From Cellulomonas sp. APG4 (GTDB lineage: Bacteria > Actinomycetota > Actinomycetes > Actinomycetales > Cellulomonadaceae), in NCBI RefSeq assembly GCF_009996735.1, contig NZ_JAACYI010000027.1, positions 1-45,046 of the forward strand: a stretch of 45,046 nt of DNA. Reading direction: 5' to 3'. The notes below the pieces were generated by a model. The model ran no database searches and was not told the origin of the DNA. It worked only from the letters and a program-made list of their open reading frames with translations. Within the stretch, counting starts at the first letter, position 1, and each line of letters opens with the position of its first letter. Of this stretch, positions 1 to 45,046 are shown piece by piece. The position numbers and the translations under genes are program-made.

Positions 1-124
1 CCGCCGGATCAGCGAGGGCAAGACCAAACGCGAAGCGATGCGCTGCCTCAAGCGCTACTTCGCCCGCCACGTGTTCAGGCTCCTGGAGAGCGCCCCGATG
101 CCCACTTGACGCCGATAGGAGCAT
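1..124 (+). mobile_element. IS110-family element, 3' end only
   Basis: This is the last part of an IS110-type element that enters from the left edge and ends within the orfB of the neighbouring IS3-type element. The transposase tail is readable to a stop at 107-109. IS3 orfB reads in its normal frame up to the codon for its catalytic glutamate (125-127) and is unrelated after that, so the junction lies at about 110-124. IS110 elements usually lack terminal inverted repeats and target duplications, and many insert at a preferred site in another repeat. That fits an end with no visible repeat. The exact boundary is inferred. Confidence 0.6.
2..109 (+). pseudogene. IS110-family transposase, C-terminal fragment
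   Basis: The first 35 codons visible in the window encode a basic C-terminal tail with the pattern EGKTKREAMRCLKRYFARHV, followed by a short end and a TGA stop. A GKT-EA-RCLKR-x-A-x-V-x-R motif is typical of the extreme C terminus of IS110 (DEDD, serine-containing) transposases, after the transposase_20 domain. The 5' part lies outside the window, so the gene may be intact in the genome and is only partial here. It reads towards the interrupted IS3 orfB. The family call rests on this short motif alone. Confidence 0.6.
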
Positions 125-811
125 CTCCATCATCGTGTTGTCCACGCTCGAGGCGACCCGCCCCATGGATCCGAGCAGGCCGGCCGAGCGCAGCCGGTGG
201 CCGAAGATCCACGACGTGTACTGGGCTCCGCGGTCTGCGTGGACGATCGCGCCGGGCCCCGGCCGGCGGGTCCAGATCGCCATCTGCAGCGCGTCGACGA
301 CGAGCTCGGAGCGCATGTGGTCCGCGATCGACCACCCGACGATCTTGCGGGTGAACACGTCCAGGACCGCGGCGCAGTAGACCTTCCCGGTGTTCGTCGG
401 GTGCTCGGTGATGTCGGTGCACCACAACCGGTCCGGACCGTCGGCGACGAACCGGCGCTGGACCAGGTCCTCGTGCGGGGCCGGCGCCGGGTGGTGACGA
501 GCGCGCTTGCGCCGGTGGCTGATGCCGCTGACCTGCGCGGCCCGCATCAGCCGCGCGACCCTCTTGCGGCCGCACGCGATGCCCATGCCCAGGCGCAGCT
601 CGGCATGGACCCGCGGGGCGCCGTAGGAGCACCGCGACATCTGGTGGACTGCCACGATCGTGGCCGTCAGCTCGGCGTCGGCGACCGCTCGGGCCGACGG
701 GGGTCGGACCTGCCAGTCGTAGTAGCCGGACCTGGAGACGTCGAGCACCCGGCAGGCCACCGCGACGGAGACACCGTCGTCGGCGAGTTCACGGACCAGC
801 CGGAACGTCAT
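119..811 (-). pseudogene. IS3-family transposase orfB, truncated after catalytic Glu
   Basis: Translation from the ATG at 811 begins MTFRLVRELADDGVSVAVAC and gives an HTH_21 region followed by an rve integrase core. The catalytic triad is readable: Asp in WCTDIT, Asp in HADRGAQYTS and Glu in MME, with 35 residues between the second Asp and the Glu, as in DD(35)E transposases. Directly after that Glu codon (125-127) the family sequence is lost and the frame runs into IS110 DNA, with no stop before the window edge. About 50 C-terminal residues are missing. The start overlaps the orfA stop as ATGA (808-811), the usual arrangement in this family, where a -1 frameshift can join both products. A longer open frame in the same region (75-632) is out of phase and is not a gene. 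Confidence 0.85.
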
Positions 812-1095
812 TTTGGGAGCACGTTCTCCCGCGCGAAGTAGGCGCTGGCGCGCTTGAGGATCTCGTTCTCCATCTCCAGCACCCGCGTCCGGCGCCGCAG
901 CTCGACCAGCTCCTTGCGCTCGTCGCTGGTCAGCCCCTCCCGGCGGCCGGTGTCGACGTCGTCCTGAGCCATCCACCGGCGCAGGCACGACTCGCTGATC
1001 CCCAGGTCGGACGCGACCTTCGCGACCGGGTGCTGACCGCTGCGGGCAAGATCCACCGCGCGACGCCGGAACTCCGGCGGCTTGGCTGCAGGCAC
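808..1095 (-). CDS. IS3-family transposase orfA (HTH protein)
   Basis: This small basic protein has an HTH_Tnp_1 domain (PEFRRRAVDLARSG, then a helix-turn-helix around VASDLGISESCLRRWM). A C-terminal leucine-zipper-like coiled coil (ELRRRTRVLEMENEILKRAS) is standard for OrfA of IS3 elements. OrfA binds the element ends, and the OrfA-OrfB frameshift fusion is the transposase. I chose the GTG at 1095 because GAGAGGAG lies just upstream (about 1101-1108) and the protein then begins like other OrfAs. An ATG at 1125 would add ten unconserved residues. The gene itself appears intact although its orfB partner is truncated. Confidence 0.85.
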   Translation of the reverse strand: MPAAKPPEFRRRAVDLARSGQHPVAKVASDLGISESCLRRWMAQDDVDTGRREGLTSDERKELVELRRRTRVLEMENEILKRASAYFARENVLPK

Positions 1096-1180
1096 AAGGA
1101 CTCCTCTCGGAGATGACATCGTCACCTCAGGACAGGTGTCCGGGGAAGCGGGTCAGGCTCCCCGAGGCTAGCGTCTGTCT

Positions 1181-1984
1181 GTGCGCTCCACACCGTTCGC
1201 CGTCGAACGCCGGCTGATTGACGGAATCCCGGCGATCTCAGTGCGCCCAGCGGCTGCATCGTCGAACCGCCTCGTCGTGTGGTTGCCGCCGTTGGGCGAG
1301 TCCGCTGAGGCCATGGTGCCTCATCTCCAGCGGTTGGCGGCCACTGGAGTAACTGCCCTGAGCATCGACCCCTGGCAGCACGGCATGCGGCAGGCTGCGC
1401 CTTCCGGTGCCCTTCGGGCAGCCGTGCTGGCCGACTTCCGACGGCGCATGTGGCCGATTCTCGGGCGGACGACTATCGATGCGCTCACCGTCGTGGACCA
1501 CTGGGGGCCCATGCTCGGGACAGACCCGACGTCCTACGACGTAGGTGGTATGTCGATGGGCGGCGACATCGCCCTTGCCCTCGCCGCCCTCGATGCGCGC
1601 ATCGGTCGAGTCTCCGTAGTCGCGGCAGGCCCGGACTGGGGCCGTCCCGGCATGCGCAGCGTGGATGGCAGCGACAAGACGATCGACCAGGGCCTCGAAG
1701 ATGCGGGCGCACACTGGTGGCGACAGCAGCTCGAGCCGGCAACACGCGCCGCTGCTTTTGCGCGCGACGTCCACGTGGACCTTGAGCTCGGCGGTGCGGA
1801 TACTCACGTGCCGCCGGACGCGGCGCTGGAACTTCGACGGCGCGTCGTCGCTCTCGACCCGAGCGCCGCAACACGATTCTCATGTCATGTGCATCCAGCG
1901 CTCGATCACCTCGCTGTCCTTGCTGATCAGGCAGTGATCGAACGCGCACTCTCGCGGCTCGGCGGTGCGAGTCCGTTGCAGTAG
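1181..1984 (+). CDS. Alpha/beta hydrolase, probable esterase
   Basis: This 267-residue protein has an alpha/beta-hydrolase fold. The nucleophile elbow reads G-x-S-x-G with Ser at about residue 125 (GGMSMGG), an acidic residue lies in the strand before LELGGADTHVPPDAA, and a histidine in HPALDHLAVL near the C terminus fits the triad. The N-terminal strand LVVWLPPLGES resembles dienelactone-hydrolase-like and prolyl-peptidase-like enzymes. The substrate is unknown. Beside glycosidases, removal of acyl groups from a glycan is a reasonable guess. There is no Shine-Dalgarno sequence before the GTG start. A TAGCGT hexamer at 1169-1174 sits at the right distance for a leaderless transcript beginning at the GTG. 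The gene converges on the ROK regulator with a 4-bp gap. The N terminus looks complete, so the adjacent IS has not cut it. Confidence 0.75.
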   Translation: MRSTPFAVERRLIDGIPAISVRPAAASSNRLVVWLPPLGESAEAMVPHLQRLAATGVTALSIDPWQHGMRQAAPSGALRAAVLADFRRRMWPILGRTTIDALTVVDHWGPMLGTDPTSYDVGGMSMGGDIALALAALDARIGRVSVVAAGPDWGRPGMRSVDGSDKTIDQGLEDAGAHWWRQQLEPATRAAAFARDVHVDLELGGADTHVPPDAALELRRRVVALDPSAATRFSCHVHPALDHLAVLADQAVIERALSRLGGASPLQ

Positions 1985-1988
1985 GGCC

Positions 1989-3206
1989 TCAGAGTGAGGA
2001 TGCCTGCTGAGATACCTGCTCCTTCAACACCATCTCCGCAGCCCCGACTGCGGCCGCATCTCGCATGGTCAGCGACTCACGCACGGCCACAGGATGCGCG
2101 TGCCGACCGAGGAACGCGGTGTCGAGGCGCCGCTGGATCGTCTCGATGTAGATCGAGACTGCACTGCCGAAGCCCGATCCTGCGAGGATGACGTGATCGA
2201 GATCGAGCAGGTTGGCGGCGCCTAGAACTGCCTGCGACATTGCGTCCGCGGACGCCTGGACCGCTGCCAGCGCGGCGGGGTCGTTGCGTAGCGCCAGGGC
2301 GGCCACGCGATTCATGGCGAGGCGACGGCCCGCTAACGCCGCGTAGGACTGCTCGACCGCGGCGGGGGCCGCCACAGCCTCGAGACAGCCTCTGCCTCCG
2401 CACCGGCACAGCTGCCCAGCCGGGTCTACGACGACATGGCCGATCTCCCCCGGCCGTCCGAGCCTGCCCCCCAGCGGCGCTCCGTCGAGGACGATGCCGC
2501 CGCCGATGCCGCGATCCATCTGGATAAGCAAGAGCCTTGAGTCCTTCCCGGCGGCACCACCCCAAGCCTCACCCGCCGCTGCGGCGGCGCCGTCGTTGTA
2601 CAGACGCACAGGCACACGTGCGGCGTCCTCCAGTGCGTTTCTCAACCGGAACCCGGCCCACTCAGGGAGGACCCTCGAGTCAAGGACAACATCCCGCGAG
2701 GCATCGAGTCCACCAGGCACCGCAACGCCAAAACCGACGATGCTCTCCGGCCGGAGCCCGAGGGATGAGAGCAGCTCGGCAGCAGCTTGGGCCACGCGCG
2801 TGGTCGACGCTGCAGGGCCGTCGACGCCATGGCGGAACCGCGAGCGGCCGACGACCGCACCCCCGAGACCCTCAACGACGATCGTTGCGGAGTCGGCCGT
2901 CAACTGCGCACCTAGTGCGTACCGGGACGCTGCGTTGATCTCAAGGAGAACTCGGCGCTTGCCTCCCGTGGACTCGCTGTGTCCCGACTCCGTGACCAGG
3001 CCTTCAGCGATGAGTCTGCGCGCGATGCTCGTGATCGCTGCGGGCGTCAGCCCGACGATGCCCGAAAGCTCGACTCTGCTGATCGGCGCCCGCGCCCGGA
3101 TCTCCTCAAGCACGACTTCGCGGTTGTTGACGCGTCGCCGCCGGGGGGCGCCGCCGGGCGTCGGAGCGCCCCGGGCGTCGCGTCGCTCAGGCTCCTCCGG
3201 TCGCAT
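1989..3206 (-). CDS. ROK-family transcriptional repressor
   Basis: The protein has an N-terminal winged helix-turn-helix (about residues 30-90, including ISRVELSGIVGLTPAAITSI) followed by a ROK domain. The ROK zinc site is clear as CRCGGRGCLEA, and the sugar-binding loop reads GEIGHVVVDP. Regulators of this kind (NagC, XylR, Mlc type) bind AT-rich operators and release them when a sugar or sugar phosphate binds. I chose the ATG at 3206 because GGGAG lies nine bases upstream. A GTG at 3212 would be only three bases from it. The gene is divergent from the GH2 mannosidase, and the shared promoter region holds a palindrome suited to this protein. It probably controls its own gene, the glycosidase operon and the distant ABC operon. 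The effector is unknown. Confidence 0.9.
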   Translation of the reverse strand: MRPEEPERRDARGAPTPGGAPRRRRVNNREVVLEEIRARAPISRVELSGIVGLTPAAITSIARRLIAEGLVTESGHSESTGGKRRVLLEINAASRYALGAQLTADSATIVVEGLGGAVVGRSRFRHGVDGPAASTTRVAQAAAELLSSLGLRPESIVGFGVAVPGGLDASRDVVLDSRVLPEWAGFRLRNALEDAARVPVRLYNDGAAAAAGEAWGGAAGKDSRLLLIQMDRGIGGGIVLDGAPLGGRLGRPGEIGHVVVDPAGQLCRCGGRGCLEAVAAPAAVEQSYAALAGRRLAMNRVAALALRNDPAALAAVQASADAMSQAVLGAANLLDLDHVILAGSGFGSAVSIYIETIQRRLDTAFLGRHAHPVAVRESLTMRDAAAVGAAEMVLKEQVSQQASSL

Positions 3207-3341
3207 CTCCACTTACTCCCTTTGCTTAATTTAGTCGCTTGACTAAGCGTGGTGTGGGGTCCAGTCTAGGTCTTGCAATGGCGCGACGACTCGCTGCCGT
3301 GGCTTGAGGTCGCAGGCTGCGGCCGGACAAGGAGATCTCGC
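3207..3341. promoter_or_regulatory. Divergent promoter region with ROK operator
   Basis: This region between the ROK gene and the mannosidase is AT-rich in the middle, in contrast to its surroundings. TTAGTCGCTTGACTAA (3231-3246) is a perfect six-base inverted repeat with a four-base spacer. The longer word CTTAATTTAGTC (3225-3236) recurs in altered form upstream of the ABC operon. TTGACT (3239-3244) overlaps the palindrome and could be the -35 of the rightward promoter, with a weak -10 (CAGTCT, 3262-3267) 17 bases on. A repressor bound at the palindrome would block this promoter. Assignment to the ROK protein rests on family behaviour and position, not on a binding test. Confidence 0.6.
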
Positions 3342-5873
3342 GTGCACCGACCGCTACATGATGGATGGCAGGTCCGCCTGGTCGCGGGATCGGCCCCAGA
3401 GGAGATCGCCGCGAGGCTGCGTGACGGCATCCCAGCACGGGTTCCGGGAGTGGTTCATCTTGACCTGCAGCGCGAGGGGCTGATCGGCGACCCCTTCGTC
3501 GACGATGCGGAGTCTGAGCTGCAGTGGATCGGTGAAGCCGACTGGGAGTACATCACCCATTTCGAATGGTCTCCGGATGCCAGCGACCGACACGACCTCA
3601 CCTGCGACGGACTCGACACCGTCGCGACGGTTCAGCTGAACGGCAGCACGGTCGCGCATACCGTCAACCAGCACCGGTCATATCGGTTCGACGTCACCAA
3701 CGTCTTGCGTCCGGGCTCGAATGAGCTCCGGGTCTACTTCGCTTCGCCGGTCCGCTTCGCCCGCGAGCAGGAGTCCGTGCTGGGTGAGCGCCCGCACTCC
3801 TACCACCACCCCTTCAACTGCATCCGCAAGGCGGCATACTCGTTTGGATGGGACTGGGGCCCGGACCTCGCCTCGGTGGGCATCTGGCGTTCGATTGGCA
3901 TCCACTCCTGGTCCCAGGCGCGCATCCGTAGCGTGCGTCCGATCGTGGACGTCATCGAAGGCGTGCCCTCGGTGGAGGTCCACGTCGATCTCGAGCTCTC
4001 CGATGAGAAGCAGACCGACGGCGCGCTCCGGCTGGACGTAGCAGTCGCCGGGCAACAGGGACACCTCGACGTCACGGGGCCCGGAGCACATGTGCTCCGC
4101 CTTGAGGCCCCCGACGCGCCCCTCTGGTGGCCTAGGGGCCACGGGCGCGCAGCGCTGCATGAGCTGACCGTGGGGGTTTCCAAGGCCTCTGGCCAGGGGC
4201 CGCTGGACAGCTGGTCCCGCTGCATCGGCTTTCGCACGATCGACATCGATCTGGCCCCGGACGCTCACGGAAGCGCATTCACGCTTCGGGTCAACGGCGA
4301 GGACGTGTATGTCCGAGGTGCCAACTGGATTCCCGATGACGTGTTCCTGCCGCGAATCCGGCGCGATGATCTTCACGCCAGCATCACGGATGCGACGGAC
4401 GCCGGCATCAACCTGCTACGGGTGTGGGGCGGCGGGATTTACGAGTCCGAGGACTTCTACGAGCTCTGCGACGAGGCCGGTGTGCTCGTCTGGCAGGACT
4501 TCCTCCTGGCGTGTGCGGCATACAGCGAGGACGCGGTGCTCTGGGACGAGTTCGCAGCCGAGGCGGAAGAGGCCGTCACGAGACTCACGGCCCACCCGAG
4601 CTTGGCCGTGTGGAACGGCTGTAACGAGAACCTCTGGGGATATGTCGACTGGGGCTGGCGCCCCGCCCTCGCTGGCCGGACATGGGGAGAGGGCTACTAC
4701 CGCCGGCTCTTCCCGGAGATCGTCGCCCGGCTCGCTCCGCGTACGCCGTACATTCCTGGCAGTCCGTGCTCGTTCAGCGACTACCTGCACCCCAATGATG
4801 ACAGCAATGGCATCATGCACATCTGGGACGTGTGGAACACGCACGACTACACGCGCTATGCCGAGTATCGGCCGCGGTTCGTCTCCGAGTTCGGGTTCCA
4901 GGGCCCGCCAGCGTGGTCAACGCTGCAGTACGCCGTTCACGACGAGCCGGCGGATCCATTCGGGCCGCACCTTCTCGTCCACCAGAAAGCCACCGACGGC
5001 AACGGAAAGCTCATGCGTGGGCTCGGTGATCACCTACCCACACCGGCGACCTTCGAGGACTGGCACTGGGCCACGCAGCTCAACCAGGCTCGCGCCGTGG
5101 CATTCGGCATCGAGCACTTCCGCTCCCTGTTCCCACTCAACCGGGGCTCCGTGGTGTGGCAGCTGAACGACTGCTGGCCATCAGTGTCCTGGGCGGCCGT
5201 CGACAGCCTCCGCCACCGCAAACCGCTCTGGTATGCACTGCGTCGTGTGTATGCCGACCGCCTCGTCACCGTCCAGACCGGCGAACACGGCCTCGAGGCG
5301 ATCGTGCACAACGACTCCCCGGACCGCGTCATGGCGACGGGGCGGCTGGTGCGCGAGCGGTTCGATGGCACGGCTCTTGCGGAGTACGAGTTCACCGTCG
5401 ACGTCGCGGCGCGGGACATTGTGCACCTCCCGATCCCTACGGCGATCGCTTTGCCTGACGATGCATCGCGGGAGGTCCTCGTCGTCGAGCTGGAGGGGCT
5501 CGCACCCGCCTATCACTGGTGGGCGGAGGACCCGAAACTTGCACTCCGCGGCGGGGACCTGGATGTCAGTGCGTCCGCGGTCGCCGAGGGCTACGAGGTT
5601 CGCGTGCAAGCACGAACTCTCACCAAGGACGTCACCCTGCTCGTCGACCGGGTTCACCCTGACGCCAGTGTCGACGATGCCCTCATCACGCTACGTGCCG
5701 GGGCGTCGCGAGTCTTCCGGGTTCAGGCACCGGCGGGGCTGCCGCCTGAAGCGTTTGCGGATCGCCTCGTGGTGCGCTCGGCCAACGACCTCGTTGCAAC
5801 CGCCGCACCGTGCCACGACGAAGGACAGAGCTCACCGGCCGTCTCCGCCATTCCCGCGGCGGCTCGGCCGTGA
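3342..5873 (+). CDS. Beta-mannosidase, glycoside hydrolase family 2
   Basis: This 843-residue GH2 enzyme should remove terminal beta-D-mannose from the non-reducing ends of oligosaccharides. Domains in order are a jelly-roll sugar-binding domain (about 1-170), an immunoglobulin-like domain (about 190-300), a TIM barrel (about 300-600) and C-terminal beta domains. IRKAAYSFGWDWGPD is the signature that separates beta-mannosidases from other GH2 members. The acid/base is Glu429 in WNGCNEN and the nucleophile is Glu516 in FVSEFGFQG. No signal peptide is visible, so the enzyme is probably cytoplasmic and acts on imported sugars. The GTG at 3342 follows AAGGAG at ideal spacing. An upstream in-frame ATG at 3273 lacks any ribosome site. 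The stop overlaps the next start as GTGA, so the two genes are translated together. Confidence 0.92.
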   Translation: MHRPLHDGWQVRLVAGSAPEEIAARLRDGIPARVPGVVHLDLQREGLIGDPFVDDAESELQWIGEADWEYITHFEWSPDASDRHDLTCDGLDTVATVQLNGSTVAHTVNQHRSYRFDVTNVLRPGSNELRVYFASPVRFAREQESVLGERPHSYHHPFNCIRKAAYSFGWDWGPDLASVGIWRSIGIHSWSQARIRSVRPIVDVIEGVPSVEVHVDLELSDEKQTDGALRLDVAVAGQQGHLDVTGPGAHVLRLEAPDAPLWWPRGHGRAALHELTVGVSKASGQGPLDSWSRCIGFRTIDIDLAPDAHGSAFTLRVNGEDVYVRGANWIPDDVFLPRIRRDDLHASITDATDAGINLLRVWGGGIYESEDFYELCDEAGVLVWQDFLLACAAYSEDAVLWDEFAAEAEEAVTRLTAHPSLAVWNGCNENLWGYVDWGWRPALAGRTWGEGYYRRLFPEIVARLAPRTPYIPGSPCSFSDYLHPNDDSNGIMHIWDVWNTHDYTRYAEYRPRFVSEFGFQGPPAWSTLQYAVHDEPADPFGPHLLVHQKATDGNGKLMRGLGDHLPTPATFEDWHWATQLNQARAVAFGIEHFRSLFPLNRGSVVWQLNDCWPSVSWAAVDSLRHRKPLWYALRRVYADRLVTVQTGEHGLEAIVHNDSPDRVMATGRLVRERFDGTALAEYEFTVDVAARDIVHLPIPTAIALPDDASREVLVVELEGLAPAYHWWAEDPKLALRGGDLDVSASAVAEGYEVRVQARTLTKDVTLLVDRVHPDASVDDALITLRAGASRVFRVQAPAGLPPEAFADRLVVRSANDLVATAAPCHDEGQSSPAVSAIPAAARP

Positions 5874-6721
5874 AGGCCCGTGGCGCCACTGTCGGCCTGG
5901 TGCTGCGGCGCCCCGTGCGCATGCTCGGCATCGAGGCGTTCTACACGGACTTCATGGCAGGGGTCGAGGACGTCCTCATGGAGGACGACCGCGAGCTCAT
6001 GCTCCAGGTGGTGCCGGACATGGAACGTGAGCTCGATGCATACGTGCGGTGGTCGGAAGGCGACCAGGTCGGCGCGGTGATCATTGTCGATGTACTGGTT
6101 GATAGCGATCCGCGGCTCGCCCTGGTCAACGACCTTGGCCTGGCGGCGCTCGTCGTCGCGCATCCGGATGACGCAGGCATGCACAGCTGCCTCGTCACCG
6201 ATGAAGCCGCGCTGGTGGACACCATCGTTGACGAGCTGCTCGGTCTCGGGCACCGAGTCCTCGCGCGCGTCTCCGGACCGCTGGCGCTCGCACACACGTC
6301 CAGACGGACGGCAGCTTTCGAGGCGGCCGTGAGAACACACGGTGGGCAGCCCATGGTCGTCGAAGCGGACTTCACGGCCAAGGAAGCACAGCGCGCAGTC
6401 ACTCGTCTGCTCGACGGCGACCAGCCACCGACTGCGATGGTCTTCGACAACGACGTCATGGCGGTGGCCGCCCTCGAGGTCATCAGCAGTCGTGGCCTGC
6501 GGGTGCCCGACGACGTCTCGCTGGTAGCCGGCGACGACTCAGTCGCCTGCCGTGTAGCGTCACCGCCGCTGTCGGCGATGAGCCGTGATGTCCACGAGCT
6601 GGGCATGCAAGCGGGACGCGCTGTCGTCGACGTTCTTTCGGGCGCTCCCGTGAGGACGTATGCCGCGCCTCGACCGACATTTGCGGCACGTGCGAGCACG
6701 GGACCCGTGCGGCTTGCCTGA
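5870..6721 (+). CDS. LacI-type sugar-binding protein without HTH domain
   Basis: The 283-residue protein begins directly at the periplasmic-binding-protein-like effector domain of LacI regulators (ATVGLVLRRPVRMLGIEAFY) and continues to the family's C-terminal signature (VPDDVSLVAGDDS, then SPPLSAMSRDVHELGMQAGR). The usual N-terminal helix-turn-helix and hinge helix, about 60 residues, are absent. The sequence upstream is the mannosidase coding region in another frame, so they have not been lost to a nearby frameshift. The GTG start overlaps the mannosidase stop (GTGA, 5870-5873). No signal peptide is present, so it should sit in the cytoplasm. It may sense a sugar and act on the ROK repressor or an enzyme, or buffer the ligand. 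Its function is not established. Confidence 0.8.
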   Translation: MKARGATVGLVLRRPVRMLGIEAFYTDFMAGVEDVLMEDDRELMLQVVPDMERELDAYVRWSEGDQVGAVIIVDVLVDSDPRLALVNDLGLAALVVAHPDDAGMHSCLVTDEAALVDTIVDELLGLGHRVLARVSGPLALAHTSRRTAAFEAAVRTHGGQPMVVEADFTAKEAQRAVTRLLDGDQPPTAMVFDNDVMAVAALEVISSRGLRVPDDVSLVAGDDSVACRVASPPLSAMSRDVHELGMQAGRAVVDVLSGAPVRTYAAPRPTFAARASTGPVRLA

Positions 6722-9299
6722 CCTCGTTCAGCTGCGGGTCGAGCACACCGTCGAGCCACTCGGTGTCGACGTCCCTCAGCCACGTCTGTCGTGGGTTGTT
6801 CGCTCTGCGCTACGGGGTGATGTTCAACGCTCCGCGCGGGTCCGGCTGCGGCGGGGCGGGGTGGTGGTGTGGGACAGCGGCGCGCTGACGAATCCAGACG
6901 TGCGGCACGTCGATGTCGACGGCGCGCTGCTCCAGCCCGACGTTCGCTACGAGTGGAGCGTCGACGTGCGCACGGCTGAGGGCTCGGCGTCGGCATCGTC
7001 GTGGTTCCACCGCGGGTTGACCCATGATGATCAGTGGCACGGCGCGCAGTGGATCGCCGGATGGTCGGACGGAGCGCTCCTCGGCAGTCAACGCCCAGCC
7101 CCGGTGCTCCTGGGACGTCTGAACCTCACCCACGCACCGGAGGACGACGCGGCACGCCTCTACGTCGCGGCTGGCGGCCACACAGCGGTACGGATCAACG
7201 GCAAGGACGCCGACCTTGGTGCCGTGGTCCCAGGCTTCACCGACTATGACGTCCGCGTCCAGTACGTCGCTGCCCACGTCGGCCGGCTGCTGCGCAGGGG
7301 CGACAACATCGTCAGCCTCGAGCTGGGGCGCGGGTTCTATGGACCGCTGGCCCGGAGCACGTGGGACTGGCACATCGCGCCGTGGCACGGGGAACCGACG
7401 GCTCGATGCATGCTGGTCGTCGACACGACACACGGTCCTACCCGCCTTGTCACTGACGACAGCTGGGAGGTCGTCGATGGCGGGACGCTACGCGACGATC
7501 CGTTTGCCGGCGAAGACTACGACGCTGCAGCGGATCGCACGCTTTGGCCGGAAAGCAGCGAGCGGCCGGAGCGACGGCGACCGGCCGTCGTCGTGGCAGG
7601 CCCGCGTGGACGCCTGGAGCACCAGCGGCAGCAACCGCAACGGGTCATCGACCGCATTCCACCTGACCGTATCGAGCGCACCGCTCCAGACGTCCTGCTC
7701 GCACACTATCCGCGCCTCGTCTCGGGGTGGGTTGAGGTGGCGCCACCTGGTGACCAGCCTTCCCGACTGAGGCTCGACTACGGTGAAAGGCTCACAGCAG
7801 CGAGGACGCCCGACAACCTCGACACACACGGCTACTTCGATGGTCGGTTCCAGGTGGACGAGGTTGCGTTCCCGGCGGTGGCCGCTGACAACGTGCGAGA
7901 CTGGCATCCGAGGTTCGGTTACCGGGGCTTCAGCTGGGTTCAGGTGACGGGGTGGCCGGAGGAGCGGGGTGCGGGTCTGCCCGCTCCAGAGAAGCTCAGC
8001 GCCCTAGTCGTCCACAACGACGTGGCATCCCGGGCAGAGTTCACCTGCTCCGAGCCATCACTCGTCGAGCTGCACGCACTTGTGCGCCGGACAATCCTCG
8101 TGAATCTCCACGACCTACCGACCGATACGCCGACGTACGAGAAGAACGGGTGGACCGGCGACGGCATGCTGGGCGCCGAGATGATGCTCCGGAACTTCGA
8201 CACCCAGCAGCTGCTGGCGAAGTGGCTCGATGACATCGCCGACACGACGCGCCACACCGGCCTGCCCGCTGTCATCGCGCCGCACGGCGGCTGGCGCGCG
8301 GACTGGACGCCGACGCCGACGTGGAACGCCGCGTTCCCGCTGCTTGCATGGTGGCTGCGGGTGTACGGCGGTGACGACCGCCCGATGTTGCGCCACTACG
8401 ACGCGTTGCTCCGGCACGCGCGGCTGGAGCATGACCGCACAGATGGTGGCATTGCGACGACGACGCTCGGTGACTGGGTCAGCCCCGAGGCGGACCCCGG
8501 CGGCGGCAACCCCCCGGAGGATCTGCGTGTCGCGGCGACAGCGTACGTGTACCGCATCCTGAGGACGGTCATGCGGATCGCCCTCGTCCTTGGCCGGCGA
8601 GACGATGCCCGAGAGCTCTCAGGGCGCGCCCGCGACGTCCGTGACGCGTTCAGGCGCACCTTCGTGAGTGCTACGGGCGCGGTGCGCGGCGCCGACGAAG
8701 AGACCTTCCGCCAGACGCACCAGGTTCTCGCACTCAGGTTCGGTCTCGTACCCCGCAGCCTCCAGGCACGCACCGCCGCCGGCCTCGCTGCGGACGTACG
8801 CGCCCGGGGCGACCACCTCAACACCGGCGCGCTCGGAACGAAGTACCTCCTGCCGGTCCTGAGTCGGCACGGCTACGCGCGCGAGGCTCTGTCCGTCGCG
8901 GTCAATCCCACGTATCCCGGGTGGGGCCACTGGCTGCAGCATGGTGCGACGACGCTCTGGGAGCACTGGGCGCCTGAGTCACGATCACGTGGACACTACT
9001 TCCTGGGTACGGTCGACGACTGGCTCTTTGAGGACGTCGCCGGCATCCGCCCCGCCTCGCCGGGATGGCGCACCTTCGACGTGGCGCCCACCCTCACGCA
9101 CCTTCTCGACCATGCCGCCGCTCGGCTGCAGACACCACTCGGTGATGCGGCAGTGTCCTGGTATCACGAGGACCGCCGGGTGGTCCTCGAGGTGGAGGTG
9201 CCAGTAGGGGCCGTCGCTCGGCTCCGAGTGCCCGGAGCCGATGGACGCAGGCTCGGCCCGGGACGCCACCGACTGGAGCTGGCAGGACCGTCCGGATGA
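6714..9299 (+). CDS. Alpha-L-rhamnosidase, glycoside hydrolase family 78
   Basis: This enzyme of about 861 residues should cleave terminal alpha-L-rhamnose. The N terminus has the family pattern LRVEHTVEPLGVDVPQPRLSW. It is followed by beta-sandwich domains (Bac_rhamnosid_N type), a catalytic (alpha/alpha)6 barrel with DTPTYEKNGWTGDG supplying the general acid region, GDWVSPEADPGGG, and the probable base glutamate in TTLWEHW, then a C-terminal beta domain. It has no signal peptide, so it is probably cytoplasmic. The start is uncertain. TTG at 6714 (overlap of eight bases) fits the conserved N terminus best; GTG at 6690 and ATG at 6660 are alternatives with longer overlaps. It is the last gene of the mannosidase operon and is followed by a strong terminator. 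Confidence 0.9.
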   Translation: MPDLVQLRVEHTVEPLGVDVPQPRLSWVVRSALRGDVQRSARVRLRRGGVVVWDSGALTNPDVRHVDVDGALLQPDVRYEWSVDVRTAEGSASASSWFHRGLTHDDQWHGAQWIAGWSDGALLGSQRPAPVLLGRLNLTHAPEDDAARLYVAAGGHTAVRINGKDADLGAVVPGFTDYDVRVQYVAAHVGRLLRRGDNIVSLELGRGFYGPLARSTWDWHIAPWHGEPTARCMLVVDTTHGPTRLVTDDSWEVVDGGTLRDDPFAGEDYDAAADRTLWPESSERPERRRPAVVVAGPRGRLEHQRQQPQRVIDRIPPDRIERTAPDVLLAHYPRLVSGWVEVAPPGDQPSRLRLDYGERLTAARTPDNLDTHGYFDGRFQVDEVAFPAVAADNVRDWHPRFGYRGFSWVQVTGWPEERGAGLPAPEKLSALVVHNDVASRAEFTCSEPSLVELHALVRRTILVNLHDLPTDTPTYEKNGWTGDGMLGAEMMLRNFDTQQLLAKWLDDIADTTRHTGLPAVIAPHGGWRADWTPTPTWNAAFPLLAWWLRVYGGDDRPMLRHYDALLRHARLEHDRTDGGIATTTLGDWVSPEADPGGGNPPEDLRVAATAYVYRILRTVMRIALVLGRRDDARELSGRARDVRDAFRRTFVSATGAVRGADEETFRQTHQVLALRFGLVPRSLQARTAAGLAADVRARGDHLNTGALGTKYLLPVLSRHGYAREALSVAVNPTYPGWGHWLQHGATTLWEHWAPESRSRGHYFLGTVDDWLFEDVAGIRPASPGWRTFDVAPTLTHLLDHAAARLQTPLGDAAVSWYHEDRRVVLEVEVPVGAVARLRVPGADGRRLGPGRHRLELAGPSG

Positions 9300-9304
9300 C
9301 GATC

Positions 9305-9338
9305 GCACCGGCATTCCGCCGTAGCGGAACGCCGGTGC
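9305..9338. terminator. Bidirectional hairpin terminator
   Basis: A 15-base stem, GCACCGGCATTCCGC with GCGGAACGCCGGTGC around a CGTA loop, lies between the converging rhamnosidase and binding-protein genes. One position (9313/9330) is an A-C mismatch in the rightward transcript but a G-U pair in the leftward one, so the hairpin is slightly better for the ABC operon. There is no strong U-tract, which is common in high-GC actinobacteria. Confidence 0.8.
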
Positions 9339-9359
9339 GTTGACGCCGGTGGGATCGTG

Positions 9360-10655
9360 TCAGCTGGCGATTGCGTCGTCGAGGCGCTGGAGCACCTCCG
9401 CCGGGGTGACGTCCCGGTTGAAGAGCTCCTGCATCGCGATCAGGTACTCCTCCTTGACCTGGGTGTTGGGCCACGTCTGGTCGGGGTACACCGCGGCGCG
9501 TCCTCTCTCCAGGGCGTCGATCAGCGGCTGGTTGATCTCGTCGGCCTCATAGTCCGGCGCGGGGAGTGCCGGCGAGCTGTCCGACGCCGTGGCGAACAGG
9601 GCCTGCCCCTCGGGCGATGCGACAAAGGCGAGGAACGCCTTCGCTGCCTCGGGGTTCTCCGCCTTCGCGTTCATAGCGAAGTTGATACCGGGAGCGACGG
9701 GGACGTAGGTGTCGTCCGGGTTCTCCGTTGCCGGGAACGGCGCCAGGGAGAAGGTGGTTCCGTCGGCTGCGTACTGGCGGGCCGCTGAGACCGCCTGGGA
9801 GACGTGCACTGCTCCGAGGGCCGCCCCCTCGCCCACCATCGTCATCTGCGCGTCGTACGCCGTGCCGTTCGCTCCCTCGTTGAAGCAACCGGCGTCGTCC
9901 ATCTCAACGACCTTCTCCAGAGCCTCCATCCACCCGGAATCCGTGAAGGACGCCGTGCCCTCGGTCTGGTCTTCCGTGAAGGACGGATTGGGGCCGTAGA
10001 CCAGGGTGCCCGTGAGCGCGTACGGCAGCAGCTGCGCCGTCCACGCGTCCTTCGTTCCCAGCGCATAGGCCACCTTGCCGTGTTCCTGAGCAGTTGCGCA
10101 GAGCTGGAGGACCTCCGACCACGTGGTGGGGGCGGTGGCACCAACCTCGTCCATGGCAGCATCGTTGTAGATGGCGCCGATGCCGCCGATCGTGGCGGGC
10201 AGTGAGTACAGGTCACCTTCGTGTCCTGCGAGGGCGACGAGGTTCTCCGGGATGTCGCTTGCCCACGGTTCATCGCTGAGGTCGGCCACCAGGCCGTCCG
10301 CCGCGACGGCCCCGATCGCCATCGCATCGCCTGCACCTGGCCACACCTTGAAGATGTCGGGTGCTGTCCCGCCGGAGAGCTGGGTGCGGAGCTGCTGGAT
10401 GTATGCGGCGTCCTGCTCGATGAACACGGGCTCGACCGTGTACTCCGGGTGCGCCTCCTCGAAGGCAGCGAGGAGCGGCTCAGCGGCTACCTGCTGGCCG
10501 CTCGCGAATGTCAGCACAGAGCTGGCGTCACCAGTGCTGGTGCCGCTGCCGGTGGGGTCTGCTGCCTCCGTCGAACAGGCACTGAGTGCCAGCGTGAGGA
10601 TTCCTAGTACGGCGCATGCACCGGCGGCGCCTGTGGGCTTAGAAGTACGGTTCAC
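9360..10655 (-). CDS. Sugar ABC transporter substrate-binding lipoprotein
   Basis: This 431-residue family 1 extracellular solute-binding protein belongs to the CUT1 class for oligosaccharides. A lipoprotein signal peptide ends in LTLALSACS with Cys as the lipidated residue. A Thr/Ser/Gly linker follows, then the binding domain (LTFASGQQVAAEPLLAAFEEA onward, and a typical KAFLAFVASPEGQALF segment near the end). It should capture the glycan on the cell surface and pass it to the two permeases upstream. The GTG start follows GGGAG at six bases. Here the binding protein is the last gene of its operon, 77 bases after the second permease, whereas in most CUT1 operons it comes first. Substrate cannot be read from the sequence. 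The neighbouring enzymes suggest a mannosyl or rhamnosyl oligosaccharide. Confidence 0.92.
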   Translation of the reverse strand: MNRTSKPTGAAGACAVLGILTLALSACSTEAADPTGSGTSTGDASSVLTFASGQQVAAEPLLAAFEEAHPEYTVEPVFIEQDAAYIQQLRTQLSGGTAPDIFKVWPGAGDAMAIGAVAADGLVADLSDEPWASDIPENLVALAGHEGDLYSLPATIGGIGAIYNDAAMDEVGATAPTTWSEVLQLCATAQEHGKVAYALGTKDAWTAQLLPYALTGTLVYGPNPSFTEDQTEGTASFTDSGWMEALEKVVEMDDAGCFNEGANGTAYDAQMTMVGEGAALGAVHVSQAVSAARQYAADGTTFSLAPFPATENPDDTYVPVAPGINFAMNAKAENPEAAKAFLAFVASPEGQALFATASDSSPALPAPDYEADEINQPLIDALERGRAAVYPDQTWPNTQVKEEYLIAMQELFNRDVTPAEVLQRLDDAIAS

Positions 10656-10732
10656 TGCTGTCTCCCTATGAGTGTCGCGTCATTGCAAACTGGGAACACC
10701 AGCCCCTGTGGGCACGGTGGTCGTGCGGCCTC

Positions 10733-11554
10733 TCAGCCCTTCAAGCCCCCCGCGAACCCGCGGATGATGTACTTCTGTAGGAGGAAGTACAGGATCAGCA
10801 CCGGCAGAATCGTGATCAGCAGCGCGGCGAAGACGAGAGGCCATTGGGCCACGTACTGACCGACGAAGTTGTAGATGGCGACCGGAGCGGTCGTCTGGCC
10901 ACTGCCGGAGAGGTACAGCAGAGGCGTGAAGAACTCGTTCCACACGGACACGGAGTTGAGGACGACGATGGTGCCGGTCACGGCGCGCAGGAGTGGGAAC
11001 ACCACGCTGACGAAAGTCCGCACCGGTCCGCAGCCGTCGAGCACAGCGGCTTCCTCATACTCCACCGGCAGCTCCCGCAGGAAGGTGGTGTAGAGAAAGA
11101 TCGAGAACGGCAGCTGACCGCCGATGTTGATGAGGACGACGGCCCACAGCGTTCCGAGCAGGCCGGCGTCTCGCATGGTCACGTAGAGCGGAAGCAGTCC
11201 GAGCTGGGATGGGATCAGGAGTCCGGCAAGGAAGAAGAAGAACGTCCCGCGGGACCAGCGGCGCGTGCTGCGCGCAAGGGGGTATGACGCCATCGCAGCG
11301 ATGACGACCACCCCGACGACACTGAGCACCGCGACGACGGCGCTGTTGACGAGCGCCCCGCCTAGTGCGCCCTGTGACCATGCCTGGACGAAGTTGTCGG
11401 TGCTCAGGGGCCAGGAGATGGTGAGAGCGTCGGCCGGTCGACCCTGCGGGGTGAACGCGACGTTGGTGAGTGCCAGGAGTGGCACGAGGAACACGAGGGC
11501 GACGAGGATGACGCCCGCCTCACGGAGGCCGGTCCGAACGGTGTAGCGATGCAT
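10733..11554 (-). CDS. Sugar ABC transporter permease (MalG/CUT1 type)
   Basis: The 273-residue inner-membrane protein has six predicted transmembrane segments, the first at VILVALVFLVPLLALTNVAF. It carries the cytoplasmic EAA loop (EYEEAAVLDGCGPVRTFVSVV) that docks on the ATPase, and the MalG-type C terminus ending QKYIIRGFAGGLKG. The ATG overlaps the preceding permease stop as TGATG, so translation is coupled. A longer open frame reaching 12064 is an artefact of the high-GC frame. No ATPase gene is in this cluster. CUT1 systems of actinobacteria commonly share one ATPase (MsiK) encoded elsewhere. Confidence 0.92.
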   Translation of the reverse strand: MHRYTVRTGLREAGVILVALVFLVPLLALTNVAFTPQGRPADALTISWPLSTDNFVQAWSQGALGGALVNSAVVAVLSVVGVVVIAAMASYPLARSTRRWSRGTFFFFLAGLLIPSQLGLLPLYVTMRDAGLLGTLWAVVLINIGGQLPFSIFLYTTFLRELPVEYEEAAVLDGCGPVRTFVSVVFPLLRAVTGTIVVLNSVSVWNEFFTPLLYLSGSGQTTAPVAIYNFVGQYVAQWPLVFAALLITILPVLILYFLLQKYIIRGFAGGLKG

Positions 11555-12561
11555 CAGGTCACCTTCCGGGCGGTCATCCGGTACTGGATCGAGGCGATGA
11601 CCGCGATCAGGATCGTCATGACCACGGCCAGAGCGATCGACACGGGATACTCGCCTGAGCTGAAGGCCCCCTTGTAGATGGTGGTGGAGATCGTCTCGGT
11701 AGCGATGCCCGGTCCTCCCCCGGTCATGGCCATGACCTGGTCGAACTGCTTCAGACCGCCGATCAGCGACAACATGACGTTGATGACGATCGAGCCGTTG
11801 ATGAGCGGGAGTGTCACGCTTACGAACCGGCGCCATGGACCCGCGCCGTCCATCGCGGCTGCCTCGTTGATCTCCTCCGGTATTGCTTGGAGGCCGGCTA
11901 GGAAGATGACCATGGAATACCCGGTGAACTGCCAGATGATCGCGGCACACACCGCCCACAGCGCCGTCGATGGGTTCCCGAGCCAGTCCTGCCGCCACGA
12001 CTCCAGCCCGACTGTGCTCAGGAGTGTGTTCAGGGGTCCGGTAGGAGCCAGGAGGAAGCTCCATATGTACCCCGACACGAGTGGCGTGAGAACGACGGGC
12101 GCGAAGAAGAGCACCCGGAGCACGGAGCGCGACTTCAGCGCGCCGTTGAGGGCGACGGCGAGGCCCAGGCCCAGTGCGTTCTGCACCACGGTGACGACGA
12201 AGGCGAGAAGAACGGTGTTCTTGAGTGCGGACAGGGCACGACGGTCATCGAAGACCTCGGCGAAGTTCTCGAAGCCGACGAGCTGCCAGTCGCCGGACAA
12301 GCCGTTCCAGTCGGTGAAGGCGTAGAAGCCACCGCGCAGGCTGGGCCAGACCACCACGAACACGTACATCGCGACGGCGGGAACGAGGAACCACCACGGC
12401 GCGCGCAGGGGGGACCGCCGGCGCTGGCTTCCGGGTGCGCGGCCATCAGTGGGGGACTCGTCAGTCCTGTGCACCGTTTCGATCTCGCTGCGGCGCCGCG
12501 GCACGGTGGCGATCGTGCGCCCGAGATCTGGGTCCCCGCGCTGTTGCCTCTGGTCTGTCAC
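11554..12561 (-). CDS. Sugar ABC transporter permease (MalF/CUT1 type)
   Basis: This 335-residue permease starts with a hydrophilic tail of about 55 residues, followed by six predicted membrane segments (first WWFLVPAVAMYVFVVVWPSL). The EAA loop reads INEAAAMDGAGPWRRFVSV. It pairs with the following permease to form the channel. I chose the GTG at 12561 because GAGGA lies four bases upstream. An in-frame ATG at 12594 lacks a ribosome site. It is the first gene of the leftward operon. Its promoter overlaps the proposed ROK operator at 12630-12650. Confidence 0.9.
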   Translation of the reverse strand: MTDQRQQRGDPDLGRTIATVPRRRSEIETVHRTDESPTDGRAPGSQRRRSPLRAPWWFLVPAVAMYVFVVVWPSLRGGFYAFTDWNGLSGDWQLVGFENFAEVFDDRRALSALKNTVLLAFVVTVVQNALGLGLAVALNGALKSRSVLRVLFFAPVVLTPLVSGYIWSFLLAPTGPLNTLLSTVGLESWRQDWLGNPSTALWAVCAAIIWQFTGYSMVIFLAGLQAIPEEINEAAAMDGAGPWRRFVSVTLPLINGSIVINVMLSLIGGLKQFDQVMAMTGGGPGIATETISTTIYKGAFSSGEYPVSIALAVVMTILIAVIASIQYRMTARKVT

Positions 12562-12612
12562 GACATCCTCGTCCCTGTGTGACCTGCATCCCACTCCGTA
12601 CCGCTGGACGGG

Positions 12613-12654
12613 ACGCTAGTCGACGCGCGGACTAAATACAACTAATTAAGTAAG
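12613..12654 (-). promoter_or_regulatory. ABC operon promoter overlapping ROK-like operator
   Basis: On the minus strand, TTGTAT (12641-12636) and TAGCGT (12618-12613) form a -35/-10 pair with a 17-base spacer, upstream of the first permease. The -35 lies in an AT-rich block, ACTAAATACAACTAATTAAG (12631-12650). The eight bases GACTAAAT (12630-12637) occur in the opposite orientation at the mannosidase/ROK promoter (3229-3236), and a TTAAG end is also shared. This suggests that the same ROK repressor binds both places. The same block lies upstream of the rightward nucleoside-hydrolase-like gene. Confidence 0.6.
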
Positions 12655-12687
12655 ATCGATCCGTTGTCCACTCACCGAGGAGTCCAC

Positions 12688-13578
12688 GTGCAGTCCACCC
12701 CGCTCCGCAGTCGCCTTCTGCTCTCCACAGACGCGAAGAACGAGGCGGACGACCAGTTCGCCATCGCGCACGCCTTGCTGTCGCCGACCCTTGACCTGCG
12801 CGGCGTCCTCCCGGCACACTTCGGCACGCGAGTGCCGGACTCCCGCGCGCAGTCGCGCGCTGAGGTGGACCTTCTGCTCGCGCTCGCGGGCCGAACCGAC
12901 GTCACCGTCGCGGACGGAGCGGACGGCCCACTTGGGGACCGCACCACGGCACGTCCGAGCGAAGCGTCGCAGCTCATCGTCAGCGAAGCGCTGGCTGAGG
13001 ACGAGGCGCCGCTGTTCGTCGTCGCTCTCGGCCCGCTCACGGACGTCGCTTCCGCCATCTTGAGCGAGCCGGGCGTCGCCGCGTCAGGAGCCACCGTCGT
13101 CTGGATCGGCGGTCCGCCGTACGACGACGTGGAGCCGGTCTACTGGCCGGAGTACAACCTGTCGAACGACATCGCCGCAGCGAACGTCGTCTTCAGCTCC
13201 GGGCTGGAGATCTGGCAGGTGCCGATGGACGTCTACACCCGCGTGGGCGTGAGCTACAGCGAGCTGGACCACCGCGTACGTCCCCACGGCCGACTGGGCG
13301 GGTACCTGGTGCGACAGCTGCACGAGTGGAACGCGCAGCACATGTCACGCGCGGTCGATCATCGCTCGTTGGGAGACCAACCCGGTATCGGCTTGGTGCT
13401 GAACCCGTTCGGGGCCGTCTGGCGGCGCCTCCCTGCGCCCTCGTTCAACGCTGATGGCTCAGCGACTCAAGGAGAGCCGTCGCGACGTGTGCGTGTGTGC
13501 AGAGAGCTCGACACTCGCTGGCTACTCGAGGACTTCTTCCACAAGATCGCCGACCACGCGCGAGACTCCGTCGGGTGA
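12688..13578 (+). CDS. Nucleoside-hydrolase-like N-glycosidase
   Basis: The 296-residue protein belongs to the inosine/uridine-preferring nucleoside hydrolase superfamily. These enzymes cut N-ribosidic bonds using a calcium ion held by an N-terminal aspartate cluster. Here that cluster reads STDAKNEADDQFAIAHAL: the first and the paired Asp are kept, but the middle Asp of the usual DTDxGxDD is Lys. The core strand VVWIGG and the ligand-binding EYNLSNDIAAANVVF are present. This variant subgroup is usually labelled only nucleoside hydrolase, and its substrate is uncertain. The GTG at 12688 follows GAGGAG at five bases; the TTG at 12664 does not. No signal peptide is seen. It is divergent from the sugar ABC operon and shares its AT-rich operator region, so it probably acts on a product of the same imported compound. 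Confidence 0.75.
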   Translation: MQSTPLRSRLLLSTDAKNEADDQFAIAHALLSPTLDLRGVLPAHFGTRVPDSRAQSRAEVDLLLALAGRTDVTVADGADGPLGDRTTARPSEASQLIVSEALAEDEAPLFVVALGPLTDVASAILSEPGVAASGATVVWIGGPPYDDVEPVYWPEYNLSNDIAAANVVFSSGLEIWQVPMDVYTRVGVSYSELDHRVRPHGRLGGYLVRQLHEWNAQHMSRAVDHRSLGDQPGIGLVLNPFGAVWRRLPAPSFNADGSATQGEPSRRVRVCRELDTRWLLEDFFHKIADHARDSVG

Positions 13579-13671
13579 GCCGAGCGCTAGACCGACGCGT
13601 GGGCTGGCCGGCGAGCTGATCACAGCCCCGACGCTGCCGGGCGGCGGCGGACGGCGACTCCGCGCCTCGGC

Positions 13672-14391
13672 TCAGGCCGCCCCGACGACGACGCGGGGAG
13701 TCCCGGCCCAGCGAGCCGGGTCGGTGACGTTGCGCCCGTCGGACAGCAACCGGATCCCAGGCAGGTCCACCGGCGACAGCTCGGCGTACTCGGGGTGGTC
13801 GGCCTGGACTACGGCGAGGTCGACCGGCTCCCCCAGGTGGTACGGCGTCCACCCGAAGCGGGCGAGCTCGTCATCCGCGTACATGGGGTCGTGCACGAGC
13901 ACCTGCGCGCCGCGCGCCTCGAGCGCCGCGACGGTCGCGAAGACGCCCGAGAAGGCCGTCTCCTTGACCTTGCCCCGGTACGACGCGCCGAGGACCACGG
14001 CCCGCAGGCCGGTGAGGTCCCCGAGCAGCTCGGCGGCGCGCTCCACGACGTGCTCGGGCATCGCCGCGTTGTGCTGGCGGGCCGTGCGGACGATCGAGGC
14101 GTCGGGGTCGGTGGACAGGTACAGGCGCGGGTAGACCGGGATGCAGTGCCCGCCCACCGCGATGCCCGGCCGGTGGATGTGTGAGTAGGGCTGGGAGTTG
14201 CAGGCCTCGATGACCTTGTACACGTCGATGCCCGCCTTCTCGGCGAAGAGCCCGAACTGGTTCGCGAGCCCGATGTTGACGTCGCGGTACGTCGTCTCGG
14301 CGAGCTTGGCCATCTCCGCGGCCTCCGCGCTGCCCATGTCCCACACGCCGTTGGGGCGGGCGAGGTCGGGACGCTCGTCGAAGGTCAGGAC
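13672..14391 (-). pseudogene. Nucleotide-sugar dehydrogenase, 5'-truncated
   Basis: This is the C-terminal half of a UDP-glucose/GDP-mannose dehydrogenase family protein, closest in pattern to UDP-N-acetylmannosamine (WecC-like) dehydrogenases. The central domain (SAEAAEMAKLAETTYRDVNI) and the active-site cysteine in GGHCIPVYP are present, followed by the UDP-binding C-terminal domain (GASYRGKVKETAFSG). The N-terminal NAD-binding Rossmann domain, about 190 residues, is missing. Coding begins at about 14391 (VLTFDERPDL), exactly where the IS3 element starts. In-frame internal starts exist (for example 14346), but a protein from them could not bind NAD. The loss is best explained by an IS-linked deletion. 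GC content returns to the high level of the rest of the chromosome here. Confidence 0.85.
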
Positions 14392-14422
14392 TGAGTCGCC
14401 CTGGCTTTGATGGAGGCTCGGG

Positions 14423-15325
14423 CTATGGGATTTCGACCAGGGTCTGGCCGCTCCCGTGGGTAGCGTAGAACGTGGTCTCGAACTCGGCGGGTGGGACGTC
14501 GCCGAGGTAGCCGTGCAGGCGCGCGGTGTTGTGCCAGTGGACCCAGCCGAGGGTCGCGAGCTCGACGTCCTCGACGCTCTTCCAGGGACCGGTGCGGGCC
14601 GGGCCGCGGATCAGCTCGGCCTTGTAGTAGCCGTTGACGGTCTCGGCCAGGGCGTTGTCATACGAATCGGCCACGGTCCCGATCGAGGGGCTCGCGCCGA
14701 TCTCGGCGAGGCGTTCGCCGTAGCGCAGTGACGTGAACTGACTGCCGGCATCGCTGTGACACCTCAAACCCTCGATCCTCGTGCCGCGGGACCAGCGGGC
14801 CATCTCGATGGCGTCCAGGACCATCTCGGTGCGCATGTGCGCTGCCACGCGCCAGCCGACGATCATCCGAGAGTAGGCGTCGGTGATGAAGCAGACGTAG
14901 GCCACCCCGGCCCACGTCGGGACATACGTCAGGTCGGTGACCCACAGCTGGTTCGGGGCGGTGGCTGTGAAGTCGCGTTCGACCAGGTCCGGGTGCCGGG
15001 CCGCGCCCGGGTCGGCCTTGGTGGTGCGGACCCGCTTGGTGCGCCGGGCACCCTCGATGCCCTCGGCCCGCATCAGCCGGGCGACCTGATCACGACCCAC
15101 GTCCCAGCCGGCCCGGACCGCGGCCTTCCAGAGCTTGCGCGCCCCGTAGACGCGGTAGTTCTCCTCCCACAACTGGCGCAGCACCGGGCGCAGGACGCCG
15201 TCGCGGACCTCCCGCGCCGAGGGCCGGCGGGCCTTGGCCGCGTAGTACGTGCTCGGCGCCACCTGCAGCACGCTGCAGATGGGCTCGACGCCGAGCTCGT
15301 CACGGTTCGCGTCGATGAACTCCAC
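14423..15325 (-). CDS. IS3-family transposase orfB
   Basis: The 300-residue protein has an HTH_21 segment followed by a full rve integrase core. The catalytic residues are Asp in VTDLTYVP, Asp in CHSDAGSQFTS and Glu in NALAETVNGYYKAEL, and the C-terminal WVHWHNTARLHGYLG motif typical of IS3 OrfB is intact. The GTG start shares one base with the orfA stop (TAGTG at 15325), so translation by coupling or frameshift is possible. No disruption is visible, so this copy could still be active. Confidence 0.9.
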   Translation of the reverse strand: MEFIDANRDELGVEPICSVLQVAPSTYYAAKARRPSAREVRDGVLRPVLRQLWEENYRVYGARKLWKAAVRAGWDVGRDQVARLMRAEGIEGARRTKRVRTTKADPGAARHPDLVERDFTATAPNQLWVTDLTYVPTWAGVAYVCFITDAYSRMIVGWRVAAHMRTEMVLDAIEMARWSRGTRIEGLRCHSDAGSQFTSLRYGERLAEIGASPSIGTVADSYDNALAETVNGYYKAELIRGPARTGPWKSVEDVELATLGWVHWHNTARLHGYLGDVPPAEFETTFYATHGSGQTLVEIP

Positions 15326-15669
15326 TACTTCTTGTGTTGGCGGTCGAGCTCCGCCCCGAAGAAGCTTGCGGTCCGCTTCAAGACCTCATTCGCCCGGCGC
15401 AGCTCGCGGACCTCCTGCTCCAGTTCCCGCATCCGGGCGCTCTCGCTCGAGGTCACCCCCGGCGCGTGACCGTCATCGATGTCAGCCTGCCGCACCCACA
15501 GCCGCACCGACTCCGTCCCATAGCCCAGCTGGGACGCGACCCGCTGGACCGTGCCGTGCTCAGTCCCGAGCTCCGCGCGCAGAGCCCGGACCATCCGCAC
15601 CGCCGCAGCCTTCTCCTGATCGGAGTACCGACGCGTAGTCGGCTTCCCCTTCGACACCTCTCGTGGCAT
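15325..15669 (-). CDS. IS3-family transposase orfA
   Basis: The 114-residue protein has a helix-turn-helix (SDQEKAAAVRMV, then VASQLGYGTESVRLWVRQAD) and a C-terminal coiled coil (RMRELEQEVRELRRANEVLK), as in IS3 OrfA proteins. I used the ATG at 15669, which follows GAGGATGGAG. A GTG or ATG further upstream (15705) would start outside the element. Confidence 0.88.
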   Translation of the reverse strand: MPREVSKGKPTTRRYSDQEKAAAVRMVRALRAELGTEHGTVQRVASQLGYGTESVRLWVRQADIDDGHAPGVTSSESARMRELEQEVRELRRANEVLKRTASFFGAELDRQHKK

Positions 15670-15694
15670 GACTCCATCCTCGTTTCCAAGGTCA

Positions 15695-16149
15695 GGAGCC
15701 TCCAACCTCTCCAGGGCGACTCACTCCCCTGGCTCCTGGTGGTCGCGCGCAACACCATCGCCAACCGCCGTCGCTCGGTCTACCGCAGGCGCGCCGTCGA
15801 GGCAGAGCTGGGCAGGGTCGCCCACCTCGTGCGGGCGGACGACGATCCGCACATCGGTCTCGACGAGCGGGAGAGCCTGCTCACCGCGCTTGCCGAGCTC
15901 AGTCCACGGGAACGCGAGGCGTTGTTCCTCACCGGCTGGGACGGGCTCTCGCCTGCGGACGCCGCGCACGTCGCCGGCTGCAGCCCGGCGACGTTCCGCA
16001 TGCGCCTCTCCCGCGCCCGCCGTCGGCTGAGCGCCGCGGCGGACCGTGCCGTGGCCGACGACGCAACCCGCACGCGTACACCCACCCCGCCCATGTCGGC
16101 GCTCGACCCCGATCCCACCCTTCCTTCTGTTCAGGGAGAACACCGATGA
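15695..16149 (+). pseudogene. ECF sigma factor, 5'-truncated
   Basis: Only the second half of a sigma-70 family protein remains. It begins near SLQPLQGDSLPWLLVVARNT, which is the end of region 2 and the linker. A complete region 4 follows (TALAELSPREREALFLTGWD, then ADAAHVAGCSPATFRMRLSR), the helix-turn-helix for the -35 element. Region 2, needed for core binding and -10 recognition, is missing. Coding starts at the exact end of the IS3 element (15694). The stop overlaps the next gene as ATGA, so this was a sigma/anti-sigma pair. Any product would be expected to be inactive as a sigma factor. Confidence 0.85.
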
Positions 16150-17228
16150 CCCGCGACGCGTGGACCCTCCTGCTCGAGCTGGCTCCTTCTGTGCCCGTGG
16201 ACGAGGCCGGGCTGGCCCGCGCTCGGTCTCACGTCGAGGCCCGCCGGGCCGGCGTCGACGATCTGGCCTACCGCAGGCGTCGTCGTGCACTCGGTGTGCG
16301 ACGTCTCACCGCCGCCGCCGGCGTCGCAGCGGTCGCAGCGGTGGTCTGGCCGCTGGGCGGGAACGGCGACGGGGACGGACCGTCGACGGGAGTGCCGCAG
16401 GCCCTCGGCGTGCTGCCAGCCGCTGCGGTGGGCATGGGCTGCACCAACGAGGACCTTCCGGTCCCCGGTCTCTCGGACCCGGACCAACCCGTCCCCCGAG
16501 ACCTGTGGGGCTCGGTGCCGCAGGTGCGCGAGAGCCTGTACCTCGTCGGTGACCGCACGCCCGAGACGGCGCACGTGACGTCAGGTCCGGCCGTGTGCGA
16601 CGCCATCCCCGTCGCCGTGCTCCACGACGAGGTCGGTCGACGAGGGGTCGTCGTCTACCGCGACGTCACGCAGGCGTTCCGCGGGGCCACGAACCTCGGC
16701 CGGACGACCGTGCGGGGTCACGCCGCCCAGGTGCTGAGCCCGCCGGCGGGGCACCACTTCGTCTCGTGGACCGATGACGAGGGCATCCGGTGGTTCACCG
16801 AGGCCGCCGGGGTCTCCGTCGAGGAGCTGGTGGGGATCCTCGACACCTCTCTGGACGACGACGGCCTCGTGGCGACGCCCGAGGGCTTCCGCTCGGTTCC
16901 CGTGCACGCCCCCGACCCGGAGGGCACCGTGTACCGCTGGACCGTGCAGTACGAGTCCGGTGGCTACCTCTACCTGGAGGTGACGACGCCGGCACGCGGC
17001 GCCGTCGAGATGCGGGCGTCGTGGGCGACGGAGCAGCAGTACACGACCGTCGGGGACGTCCGCGCGGTCTACCTCCCGCAGGAGCAGGGCGGGGCCGGCC
17101 TGCGTTGGACGACCGACGAGGCCAGCTATCGACTGGTCGTCGCTGGTGCGGATCTCGCGGAACTTCAGGAGATCGCCACGAGCCTCGAGCACGTCTCGCC
17201 GGACGACCCGCGTCTGCCGAGGCCGTAG
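16146..17228 (+). CDS. Putative anti-sigma-like membrane protein
   Basis: The 360-residue protein has a short cytoplasmic N terminus (about 50 residues, Arg-rich before the membrane), one transmembrane segment at VRRLTAAAGVAAVAAVVWPL and a large extracytoplasmic domain of no family I recognise. That arrangement, and the ATGA overlap with the truncated ECF sigma gene, point to a membrane anti-sigma factor or sensor. The N-terminal region lacks the HxxxCxxC zinc motif of ZAS-type anti-sigma factors. Because its sigma partner is broken, it may now be without function. No other annotation is supported by the sequence. Confidence 0.65.
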   Translation: MTRDAWTLLLELAPSVPVDEAGLARARSHVEARRAGVDDLAYRRRRRALGVRRLTAAAGVAAVAAVVWPLGGNGDGDGPSTGVPQALGVLPAAAVGMGCTNEDLPVPGLSDPDQPVPRDLWGSVPQVRESLYLVGDRTPETAHVTSGPAVCDAIPVAVLHDEVGRRGVVVYRDVTQAFRGATNLGRTTVRGHAAQVLSPPAGHHFVSWTDDEGIRWFTEAAGVSVEELVGILDTSLDDDGLVATPEGFRSVPVHAPDPEGTVYRWTVQYESGGYLYLEVTTPARGAVEMRASWATEQQYTTVGDVRAVYLPQEQGGAGLRWTTDEASYRLVVAGADLAELQEIATSLEHVSPDDPRLPRP

Positions 17229-17269
17229 TCCGGCGGCAAGCGCGTCCTCAGGCGGCCGAGCCTCCCGTC

Positions 17270-19585
17270 TCAGGCGAACGGCTCGCGACCCGGAGGTTGG
17301 CGCGGGGTCGGGCCCGGTGCCGGGCGCGGCGACACCGGGCGCGTCACCTCAGGTACCGCCGGCGTGAGCTCCACACGCCCGCCGTCGTGCGTCAGCACGA
17401 CCCGGGGGCCGCCCGTGAGCCGGTAGGTCGCCGTCGTCGGCGTCACCTGCACGCGGAACGTCGACGGCCCGAGCCGCAGACCGAACGAGAGCCCGCGCAG
17501 CGCGGGCGGGAGCACGGGCCGCAGGTGCAGGCCGTCGTCGTCCCAGCGCAGCCCGCCGAACCCCGCCACGAGCGCGGTCCACGCACCCGCGTGGGCGGCC
17601 ACGTGCACGCCGTCGGCGGTGGGGCGGCCGTCGTCGCGCAGGTCCACCAGGGCGGTTTCGCGCGTGTACGCCCACGCGAGGTCGAGGTACCCGACCTCCG
17701 CCGCGACCACCGCCTGCGGGGGCGCCGAGAGCGACGAGTCGCGCACCGTGAGCGGCTCGTAGTAGTCGAGGTCGCGCCGCTTCTGCTCGGGCGTGAACGC
17801 GTCGTGCGCGAGGTAGGCCGCCATGACGACGTCGGCCTGCTTGAGAACCTGGTGCCGGTACAGCGCGCTGTAGTGCGAGCTGCCGTGCAGCGGGTAGTCC
17901 TGCGGGCGTTCGGCCGCGAAATCCCACACCGCGAGCTCGGTGTAGCGCGCGGCCTGCTGGGTCACGCCCAGCTCGTCGTCGTACGGGACCGCGATCGCCT
18001 CGGCCGCCCGCTGCCACGCCGCGCGCTCGTCGGGCGTCACGCCGCGCTCACCGGCCTCCTGCGGCAGCCGGCTGGTCAGGAGCGCCGCCCAGCGCAGCGT
18101 GCGCGCGGCCATGAGGTTGGTGAAGGCGTTGTCGTCGAGCAGCGCGCTGTACTCGTCCGGCCCGGTCACGCCGTCGATGTGGAAGCGCCCGTCGCTACCC
18201 CACCGCCCCAGCCCGGCGTACATGCGTGCGGCCTCCACGACGACGTCCAGGGCCACCTCGCGCAGGAACGTCTCGTCACGCGTCACGACGGCGTGCCGGA
18301 CGACGGCGTCGGCCACGTCCGCGGTCGCGTGCACCGCGGCCGAGCCGGCGGGCCAGTAGCCCGAGCTCTCACGGCCCGTGATGGTGCGCCACGGGTACGC
18401 GGCGCCCTCGAGGCCGAGCACCCGCGCCCGGTCGCGCGCGGCGGGCAGGGTCGCGTGCCGCCAGCGCAGGTGGGCCTGCGCGCCCGCGGGCAGCACGTGG
18501 TCGAGCACGGGCGCCACGTAGGTGTCGGCGTCCCAGAAGGTGTGACCGTCGTAGCCCGTGCCGGTGAGGCCCTTGGCGCGGATGCCGACGTCGGCCGAGC
18601 CCGCGCCCGCCTGCACGGCCTGGAGGATCCCGTAGCGCACGGCGCGCTGCAGCTCCTCGTCGCCGTCGAGCACCACGTCGCCGTGCTCCCAGACCTCCGC
18701 GAGCACCGCGGCGTGCTCGTCCAGCAACGCGTCCCAGCCGAGGTCCGCGACGCCGTCGAGCACCGCGCGCGCGTCGGCGAGCAGACCGTCCGCCGCCCGG
18801 TCCGGGCCCGCGACGTAGGCGACGGGCAGCACGAGGCGCAGCCACTGCCCCGGGGCGAGGTCGGCCGCGAGGGTCGTCACGTGCGGGCCGCCACCCCTGT
18901 GCACCTGGACGCCGTCGGCCGCCTCGACGCGGTGCACGCCCGCGGCCCCGACACGCACGCCCGAGCGCACGGCGCGGTGCACGGTGGTGGACCGCTCGCC
19001 GTCGTGCGCGCACGCCTCGACCACGAGCGCAGGGCGGTCGGGGTCCGGCTCGGGGGCCTCGGCCGCACCCGGGGCACCGGCGCAGCAGGGGAACGGGCGC
19101 AGCTCGACCCGCGCCGCCGTCGTCGCGCGCACCTCGTACTGCACCAGCACCAGCTCGCGGCGCGCGAGGGACGCAAACCGGTCGCTGCGCACCTCGACGC
19201 GCGCACCCGACGGCGTTGTCCAGTCGAGCTCGCGGCGCAGCACGGCCCGGCGCAGGTCGAGCGTGCGCTCGTGGCGCTCGGGCTCGAGGCGCACGTCGAA
19301 CGGGTGGTCGTCGACCCGCAGCTGGACCGCCCACGCGTCGGGCACCGGGACGAGGTGCTCGCTCGAGCTCGGGTAGCCGTAGGCGGGCTCGGCGTAGGTG
19401 AGCGGCACGTCGTCGTGCGCCGCGGCCATGAGGGTCGCCGGCCCGGCGGCCGGCCGCAGCTCGTCGAGCGCGCCGCGCACGCCCACCCAGCCGTTCGACA
19501 CGGCCAGCACCGAGGCGCGCGCCTGCGGGCTCGGCTGCTGCACCGCGGCCTCGGGGAGCGACCACGGGTCGAGCGCACGCGTCAT
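17270..19585 (-). CDS. Glycoside hydrolase family 65 disaccharide phosphorylase
   Basis: The 771-residue protein has the three-part GH65 layout: an N-terminal beta-sandwich (NGWVGVRGALDELRP), a helical linker and an (alpha/alpha)6 catalytic barrel, then a small C-terminal beta domain. The general acid is Glu478 in GVTGPDEYSALL. KQADVVMAAY and DSSLSAPPQ match the sugar and phosphate pocket. GYDGHTFWDADTY and SGYWPAGSAAVHATADVADA are further family motifs. Members split trehalose, maltose, kojibiose or related alpha-glucosides with phosphate to beta-glucose 1-phosphate. The exact disaccharide cannot be told here, and no beta-phosphoglucomutase is adjacent. I used the ATG at 19585; a longer open frame to 20299 runs over the divergent kinase. 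The gene is divergent from the PfkB kinase with about 100 bases between. Confidence 0.9.
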   Translation of the reverse strand: MTRALDPWSLPEAAVQQPSPQARASVLAVSNGWVGVRGALDELRPAAGPATLMAAAHDDVPLTYAEPAYGYPSSSEHLVPVPDAWAVQLRVDDHPFDVRLEPERHERTLDLRRAVLRRELDWTTPSGARVEVRSDRFASLARRELVLVQYEVRATTAARVELRPFPCCAGAPGAAEAPEPDPDRPALVVEACAHDGERSTTVHRAVRSGVRVGAAGVHRVEAADGVQVHRGGGPHVTTLAADLAPGQWLRLVLPVAYVAGPDRAADGLLADARAVLDGVADLGWDALLDEHAAVLAEVWEHGDVVLDGDEELQRAVRYGILQAVQAGAGSADVGIRAKGLTGTGYDGHTFWDADTYVAPVLDHVLPAGAQAHLRWRHATLPAARDRARVLGLEGAAYPWRTITGRESSGYWPAGSAAVHATADVADAVVRHAVVTRDETFLREVALDVVVEAARMYAGLGRWGSDGRFHIDGVTGPDEYSALLDDNAFTNLMAARTLRWAALLTSRLPQEAGERGVTPDERAAWQRAAEAIAVPYDDELGVTQQAARYTELAVWDFAAERPQDYPLHGSSHYSALYRHQVLKQADVVMAAYLAHDAFTPEQKRRDLDYYEPLTVRDSSLSAPPQAVVAAEVGYLDLAWAYTRETALVDLRDDGRPTADGVHVAAHAGAWTALVAGFGGLRWDDDGLHLRPVLPPALRGLSFGLRLGPSTFRVQVTPTTATYRLTGGPRVVLTHDGGRVELTPAVPEVTRPVSPRPAPGPTPRQPPGREPFA

Positions 19586-19683
19586 GGCGCACAGTGCACC
19601 AGACCACGCCCGGTCGCGCGCGCCGTCGTCGGGCCCCAGCCTGGGAGGGCGGCGCCGCCCGGGCGTCGCGGGACGGAGGCGGG

Positions 19684-20610
19684 ATGGGACGCGTGGCCGT
19701 GGTGGGACAGGTGGGCCGCGACCTGGTGCTGACGGTCGACGCGCTGCCCGACGGCGGCGGTGCGGCCGACGTGCGCGGCCGGCGCGAGCTGCTGGGCGGC
19801 AAGGGCGCGAACCAGGCGGTGGGCTGCCGACTGCTGGGGCACGAGGCCGCGCTGGTCGCCGTGGTGGGCGACGACCCGGCCGGTGCGATGGTGCTCGACG
19901 AGGCGCGGAGCGACGGGATCGCCGTGGACGCCGTGGCGCGGCGGGGCACGACGGCGCTGCTCGTGGACCTCGTCGAGGCGGACGGCACGCGGCGCCTGCT
20001 CGAGCACGTGCCGGGTGAGGCGTTGCTGACGCCCGACGACGTGCGCGCTGCGGGTGAGATGCTCGCCCGGGCCGATGCGGTGCTGCTCCAGCTCCAGCAG
20101 CCCGGCGACGCCGTGCTCGAGGTGCTGCGGATCGCGCGCGCGGCCGGCGTGCGCGTGGTCGCGGACGGCGCCCCCGAGGACGACGGTGTGCGGGACGCCC
20201 TGCTGGGTGGCGCGCACGTGCTGCGCGCTGACGCGGCCGAGGCCGCGCTGCTGCTCGGCGACGAGCCGTCCGGGGTCGACGCGACGCTCGAGGCCGCACG
20301 CGAGCTCCAGGGGCGCGGCCCCGCCGTCGTCGCCCTCGCGGCCGGGACCGAGGCGAACGTGGTCGCGTGGGACGGCGGGTACGTGGTGATGCCGCTGCTC
20401 GACGCCGGGCCCGCGGTGGACCCGACCGGCGGCGGCGACGCGTTCGTCGCCGGGCTCTCGGCCGCGCTGCTGCGGGGCGAGCCGGCCGAGGTCGCCGCGT
20501 GGTGGGGGTCCGCAGCCGCCGCGCTCACGGTCACCCATGCCGGTGGGCGGCCGGACTACGACACGGGGTCGGTCGAGGCGCTCGCGGCCCGGGCCAGGGC
20601 GACCCACTGA
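19684..20610 (+). CDS. PfkB-family (ribokinase-like) sugar kinase
   Basis: The 308-residue protein carries the PfkB fold. The N-terminal signature GGKGANQAVGCRLLG is like ribokinase and shapes the sugar pocket. The ATP-site signature is DPTGGGDAFVAG, slightly changed from the usual DTxGAGDxF but with the catalytic Asp in GDAF retained. It should phosphorylate a sugar or nucleoside in the cytoplasm. Ribose is the most likely guess from the N-terminal motif but is not proven. The ATG at 19684 follows GGAGG at four bases. The gene ends 24 bases before the convergent FtsH-like gene. Confidence 0.85.
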   Translation: MGRVAVVGQVGRDLVLTVDALPDGGGAADVRGRRELLGGKGANQAVGCRLLGHEAALVAVVGDDPAGAMVLDEARSDGIAVDAVARRGTTALLVDLVEADGTRRLLEHVPGEALLTPDDVRAAGEMLARADAVLLQLQQPGDAVLEVLRIARAAGVRVVADGAPEDDGVRDALLGGAHVLRADAAEAALLLGDEPSGVDATLEAARELQGRGPAVVALAAGTEANVVAWDGGYVVMPLLDAGPAVDPTGGGDAFVAGLSAALLRGEPAEVAAWWGSAAAALTVTHAGGRPDYDTGSVEALAARARATH

Positions 20611-20634
20611 CGCCGTCGGCGACGTCGGGCCGGG

Positions 20635-22464
20635 TCAGGCGGCCGAGCTCGCTGCGGCCTCGGGCGACAGCGTGTGCTCCGCCGCGTGCGCGGCAACGGC
20701 AGCGTGGAGGACGTCGGTGATCTGCGGGCCGATGAGCTCGTGGCGTTCGAGCAGGGCGTCGCGCAGGGCCTCGACCAGGTGCAGGTTGCGGGTCAGCAGC
20801 CAGGTGGCGCGCTCCTTGGCCTCGTCGAGCACCTTCTCGAGCTGCTCGCGGGCCGACGCGTCGCGCAGCACCGACGTGACCAGGTCGCCCTCGGCCGCCA
20901 TGAACGAGACGAGCGAGCCGGTCATGCCCGCGGCGCCCACCATCTGCGCCGCCGTCCGTGTCGCGGCCGCGAGGTCGCTCGCCGGGCCGGTGGACGTGCG
21001 GCCGAAGAAGATCTCCTCGGCCACCAGGCCGCCCATCGCGATCTGGACGAGCGCGCGCAGGTCGCTCGACGAGTGCGTGTAGACCTCCTCGGCATCGCCG
21101 TGCGCGAGGAGGCCCAGGGACTCGCCGCGCTTGACGATCGTGAGGACCTCGAGCGTCCGGTTGGGCGCCACGAGCCAGGCGACGACGGCGTGCCCGGCCT
21201 CGTGCGTCGCGATGAGCTCCTGCTCCGCGAGCGTGTACTCGACGGGCTGGCCGATGCCCACCATCTCGGTGATGCGCGCGCTCTCGACGTCGGCGAACGT
21301 CATCCGGTCAGCGCCGCGGCGCAGCGCGTTGACCAGGGCCTCGTCGAGCAGGTGCTCGATCATGACCGGGGTCCAGCCGTTGGTCGCGGCGGCGACCCGC
21401 TCGCGCAGCGCTGGCTCGTCGAGCTCGGGCGCGTGCGAGCGCGTGCGCAGGAAGCGGTCGACCAGCGCGCGGCGGCCGTGCACGTCCGGTGCGGGAAACG
21501 TGAGGCGGCGGTCGAACCGACCGGGGCGCAGCAGCGCGGGGTCCAGGCTGTCGGCGCGGTTGGTCGCGGCGATCAGCAGGATCGGCGCACGCACGGGCTT
21601 GATCTGCGGGATCTGCTGGTCGGCCGAGAGCAGCAGGTTGATGCCCGCGATGAGCCGGTTGAGCAGCTTCGCGCCGCCCGTGGGCTGGTCGAAGGACTGC
21701 ATCTGCACCAGCAGCTCGTTGACCACGCCGCCCGTGCCCTCGCTGATCATCGCGTTCTGGACCGTCCCCGGGACCCCCGCGTGGGACGACGTCGTCATGC
21801 GCGTGCCCGGGGCGAGCATGCCGCCGCGGCGCAGCGCGATCGCGTCGATCTCCTCGATGAAGCCGATCGCACCGCCCTCGGCGCGTGCGGCCTTGCGCAG
21901 CGCGGTGAAGTACGCGCGGATCTTCTTGGCGGTCGCGCCGTAGTACATCGACTGGAACGAGGTCGCGGAGACGAAGAGGAAGGGGACGCCGGCCTCGGCC
22001 GCCATCGCCTTGGCGGTCATCGTCTTGCCGGTGCCGGGGAGGCCCTCGAACAGCAGGCCGCGGCGCGGCGAGCCGCCCATCTGCTCGGCGAAGCGCCGGT
22101 GGGTCTGGAAGAGGTCGATCGAACGGCGCACGTCCTCCTTGATCGGGTCGATGCCGATCACGTCGTCGAGAGTGACGTCCACCTGCTCGGGCCGGTAGGT
22201 GAGGTGCGGCGAGCGGCCGGCGACCACCTGCGTGCCGCCCACCACGAGCAGCAGCAGCGCGAAGAACACGATGATGACGATGAGGAACGGGTCGAGCGCC
22301 GGGACCGGGAGCAACGGCCGGCCCGCGAGCGCCATGCCGATGACGTACGCCTCGAGCACGATGAGCACCGCGGCGACGCGGTAGAACCGGCGCCTGCGCA
22401 GCCGTTCGCGATCGAGCGCGACGTCGTGCATCAGGCTGGACCTGGGAGCGTCGGTTGTCGCCAC
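20635..22464 (-). CDS. FtsH-like AAA ATPase/M41 metalloprotease
   Basis: The 609-residue protein has two N-terminal membrane segments (about residues 29-50 and 60-85) with almost no extracellular part, then an AAA module and an M41 peptidase. Walker A is GLPGTGKT (141-148), the second region of homology is ATNRADSLDPALLRPGRFDR, and the zinc site is HEAGH starting at His421. Two departures from FtsH stand out. The Walker B motif reads FIEEID instead of FIDEID. About 70 extra residues also lie between Walker B and the second region of homology. It is therefore probably a second, divergent FtsH-type protease and not the housekeeping one. The GTG at 22464 follows GGAGG at five bases and adds eleven residues to the ATG at 22431. 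Confidence 0.88.
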   Translation of the reverse strand: MATTDAPRSSLMHDVALDRERLRRRRFYRVAAVLIVLEAYVIGMALAGRPLLPVPALDPFLIVIIVFFALLLLVVGGTQVVAGRSPHLTYRPEQVDVTLDDVIGIDPIKEDVRRSIDLFQTHRRFAEQMGGSPRRGLLFEGLPGTGKTMTAKAMAAEAGVPFLFVSATSFQSMYYGATAKKIRAYFTALRKAARAEGGAIGFIEEIDAIALRRGGMLAPGTRMTTSSHAGVPGTVQNAMISEGTGGVVNELLVQMQSFDQPTGGAKLLNRLIAGINLLLSADQQIPQIKPVRAPILLIAATNRADSLDPALLRPGRFDRRLTFPAPDVHGRRALVDRFLRTRSHAPELDEPALRERVAAATNGWTPVMIEHLLDEALVNALRRGADRMTFADVESARITEMVGIGQPVEYTLAEQELIATHEAGHAVVAWLVAPNRTLEVLTIVKRGESLGLLAHGDAEEVYTHSSSDLRALVQIAMGGLVAEEIFFGRTSTGPASDLAAATRTAAQMVGAAGMTGSLVSFMAAEGDLVTSVLRDASAREQLEKVLDEAKERATWLLTRNLHLVEALRDALLERHELIGPQITDVLHAAVAAHAAEHTLSPEAAASSAA

Positions 22465-22663
22465 GGGGGCCTCCAGTCCGTGCCGGGCGCGCCTGGCACG
22501 CGACCGGGAAGATTCATCGTGACCCCGGACCCGGGGCTCGGCAACCGGACATATCGGACACTGAGACGATCCCGCCCCACCCCACCCGAACGAGTGACCC
22601 GCCCCCCAGCCCGCGCCCGCGCCCGCCCCCCACCCGCCGAGATGGGTGGAGCGGCGGGGCCCG

Positions 22664-23653
22664 TCAGGATCTCGGGAGGAGGCGTTGGGTCGGCATGGGT
22701 GGGGCCGGGAGGTGGGGCTCCGGGTGGCCGTGGACCTGGCCGAAGCGGCCCGGGGCCGCGGTGCCCTCGGGGTCGGCGGCAGCGAGCTGGGCCTGCCACG
22801 CGTCACGCGCCGCGACGACGTCGTCGTGGTTGCGGCCGATGAAGTTCCACCACATGACGATGCGCTCGCCCAGTGGTGCGCCACCCAGCACGAGGGCGCG
22901 CAGCTCTCCGCCGCCGGCGCCGGCCTCGACCTCGAGCGCGTCGCTGCCGGGCGGCACGTAGGCGAGCTCACCGGCGCGCACGTGCACGCCGCCCACCACC
23001 GCCTCGCCCGCGTCGACGAGGAGGCCGTGCTCGTGCGCCGGGTCGACGGCGAACCGGTGCCTGGCGCCGTCGTGCAGGCGCAGCTCGGCGCCCAGCAGCG
23101 GCGAGAAGGTCGCGACCGGGGACGCCACCCCGCCCAGCGAGCCCAGGAACACGCGCAGCTGGCCGTCGGGCAGCGTCGTCACGGGTGGCACGTGGTGCTC
23201 GAAGGCCGGCGGGACGTCGCGCAGCACCTCGGGCAGCACCACCCACAGCTGGACGCCGTGCAGCACACGGGTGTCGTCGGTCGAGTCCTCCGAGTGGCTG
23301 ATCCCGTGGCCCGCCGTCATGAGGTTGAGCTCGCCGGGCCGCACCAGGGCGTGCGTGCCGAGGCTGTCGCGGTGCTCGATCTCGCCGCTGAACAGCCAGC
23401 TCACCGTCTGCAGCCCCGTGTGCGGGTGCGGCGGGACGCGCATGCCGCCGGTGATCGAGACGTCGTCGGGCCCGTAGTGGTCCGCGAAGCACCAGGCCCC
23501 GATGAACGAGCGGCGCCGCTGCGGGAGCGTGCGACGCACGGTCATGGCGCGCGGGCCGCCGAGGGGGACGTCGCGCGGCTGCAGCACCTCGACCGCCGAC
23601 GACGGCGCGTCGCGGCAGTCGAGCTCGGGCGGTACGGCCTCGAGGTTGGTCAC
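22664..23653 (-). CDS. Pirin family protein
   Basis: The 329-residue protein is a bicupin of the pirin family. The N-terminal cupin holds the metal-binding motifs (VPPHPHTGLQTVSWLFSGEI, then TAGHGISHSE), and a second cupin and a C-terminal tail follow (MWWNFIGRNHDD). Bacterial pirins have been reported as quercetin-dioxygenase-like or as redox or stress regulators. Which applies here cannot be read. The GTG at 23653 follows AAGGGAG at six bases. It stands alone, 199 bases upstream of the FtsH-like gene on the same strand. Confidence 0.9.
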   Translation of the reverse strand: MTNLEAVPPELDCRDAPSSAVEVLQPRDVPLGGPRAMTVRRTLPQRRRSFIGAWCFADHYGPDDVSITGGMRVPPHPHTGLQTVSWLFSGEIEHRDSLGTHALVRPGELNLMTAGHGISHSEDSTDDTRVLHGVQLWVVLPEVLRDVPPAFEHHVPPVTTLPDGQLRVFLGSLGGVASPVATFSPLLGAELRLHDGARHRFAVDPAHEHGLLVDAGEAVVGGVHVRAGELAYVPPGSDALEVEAGAGGGELRALVLGGAPLGERIVMWWNFIGRNHDDVVAARDAWQAQLAAADPEGTAAPGRFGQVHGHPEPHLPAPPMPTQRLLPRS

Positions 23654-23742
23654 GCGGGGCTCCCTTGCTCGTCTGCCCAGGTGAACGCGTGCGCGTGCGG
23701 CGCTGTTCCACGCGCGCCCGCATCCGACGCCCTGCCTTCCCG

Positions 23743-23769
23743 CCGCCCCGCCGCCCCGCCGCCCCGCCG
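23743..23769. repeat. CCGCCCCG tandem repeat
   Basis: About 3.4 head-to-tail copies of the eight-base unit CCGCCCCG lie upstream of the pirin gene. Length variation by slippage is possible. No role is evident. Confidence 0.8.
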
Positions 23770-23910
23770 CAGATACGAACCCGCACGCAGAGAGAGGCGG
23801 TCTGAACGTCCACTTGTGCGCGCAGGTTCGCCTTCGAACCTTTGGGCCGGGTGGGTGTGTCGTTGGGGGCGGGTGGAGGGCTCGCCGCTTACCCTGGGCG
23901 TGCACGCGCG

Positions 23911-23958
23911 CAACAGCAAAGGCCCCTCGGAGTAAGCGTCCGAGGGGCCTTGCTGTTG
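23911..23958. terminator. Strong hairpin, probable terminator
   Basis: CAACAGCAAAGGCCCCTCGG pairs with CCGAGGGGCCTTGCTGTTG around a short loop (about 23932-23938), with a single bulged base. The stem is about 20 bp and very stable on either strand. Such stems end transcripts in high-GC actinobacteria even without a U-tract. It does not follow any annotated gene on the plus strand, so it may end a small RNA. On the minus strand no gene lies close upstream either. Confidence 0.65.
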
Positions 23959-24215
23959 ATCATCCGACCTTCGCGTTCCGGTTGCCCGGAGGACGGCGGT
24001 CCCGCGCCGACGTGCGGTGGACCCGTCGCTCTCCCCTGCGCCGAGGCGGTCAGGTCGAGCTGTCGGTCCTGATGATCACCCACCGATCCGTGCGGCCCCT
24101 GTGGCGTCGTCCACAGCCCGGCAGGTCGCCCTGCCGAGTGCCCTGCGAGTCGCCCCGCCGAGCCGGTCCACCGTGAGCCGGTGAGCACCGGAAGCGCCTC
24201 CAGCTGCGCGGCGAT

Positions 24216-24279
24216 CCGGGTCTCCCCGGTCCGTCGCCCTCCCAGGTCTCCCTGGTCGGATCCGTCCGGGTCTCCCCGG
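24216..24279. repeat. Three-copy palindromic 14-mer repeat
   Basis: CCGGGTCTCCCCGG occurs at 24216-24229 and 24266-24279, with the related CCAGGTCTCCCTGG between them at 24242-24255. Spacing is 24-26 bases. Each copy is partly self-complementary. The even spacing suggests tandem protein sites or a decayed repeat. There are too few copies and no true spacers for a CRISPR array. Confidence 0.6.
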
Positions 24280-24574
24280 CCGGTGCGGCTGACCTTGCTT
24301 GCCGATGACCCATTTCTAGACCTGCGGTGAACGGCCGACAAGGCCCCGGCGACCACCAGTTTTCGTCCACCGATGAGTCACAGGTTCGTCCACAGGCGGA
24401 GCCGCACGATCCCCAGGCGATGCACAACCCTGTGGACAAAACTGGTGCACGACGACCTCGCGCGCTGGGCCGAACGGGTGATCCTCGTCCGCCTCGAGCG
24501 ACGCAAACCACGAGCGCGGAAGGTGGCCCGGCGGCTTCCGCGGACAACGTTCCACAAGGCCTCGCGGCCCGGCC

Positions 24575-25099
24575 TCAGGCGTGGACGTCGTGGAGGTGGT
24601 GGACGACGTCGTGCGCGAAGTACTGACCCAGCGTCTCGACCGTGAAAGCCGAGCCGTTGCTCCGCAGCCCCGGGCGCTGCCACTGCTCACCGTCCACGGA
24701 CGCGAACCTCGCGGCGATCGCCGCGCCCGCCTCGGCCAGCTCGTCACTCACCAGCGCCGGCGCCTGGTCCGCGTAGCGGCGCTCGAGCGCGGTCTCGTCC
24801 TGGTCCCAGTTCGGGAAGGTCGGCGCGTCCTCGGTGAGCATCAGCCGCACGCGCTCGTCGAACACGGTGAAGACGTCGCGCACGTGGCACGCGTACTCGA
24901 GCGGCGACCACACGGTGGCCGCGGGGCGGCTCGTGGCGCCGGGACGTTCGAGCACGTCCTGCCACCGCTCGACCCACGCCGGCACGAGGTGCGAGAGCGA
25001 CGTGCCGCGGATCGAGGAGGCGTCGAGCCCGCACTCGGGGCACGGCTGCTGCAGCACCCACGTCCAGTCCTTGGTGTCCGGTTCGATCGGCTCGGTCAT
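24575..25099 (-). CDS. DinB/MDMPI-like metalloenzyme family protein
   Basis: The 174-residue protein resembles the DinB_2 four-helix bundle, a family with metal-binding histidines that includes mycothiol-dependent enzymes. The histidines appear in YACHVRDVF and at the C terminus in HDVVHHLHDVHA. A CPECG pair near the N terminus may bind zinc or form a disulfide. In actinobacteria related proteins are thiol-dependent S-transferases or isomerases, but the reaction here is unknown. It is divergent from the TetR-type regulator gene 65 bases away, so that regulator may control it. Confidence 0.7.
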   Translation of the reverse strand: MTEPIEPDTKDWTWVLQQPCPECGLDASSIRGTSLSHLVPAWVERWQDVLERPGATSRPAATVWSPLEYACHVRDVFTVFDERVRLMLTEDAPTFPNWDQDETALERRYADQAPALVSDELAEAGAAIAARFASVDGEQWQRPGLRSNGSAFTVETLGQYFAHDVVHHLHDVHA

Positions 25100-25127
25100 G
25101 GTTCGACCCTAGGACGCACCGCAAGCC

Positions 25128-25152
25128 CCACCGATCTCCCGGCGAGCGGTGG
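25128..25152. promoter_or_regulatory. Inverted repeat, possible TetR operator
   Basis: CCACCG and CGGTGG form an inverted repeat with a 13-base spacer between the divergent DinB-like and TetR genes. The total length of 25 bases fits a dimer of a TetR repressor. The match is short and could be chance in GC-rich DNA. Confidence 0.35.
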
Positions 25153-25164
25153 AACAATAGACGT

Positions 25165-25764
25165 GTGCCCAAGATCATCGGGGGCTCGCTGAGCGAGCAC
25201 CGCGAGCAGACCCGCAACAAGCTGTTCGCCGCCCTGACCGCCCTCATGGCCGATCGCGGCTTCCACGCGATCAGCCTCGCCGACATCGCGGCCGCCGCGG
25301 GCATCGGCCGTACGGCGGTCTACAACCACTTCCCCGACAAGGAGTCGCTGCTCCTCGCGTTCATCACGCACGAGACCGAGCAGTGGGTCGCGTCGCTCGA
25401 GCGCGCGCTCGCGGGCGTGGACGACCCGGTCGAGAAGCTCCGCACCTACGTGCGCCAGCACGCCCAGCTCAAGCGCGTCTTCCACCTCGCCCCGGGCCCG
25501 GACCTGCGCTCGGTGATCTCGGCCGAGACCGGGCGCCGGCTGCGCGAGCACGCCGAGCCGGTCGAGGAGATCCTGCGCGAGATCCTCGCCGACGGCATCG
25601 CGTCAGGTGCCTTCGCGGCCCAGCCCGTCGACACGACGGTGCTGCTGGTCAACGCGTGCCTCGCGAGCCGCGGCGTGCCCGACGGCGGTGCGGGGCGCGA
25701 GGCCGCGATCGCCGCGACCGAGGCGTTCGTGCTGCGCGCCGTGGGGGTGTCCTCCCTAGGCTGA
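25165..25764 (+). CDS. TetR-family transcriptional regulator
   Basis: The 199-residue protein has an N-terminal TetR helix-turn-helix (RNKLFAALTALMADRGFHAI, then LADIAAAAGIGRTAVYNHF) and a C-terminal ligand-binding helical domain typical of this family. It probably represses itself and perhaps the divergent DinB-like gene. The GTG start has no Shine-Dalgarno sequence. An ACAATAGAC stretch just upstream could be a -10 of a leaderless transcript. The next gene, pncC, begins four bases after the stop, so they are probably cotranscribed. Confidence 0.88.
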   Translation: MPKIIGGSLSEHREQTRNKLFAALTALMADRGFHAISLADIAAAAGIGRTAVYNHFPDKESLLLAFITHETEQWVASLERALAGVDDPVEKLRTYVRQHAQLKRVFHLAPGPDLRSVISAETGRRLREHAEPVEEILREILADGIASGAFAAQPVDTTVLLVNACLASRGVPDGGAGREAAIAATEAFVLRAVGVSSLG

Positions 25765-25768
25765 GACC

Positions 25769-26278
25769 ATGTCCGACCTGCACATCGCCGTCGAACGCAC
25801 CGCAGAGGCCGCGAGCACGCTGCTCGAGGGACTGGACGACCTGCTCCGCGAGCGCGGCTGGACCCTCGCGACCGCCGAGTCGTTGACCGGCGGGACCATC
25901 GCGACCGTCCTCACCGCCGGCCCGGGCGCCGGCGACTGGTTCCGCGGCAGCGTGGTCGCGTACTCGGCCGAGGTGAAGTTCGACCTGCTGGGCGTGCCAC
26001 GCGGCCCCGTGGTCACCGAGGAGTGCGCCACGATCATGGCCCGCTCGACCGCCCGCCTGCTGGGCGCCGACCTGTGCGTCGCCGTCACGGGCGTCGGCGG
26101 ACCCGAGCCCGACGAGGGCGAGGAGCCGGGCACCGTATGGCTCGCCGTCACCACGCCCGACGGCGTGTGGACGGAGAAGCTGGTGGTCGAGGGCGACCCC
26201 GCCCAGGTGCTCACCCGCACCAGCGCGCACGCCCTCGCCCTGGTGCGCCAGGTGGCCGGCAGGGGCGACGGAGGCTGA
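25769..26278 (+). CDS. pncC: Nicotinamide-nucleotide amidohydrolase (CinA C-terminal family)
   Basis: The 169-residue protein is the stand-alone CinA C-terminal domain. It converts nicotinamide mononucleotide to nicotinic acid mononucleotide and ammonia in pyridine nucleotide salvage. Family motifs are TAESLTGGTIATVLT, GSVVAYSAEVKFDLLGV and VTGVGGPEPDE. The N-terminal MoCF domain found in full CinA is absent, as is normal in actinobacteria. The ATG lies four bases after the TetR gene stop. Confidence 0.88.
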   Translation: MSDLHIAVERTAEAASTLLEGLDDLLRERGWTLATAESLTGGTIATVLTAGPGAGDWFRGSVVAYSAEVKFDLLGVPRGPVVTEECATIMARSTARLLGADLCVAVTGVGGPEPDEGEEPGTVWLAVTTPDGVWTEKLVVEGDPAQVLTRTSAHALALVRQVAGRGDGG

Positions 26279-26338
26279 GCCGCACCGTGGAGCGGCGGGG
26301 AGGCCTCCGCCGCCCGCGTCGGGACAGGAGAGGCAGCG

Positions 26339-26710
26339 GTGATGCCACGAGTCGCAGGCCGTGCGACCCAGGTGATGGTTCTTGCGGCGGCCGTGGCCGG
26401 CTGCGGCGGGACCGGGCCCACCGACACGGTGCGCACGGCGGTCCCCTTCCACGAGGCGTGGACCAGTGACGGCGCCGATCTCCAGGTGAACGCCTCCTCG
26501 TGCAACGGCGAGCCCGAGATCACCGCACTCGAGGAGACCGCCGACCAGATACGCCTCGAGCTGACCGCGACGATCCCGGCGCCGGGTAACGCAGGGGACG
26601 GCTGCCTGGACACGGTGATGGTCCCGCTCGAGCAACCGCTCGGCGACCGCGCCCTCACCGACGTCACCAGCGGGAAGACCGTCCCGGTCGAGGTGCGGCG
26701 GCAGGGCTGA
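26339..26710 (+). CDS. Small putative lipoprotein, unknown function
   Basis: The 123-residue protein begins with a short signal peptide ending in a lipobox, VLAAAVAGCGG, so it should be lipid-anchored outside the membrane. The mature part contains two further cysteines (SSCNGE and DGCLDTV) that may form a disulfide, and no family I recognise. The GTG at 26339 lies eight bases after AGGAG; the ATG at 26342 is an alternative. It stands 60 bases downstream of pncC. Confidence 0.65.
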   Translation: MMPRVAGRATQVMVLAAAVAGCGGTGPTDTVRTAVPFHEAWTSDGADLQVNASSCNGEPEITALEETADQIRLELTATIPAPGNAGDGCLDTVMVPLEQPLGDRALTDVTSGKTVPVEVRRQG

Positions 26711-26798
26711 CAGGACGCCGGTCCGACCGCGCCCCCTGGACCTGCCGCACAGAGCGGTCGACGCGCGCCCCACGTTCCCCGATGCGAGGGTGGAAGGC

Positions 26799-26978
26799 AT
26801 GAAGGCCCTCCTCGTCACCCTGCTCGTGATCTGGCTCGCCGTGTCGCTGCTGGGCGCAGTCATCGAGGGCCTGCTGTGGCTGACGGCGATCGGCGTGCTG
26901 CTGATCGTCGCGACCGCCGCCTACGGGTGGTTCAAGCTGCGCCACGCCGTCGGCGGCCGGCAGGCGCCACAGGCCTGA
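26799..26978 (+). CDS. Small two-helix membrane protein
   Basis: The protein is 59 residues, almost wholly hydrophobic, with two predicted membrane helices (ALLVTLLVIWLAVSLLGAVI and LLWLTAIGVLLIVATAAYGW) and a short basic tail. I recognise no family function. The ATG at 26799 follows GGTGGAAGG; a GTG at 26790 is the alternative. Its stop is six bases from the convergent acyltransferase stop. Confidence 0.6.
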   Translation: MKALLVTLLVIWLAVSLLGAVIEGLLWLTAIGVLLIVATAAYGWFKLRHAVGGRQAPQA

Positions 26979-26984
26979 CCTGCC

Positions 26985-29258
26985 TCACCGTCCGACCAGC
27001 TCCTCGAGCTCGGTCGCGAGGCGTGGTGCGAGTGCCGTCGCGTAGTCCGCGGCGATGTGGCTGTAGTCGCGGTAGACGACCATGTCGCCGACCACCGGGT
27101 AGCACGTGGTGTCGTCGCAGAACGCGTCGTCGAGCTGGATGAGGTGCACGCTCTCGCGGGCGCCGGACTGCCCGACGGCGTCCACGACGGCACTTCCCGT
27201 CAGCCCCGTCTCACGCGGGACCGCACAGGCCATGCGGTCGTCAGGGTGCGCCGCCAGGCAGTTGGGCACGTTCTCCCCCTGTGTCCTCGGGACGTCGGAG
27301 AGCACGACCACCTCGATGCCGGCCTCGACGAGCTCTGCCCACAGTGCCGTGAACCCGTCGACCCGTGGATCGGCGAGGTCGTGCGCTGCGGATGGCGCCC
27401 ACTCGTACGCGGTCGTGTACGCGGCCGTCACCACGACGTCGACGTCAGACGCGAGCAGCTCTGCGAGGACGGCGTCCCGCCACACCCCGCAGTCAGCAGC
27501 CTCGGCGTCCGTCTGCTCCGAGGCCAGGACGCGCGTGGCGAGGGTGAAGGGGCACGACGCCTTGGTGTACGTCCGGACCGTCCACCCCAGGTCCTCGCCC
27601 ACTGCCTCCATCGCCGGGAACCACTGCGTGGCGTGGGAGTCCCCGACCATCGCGACGGTGCGGTGCGAGTCAGCGGGGTCGGGGCCGAGGACGCACGAGG
27701 CGACCTCGCTGCCTCGGAGGCTCGCCTGACACCCTCGGTAGAGCGGCTCGGTGTTCTGCCGGCTGACGACCTCGGGAGGCGGGACGAGCGCACCCGTCCC
27801 CTCGACCGGGTCGCAGCCGTTCGCAGGGTCCAGGGCGGTCGGCCCGACGCACCCCTGACCGGCGGCCTGCTGCGTCGCGGCCTCGGCTGCGGCCGCTCGA
27901 CGGTCGAGCTCCCAGGTGAGGCCCGTACCGGCGCCCACGGCAACGACCATCCCCAGCGCACCCGCGGCGAACGTCCGCCACGGGGCGGCGGCGAGGACAC
28001 CCCAGGTACGCGCCGGGTCCTCGACGAGTACCTTGCTCGCCCAGGCGAGGAGGACGGTCAGCACCAGGATCGCCAGCTTGTCGACGGTCCCGAGCGGCGC
28101 CCCCGTCGCGTGCGGCCAGACGACGATCAGCGGCCAGTGCCAGAGGTAGACCGAGTACGAGATGTCGCCACCGAACCGCATGGGCGCCAGGGACAACCAC
28201 CGGGCGGGCGCGAACCTGCTCGCCGTCGTTCCGGCAGCGAGCACCGCGACCGTCCCGAGCACCGGGAGCAGCGCGACCCAGCCAGGGAAAGGCGTCGCGC
28301 CGTCGAAGGCGAGCCCTGCTGCGAGCACCGCCGCGAGGCCGGCCCACGCGAGCGGAGCTCGCCACACCTGGCCCGGCAACCCCTTGGCGGCGACGAGGGC
28401 GAGCATCGCTCCCGCCGCGAACTCCCAGGCCCGTGCCGGGGTGACGAAGTACGCGAACGACTGGTCCTGCGAGGTCACCCACACCGAGTACCCGAGCGAG
28501 ACCAGCGCGAGGAGACCGAGCCCTCCGACGAGCACGGAGCTCAGCGAGACGCGTCGGGGGGCGGCCCGCCACAGGGCCGCGAAGCCGAGGAGCAGCACGG
28601 GCCACACGAGGTAGAACTGCTCCTCGACGGAGAGCGACCAGTAGTGCTGCGCGACCGTCGGGACGTTGTCGGCCGCCATGTAGTCGACGGCGTCGCCCGC
28701 GAGCGCCCAGTTCTGCACGTAGAGAGCACTTGCCACGACCTGTCGCGCCGTCTGGTCCCACATCGTCGCCGGCACCCAGACGAGTGCGGCCACGCTCGAC
28801 GCCACGAGCACGAGCAGCGAGGCCGGCAGCAGCCGACGCACGCGGCGGGCCCAGAACCTGCGCAACCCGATCGTGCCCGTGCTGACCAGCTCGCGGTGGA
28901 TGTGCGCCGTGATCAGGAAGCCCGAGATGACGAAGAAGACGTCGACGCCGACGAAGCCTCCGGTGAGGCGGTTCGGCCAGAGGTGGTAGAGCACGACGAG
29001 GCCGACGGCGACGGTTCGCAGCCCCTGGATCTCGGGACGGAACCGATCGGCCGCCGCGGGGGCAAGACCCGAGGCGGCGGAGCCCTCACGCAGCGCGCGT
29101 CGTGTGCGGAGGTCTCCTCCGGTCGACGCGGTGACCGCACTGGTCACGAACGCCTGCAGGTCTGCTCGGACGTCGCGAGAGTCCTCACTCTCGTCCTCCA
29201 CTGGTCGCGCAACGGGACGTCCAAGTGTAGGGCCGTCGTCGCGCGCGCCCTCGACCAC
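26985..29258 (-). CDS. Acyltransferase 3 / SGNH domain membrane O-acyltransferase
   Basis: The 757-residue protein has a hydrophilic N-terminal extension of about 75 residues, then an acyltransferase_3 domain with about ten membrane helices (start FRPEIQGLRTVAVGLVVLYH; GVDVFFVISGFLI; SLSVEEQFYLVWP). A C-terminal extracytoplasmic SGNH domain follows. Its nucleophile block is GDSHATQW and its Asp/His block is DYSHIAADY. Such OafA/OatA-like proteins add acetyl groups to surface polysaccharide or peptidoglycan, with the SGNH domain doing the final transfer. The GTG start follows GAGGAG, which overlaps the stop of the Nudix gene nine bases upstream, so the genes form one operon. Confidence 0.9.
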   Translation of the reverse strand: MVEGARDDGPTLGRPVARPVEDESEDSRDVRADLQAFVTSAVTASTGGDLRTRRALREGSAASGLAPAAADRFRPEIQGLRTVAVGLVVLYHLWPNRLTGGFVGVDVFFVISGFLITAHIHRELVSTGTIGLRRFWARRVRRLLPASLLVLVASSVAALVWVPATMWDQTARQVVASALYVQNWALAGDAVDYMAADNVPTVAQHYWSLSVEEQFYLVWPVLLLGFAALWRAAPRRVSLSSVLVGGLGLLALVSLGYSVWVTSQDQSFAYFVTPARAWEFAAGAMLALVAAKGLPGQVWRAPLAWAGLAAVLAAGLAFDGATPFPGWVALLPVLGTVAVLAAGTTASRFAPARWLSLAPMRFGGDISYSVYLWHWPLIVVWPHATGAPLGTVDKLAILVLTVLLAWASKVLVEDPARTWGVLAAAPWRTFAAGALGMVVAVGAGTGLTWELDRRAAAAEAATQQAAGQGCVGPTALDPANGCDPVEGTGALVPPPEVVSRQNTEPLYRGCQASLRGSEVASCVLGPDPADSHRTVAMVGDSHATQWFPAMEAVGEDLGWTVRTYTKASCPFTLATRVLASEQTDAEAADCGVWRDAVLAELLASDVDVVVTAAYTTAYEWAPSAAHDLADPRVDGFTALWAELVEAGIEVVVLSDVPRTQGENVPNCLAAHPDDRMACAVPRETGLTGSAVVDAVGQSGARESVHLIQLDDAFCDDTTCYPVVGDMVVYRDYSHIAADYATALAPRLATELEELVGR

Positions 29259-29267
29259 CCCTGCTCC

Positions 29268-29852
29268 TCACGTGCGCAGCGCGGCGCGCACCCGGGCGAG
29301 GCGGCGCGGTAGGTCAGCCACGGCGCCGTCGGGCAGGGCGTCGACGGCGAACCACGCGACGTCGTGGCTCTCGTCGCTCACCGCGGTGGCGGCCCCGGCG
29401 TCCGCGACCAGCGCGTAGCCCACGTCCCAGTGCTCGCGACAGCGGCCGAACGCCGCGCCCAGCGCGTGCCGGTCGACGTCTACGGCGCCGGGCAGCGCGA
29501 GCGCGACGTCGGCGATGCCGCTCTCCTCGCGCGCCTCGCGCAGGGCGGCCTGGGCCGGGGTCGCGTCCCCCGGCTCCATGTGCCCGCCGGTCTGCACCCA
29601 GAACCCGCCCTTGCGGTGCAGGCACAGCAGCACGTGCGCGAGGTCGGGGCTCAGCACGAACCCGCTCACGGTCAGGTGCTCGGGCCCGCCGTCGCGCCGC
29701 ACCGCGTCGCCACCGCGCGCGTCGAGCAGGGCGAGGTACTCGGCGCGGAGCGCCGTCTGCTCCGGGCCCGACGGCGTCCAGCCGGTCAGGTCTGCGGTCG
29801 CGCCCCGGGCGAGGCCCGCCCAGGCGGCCGTCGCGGCGCCGTCGTCGGGCAT
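29268..29852 (-). CDS. Nudix hydrolase
   Basis: The 194-residue protein contains a Nudix box, GGHMEPGDATPAQAALREAR followed by EESGI. This is the common variant with GD for GE and one extra residue before the RE helix. The REAREE metal-binding helix is intact. Substrates of the family are nucleoside diphosphates linked to another group. The specific substrate is not predictable here. About 60 residues precede the core. The ATG shares one base with the stop of the thioredoxin-NHL gene (TGATG at 29852), so translation is coupled. Confidence 0.88.
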   Translation of the reverse strand: MPDDGAATAAWAGLARGATADLTGWTPSGPEQTALRAEYLALLDARGGDAVRRDGGPEHLTVSGFVLSPDLAHVLLCLHRKGGFWVQTGGHMEPGDATPAQAALREAREESGIADVALALPGAVDVDRHALGAAFGRCREHWDVGYALVADAGAATAVSDESHDVAWFAVDALPDGAVADLPRRLARVRAALRT

Positions 29853-31780
29853 CAGCCGTGCAGCGGGAGGGTCAGCACCGCCGGACCGCCGTCGACCACG
29901 CGCACCGGGACGCCCCAGTCCTGCTGGTTGAGGTGGCACGCGGGGAACTCGATCGACGGGTCGGCGTCGCACGACGCGGCCTGCGCGGTCACGTGCAGCA
30001 CGCCCTCGGTGACCTCGGGGTTGATCCGCAGCACGCGCTCGAGCGGCACGTCGTCGCCCGCGCCGTCGAGCAGCAGCTCGGGCGGGGAGGCCGACACCTG
30101 GAGGCGGGTCGAGGGGCCGTACCGGTCGTCGTACTTCTGGCCGGTGGCGGGGGTGAAGACGACGTCGAGGCGCACCTCGCCGCCGCCGATCTCGGAGACC
30201 GGCCGCTGCGTGCGGTGTGCACCCGCGTCGAGGATCTCGCCCGTGAGCCCCACCGGCAGGCGCAGCCGCGTCAGCCGGTGCGCGGCGGACTCGACCACCA
30301 GCAGGTCGAGCGCGCCGTCGTCGTGCACCTCGACCAGCAGGCCCGAGGGTTCGGCGAGGTCGCGCGCGAGGGTCGTGACCTCGCCCGGTCCGTCGGGGGC
30401 CGGGGCCCAGCGGCGGATCGCGCCGTTGTAGGTGTCGGCGATCGCGACCGAGCCGTCGGGCAGCGCGGCGACGGCGAGCGGGTGCTGGAGCAGCGCCTGG
30501 TCGGCCGGGCCGTCGCGGTGGCCGAAGTCGAACAGCCCGGCGCCGACGGCGGTGCGCGCGGTGACGGACGCGCCGTCGGTCGGTTCGAGCCAGCGCAGCG
30601 CGGACACCTCGGAGTCGGCGAGCCAGATGCGGCCGTCCGGGCCGACGGCGAGCCCGGACGTCTGGGCGAACCACGCATCGCGCCCCGGCCCGTCGAGCAG
30701 GCCCTCGTTCATGGTGCCGGCGAGGTGCGTGATCGAACCCTCCTTGAGGTCGAGGGCCCAGATCGTGTGGTTGCCGGCCATCGCGACGACGAACGCCGCG
30801 AGGTCCTGCGACCAGGCGACGTCCCACGGCGAGGTGAGGTTGATCCGCAGCGGGTCGCCCGCGTAGTCGCTGCCCGTACGGTCGGCGGTCGGGTGGTCGT
30901 CGACGACGTTCTCCGCCCCGCCCACCATGAACTGGCGCCCGGTGCCGGCCACCGTGGTCACCGCGCCGTCGGAGAGGCGCACCGTGCGGATGGCGTGGTT
31001 GACCGTGTCCGCGACCACGACGTCCGCGTCGACCCACGGGCGCAGCTCGTCCGGCACAAGGCACAGGCCGTTGGGCTCGGAGAACCGGGCGTCGTCGGGG
31101 CCGCCGTCGGCGAGGCCGCGCTCGCCCGAGCCGATGCGGCGGACGAGCGTCTCGCCGTCGGGCGCGAGCTCGGCCAGGGAGTGGTGGCCGGCATCCGCGA
31201 CCAGCAGGTTGCCGTTGGGCAGGCGGACCGCCTTGGCCGGGAAGCGCAGGGTCGACGACGTCGCGGGCGGGGGCACGTAGGGACCGTCGCCGCGGTGCAG
31301 GGTGCCCTTCGCCTCGTGCTCGGCGACCAGCTCCCGCACCAGCACCGCGAGGTTGTGCTTGTGCCCCTCACCGGCCATGTGGGCGACGATGTAGCCCTCC
31401 GGGTCGATCACCACGAGCGTGGGCCAGGCGCGGGCGCTGTAGGCCGACCAGGTGGTGAGCTGCGGGTCGTCGAGCACGGGGTGGTGCACCTCGTAGCGCT
31501 CGACGGCGGCGGCGAGGGCCACCGGATCGGCCTCGTGGACGAACTTGGGCGAGTGCACGCCCACGATCACGAGCACGTCGCGGTGCTGCTCCTCGAGCTC
31601 GCGCAGCTCGTCGAGCACGTGCAGGCAGTTGATGCAGCAGAAGGTCCAGAAGTCGAGGATCACGACCTTGCCCCGCAGGTCGGCCAGCGTGACGTCCTTG
31701 CCGCCCGTGTTCAGCCAGCCGCGGCCCACGAGCTCGGACGCGCGGACGCGGGGCAGGCGGCGGGTGCTCTGGTCGCTCAC
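29852..31780 (-). CDS. Thioredoxin-like/NHL-repeat fusion protein
   Basis: The 642-residue protein joins a thioredoxin-like domain (about residues 20-165) to a six-bladed NHL beta-propeller and a C-terminal beta domain. The thioredoxin part has LRGKVVILDFWTFCCINCLH, with CCINC in place of the simple CxxC, as in the NHLRC2/TlpA-like family. NHL blades show patterns such as PNGNLLVADAGHHSLAEL. No signal peptide is seen, so it is probably cytoplasmic. Animal NHLRC2 has the same layout, but the bacterial role is not established. The GTG at 31780 is chosen because homology begins soon after. An in-frame upstream start at 31879 would add 33 unconserved residues. Confidence 0.88.
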   Translation of the reverse strand: MSDQSTRRLPRVRASELVGRGWLNTGGKDVTLADLRGKVVILDFWTFCCINCLHVLDELRELEEQHRDVLVIVGVHSPKFVHEADPVALAAAVERYEVHHPVLDDPQLTTWSAYSARAWPTLVVIDPEGYIVAHMAGEGHKHNLAVLVRELVAEHEAKGTLHRGDGPYVPPPATSSTLRFPAKAVRLPNGNLLVADAGHHSLAELAPDGETLVRRIGSGERGLADGGPDDARFSEPNGLCLVPDELRPWVDADVVVADTVNHAIRTVRLSDGAVTTVAGTGRQFMVGGAENVVDDHPTADRTGSDYAGDPLRINLTSPWDVAWSQDLAAFVVAMAGNHTIWALDLKEGSITHLAGTMNEGLLDGPGRDAWFAQTSGLAVGPDGRIWLADSEVSALRWLEPTDGASVTARTAVGAGLFDFGHRDGPADQALLQHPLAVAALPDGSVAIADTYNGAIRRWAPAPDGPGEVTTLARDLAEPSGLLVEVHDDGALDLLVVESAAHRLTRLRLPVGLTGEILDAGAHRTQRPVSEIGGGEVRLDVVFTPATGQKYDDRYGPSTRLQVSASPPELLLDGAGDDVPLERVLRINPEVTEGVLHVTAQAASCDADPSIEFPACHLNQQDWGVPVRVVDGGPAVLTLPLHG

Positions 31781-31886
31781 ACCGGTAGTGAACACGAGCG
31801 CGCCCGACGACGTTCCGTCCGGCCGCTGGGTGGGCGGCTTCGTCGGGAACGCTCCACACCAGGGTGGGCACCCGGCCACGCGCGCG

Positions 31887-32702
31887 TCAGAGGACGGCCT
31901 GGAGGAACTCCCGGGTGCGTGGCTCGGTGGGGTTGCTGAACATCACGTCCGGCGCGGCCTCCTCGATGATGCGGCCGTGGTCGAACATGAGCACGCGGTT
32001 CGAGACCTCCTGGGCGAACTGCATCTCGTGCGTGACGATCAGCATGGTGATGTCGGTGTTCTTCGCGACCTCGCGCAGCACGCCCAGCACCTCCCCCACG
32101 AGCTCGGGGTCGAGGGCCGAGGTGACCTCGTCGAGCAGCAGGATCTCGGGGTCCATCGCGAGCGCCCGCGCGATCGCGACGCGCTGCTGCTGACCGCCGG
32201 ACAGCTGCGTGGGGTGGGCGTCGGCCTTGTCGCCGAGCCCCACCTGCTCGAGCAGCTCGCGCGCCCGGGCCTCGGCCTCGTCCTTGGACCGGCCGAGCAC
32301 GTGGATCGGTGCCTCGGTGATGTTCTCGAGCACGTTCATGTTCGGGAACAGGTTGAACTGCTGGAACACCATGCCGATGCGCCGCCGCACCCGGGCGACG
32401 TCCTTGGGCTTGCGCTCGACGCGCTTGCCGTTGCGCTCCTCGAACGTGAGCGGGTCACCGTCCACGTAGATGTAGCCGCCCGTGAGGTGCTCGAGCGTCA
32501 TGAGCAGCCGCAGGATCGTCGTCTTGCCCGAGCCGCTGGGGCCGATCAGCGTGACGCGCTCGCCCTTGGCGACCGTGAAGTTCAGGCCGTTGAGGACGAC
32601 GGTGTCGCCGAACTTCTTGACGACGTCCTGGAAGACGATGCGAGGCGCGTCACCGCTGGTCGAGCCGTCCGCGGGCCCACCTGTGGGGTTGTCAGTAGGC
32701 AA
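31887..32702 (-). CDS. ehuA: Polar amino acid/ectoine ABC transporter ATPase (EhuA-like)
   Basis: The 271-residue ATPase has Walker A GPSGSGKTT, signature LSGGQQQRVAIARALAMDP, Walker B ILLLDEVTSALDPE and the switch His in LIVTHEMQFAQEV, which is the polar-amino-acid (GlnQ/HisP) subfamily. The gene order binding protein, permease, permease, ATPase, with both permeases about 215-235 residues, matches the ehuBCDA ectoine/hydroxyectoine uptake operon. A different polar amino acid is possible. The TTG start lies inside the end of the preceding permease gene, eleven bases overlapping, and follows GGAGA at six bases. Confidence 0.85.
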   Translation of the reverse strand: MPTDNPTGGPADGSTSGDAPRIVFQDVVKKFGDTVVLNGLNFTVAKGERVTLIGPSGSGKTTILRLLMTLEHLTGGYIYVDGDPLTFEERNGKRVERKPKDVARVRRRIGMVFQQFNLFPNMNVLENITEAPIHVLGRSKDEAEARARELLEQVGLGDKADAHPTQLSGGQQQRVAIARALAMDPEILLLDEVTSALDPELVGEVLGVLREVAKNTDITMLIVTHEMQFAQEVSNRVLMFDHGRIIEEAAPDVMFSNPTEPRTREFLQAVL

Positions 32703-33339
32703 GTCTCTTCTCCAATCGGCGCATGAGCACGGCCGTGGGATAGCTGGCGGCGAGGAAGATCAGGCCGGCGATCGTGAACGCCTCGACGTAGGTGAAGTTC
32801 TCCCCGCCGTACTCGCGGGCGGAGGTGACCATCTCGGCCACGCCGATGACGATGAGGAACGGCGTGTCCTTGAACATCGCGATCGCCCAGTTGCCGAGCG
32901 AGGGCAAGGTCGCGCGCAGCGCCTGCGGCACGATCACCGCTCGCCACGTGCGGCTCTTCGGGAGCGAGAGCGCGGTGGCGGCCTCCCACTGTCCCTTGCG
33001 GATCGACTCGATCCCGGCACGGTACGACTCGGCCATGTACGTCGAGTAGTGCACGCCGAGCACGATGAACGCGATCGTCATGACGTCGAGCTGCACGAAC
33101 ACGTAGTAGAGGAAGAACGCCTGCAGCGGCAGCGGCGTCATGCGGATGACGTCGAGCACCCAGGCGAGCACCTTGCTGACGGGCGTCGGCAGCTCCCGCA
33201 ACGCGACCGCCCAGACCAGACCGAGCGCCGCGGCGATGAGCGAACCGACCACCGTGAGCACCAGCGTCTTCGTGACGAAGGCCTCGAGCAGCAGGGGGAA
33301 GACGCCCGCGGCGTCCTGCCAGTCCCAGTTGATCCCCAT
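32692..33339 (-). CDS. ehuD: Ectoine/polar amino acid ABC permease (EhuD-like)
   Basis: The 215-residue His/Glu/Gln/Arg-type permease has about five membrane helices and the family's coupling loop (RKGQWEAATALSLPKSRTWR), followed by the conserved PQALRATLPSLGNWAIAMFK. It forms the channel with the EhuC-like protein. The ATG shares a base with the ehuC stop (TGATG at 33339). An upstream open frame reaching 34002 is out of phase with ehuC and is not part of the gene. Confidence 0.85.
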   Translation of the reverse strand: MGINWDWQDAAGVFPLLLEAFVTKTLVLTVVGSLIAAALGLVWAVALRELPTPVSKVLAWVLDVIRMTPLPLQAFFLYYVFVQLDVMTIAFIVLGVHYSTYMAESYRAGIESIRKGQWEAATALSLPKSRTWRAVIVPQALRATLPSLGNWAIAMFKDTPFLIVIGVAEMVTSAREYGGENFTYVEAFTIAGLIFLAASYPTAVLMRRLEKRLAY

Positions 33340-34043
33340 CAGGCCACCGCCCCTGCCGTCGCCTGCGCCGTCTGCGCCTTGGTGGGCGCGAGCCCGAGCT
33401 TGCGCTGGGCGCGCCGCTCGAGCATGCGCAGCACCGTGGAGAAGCCGAGCGAGATCAGGTAGTAGAGCGCGAACCCGACGCCGAAGGCGAAGTACGTGCC
33501 CTCGGTGCGGCGCAGCTCGTCGACCACGAACGTGAGGTCGTGCAAGAAGATCAGGAGCGCCAGGGCCGTGCCCTTGACCAGCATCACCATGAGGTTGTTG
33601 AGGCCGGGCAGCATGAGCGCCCACGCCTGCGGCCAGATGATGCGGCGCATCTTGGTCACCCACGGCATCGAGAGCGCGGTGGTGCCCTCCCACTGCGCCT
33701 TGGGTACGGCGTTGAGCGAGCCGCGCACCACCTCGGCGCCGTACGCGCCGTAGTTGAGGCCCAGCGCGACGATGCCCGCGGCCATCGACTCGAGCCGGAA
33801 GCCGAGCTGGGGGAGCACGAAGAACAGCCAGAACAGCTGCACCACGAGCGACGTCCCGCGGAAGAACTCCACGAGCACCCGCGAGACCCCGCGGACCACG
33901 CCGATCTCGGAGATCGAGCTCAGCCCGAGGGCGACCGCGATGACGAAGGCCAGCGCGGCGCCCCCGAGCGAGAGCTGGAGAGTGATCTGGATGCCTGACC
34001 ACAGCTGTGGCCAGGCATCCAGCAGAGACTCAAAGAAGTCCAA
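33339..34043 (-). CDS. ehuC: Ectoine/polar amino acid ABC permease (EhuC-like)
   Basis: The 234-residue permease of the same subfamily has about five membrane helices, an N-terminal ITLQLSLGGAALAFVIAVAL helix, and the coupling loop LNAVPKAQWEGTTALSMPW followed by PQAWALMLPGLNNLMVMLVK. The start is a TTG 12 bases after the ehuB stop. No clear ribosome site precedes it and no better start is available, so translation may depend on ehuB. Confidence 0.83.
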   Translation of the reverse strand: MDFFESLLDAWPQLWSGIQITLQLSLGGAALAFVIAVALGLSSISEIGVVRGVSRVLVEFFRGTSLVVQLFWLFFVLPQLGFRLESMAAGIVALGLNYGAYGAEVVRGSLNAVPKAQWEGTTALSMPWVTKMRRIIWPQAWALMLPGLNNLMVMLVKGTALALLIFLHDLTFVVDELRRTEGTYFAFGVGFALYYLISLGFSTVLRMLERRAQRKLGLAPTKAQTAQATAGAVA

Positions 34044-34055
34044 GGAGTCGCTCGA

Positions 34056-34988
34056 TCACTCGGCGTCGGGCAGCTCGCCGGCGCACAGCATCTCGGTGGT
34101 GATGTCCTCGGTAGGACGCTCGGCCTCGCTGAAGCCGAACTCGCCGAGCACGCGCTCGAACTCTGCCGAGTCGCCGATGATCTGTGCCGAGGCCTCGTTG
34201 TAGGCCTCACGCAGGTCGTCGTCCTCGGGGCGGAAGACGGTGCCACCGGCACCGACCTGCTCCTTGCCGTCGACCACGGCGACGAACGCGTCGGTCACCT
34301 CGACGGGGGCGTCGGGGTTGTTCTCCGCGAGCGCACGCAGCGAGATGCCGGTGAGCGCGAACACGTCGGCGCGACCGCTGACGACGGCGTCGAGGCCGTC
34401 CGTCGGGGAGCCGACGTCCATCGAGTCGATACCGAGGCTGGTGGCGTAGCCGTCCTCGATCGCACCGCTCATCGCGGCGAACGTGACGTCGTCGGCCTCA
34501 GCGACGTCCTGCATGTTCTCCAGGCCCATCGGGTTGCCCTCGGGAACCATGAAGGCCGTCGTGTACATGATCTCCGGGATGGAGAAGTCGGCCTGCTCGC
34601 AGCGCTCCGGGAGGATCGACATGCCGGCGCTGATCGCGTCGAAGCGACCCGCGTTGAGGCCCGGGATGAGGGAGTCCCACTCGACGAGCTGGCCCTCGAC
34701 GTTGTCGATGCCGAGCTCGGCGAACACCTCCTCGTGCAACGCGATGACGGCGCCCGTGAGCTCGCCGTCGTCGTCGAGGTAGCTGTAGGGCTCCTCACCC
34801 GCGATGCCGACGGTGATGGTGCCGGCGTCCTGGAGCTCGGCGAGGATGCCGCCCTCCGAGGAGCTGTCGCCGCCGGCGGTCTCGCCGCCGTCCTCGCCGG
34901 TGGTGCTGGTGCAGGCGGCGAGCAGGCCCAGGGCCAGCACGCCCGCCCCGGCCGTCAGCGCGCCCTTGCGGCGCGTCATGCTCGTCAT
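34056..34988 (-). CDS. ehuB: Ectoine/polar amino acid substrate-binding lipoprotein (EhuB-like)
   Basis: The 310-residue family 3 extracellular solute-binding protein has a lipoprotein signal (VLALGLLAACTS) and a Gly/Ser/Glu-rich linker. The binding domain resembles EhuB: VGIAGEEPYSYLDDDGELTG, LIPGLNAGRFDAISAGMSIL and PERCEQADFS. The ligand is probably ectoine or hydroxyectoine as a compatible solute or nutrient. That identity is inferred from family pattern and gene order. The ATG at 34988 follows AAGGGA at six bases; a longer start at 35105 would place 39 residues before the signal peptide. It is the first gene of the operon. Confidence 0.85.
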   Translation of the reverse strand: MTSMTRRKGALTAGAGVLALGLLAACTSTTGEDGGETAGGDSSSEGGILAELQDAGTITVGIAGEEPYSYLDDDGELTGAVIALHEEVFAELGIDNVEGQLVEWDSLIPGLNAGRFDAISAGMSILPERCEQADFSIPEIMYTTAFMVPEGNPMGLENMQDVAEADDVTFAAMSGAIEDGYATSLGIDSMDVGSPTDGLDAVVSGRADVFALTGISLRALAENNPDAPVEVTDAFVAVVDGKEQVGAGGTVFRPEDDDLREAYNEASAQIIGDSAEFERVLGEFGFSEAERPTEDITTEMLCAGELPDAE

Positions 34989-35311
34989 GAGAGTCCCTTC
35001 GGTTGGACGAGGCAAAGCCCCACTGCCGCAGGCCGTCAGGCCCCCAACGCAGGAAAGTCGCCCCGAATGGTCATGGCGCGTCGACCAACTTAGGCAGATG
35101 GTCACGACAGGGGCAAAGGGAGGTCATGCATGCCCCCCGGGGTGCACGGAGCGGCTCGCGCGGGCGCCAGATCCGCCCTCTGACCTGCGGCGTCACCGCT
35201 GCGTGCCGCCGCCTCCGCGTCGCGCGCGGACGCGCGTCCTCGCAGGTCAGATCGTTACCTTCTCGAAACATTGAGGCGGTGCGACCGCCCTGACCGGGGC
35301 ACACTCGGAGC
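34989..35311. promoter_or_regulatory. Divergent upstream region of the ehu operon
   Basis: This 323-base gene-free region separates the ehu operon from a rightward hypothetical gene. CTGACCTGCG (35180-35189) and CGCAGGTCAG (35241-35250) are a perfect ten-base inverted repeat 51 bases apart, with a smaller hairpin CGCGTC-GACGCG between them. This could be a structured leader or paired regulator sites. I could not assign a convincing -35/-10 pair to the ehu operon. Confidence 0.45.
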
Positions 35312-35797
35312 ATGCGGATCGAGCTCACGATCGACGAGATTCTTGCCCTGGCGCGCGCCGCCGCGCCCCTGCCGCCGGTGGTCGCAGACGTCCGTGCGGC
35401 CGACGACGGCGTGCACGTCACCCTCGATCTGCGCGAGCTGCCCGGTGTGACCGGCGCGCAACGGATCGCGGTGCGGATGGCCGGTACGGCCGAGGTGGTC
35501 GCGCGCCTGCACGGGTTCGCCGACGGCGTGGCCACGCTCGACCTCGACGTCGCGGTGCGCGGGCTGCCGGTCGACCGGCTCGTGGGTCTGCTCGGCGACC
35601 GGCTCGTGAGGACGCTCGAGGCCCAGGGTGTGCCGTGTGGCGCGGTGACCCTCGTCCAGCAGCCCGAGCTGGCTGCGCGGGTCGACGTGCAGCACGTCCT
35701 CGCGGAACGCGTCACGGGGGTGCGCCTGACGTCCCTCGAGGTCGACGGCGGTCGGGTGCGGGGCGAGATCGACCTCGGCGCGGTCACGCTCCGGTGA
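35312..35797 (+). CDS. Conserved hypothetical protein
   Basis: The 161-residue acidic soluble protein begins MRIELTIDEILALARAAAPL and alternates short beta-strand-like stretches (DVRAADDGVHVTLDLREL, LTSLEVDGGRVRGEIDLGAV). No signal peptide, membrane helix or known motif is visible. Coding is supported by strong third-position GC bias and an ATG preceded by CGGAG. The neighbours do not suggest a role. It is convergent with the small protein at 35811. Confidence 0.6.
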   Translation: MRIELTIDEILALARAAAPLPPVVADVRAADDGVHVTLDLRELPGVTGAQRIAVRMAGTAEVVARLHGFADGVATLDLDVAVRGLPVDRLVGLLGDRLVRTLEAQGVPCGAVTLVQQPELAARVDVQHVLAERVTGVRLTSLEVDGGRVRGEIDLGAVTLR

Positions 35798-35810
35798 GCG
35801 GGTCAGCGCG

Positions 35811-36026
35811 TCAGCCCTGGGCGCGCACCCGGCCCACGACGCGCACGTCCACGGGCACACCGTCGACGTGCTCGGGCAGCCCGGCGCCGTCGGCGTCCTC
35901 GACGAGGTTGACCACGAGGCAGTAGCCGTCGGCTCGGCGACGCAGGCCCACCTGGACGCCGCTGCGGCCCGCGAGCGCCGCGCGCAGGTGCGCCTTGGCC
36001 ACCCTGGCCTGCTCGATCTCCGTCAC
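35811..36026 (-). CDS. Small stand-alone copy of the protease N-terminal domain
   Basis: The 71-residue protein aligns with the N-terminal domain of the protease encoded just upstream. Shared elements in order are GV-x-x-GL, DG-x-Y-x-L-x-V, EH-x-x-G-x-x-VDVR and GR-(V/I)-RA. The GTG at 36026 follows GAGGG; a longer frame to 36101 would overlap the protease gene and adds no similarity. It lies 71 bases after the protease stop on the same strand, so the two are probably cotranscribed. A free copy of a protease pro-domain often works as an inhibitor or folding helper. That role is inferred. Confidence 0.6.
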   Translation of the reverse strand: MTEIEQARVAKAHLRAALAGRSGVQVGLRRRADGYCLVVNLVEDADGAGLPEHVDGVPVDVRVVGRVRAQG

Positions 36027-36097
36027 GGTCCCTCGCTCACCGCCCTGTCCGGACGGGCTCGCGGCGCGGCGAGGACGTCCCGTCGCGCGGGCGGGCG

Positions 36098-37126
36098 TCA
36101 CCTCAGCAGCGTCGCGCCGACCTTCTCGAGCACCGTCGCGATCGGGTTGAGGTACGTCAGCCCGGTCCCATTCTCGCCCCCGCTCTCGGAGCCAGCAAAG
36201 AGCAGGCCGACGGCGGCGCCGTCGGCCGTGCGGTAGACGAGCGAGCCGCTGTCACCGCCGCGCGAGAACGGCCCGGCACCCAGACCCTCGACCTCGATCT
36301 GGTCGTCGAAGCCGATCTCACCCACGCCGGGCCCGTATCCGACCACGACGTCGTCGAGCTCGATCGCCGTGACGCGCCCGCGGGTCACTCCCGTGGTGCG
36401 GCCGATCTTCTCGACCTCCTCGGCCCCCTCCACCTGGGCGAGCTCGGTCACGCGTCCCACGGGATAGGTGGGGTCGACCTCCGAGGCGTCGAGCAGTGCC
36501 GTCGCGGCGTCCACGTAGGCCGCCTCGCCGGGCTCGAGCTCGACCACGCGTGCGAGCTCGCCCACCTTGTCGCGCGGGTCGACGCCGCCGTCGGCCGGGC
36601 CCGGCTGGAGGATCGCGTCCCCCGCCTGGGCGCGCGCCGACCCGGCGAGCACGTGGAAGTTCGACAGCGCGTGCAGCACGCCCTCGACCTGCACGAACGC
36701 CCCGAGCGTGCCCGCGCTCACGTCCACGTGCGCGATCGAGACGCCCGGGCGCAGCGGGCGCACTCGACCGGTCTCGCCGAGCGCCTGGGCCGTCACGACG
36801 GGTGGACGCGGGCCGACGCCCCGCGGCAGCGACGGCGGCACGGCGCGGATGCGACCCGTGCGTCGCACGTCGACGGCGGGACCCGCGTGCTCGGCCACGC
36901 GGCGCGCGACCATGCGCGCCGTCGGCACGCCGAGCCGGTACCGCACGGCAAGCCCGTAGCCGCCGTCGGACTGCGGGGAGAGCCCCAGGCTCACGCCGAG
37001 CGACGAGCGCACGCCCGCGGCGGCGTCGTCGGCCTCGAGACCGCGCGCCTCGACCTTGCCCGCGAGCAGCTCCCGCACGAACCCCGCGGCCTCGACCTTC
37101 GCCGCGCGCGCCGTCACCAGATCCAT
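36098..37126 (-). CDS. Trypsin-like (S1 family) serine protease
   Basis: The 342-residue protein has an N-terminal domain of about 100 residues with no signal peptide, followed by a trypsin-like fold. Likely catalytic residues are His in LSNFHVLAGSA, Asp in the VDAATALLDASEVDP region and Ser in GGDSGSLVYR. The family in actinobacteria includes cytoplasmic or non-classically exported proteases. The N-terminal domain is repeated as the small protein at 35811-36026 and may be a pro-domain. The ATG at 37126 follows GGGGGAGAG at five bases. Confidence 0.82.
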   Translation of the reverse strand: MDLVTARAAKVEAAGFVRELLAGKVEARGLEADDAAAGVRSSLGVSLGLSPQSDGGYGLAVRYRLGVPTARMVARRVAEHAGPAVDVRRTGRIRAVPPSLPRGVGPRPPVVTAQALGETGRVRPLRPGVSIAHVDVSAGTLGAFVQVEGVLHALSNFHVLAGSARAQAGDAILQPGPADGGVDPRDKVGELARVVELEPGEAAYVDAATALLDASEVDPTYPVGRVTELAQVEGAEEVEKIGRTTGVTRGRVTAIELDDVVVGYGPGVGEIGFDDQIEVEGLGAGPFSRGGDSGSLVYRTADGAAVGLLFAGSESGGENGTGLTYLNPIATVLEKVGATLLR

Positions 37127-37288
37127 GTGCGCTCTCCCCCCGCTCGTCCCCCAGCCTGCACCCACCCGCCGACACCCGCCCTGCCGAGACGACGACGTGA
37201 GCGCGGGTGCCCGGGCGGGGCCGACGACGACCTCCGCCCCGCCCGGGCCGTGGGAACGGTTACGCGCGCCGGGGCGCGCTACCGCTGG

Positions 37289-39274
37289 TCACGGGTACTC
37301 CGCCACGTAGGCCGGCACTCCCGTGTTGGTGTTGTCCACCTGGCCGCCCACGCCATTGACGACGTGCTCGATGGTCCCCGCGCTCAGGTTGACGGTCATG
37401 ATGTGGTGCAGCCGCACACCGGGCCGCTGCGGCACCTCGAACCCGTTCTCGGTGACGATCTCCGGGTTGTTCTGGTTGAACACGTAGACGCCGCCGCCCC
37501 AGAGCTCGTGCGTGCGCACCTTGTCGCCCACCTTGTACCCGGCCCAGCCGAGCGTGCCGTCGGGCTCGGTCCAGTCGGCCTGGGTGGGCGGGTCGTACGG
37601 GAGCTCGTTCTGGTAGAGCACCACGCGTCCGCGCTCGCCGTTCCAGATCGTGTTGTGCTCCTGGAAGTGCTCGACGAACAGGCCGGTCGCGGTCACGTCG
37701 TCGCCGTTGACCACCACGCCCACACGCCCGGTGTTGGTGCGCCAGCGCTCGGTGTCGCCGTTGACGCCCTCGGTGAAGCCCTCGACGCCGTGGTCCGCAC
37801 GCCACACCCAGGTGTGGTCGATCAGCACGTCGTCGGCGTTGACCTCGAGCGCGACGTCGGTCTTGCCCACGTGCGGGCCGCCCACGCGGAAGTAGACGTC
37901 GCTCAGCGTGATCGGGCCCAGGCCCTTGCCGCCGTGCCCGTGACCCCAGCCCCGGCCCTTGCCGTGACCCCAGCCCTTGCCCTTCTTCTCGCCCACGCGC
38001 AGCAGCACGGGCGACTCCTCGGTCCCGGCGTCGATCGTCACGCCGGCCACCACGATCCCGGCCGCGTCCGCGACGGTGAGCGGGACGGCGCCGTCGACGG
38101 CGGTCAGCGTCGCGTGGCCAAGCCCCAGCACCACGGTGCCGGGACGCGTCACGGCGATCGACTGCGCGACGTCGTACACGCCGGGGCTGAGCAGCAGGTG
38201 CTTGCCGCGCGCGAGGGCCCGGTTGATCGTGCGCACCGAGTCGGACGGCGTCGCGACGTGGAACTGCGTGAGGGAGAGCGTGCGGCCCGGCGTCATGCCG
38301 TCGGCCCACGTGATGCCCCGCGTGCCCGTCGCGGCCGAGGGCACGCGCACGTTCCACGCACCCCGCCGGTCCACGAACAGGTACGGCTTCTCGCGGCTCA
38401 CGGGGGTCTCGTCGAGCGTCGTGTACGGCGGGTCGGGGAAGGTCGCGTCCGACGGCGCGCCCTCGACGCCCGCGAACACCTGGTTCCACACGGCGTTCGA
38501 CCAGCTGCCCACGACGCTGTTGCGCGTGAGCCACTGCTGCTGCGAGCCGTTCGTGACGTCGCCGAACCGCGAGTCCGCGATGAACCCGCCGCTCGCGTAC
38601 TGCGGGCCGGCCGTGCAGTAGTCCATGAGCGAGAAGCCCGGGCGGCCGTCCCCCGTCAGCACGTCGAGGCGGCGCACCGAGACGGCCTGCGAGACGGCCC
38701 AGAAGTTCGCCGTCGCGCGGCAGTCGTCCTGCCCGGTCGCGTCGATGTCCAGGGTCAGGTTGGACAGCGTGCGCCAGAAGTTCACCAGCGCGATGCAGTT
38801 CGGGTTGGCCGGGTCGTCCGAGAGGCAGCGGTTGTAGGCCTCGATCTTGCCGTGCACGACGACGTCGCCCGGGGACGCGCCGAGGCCGGCGACCTCCGTG
38901 TAGTAGCCGACCTTGAGGTGCAGCGGCTGCTCGGCGCTGCCGTAGGTGCCGGGCAGGAAGAGCAGGCTGTGCCGGTTGGTGCCCATCTCGTCGTCCACCT
39001 GCTGCGCGTGCAGGGCGTCGACGGTCTCCTGGATCTCGTCCGCGGGCATGCTCGGATCGAGCACGACGACGTTCGGCCCCAGGTCGGGCGTGCGGGCGTG
39101 GTGGCCGGGCGGGCCGGCCACGGCCGCGGGGACCGCGAGCGCGAGGCCGCCGAGCGCGGCGACCAGCGCGGGAGCCGCACGGCGTGCGAACCGCCGTCGG
39201 GCGGGGTGCGGCGCGGGGGCCGCGGGACCCGACGTGACGCCTCCGGGGCGCCGTCGGGCAGGGAGCTGGACCAT
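37289..39274 (-). CDS. Secreted right-handed beta-helix protein
   Basis: The 661-residue protein has an Arg-rich N terminus and a long signal peptide (ALVAALGGLALAVPAAVAGP), followed by a family with the pattern VVVLDPSMPADEIQETVDAL, then EMGTNRHSLLFLPGTYG and VGYYTEVAGLGASPGDVVV. This pectate-lyase-like beta-helix family is often annotated as adenylyl cyclase or factor 5/8 type in actinobacteria, both probably misnomers. GH55-like glycan hydrolysis is plausible but unproven. A Gly/His/Lys/Trp-rich insert (KGWGHGKGRGWGHGHGGKG) near the middle is probably an exposed loop that could bind metal. The ATG at 39274 follows GAGGA. It may act on external polysaccharide. Confidence 0.75.
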   Translation of the reverse strand: MVQLPARRRPGGVTSGPAAPAPHPARRRFARRAAPALVAALGGLALAVPAAVAGPPGHHARTPDLGPNVVVLDPSMPADEIQETVDALHAQQVDDEMGTNRHSLLFLPGTYGSAEQPLHLKVGYYTEVAGLGASPGDVVVHGKIEAYNRCLSDDPANPNCIALVNFWRTLSNLTLDIDATGQDDCRATANFWAVSQAVSVRRLDVLTGDGRPGFSLMDYCTAGPQYASGGFIADSRFGDVTNGSQQQWLTRNSVVGSWSNAVWNQVFAGVEGAPSDATFPDPPYTTLDETPVSREKPYLFVDRRGAWNVRVPSAATGTRGITWADGMTPGRTLSLTQFHVATPSDSVRTINRALARGKHLLLSPGVYDVAQSIAVTRPGTVVLGLGHATLTAVDGAVPLTVADAAGIVVAGVTIDAGTEESPVLLRVGEKKGKGWGHGKGRGWGHGHGGKGLGPITLSDVYFRVGGPHVGKTDVALEVNADDVLIDHTWVWRADHGVEGFTEGVNGDTERWRTNTGRVGVVVNGDDVTATGLFVEHFQEHNTIWNGERGRVVLYQNELPYDPPTQADWTEPDGTLGWAGYKVGDKVRTHELWGGGVYVFNQNNPEIVTENGFEVPQRPGVRLHHIMTVNLSAGTIEHVVNGVGGQVDNTNTGVPAYVAEYP

Positions 39275-39527
39275 CCGAGTTCCTCTCCGTCGAGGTGTCC
39301 TCCGGCGGGTCGCCGGGGGTCGGGGTGCGCCGTCGGCCGGACGGCGCGCAAGGGGGCCCGCGCTCACCCAAGCACCGCAGGACGCTGCTCCACAAGAGTG
39401 AACTGGGACCGGTCTCATCCGGGTCGAGAAGTCTCTTCGCATCTGCTGCATCCAGATGTGGGGGGCGTCACGTAGTAGAGGCGTCAACCAGTTCAGGCCC
39501 TCCGGGGTCGTCACGAAGGAGATCCAG

Positions 39528-40352
39528 ATGCGCACCCGAGTCGCAGCTGCCGGTACCGCCGGCCTCGCCCTCGCCCTCGCGGCCGCCGTCCCGGCCACCG
39601 CCGCCACCGACGACGCCGCCTCGCTGTCGGTGCTCCACGGCGTGCCCGACCTGACGGTCGACGTCTACGTCAACGGCGAGCTCACGCTCGACGACTTCGA
39701 GCCCGGCGACCTGGCCGGGCCGCTCGAGCTCCCGGCCGACACCTACGCGGTCGCGATCACGGCCGCGGACGCCGCGGACGACAGCTCGCCCGCGATCGGC
39801 CCCGTGGACCTGCCGCTCGAGGCGGGCATGAGCTACACCGCCGTCGCGCACCTCGACGCCTCGGGCAACCCGACCGCGACGCTGTTCACCAACGACATGT
39901 CGCAGACCGCCGCGGGCGAGGGCCGGCTCACGGTCCGCCACACCGCAGCGGCCCCCGCCGTCGACGTGCTCGCCGGCGGCAGCCCGGTGATCGAGAACCT
40001 CGCCAACCCGGACGAGGCGTCGCTCGACCTCCCGGCCGGCACCGTCTCGGCCTCCGTCGCCGCGACCGGCACCACCGACCCGGTGATCGGCCCGGCCGAC
40101 GTCAACGTCGCCGAGGGCGTCCACACGATCGTCTACGCGTGGGGCAGCCTCGACGCCGACAACCTCGACCTCGCCGTCCAGACGATCGAGGGCCTGCACT
40201 CGTCGCCGTCGGGCGTGCCCTCGGGTGAGCTGGGCCTCGCGGCCGACAACCAGACCAACGGCTGGCTGATCGGTGGTGCGCTGCTCGTCGCCGCCGCCGG
40301 TGCCGCGCTGGTCGCCCGCCGTCAGCAGGCGCTCACCGCCGAGCGTCGCTGA
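39528..40352 (+). CDS. DUF4397 surface protein with C-terminal anchor
   Basis: The 274-residue protein has a signal peptide (GLALALAAAVPATAATD), two DUF4397 repeats (LSVLHGVPDLTVDVYVNG and LTVRHTAAAPAVDVLAGG), a Gly/Ser-rich linker and a C-terminal hydrophobic helix followed by a basic tail (WLIGGALLVAAAGAALVARR). That end looks like a sortase sorting signal, but there is no LPxTG or LAxTG before the helix. The ATG follows AAGGAG at ideal spacing. The sortase gene begins 94 bases later, which suggests this is its substrate or at least a membrane-held partner. The function of DUF4397 is unknown. Confidence 0.88.
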   Translation: MRTRVAAAGTAGLALALAAAVPATAATDDAASLSVLHGVPDLTVDVYVNGELTLDDFEPGDLAGPLELPADTYAVAITAADAADDSSPAIGPVDLPLEAGMSYTAVAHLDASGNPTATLFTNDMSQTAAGEGRLTVRHTAAAPAVDVLAGGSPVIENLANPDEASLDLPAGTVSASVAATGTTDPVIGPADVNVAEGVHTIVYAWGSLDADNLDLAVQTIEGLHSSPSGVPSGELGLAADNQTNGWLIGGALLVAAAGAALVARRQQALTAERR

Positions 40353-40446
40353 CCTCCAGGTCGGGGTGCGGCGTCCGGAGCCTGGCGCCGCACCCCGACC
40401 GCACGTCCGCAGTCCGCGACCAGCGACCGATCCGAGAGGCAGTCCC

Positions 40447-41157
40447 GTGACACGCATCGACCAGCGCGGCTCCGACGCCCGCGCCGACCAGCCCCGGACG
40501 GGCCGCCGCGCCCGCCTGGCGATGGTGGGCCTGGCCGTCGTCGTCGGACTGGTCGGGTGCGCACCGGCCGACGACGACGGTCCTCGACCCGAGGCGTCCG
40601 CACCCGCGGCGGCGCCCAGCCCCACACCCACCCCCGCACCGCGCCCGGTACCCGACGTGCCGGTCACTGACGCGGGGATCGACGAGGTCGAGGCGGTGGC
40701 CGCGGTGCCGCCGGTGGACCTCAGCATCCCGTCGCTCGACGTGAGCCTGCCGATCGACGAGGTGGGCGTGGCCGAGGACGGGCAGATGGAGATCCCGCCG
40801 CTCGCCGAGCGCGGTGGCTGGTACCGGTACGGCGCCGCACCCGGCGACCCCGAGGGCACCGCGGTGATCGCGGCGCACGTGGACTCGGTCGCGTCGGCCG
40901 GCGTCGGCCCGTTCGCCCGGCTCGGCGAGGCGCAGGTGGGTGACGAGGTGCAGGTGGTGCGGGCCGACGGCGCGGTGGTGACCTACGCGGTCACCGGTGT
41001 CGAGCGCATCGCGAAGCCCGCCGTCGAGTGGCCCGACGTGTTCGTGCGCGGCGGCCCCGCCCGGCTCGTGCTCGTGACGTGCGGTGGTACGTTCCAGCGG
41101 CAGGCGCGCAGCTACTCCGACAACGTCATCGTCACGGCGGAGCCGGTCGGTGGATGA
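40447..41157 (+). CDS. Class F sortase
   Basis: The 236-residue membrane-bound transpeptidase should attach surface proteins to the cell wall. An N-terminal hydrophobic segment ([17 protein letters not shown]) could also be a lipobox. A Pro/Ala-rich linker and the sortase barrel follow. Catalytic His144 lies in VIAAHVDS and Cys212 in VLVTCGG. The position where the catalytic Arg is usually found (YRDN) reads YSDN, with an Arg three residues earlier in ARSYSDN, so the assignment of Arg is open. The GTG at 40447 follows GAGAGG. The stop overlaps the ECF sigma start (ATGA at 41154-41157). Confidence 0.87.
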
Positions 41158-41783
41158 TGTCCGCGACGGCGCTCGCACCCGCCCCGACGACGAGGAGGCC
41201 CCGGCTGACCAGCCCCCGCCACCCGACGACGTCCGCTCCCCCCGCGTGGTCGGACGACGAGGTCGCGCGCGCGTTCGCCGTGGGTGACGAGGCCGCGCTC
41301 GCCGAGGCGTTCCGCCGCTGGTCCCCGTTGGTCCACACGCTGGCCCTGCGGACGTTGCGCAGCACGCACGACGCCGAGGACGTGACCCAGCAGGTGTTCG
41401 TCAACGCGTGGCGCGGCCGGGCCGGGTTCGACGCGGACCGGTCGCTCGCGGGATGGCTCACCGGCATCACGCGCAACGTGGTGGTCGACGTGCTGCGCCG
41501 CCGCTCGCGGGACCAGCGCGACGCGGTTGCCGTCGCGGCCGACGGCGTGCCGGTGGCCACCGACGCCGAGGTCGCGTCCGTGGCCGAGCGGCTCACCATG
41601 GCCGACGAGCTGGCCCGCCTGGGCGAGCCGCAGCGGACCATCCTCTCGCTCGCCTTCTACGACGACCTCACGCACGACCAGATCTCCGAGCGGCTCGACC
41701 TGCCGCTCGGCACCGTCAAGAGCCACATCCGACGTAGCCTTCTGCGGCTGCGCGACCGACTGGAGGTGACCCGTGCACGTTGA
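41154..41783 (+). CDS. ECF-type RNA polymerase sigma factor
   Basis: The 209-residue protein has sigma region 2 ([18 protein letters not shown], then [15 protein letters not shown]) and region 4 ([20 protein letters not shown], then [18 protein letters not shown]). It has no extra C-terminal domain. It belongs to the group paired with RskA-type anti-sigma factors (SigK/SigL-like). The gene overlaps both the sortase gene upstream and the anti-sigma gene downstream, so its level is tied to them. It probably controls this operon or other envelope genes. Confidence 0.9.
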
Positions 41784-42600
41784 CGACGACGCCCTCGCGC
41801 TCCTCGCGCTCGGGGAGACCCCGTCGGCCGCCGACGCCGAGCACCTGCGCACGTGCGAGCGGTGCACGCGCGAGCTCGCCGCGCTCACCGACGTGGTGCG
41901 CGTGGGCCGCTCCGTGACCGACGACGACGTGCTGGTCGCGCCCGCGGCCGACGTGTGGGGCCGCATCTCCGACGAGCTCGCCCTCGGCACGGGCGGAGCG
42001 GGCGGTGGCTCGGGCACCGGGCTCCAGGCGGCCCCGTCGCTCGCCTCGGTCCCGGACGCAGGCTCCGAGAACCGCACGTCGGAACCCTCGACGCCAGATG
42101 CTCCCGCGACGCCGTCGGGCACCGCGCCCGACGGCGACCTCGCCGCGGTGGTGCCCCTGCGTCGCCGTCGGGCAGCGCCGTGGATCGCCGCCGCGGCGGC
42201 TGCCGGCGTCGTGGCCGGTGGTGCGGGCGGCGCGTGGTGGGCCGGCCAGGACACGAGCCCTGCTCCCGCCGTCGTCGCCCAGGCCTCCCTCGACCCGCTC
42301 CCCGGCTGGCAGGCCACGGGCGAGGCCGTGGTCGAGGAGTCGGACGACGGCACGCGCACCCTGGTGCTCGACCTCGACGCGCCCACCGGCGACGACGCGT
42401 TCCGCGAGGTCTGGCTGATCGACCGCGACGTGACGCGCCTGGTCAGCCTGGGCGTGCTCGACGGCACCGAGGGCCGGTTCACCGTGCCGAGCGGCCTCGA
42501 CCTGAGCGACTTCGCCGTCGTCGACGTGTCCGAGGAGCCCTACGACGGCGACCCGGCGCACTCGGGCGACAGCATCCTGCGCGGTCTGCTCGACACCTGA
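41773..42600 (+). CDS. Zinc anti-sigma factor (RskA-type)
   Basis: The 275-residue membrane protein has an N-terminal ZAS domain with the zinc motif [12 protein letters not shown], a Ser/Thr/Pro linker, one membrane helix ([20 protein letters not shown]) and an external RskA-like domain ([20 protein letters not shown]). It should hold the overlapping sigma factor at the membrane until a surface signal triggers proteolysis. The GTG start overlaps the sigma gene by 11 bases. A hairpin follows the stop. Confidence 0.9.
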
Positions 42601-42655
42601 CGCACGAACGGCCGCCCGCACCGCGAGGGGTGGGACGGCCGTCGTCGTGCGCGGT
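42601..42655 (+). terminator. Hairpin after the sortase-sigma operon
   Basis: CGCACGAACGGCCG pairs with CGGCCGTCGTCGTGCG across about 25 bases, with a two-base offset on one side. It lies between the converging anti-sigma and DUF6458-type genes and is probably a terminator for both. Confidence 0.6.
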
Positions 42656-42660
42656 CGCGC

Positions 42661-42891
42661 TCAGCGCACGGGCGGGGGCGTGCGGTCGTCGTAGCGCTCG
42701 ACGACCTCACGGTGCGAGGTGTTCGCCCGCTGGCGGGTGTAGACCATGCCGAGGATCAGGGCGATGATCCCGGCCGCGATGCAGATGTAGCCGACGATGT
42801 TCAGGTTCACGACCTCCCACGTGTCGGGAGCGATCGCGAAGGCCAGGATCGCGCCGACGACGATGAGGAAGATGCCGCTGCCGATGCCCAT
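42661..42891 (-). CDS. DUF6458-like small membrane protein
   Basis: The 76-residue protein starts MGIGSGIFLIVVGAILAFAI and has a second helix (VGYICIAAGIIALILGMVYT) and a charged cytoplasmic tail. The start and helix pattern match a small actinobacterial membrane family (DUF6458) of unknown function. Two in-frame glycine-rich helices suggest a stress-linked membrane protein, but nothing more can be said. The ATG follows GGAGG. Confidence 0.75.
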   Translation of the reverse strand: MGIGSGIFLIVVGAILAFAIAPDTWEVVNLNIVGYICIAAGIIALILGMVYTRQRANTSHREVVERYDDRTPPPVR

Positions 42892-42983
42892 GGTCGAACC
42901 TCCTTGTCAGCGGGCGGGGGCGCCGCCCGTTCGACCACGAGGGTCCCGCAGGTGCGCGCGACGCGCCTGTTGAACGGGCAGGT

Positions 42984-45046
42984 TCACCCTCGTTCGCGAC
43001 CCAGGCGCTCGAGCATCGCGTTGTACTCGGCGAGCTCGGCGTCACCGTCGCGCTCGGCCGCGCGGTCCCGACGACGGGCCGTGCGCTCGTCGTCCCGCGT
43101 CCACGAGACCGCGAGGACGATCGCGAGCGCGAGCATGGGCAGCTCGCTGATCCCCCACGCGACGGCTCCGCCGATCTGCTGGTCCTCGATCGCCGACGGC
43201 CCCCACGGCCGGCCCAGCAGCCCGAACCAGCGCGGCACCAGCAGCGTCTCGTCGCTCACCAGGGCGACCCCGAAGAACGCGTGGAACGCCATGGTCGCGA
43301 ACAGCAGCACGAGGCGTACGGGGTAGGCCGGGCGGCGCGGGCCGGGGTCGATGCCCACGAGCGCGTTGACGAACAGGTACCCCGCGAGGGTGAAGTGGGC
43401 GATCATCGCGAGGTGGCCCACGTAGGTGGTCAGCGCGAGCTCGAACAGGTCGGTGTAGTAGAAGACGATCATCGAGCCGGCGAAGTTGACCGCCGCGACC
43501 ACCGGGTGCGCGAAGAAGGTCGCCCAGCGCGAGTGCACCAGGCCGAGCAGCCACTCGCGCGGACCGCGTGAGCCGTCGGTGCGTGCGGGCAGCGCGCGGG
43601 CCGCGAGCGTCACGGGTGCCGAGAGCGCGAGGAAGATCGGCACCACCATCACCAGCACCATGTGCTGCACCATGTGCGCGCTGAACAGCACGTGCCCGTA
43701 GACGGCCGCACCGCCCGAGGTGGCCCAGGCGAGCACGACGACGCCCGTCACGAGGCTCACGGTGCGGCCGAGCGGCCAGGCGTCGCCGCGGGCGCGCAGG
43801 CGACGCACCCACCGCAGGTAGACGACGACGGCGGCCAGGCAGCCGAGGGCCGGCAGCAGGTCCCACCGGAAGCTCGTGAGCCAGAGCGTCGCCGTGGGTT
43901 CGGGCGGCAGCGGGTGGCCGGTCACGAGCTCAGCCGGCGTGGGCGCGGCGGGGGGCTCGAGCGGCGTGGGCGGCTCGGTCGCACCGAGCGCGGCGGCGAC
44001 GCCCGACACCGCACCCATGACGGCGAGCTCGACGGCCACCAGCCGCCAGAAGAGGGCAGGTGCGCGGGGGCCCGCGGGGCCCGACGCCGGCACCTCGAGG
44101 CGCGGGATGGTCACACGGCGGTGCCACCAGCCGAGGGCGCCGAGGGCCGCGGTGAGCGCGACCTTGGCGAGCACGAGCAGGCCGTAGCGCGTGGTGAACC
44201 CGTCGACGCCGCCCAGGCGCGGGACGGCGTTGACGATCCCCGAGACGCCGACGGCGACGAGCGACCACGCCGCGATCGGTGAGTACCGCGCGACGGCGAC
44301 GCGCAGGTCCGGGCCCAGGCGGTGCGCGACGAGCGCGAGCGCCGCGAGGCCACCGAGCCACAGCGCGGCTCCCGTGAGGTGGAGGAACATCGAGGACAGC
44401 GCGAGCTCGTGGTTGCTCGCCCCCGCGGCGTGGCCGGTGGTCGACTGCATGACCAGCGCGGTGGTGGCCAGCAGCGCCGTGACGAGGGCGCCCCGCGGCC
44501 CCGTGACGAGCAGGGCGACCGCGCTGGTCAGCGCAGCGACCACGGTGATCGCGAGGAGCGTGCGGCCCAGTGAGATCGAGGTGAGGAAGACGCCGAGCTG
44601 GGCGCCGAAGCCCGGGTCGCTCGGGGAGGTGCCCGCGACGCTCGCGTACGTCAGCACCAGGTGCGCGACGCGCGCCGTGGCCCACACGCCGGCCGCGACC
44701 GAGACGACGAGCATCATCGAGGGCCAGGCGTCACCGTGGCCCGATCCCTGCGAACGGCCGGATGCACCGGCGGCGCCAGTGCGGCGGTCGGCCGGTCCGT
44801 CCTGGCGACCTGACGCGCGGCCGGCGGCGGGCCGGTGGCGCGGCAGCACGACGGCGGCCAGCACGGCACCGCCGATCGCGACGGCCGCCGTGATCTCGGC
44901 GAGCGCCGTCAGCGCGGGTAGGCCCCAGCGCGCGGCGGGGCCGGGCTTCAGCAGCGCGCTCCGGGCCGGCGCCCCCCGCCCACGGCAGGGGGGGGGGCGC
45001 CGGGGGCGGGGGGGGGGGGGGACACGAAATGGGCGGGGGGGGAGGT
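42984..45046 (-). CDS. CopD/CtaG-type fusion membrane protein, 5' partial
   Basis: The protein fuses an N-terminal CopD copper-resistance domain (membrane helices with LSSMFLHLTGAALWLGGLAA and TTGHAAGASNHE) to a C-terminal CtaG/caa3 oxidase assembly domain (YGHVLFSAHMVQHMVLVMVV, then FFAHPVVAAVNFAGSMIVFY). Conserved His residues in HMVQHM and HLAMIAH probably bind copper. It should import copper and help load cytochrome oxidase. The frame stays open upstream of the GTG at 44864 through ALTALAEITAAVAIGGAVL, which looks like the family's first helix. The true start is therefore beyond 44940, and the window ends in unreliable poly-G sequence. A short charged tail ends the protein. Confidence 0.88.
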   Translation of the reverse strand, partial: LPPRPFRVPPPPRPRRPPPCRGRGAPARSALLKPGPAARWGLPALTALAEITAAVAIGGAVLAAVVLPRHRPAAGRASGRQDGPADRRTGAAGASGRSQGSGHGDAWPSMMLVVSVAAGVWATARVAHLVLTYASVAGTSPSDPGFGAQLGVFLTSISLGRTLLAITVVAALTSAVALLVTGPRGALVTALLATTALVMQSTTGHAAGASNHELALSSMFLHLTGAALWLGGLAALALVAHRLGPDLRVAVARYSPIAAWSLVAVGVSGIVNAVPRLGGVDGFTTRYGLLVLAKVALTAALGALGWWHRRVTIPRLEVPASGPAGPRAPALFWRLVAVELAVMGAVSGVAAALGATEPPTPLEPPAAPTPAELVTGHPLPPEPTATLWLTSFRWDLLPALGCLAAVVVYLRWVRRLRARGDAWPLGRTVSLVTGVVVLAWATSGGAAVYGHVLFSAHMVQHMVLVMVVPIFLALSAPVTLAARALPARTDGSRGPREWLLGLVHSRWATFFAHPVVAAVNFAGSMIVFYYTDLFELALTTYVGHLAMIAHFTLAGYLFVNALVGIDPGPRRPAYPVRLVLLFATMAFHAFFGVALVSDETLLVPRWFGLLGRPWGPSAIEDQQIGGAVAWGISELPMLALAIVLAVSWTRDDERTARRRDRAAERDGDAELAEYNAMLERLGRERG

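Follow-up and report, generated by a model that had tools for sequence, protein, structure and literature searches.

The window, a 45,046-nucleotide stretch of DNA from Cellulomonas sp. APG4 that constitutes an entire contig, contains an island at positions 1181-13578 that encodes a CUT1 importer, GH2 and GH78 glycosidases, a ROK regulator, an alpha/beta-hydrolase, a nucleoside hydrolase (NH)-like protein and a LacI-type core (Table 1). All of the genes named in the original prediction were present in this segment; its list was correct as far as it went and overlooked a ninth gene, which encodes an HTH-less LacI-family protein (5870-6721, +). The insertion sequence (IS) fragments on the left reach the contig end.

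Table 1. Features of the island and its borders.
Feature	Position	Strand	Basis
IS3-type transposase genes, OrfA (808-1125) and OrfB (2-988)	1..1125	-	Pfam rve, HTH_21, HTH_Tnp_1
Alpha/beta-hydrolase, esterase-like	1181..1984	+	GMSMGG serine motif, DTH and DH motifs
ROK-family regulator with winged HTH	1989..3212	-	PF00480 E 3.3e-44, PF13412 E 9.2e-6
Operator-like site CTTAATTTAGTC-N4-GACTAA	3224..3246	.	between divergent ROK and GH2
GH2 beta-mannosidase-like exo-glycosidase	3273..5873	+	best PDB match 5n6u beta-mannosidase, E 1.5e-134
LacI-family ligand-binding core without HTH	5870..6721	+	GTG start overlaps GH2 stop
GH78 alpha-L-rhamnosidase	6660..9299 (ORF from first ATG; start provisional)	+	PF17389 E 3.9e-83; PDB 6i60, 3w5m, 6gsz
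Inverted repeat, terminator-like	9308..9335	.	between convergent GH78 and SBP genes
CUT1 solute-binding lipoprotein (SBP)	9360..10655	-	SBP_bac_1; relatives near GH78
CUT1 permease, MalG-like	10733..11563	-	BPD_transp_1
CUT1 permease, MalF/UgpA-like	11554..12594	-	BPD_transp_1
Second operator-like site GACTAAAT ... AATTAAG	12617..12650	.	between divergent CUT1 and NH
NH-fold protein, TDAKNEADDQ subfamily (NH-A), predicted furanosidase	12664..13578	+	PF01156; model; neighbourhoods
Nucleotide-sugar dehydrogenase, 5'-truncated	13672..14346	-	GC3 0.969, host-like
IS3-family element	14392..15723	-	terminal repeats TGAGTCGCCCTGG
ECF sigma factor, 5'-truncated	15724..16149	+	Sigma70_r4_2; PF07638 match begins at profile position 83

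The GC content of the island was 0.672, compared to 0.737 for the right flank (15724-45046), in which the lowest 12.4-kb stretch had a GC content of 0.720 (steps of 200). Codon usage gave the same picture: mean GC3 was 0.806 in the nine island genes, as against 0.926 in 19 flank ORFs chosen by a codon-score script, and the two ranges did not overlap (Mann-Whitney, p 2.9e-5). The compositional contrast that had been read from the letters was therefore real, and the proposed gain by transfer was supported. Transposase genes, which from their domain set we take to be of the IS3 family, were found on both sides of the island, as had been claimed. The left OrfB is apparently broken near 118-130. 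The right element sits between the dehydrogenase and sigma factor genes, each of which lacks its 5' end; no target duplication was seen at this element, where the adjoining bases are gac and ctc. Since the dehydrogenase gene has a host-like GC3, the foreign DNA appears to stop near 13578 rather than at the right IS. In an empty-site comparison with 18 congeners, a relative of the gene at 16146-17228 was found in one (G002), where the sigma factor fragment had no match (1e-6), and the comparison thus yielded no empty site.

Both a ROK domain and a winged HTH were found in the regulator. Within the window, the sequences CTTAATT and ATTTAGTC were confined to the two divergent promoters, an arrangement which suggests that the genes form one regulon and to whose shared motif the ROK protein would bind. 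The claim that the genes form one functional set was upheld in this sense, as one regulated set. The motif was discovered first and its statistics were tested afterwards: any inverted half-site was shared in 10 of 3000 dinucleotide shuffles, and in a second set (n=3000) an 8-mer was shared in 186 and both features in 2. In the Microbacterium oleivorans P10 cluster (L074), the best match to the 18-base site across the whole locus (14/18) lay upstream of its GH2-NH gene pair; best matches in 67 other loci were 11 to 13, and the strict TTAGT...ACTAA pattern was absent from all six other loci checked.

The homology of the GH2 protein to the solved beta-mannosidase 5n6u covered the catalytic domain (residues 54-715). 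Its SEFG motif, presumably that of the nucleophile, aligned with 5n6u, and its NGCNE stretch, which we take to hold the acid/base, lay opposite NNCN of the 5n6u chain, possibly a mutant. The coupled LacI-type protein lacks the N-terminal HTH (PF00356) of LacI/GalR regulators; among 33 scanned LacI-type proteins this domain was matched in three, the number of full-length controls included. In 22 of the 29 best relatives an HTH-less core followed a GH2 gene, the other seven having no GH2 match in the 1.5-kb flank, and the arrangement recurs within this bacterial family. Because the GH2 linkage recurs and the relatives uniformly lack the HTH, a decayed regulator was rejected. The alpha/beta-hydrolase had no Pfam or NCBIfam match at 0.001, and its best PDB match had an E value of 0.18; a relative in locus L303 (39% identical) matched the DLH family.

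Five Pfam domains were identified in the GH78 protein, and the Glu residues of its EKNGW and LWEHW motifs aligned with DERMGW and LWERW in 6i60; the conserved acids, to which we assign catalytic roles from general knowledge, were present. The importer comprises a binding protein and two MalF/MalG-type permeases. A GH78 match lay within the same 20 kb in 11 of 15 loci of importer relatives (15 of the 32 listed matches besides the island's own; called at E 1e-10 here and at 1e-15 in control loci), pointing to rhamnosides as the substrate class and so to a reading of the importer as a route of rhamnoside uptake. A weak GH106-like gene lay near the closest importer relative (L274).

The full gene set was found in none of the loci searched (0/80 NH, 0/5 GH78 and 0/15 importer loci). 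The island resembles a patchwork of known modules, since the rhamnoside CUT1-GH78 pair, the NH gene of apiose loci and the GH2-LacI core pair recur separately. It is rather improbable that mannoside, rhamnoside and NH modules were joined by transfer under a common regulator so as to serve several different glycosides: every module does recur alone elsewhere, but the same motif stands in both divergent promoters, and L074 likewise has an NH gene adjoining GH2, together with a similar promoter site.

The predicted model of NH-A (pLDDT 92.8) had the nucleoside hydrolase fold, and all 50 fold matches shown were nucleoside or riboside hydrolases. The canonical DxDxxxDD motif, which we take to bind calcium and to provide the base in nucleoside hydrolases, is replaced by D-A-K-N-E-A-D-D. 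At the second canonical Asp position, 79 of 81 NH-A rows had Lys and two had Ala. The residues D23, N26, E27, D29, D30 and D238 were invariant across 32 aligned sequences, which argues against decay. One genome scan matched 441 relatives. Where inspected, family matches at 36-42% fell in a sister group, NH-B, on one side of a branch, with the motif DND[FY][SA]GDPDG in all 11 tree rows. In two loci (L115 and L148) the NH-A gene overlaps that of GH78 by a few bases, as it does that of GH2 in L074.

Among 80 NH-A loci (the best 80 of 441, with many belonging to Kribbella and Nonomuraea and some on contigs ending near the NH gene), 35 held a full D-apiose-type gene set and 46 at least one marker, as against none of 20 canonical NH loci, which came from ten of the same genomes (20 of 31 listed matches, E up to 1.1e-39). 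Two of the 80 (L077 and L120) had supplied the queries; without them the full set was found in 33 of 78. When the loci were grouped by label, the full set was present in 15 of 37 genera or bins and any marker in 19. None of ApsI, the paired transketolase, ApnL and ApnO was found in 34 of the 80. The names of the apiose genes are weak assignments, as ApnL scored 202 bits where the cut-off is 750 and DerI 147 where it is 240. Across the bacterial family, ApsI-like genes occurred in 16 of 221 genomes and NH genes, mostly NH-B, in 26, with both in 13 (p 1.4e-11 in Fisher tests, which ignore shared ancestry). ApsI and both transketolase halves were also present in 6 of 14 NH-B loci. NH-A is predicted to be a furanosidase, probably an apiosidase; a plain nucleosidase was rejected. 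The fold matches and the Lys in place of the second Asp would suit an ordinary or inactive nucleosidase, the cluster scavenging glycosylated nucleosides or carrying a passenger gene, but the invariant residues oppose decay and the 20 canonical loci lack such neighbours, which makes this very unlikely.

Neither the isomerase nor the apionate lactonase of a D-apiose catabolic locus was found at the island or in its genome: an ApsI-like gene had no match at E 1e-60, and ApnL none at 0.001 in a search run without a positive control genome. ApsI was also absent (E 1e-60) from the other two genomes of the family with NH-A (G106 and G210), and apiose released in these three would therefore lack a known isomerase route. 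The window and L074 NH proteins, both GH2-linked, lie side by side in the tree on long branches and could have changed substrate. In the literature, as far as listings and the opening lines of abstracts go, no link was found between nucleoside hydrolases and apiose, nor with a rhamnosidase as a system.

Apiose is a branched sugar of plant glycosides and plant cell walls. It is quite possible, if short of probable, that the island is a single ROK-controlled regulon acquired by transfer, in which CUT1, energised by a shared ATPase assumed to be encoded elsewhere, brings in a small rhamnose-bearing glycoside. In the cytosol, the location we infer for these activities, GH78 would take off alpha-L-rhamnose and GH2 a terminal beta-hexoside, for which beta-D-mannose is the likeliest candidate; the alpha/beta-hydrolase would remove an acyl group or open a lactone. 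NH-A, as a furanosidase derived from nucleoside hydrolases, would most likely free D-apiose, with the HTH-less LacI core as a sugar-binding partner. This agrees with the original proposal that a small oligosaccharide is imported and stripped inside the cell. Its suggested source, an O-antigen or exopolysaccharide, found no support, as the CUT1 relatives point to rhamnosides and the NH family to D-apiose. That a single bacterial glycan with beta-D-mannose and alpha-L-rhamnose is degraded, the NH protein being an unrelated accessory, is unlikely: GH2 and GH78 do share an island and may share a regulator, and the GH2-linked NH pair of the window and L074 has no apiose markers nearby, but NH-A neighbourhoods point to apiose, GH78-CUT1 and GH2-HTH-less LacI pairs are found apart elsewhere, and not one of the 80 NH loci had GH2 together with GH78.

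More tentatively still, proteins with the D[AVT][KA]NEADDQ motif may form a new cytosolic apiofuranosidase family that arose from nucleoside hydrolases with the loss of one canonical metal/base Asp and that, in many Actinomycetota and some Pseudomonadota, feeds D-apiose into the two known catabolic routes, the island using one such protein on a rhamnosylated, apiosylated plant glycoside. If this reading of the NH protein is true, a large family under the nucleoside hydrolase domain is misleadingly named, the missing first step of apiose use is supplied for many bacteria, and the island, with its importer, regulator and three exo-enzymes defined, offers a convenient test case.

The nearest known cluster is L074. 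It shares with the island a ROK protein (38% identical) and a GH2 protein (59%) coupled to NH-A (59-60%), and it likewise has an importer, a carbohydrate esterase and a similar promoter site. In contrast to the island, L074 has no GH78 match, and a dipeptide-type ABC importer, as read by eye, adjoins its GH2 gene; its esterase is an AXE1 enzyme, and comparison rejected any similarity to that of the window. The ROK-CUT1-GH2-HTH-less LacI module of L062 resembles the island in its ROK (39%), GH2 (51%), LacI core (45%) and permeases (31-32%), but lacks GH78 and NH in 19.9 kb, the one such locus read at that span. The CUT1-GH78 loci (L281-L291) share the binding protein (38-44%), permeases (46-60%) and GH78, the last just 26-32% identical, and have no GH2 or NH match; two scanned loci among them hold likely rhamnose catabolism genes. 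The D-apiose-type loci of Kribbella, Nonomuraea and Microbacterium encode NH-A proteins 49-59% identical to that of the island and often a CUT1 importer, and carry, unlike the window, apiose-isomerase-like, kinase and split transketolase genes or an apionate-type set. Canonical nucleoside hydrolases (RihA, YeiK and plant NRH) share the fold of NH-A (TM-score 0.71-0.78 by query length) but are 15-24% identical to it, with DxDxxxDD where NH-A has DAKNEADDQ.

Relatives of the nucleoside-hydrolase-like (NH) protein of the island were taken from one scan of 84,980 species, which gave 441, and the best 80 were kept. The loci of these 80, all of subfamily NH-A, were searched at E 1e-15 with representatives of two apiose gene sets. 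The non-oxidative set (AP_endonuc_2 isomerase, split transketolase and FGGY kinase) came from locus L120, whose isomerase had as its top PDB match 3ktc (E 1.6e-136), which we take to be a D-apiose isomerase. The oxidative set (ApnL-like, PF16896 and AP_endonuc_2 proteins, DhaK, RpiB/DerI and TPI) came from L077; its ApnL-like protein matched NF049900 at E 1.3e-59, yet under the cut-off.

Among the best 80 of the 441 relatives, ApsI with both transketolase halves was found at 25 loci and ApnL with ApnO or OiaC at 10. Either full set was present at 35/80 (33/78 without the source loci), and the count rose to 46/80 with the addition of loci that had a single marker (ApsI, both transketolase halves, ApnL or ApnO); a CUT1-type permease match lay within 51/80. 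The same markers were found in 0/20 canonical PF01156 loci, which came from 10 of the same genomes (Fisher test, NH-A versus canonical loci, p 1e-4 and 1e-6, values that ignore shared ancestry). Five Microbacterium loci (L075, L077, L079, L082 and L085) had ApnL-, ApnO- and OiaC-like, DhaK, RpiB and TPI genes grouped near NH-A, with additional GH78 matches in L075 and L079.

The predicted NH model was confident (pLDDT 92.8), and the 50 PDB matches shown for it, 15-24% identical, were all hydrolases of nucleosides or ribosides. Residues N26, E27, D29, D30 and D238 did not vary in 32 aligned sequences; at the position of the canonical second Asp, 79 of 81 NH-A rows had Lys and the other 2 had Ala. 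In the tree, the window protein paired (98/64) with that of L074, from Microbacterium oleivorans P10, both on long branches, and the pair was nested in a starred clade of 13 rows that included five full apiose loci and one partial. Given these loci and the tree placement, the ancestor of the clade plausibly handled apiose, and the mannosidase-linked pair may have changed. In the sister group NH-B (L054-L071; motif DND[FY][SA]GDPDG), ApsI-like and split transketolase genes were present in 6/14 loci and a GH78 match in 3/14.

Features of the island and its right border
Feature	Coordinates	Remarks
LacI-family core without HTH	5870-6721	GTG start at 5870 overlaps the GH2 stop
NH-like protein	12664-13578 (+)	subfamily NH-A (TDAKNEADDQ)
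IS3-family element	14392-15723	right border; matching terminal repeats, read from sequence

The LacI core was translationally coupled to the GH2 beta-mannosidase gene. GH2 lay immediately upstream in 22 of the 29 best family relatives (L219-L247), 9-149 bp apart by match ends, and no HTH was detected by regular expression among these 29. A Pfam scan of 33 proteins (three full-length LacI controls, the window core and the 29 relatives) found PF00356 in three; the first was named in the output as a control, and the other two are presumably the remaining controls. Judged from gene order, the pairing of an HTH-less LacI protein with a GH2 beta-mannosidase is recurrent in the family. We know of no description of such a pairing.

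The ROK/GH2 gap (60 bp) and the CUT1/NH gap (69 bp) both contained CTTAATT and ATTTAGTC, each with two copies in 45 kb, confined to those gaps. TTTAGTC-N(3-10)-GACTA was likewise confined to them within the window; TTAGTC alone was not enriched (3 versus 2.1 expected). In tests run after the motif had been noticed, an inverted half-site common to both gaps arose in 10/3000 dinucleotide shuffles, and in a separate 3000 a common 8-mer arose in 186 and both features in 2. The top match to the 18-base site in L074 (14/18; 20.9 kb scanned) was at 7463, upstream of GH2-NH, and best scores in 67 other NH loci (>15 kb) were 11 to 13. In another relative locus, L062, CTTACTTTGTTC lay upstream of the importer and of GH2 alike. 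Strict TTAGT...ACTAA was missing from 6/6 promoter stretches of other loci. ROK operators can carry arms like these, and the shared sites suggest that both divergent promoters form one regulon with putative ROK binding.

A GH78 match was found inside the same 20 kb at 11/15 loci with the closest binding proteins, and at none of the 20 canonical NH control loci. The closest importer locus, L274 (permeases 67-69% identical), had a weak GH106-like match, under its cut-off. An aldolase-dehydrogenase fusion, presumably for the breakdown of rhamnose, was also present in L283 and L285, the latter with an FGGY kinase as well. CUT1 permeases were present in two of the five closest GH78 loci (L275 and L279), and a binding-protein match in none of the five. 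In L275, the nearest GH78 relative, the gene adjoined two sulfatases and a trehalase/mannosylglycerate-hydrolase-like gene (L275:2326-6391), neighbours that may point to a sulfated rhamnose glycan there.

The window spans contig C19 of a 3.74 Mb genome from end to end. Domain evidence bore out the genes for ROK, GH2, the LacI-family core, GH78, the binding protein, both permeases and the NH-like protein. The alpha/beta-hydrolase was read from its own motifs and one relative. The nine island genes were set apart by composition from 19 right-flank ORFs. By sequence search they are scarce among relatives: GH78 matched in 5/395 other genomes of the order (E 1e-120), the alpha/beta-hydrolase in 1/395 (1e-8), and NH at >50% identity in 2/220 other genomes of the family; the top-scoring GH2 match (58 relatives) was 53% identical. 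The NH proteins of family genome G106 and of L080 (Cellulomonas sp. 73-145) were identical.

Transposase genes did lie on both sides, as predicted: the IS3 element on the right and, on the left, a contig end inside IS remains. There, 1-118 abuts a broken IS3 OrfB and resembles the C-terminus of an IS110-type transposase. The right element had no target duplication (flanking trinucleotides gac and ctc), and about 540 of its bases were repeated on contig C4 at 88% identity. It sits between two 5'-shortened genes (13672-16149), a nucleotide-sugar dehydrogenase without about its first 200 residues and an ECF sigma factor whose N-terminal part is missing, a pattern that IS-mediated deletion would leave. 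The GC3 of the dehydrogenase was host-like (0.969), which puts the apparent end of the foreign DNA near 13578.

The original prediction, of an IS-bounded, low-GC island for a mannosyl/rhamnosyl glycan, was sound as an observation and right only in part as a reading. D-apiose pathways were reportedly described by Carter et al. in 2018. PMC13001218 describes a Pectobacterium cluster bearing apsI and growth on D-apiose. More of the island's novelty comes from the NH-A family and from its HTH-less LacI partner than from the sugar mixture.
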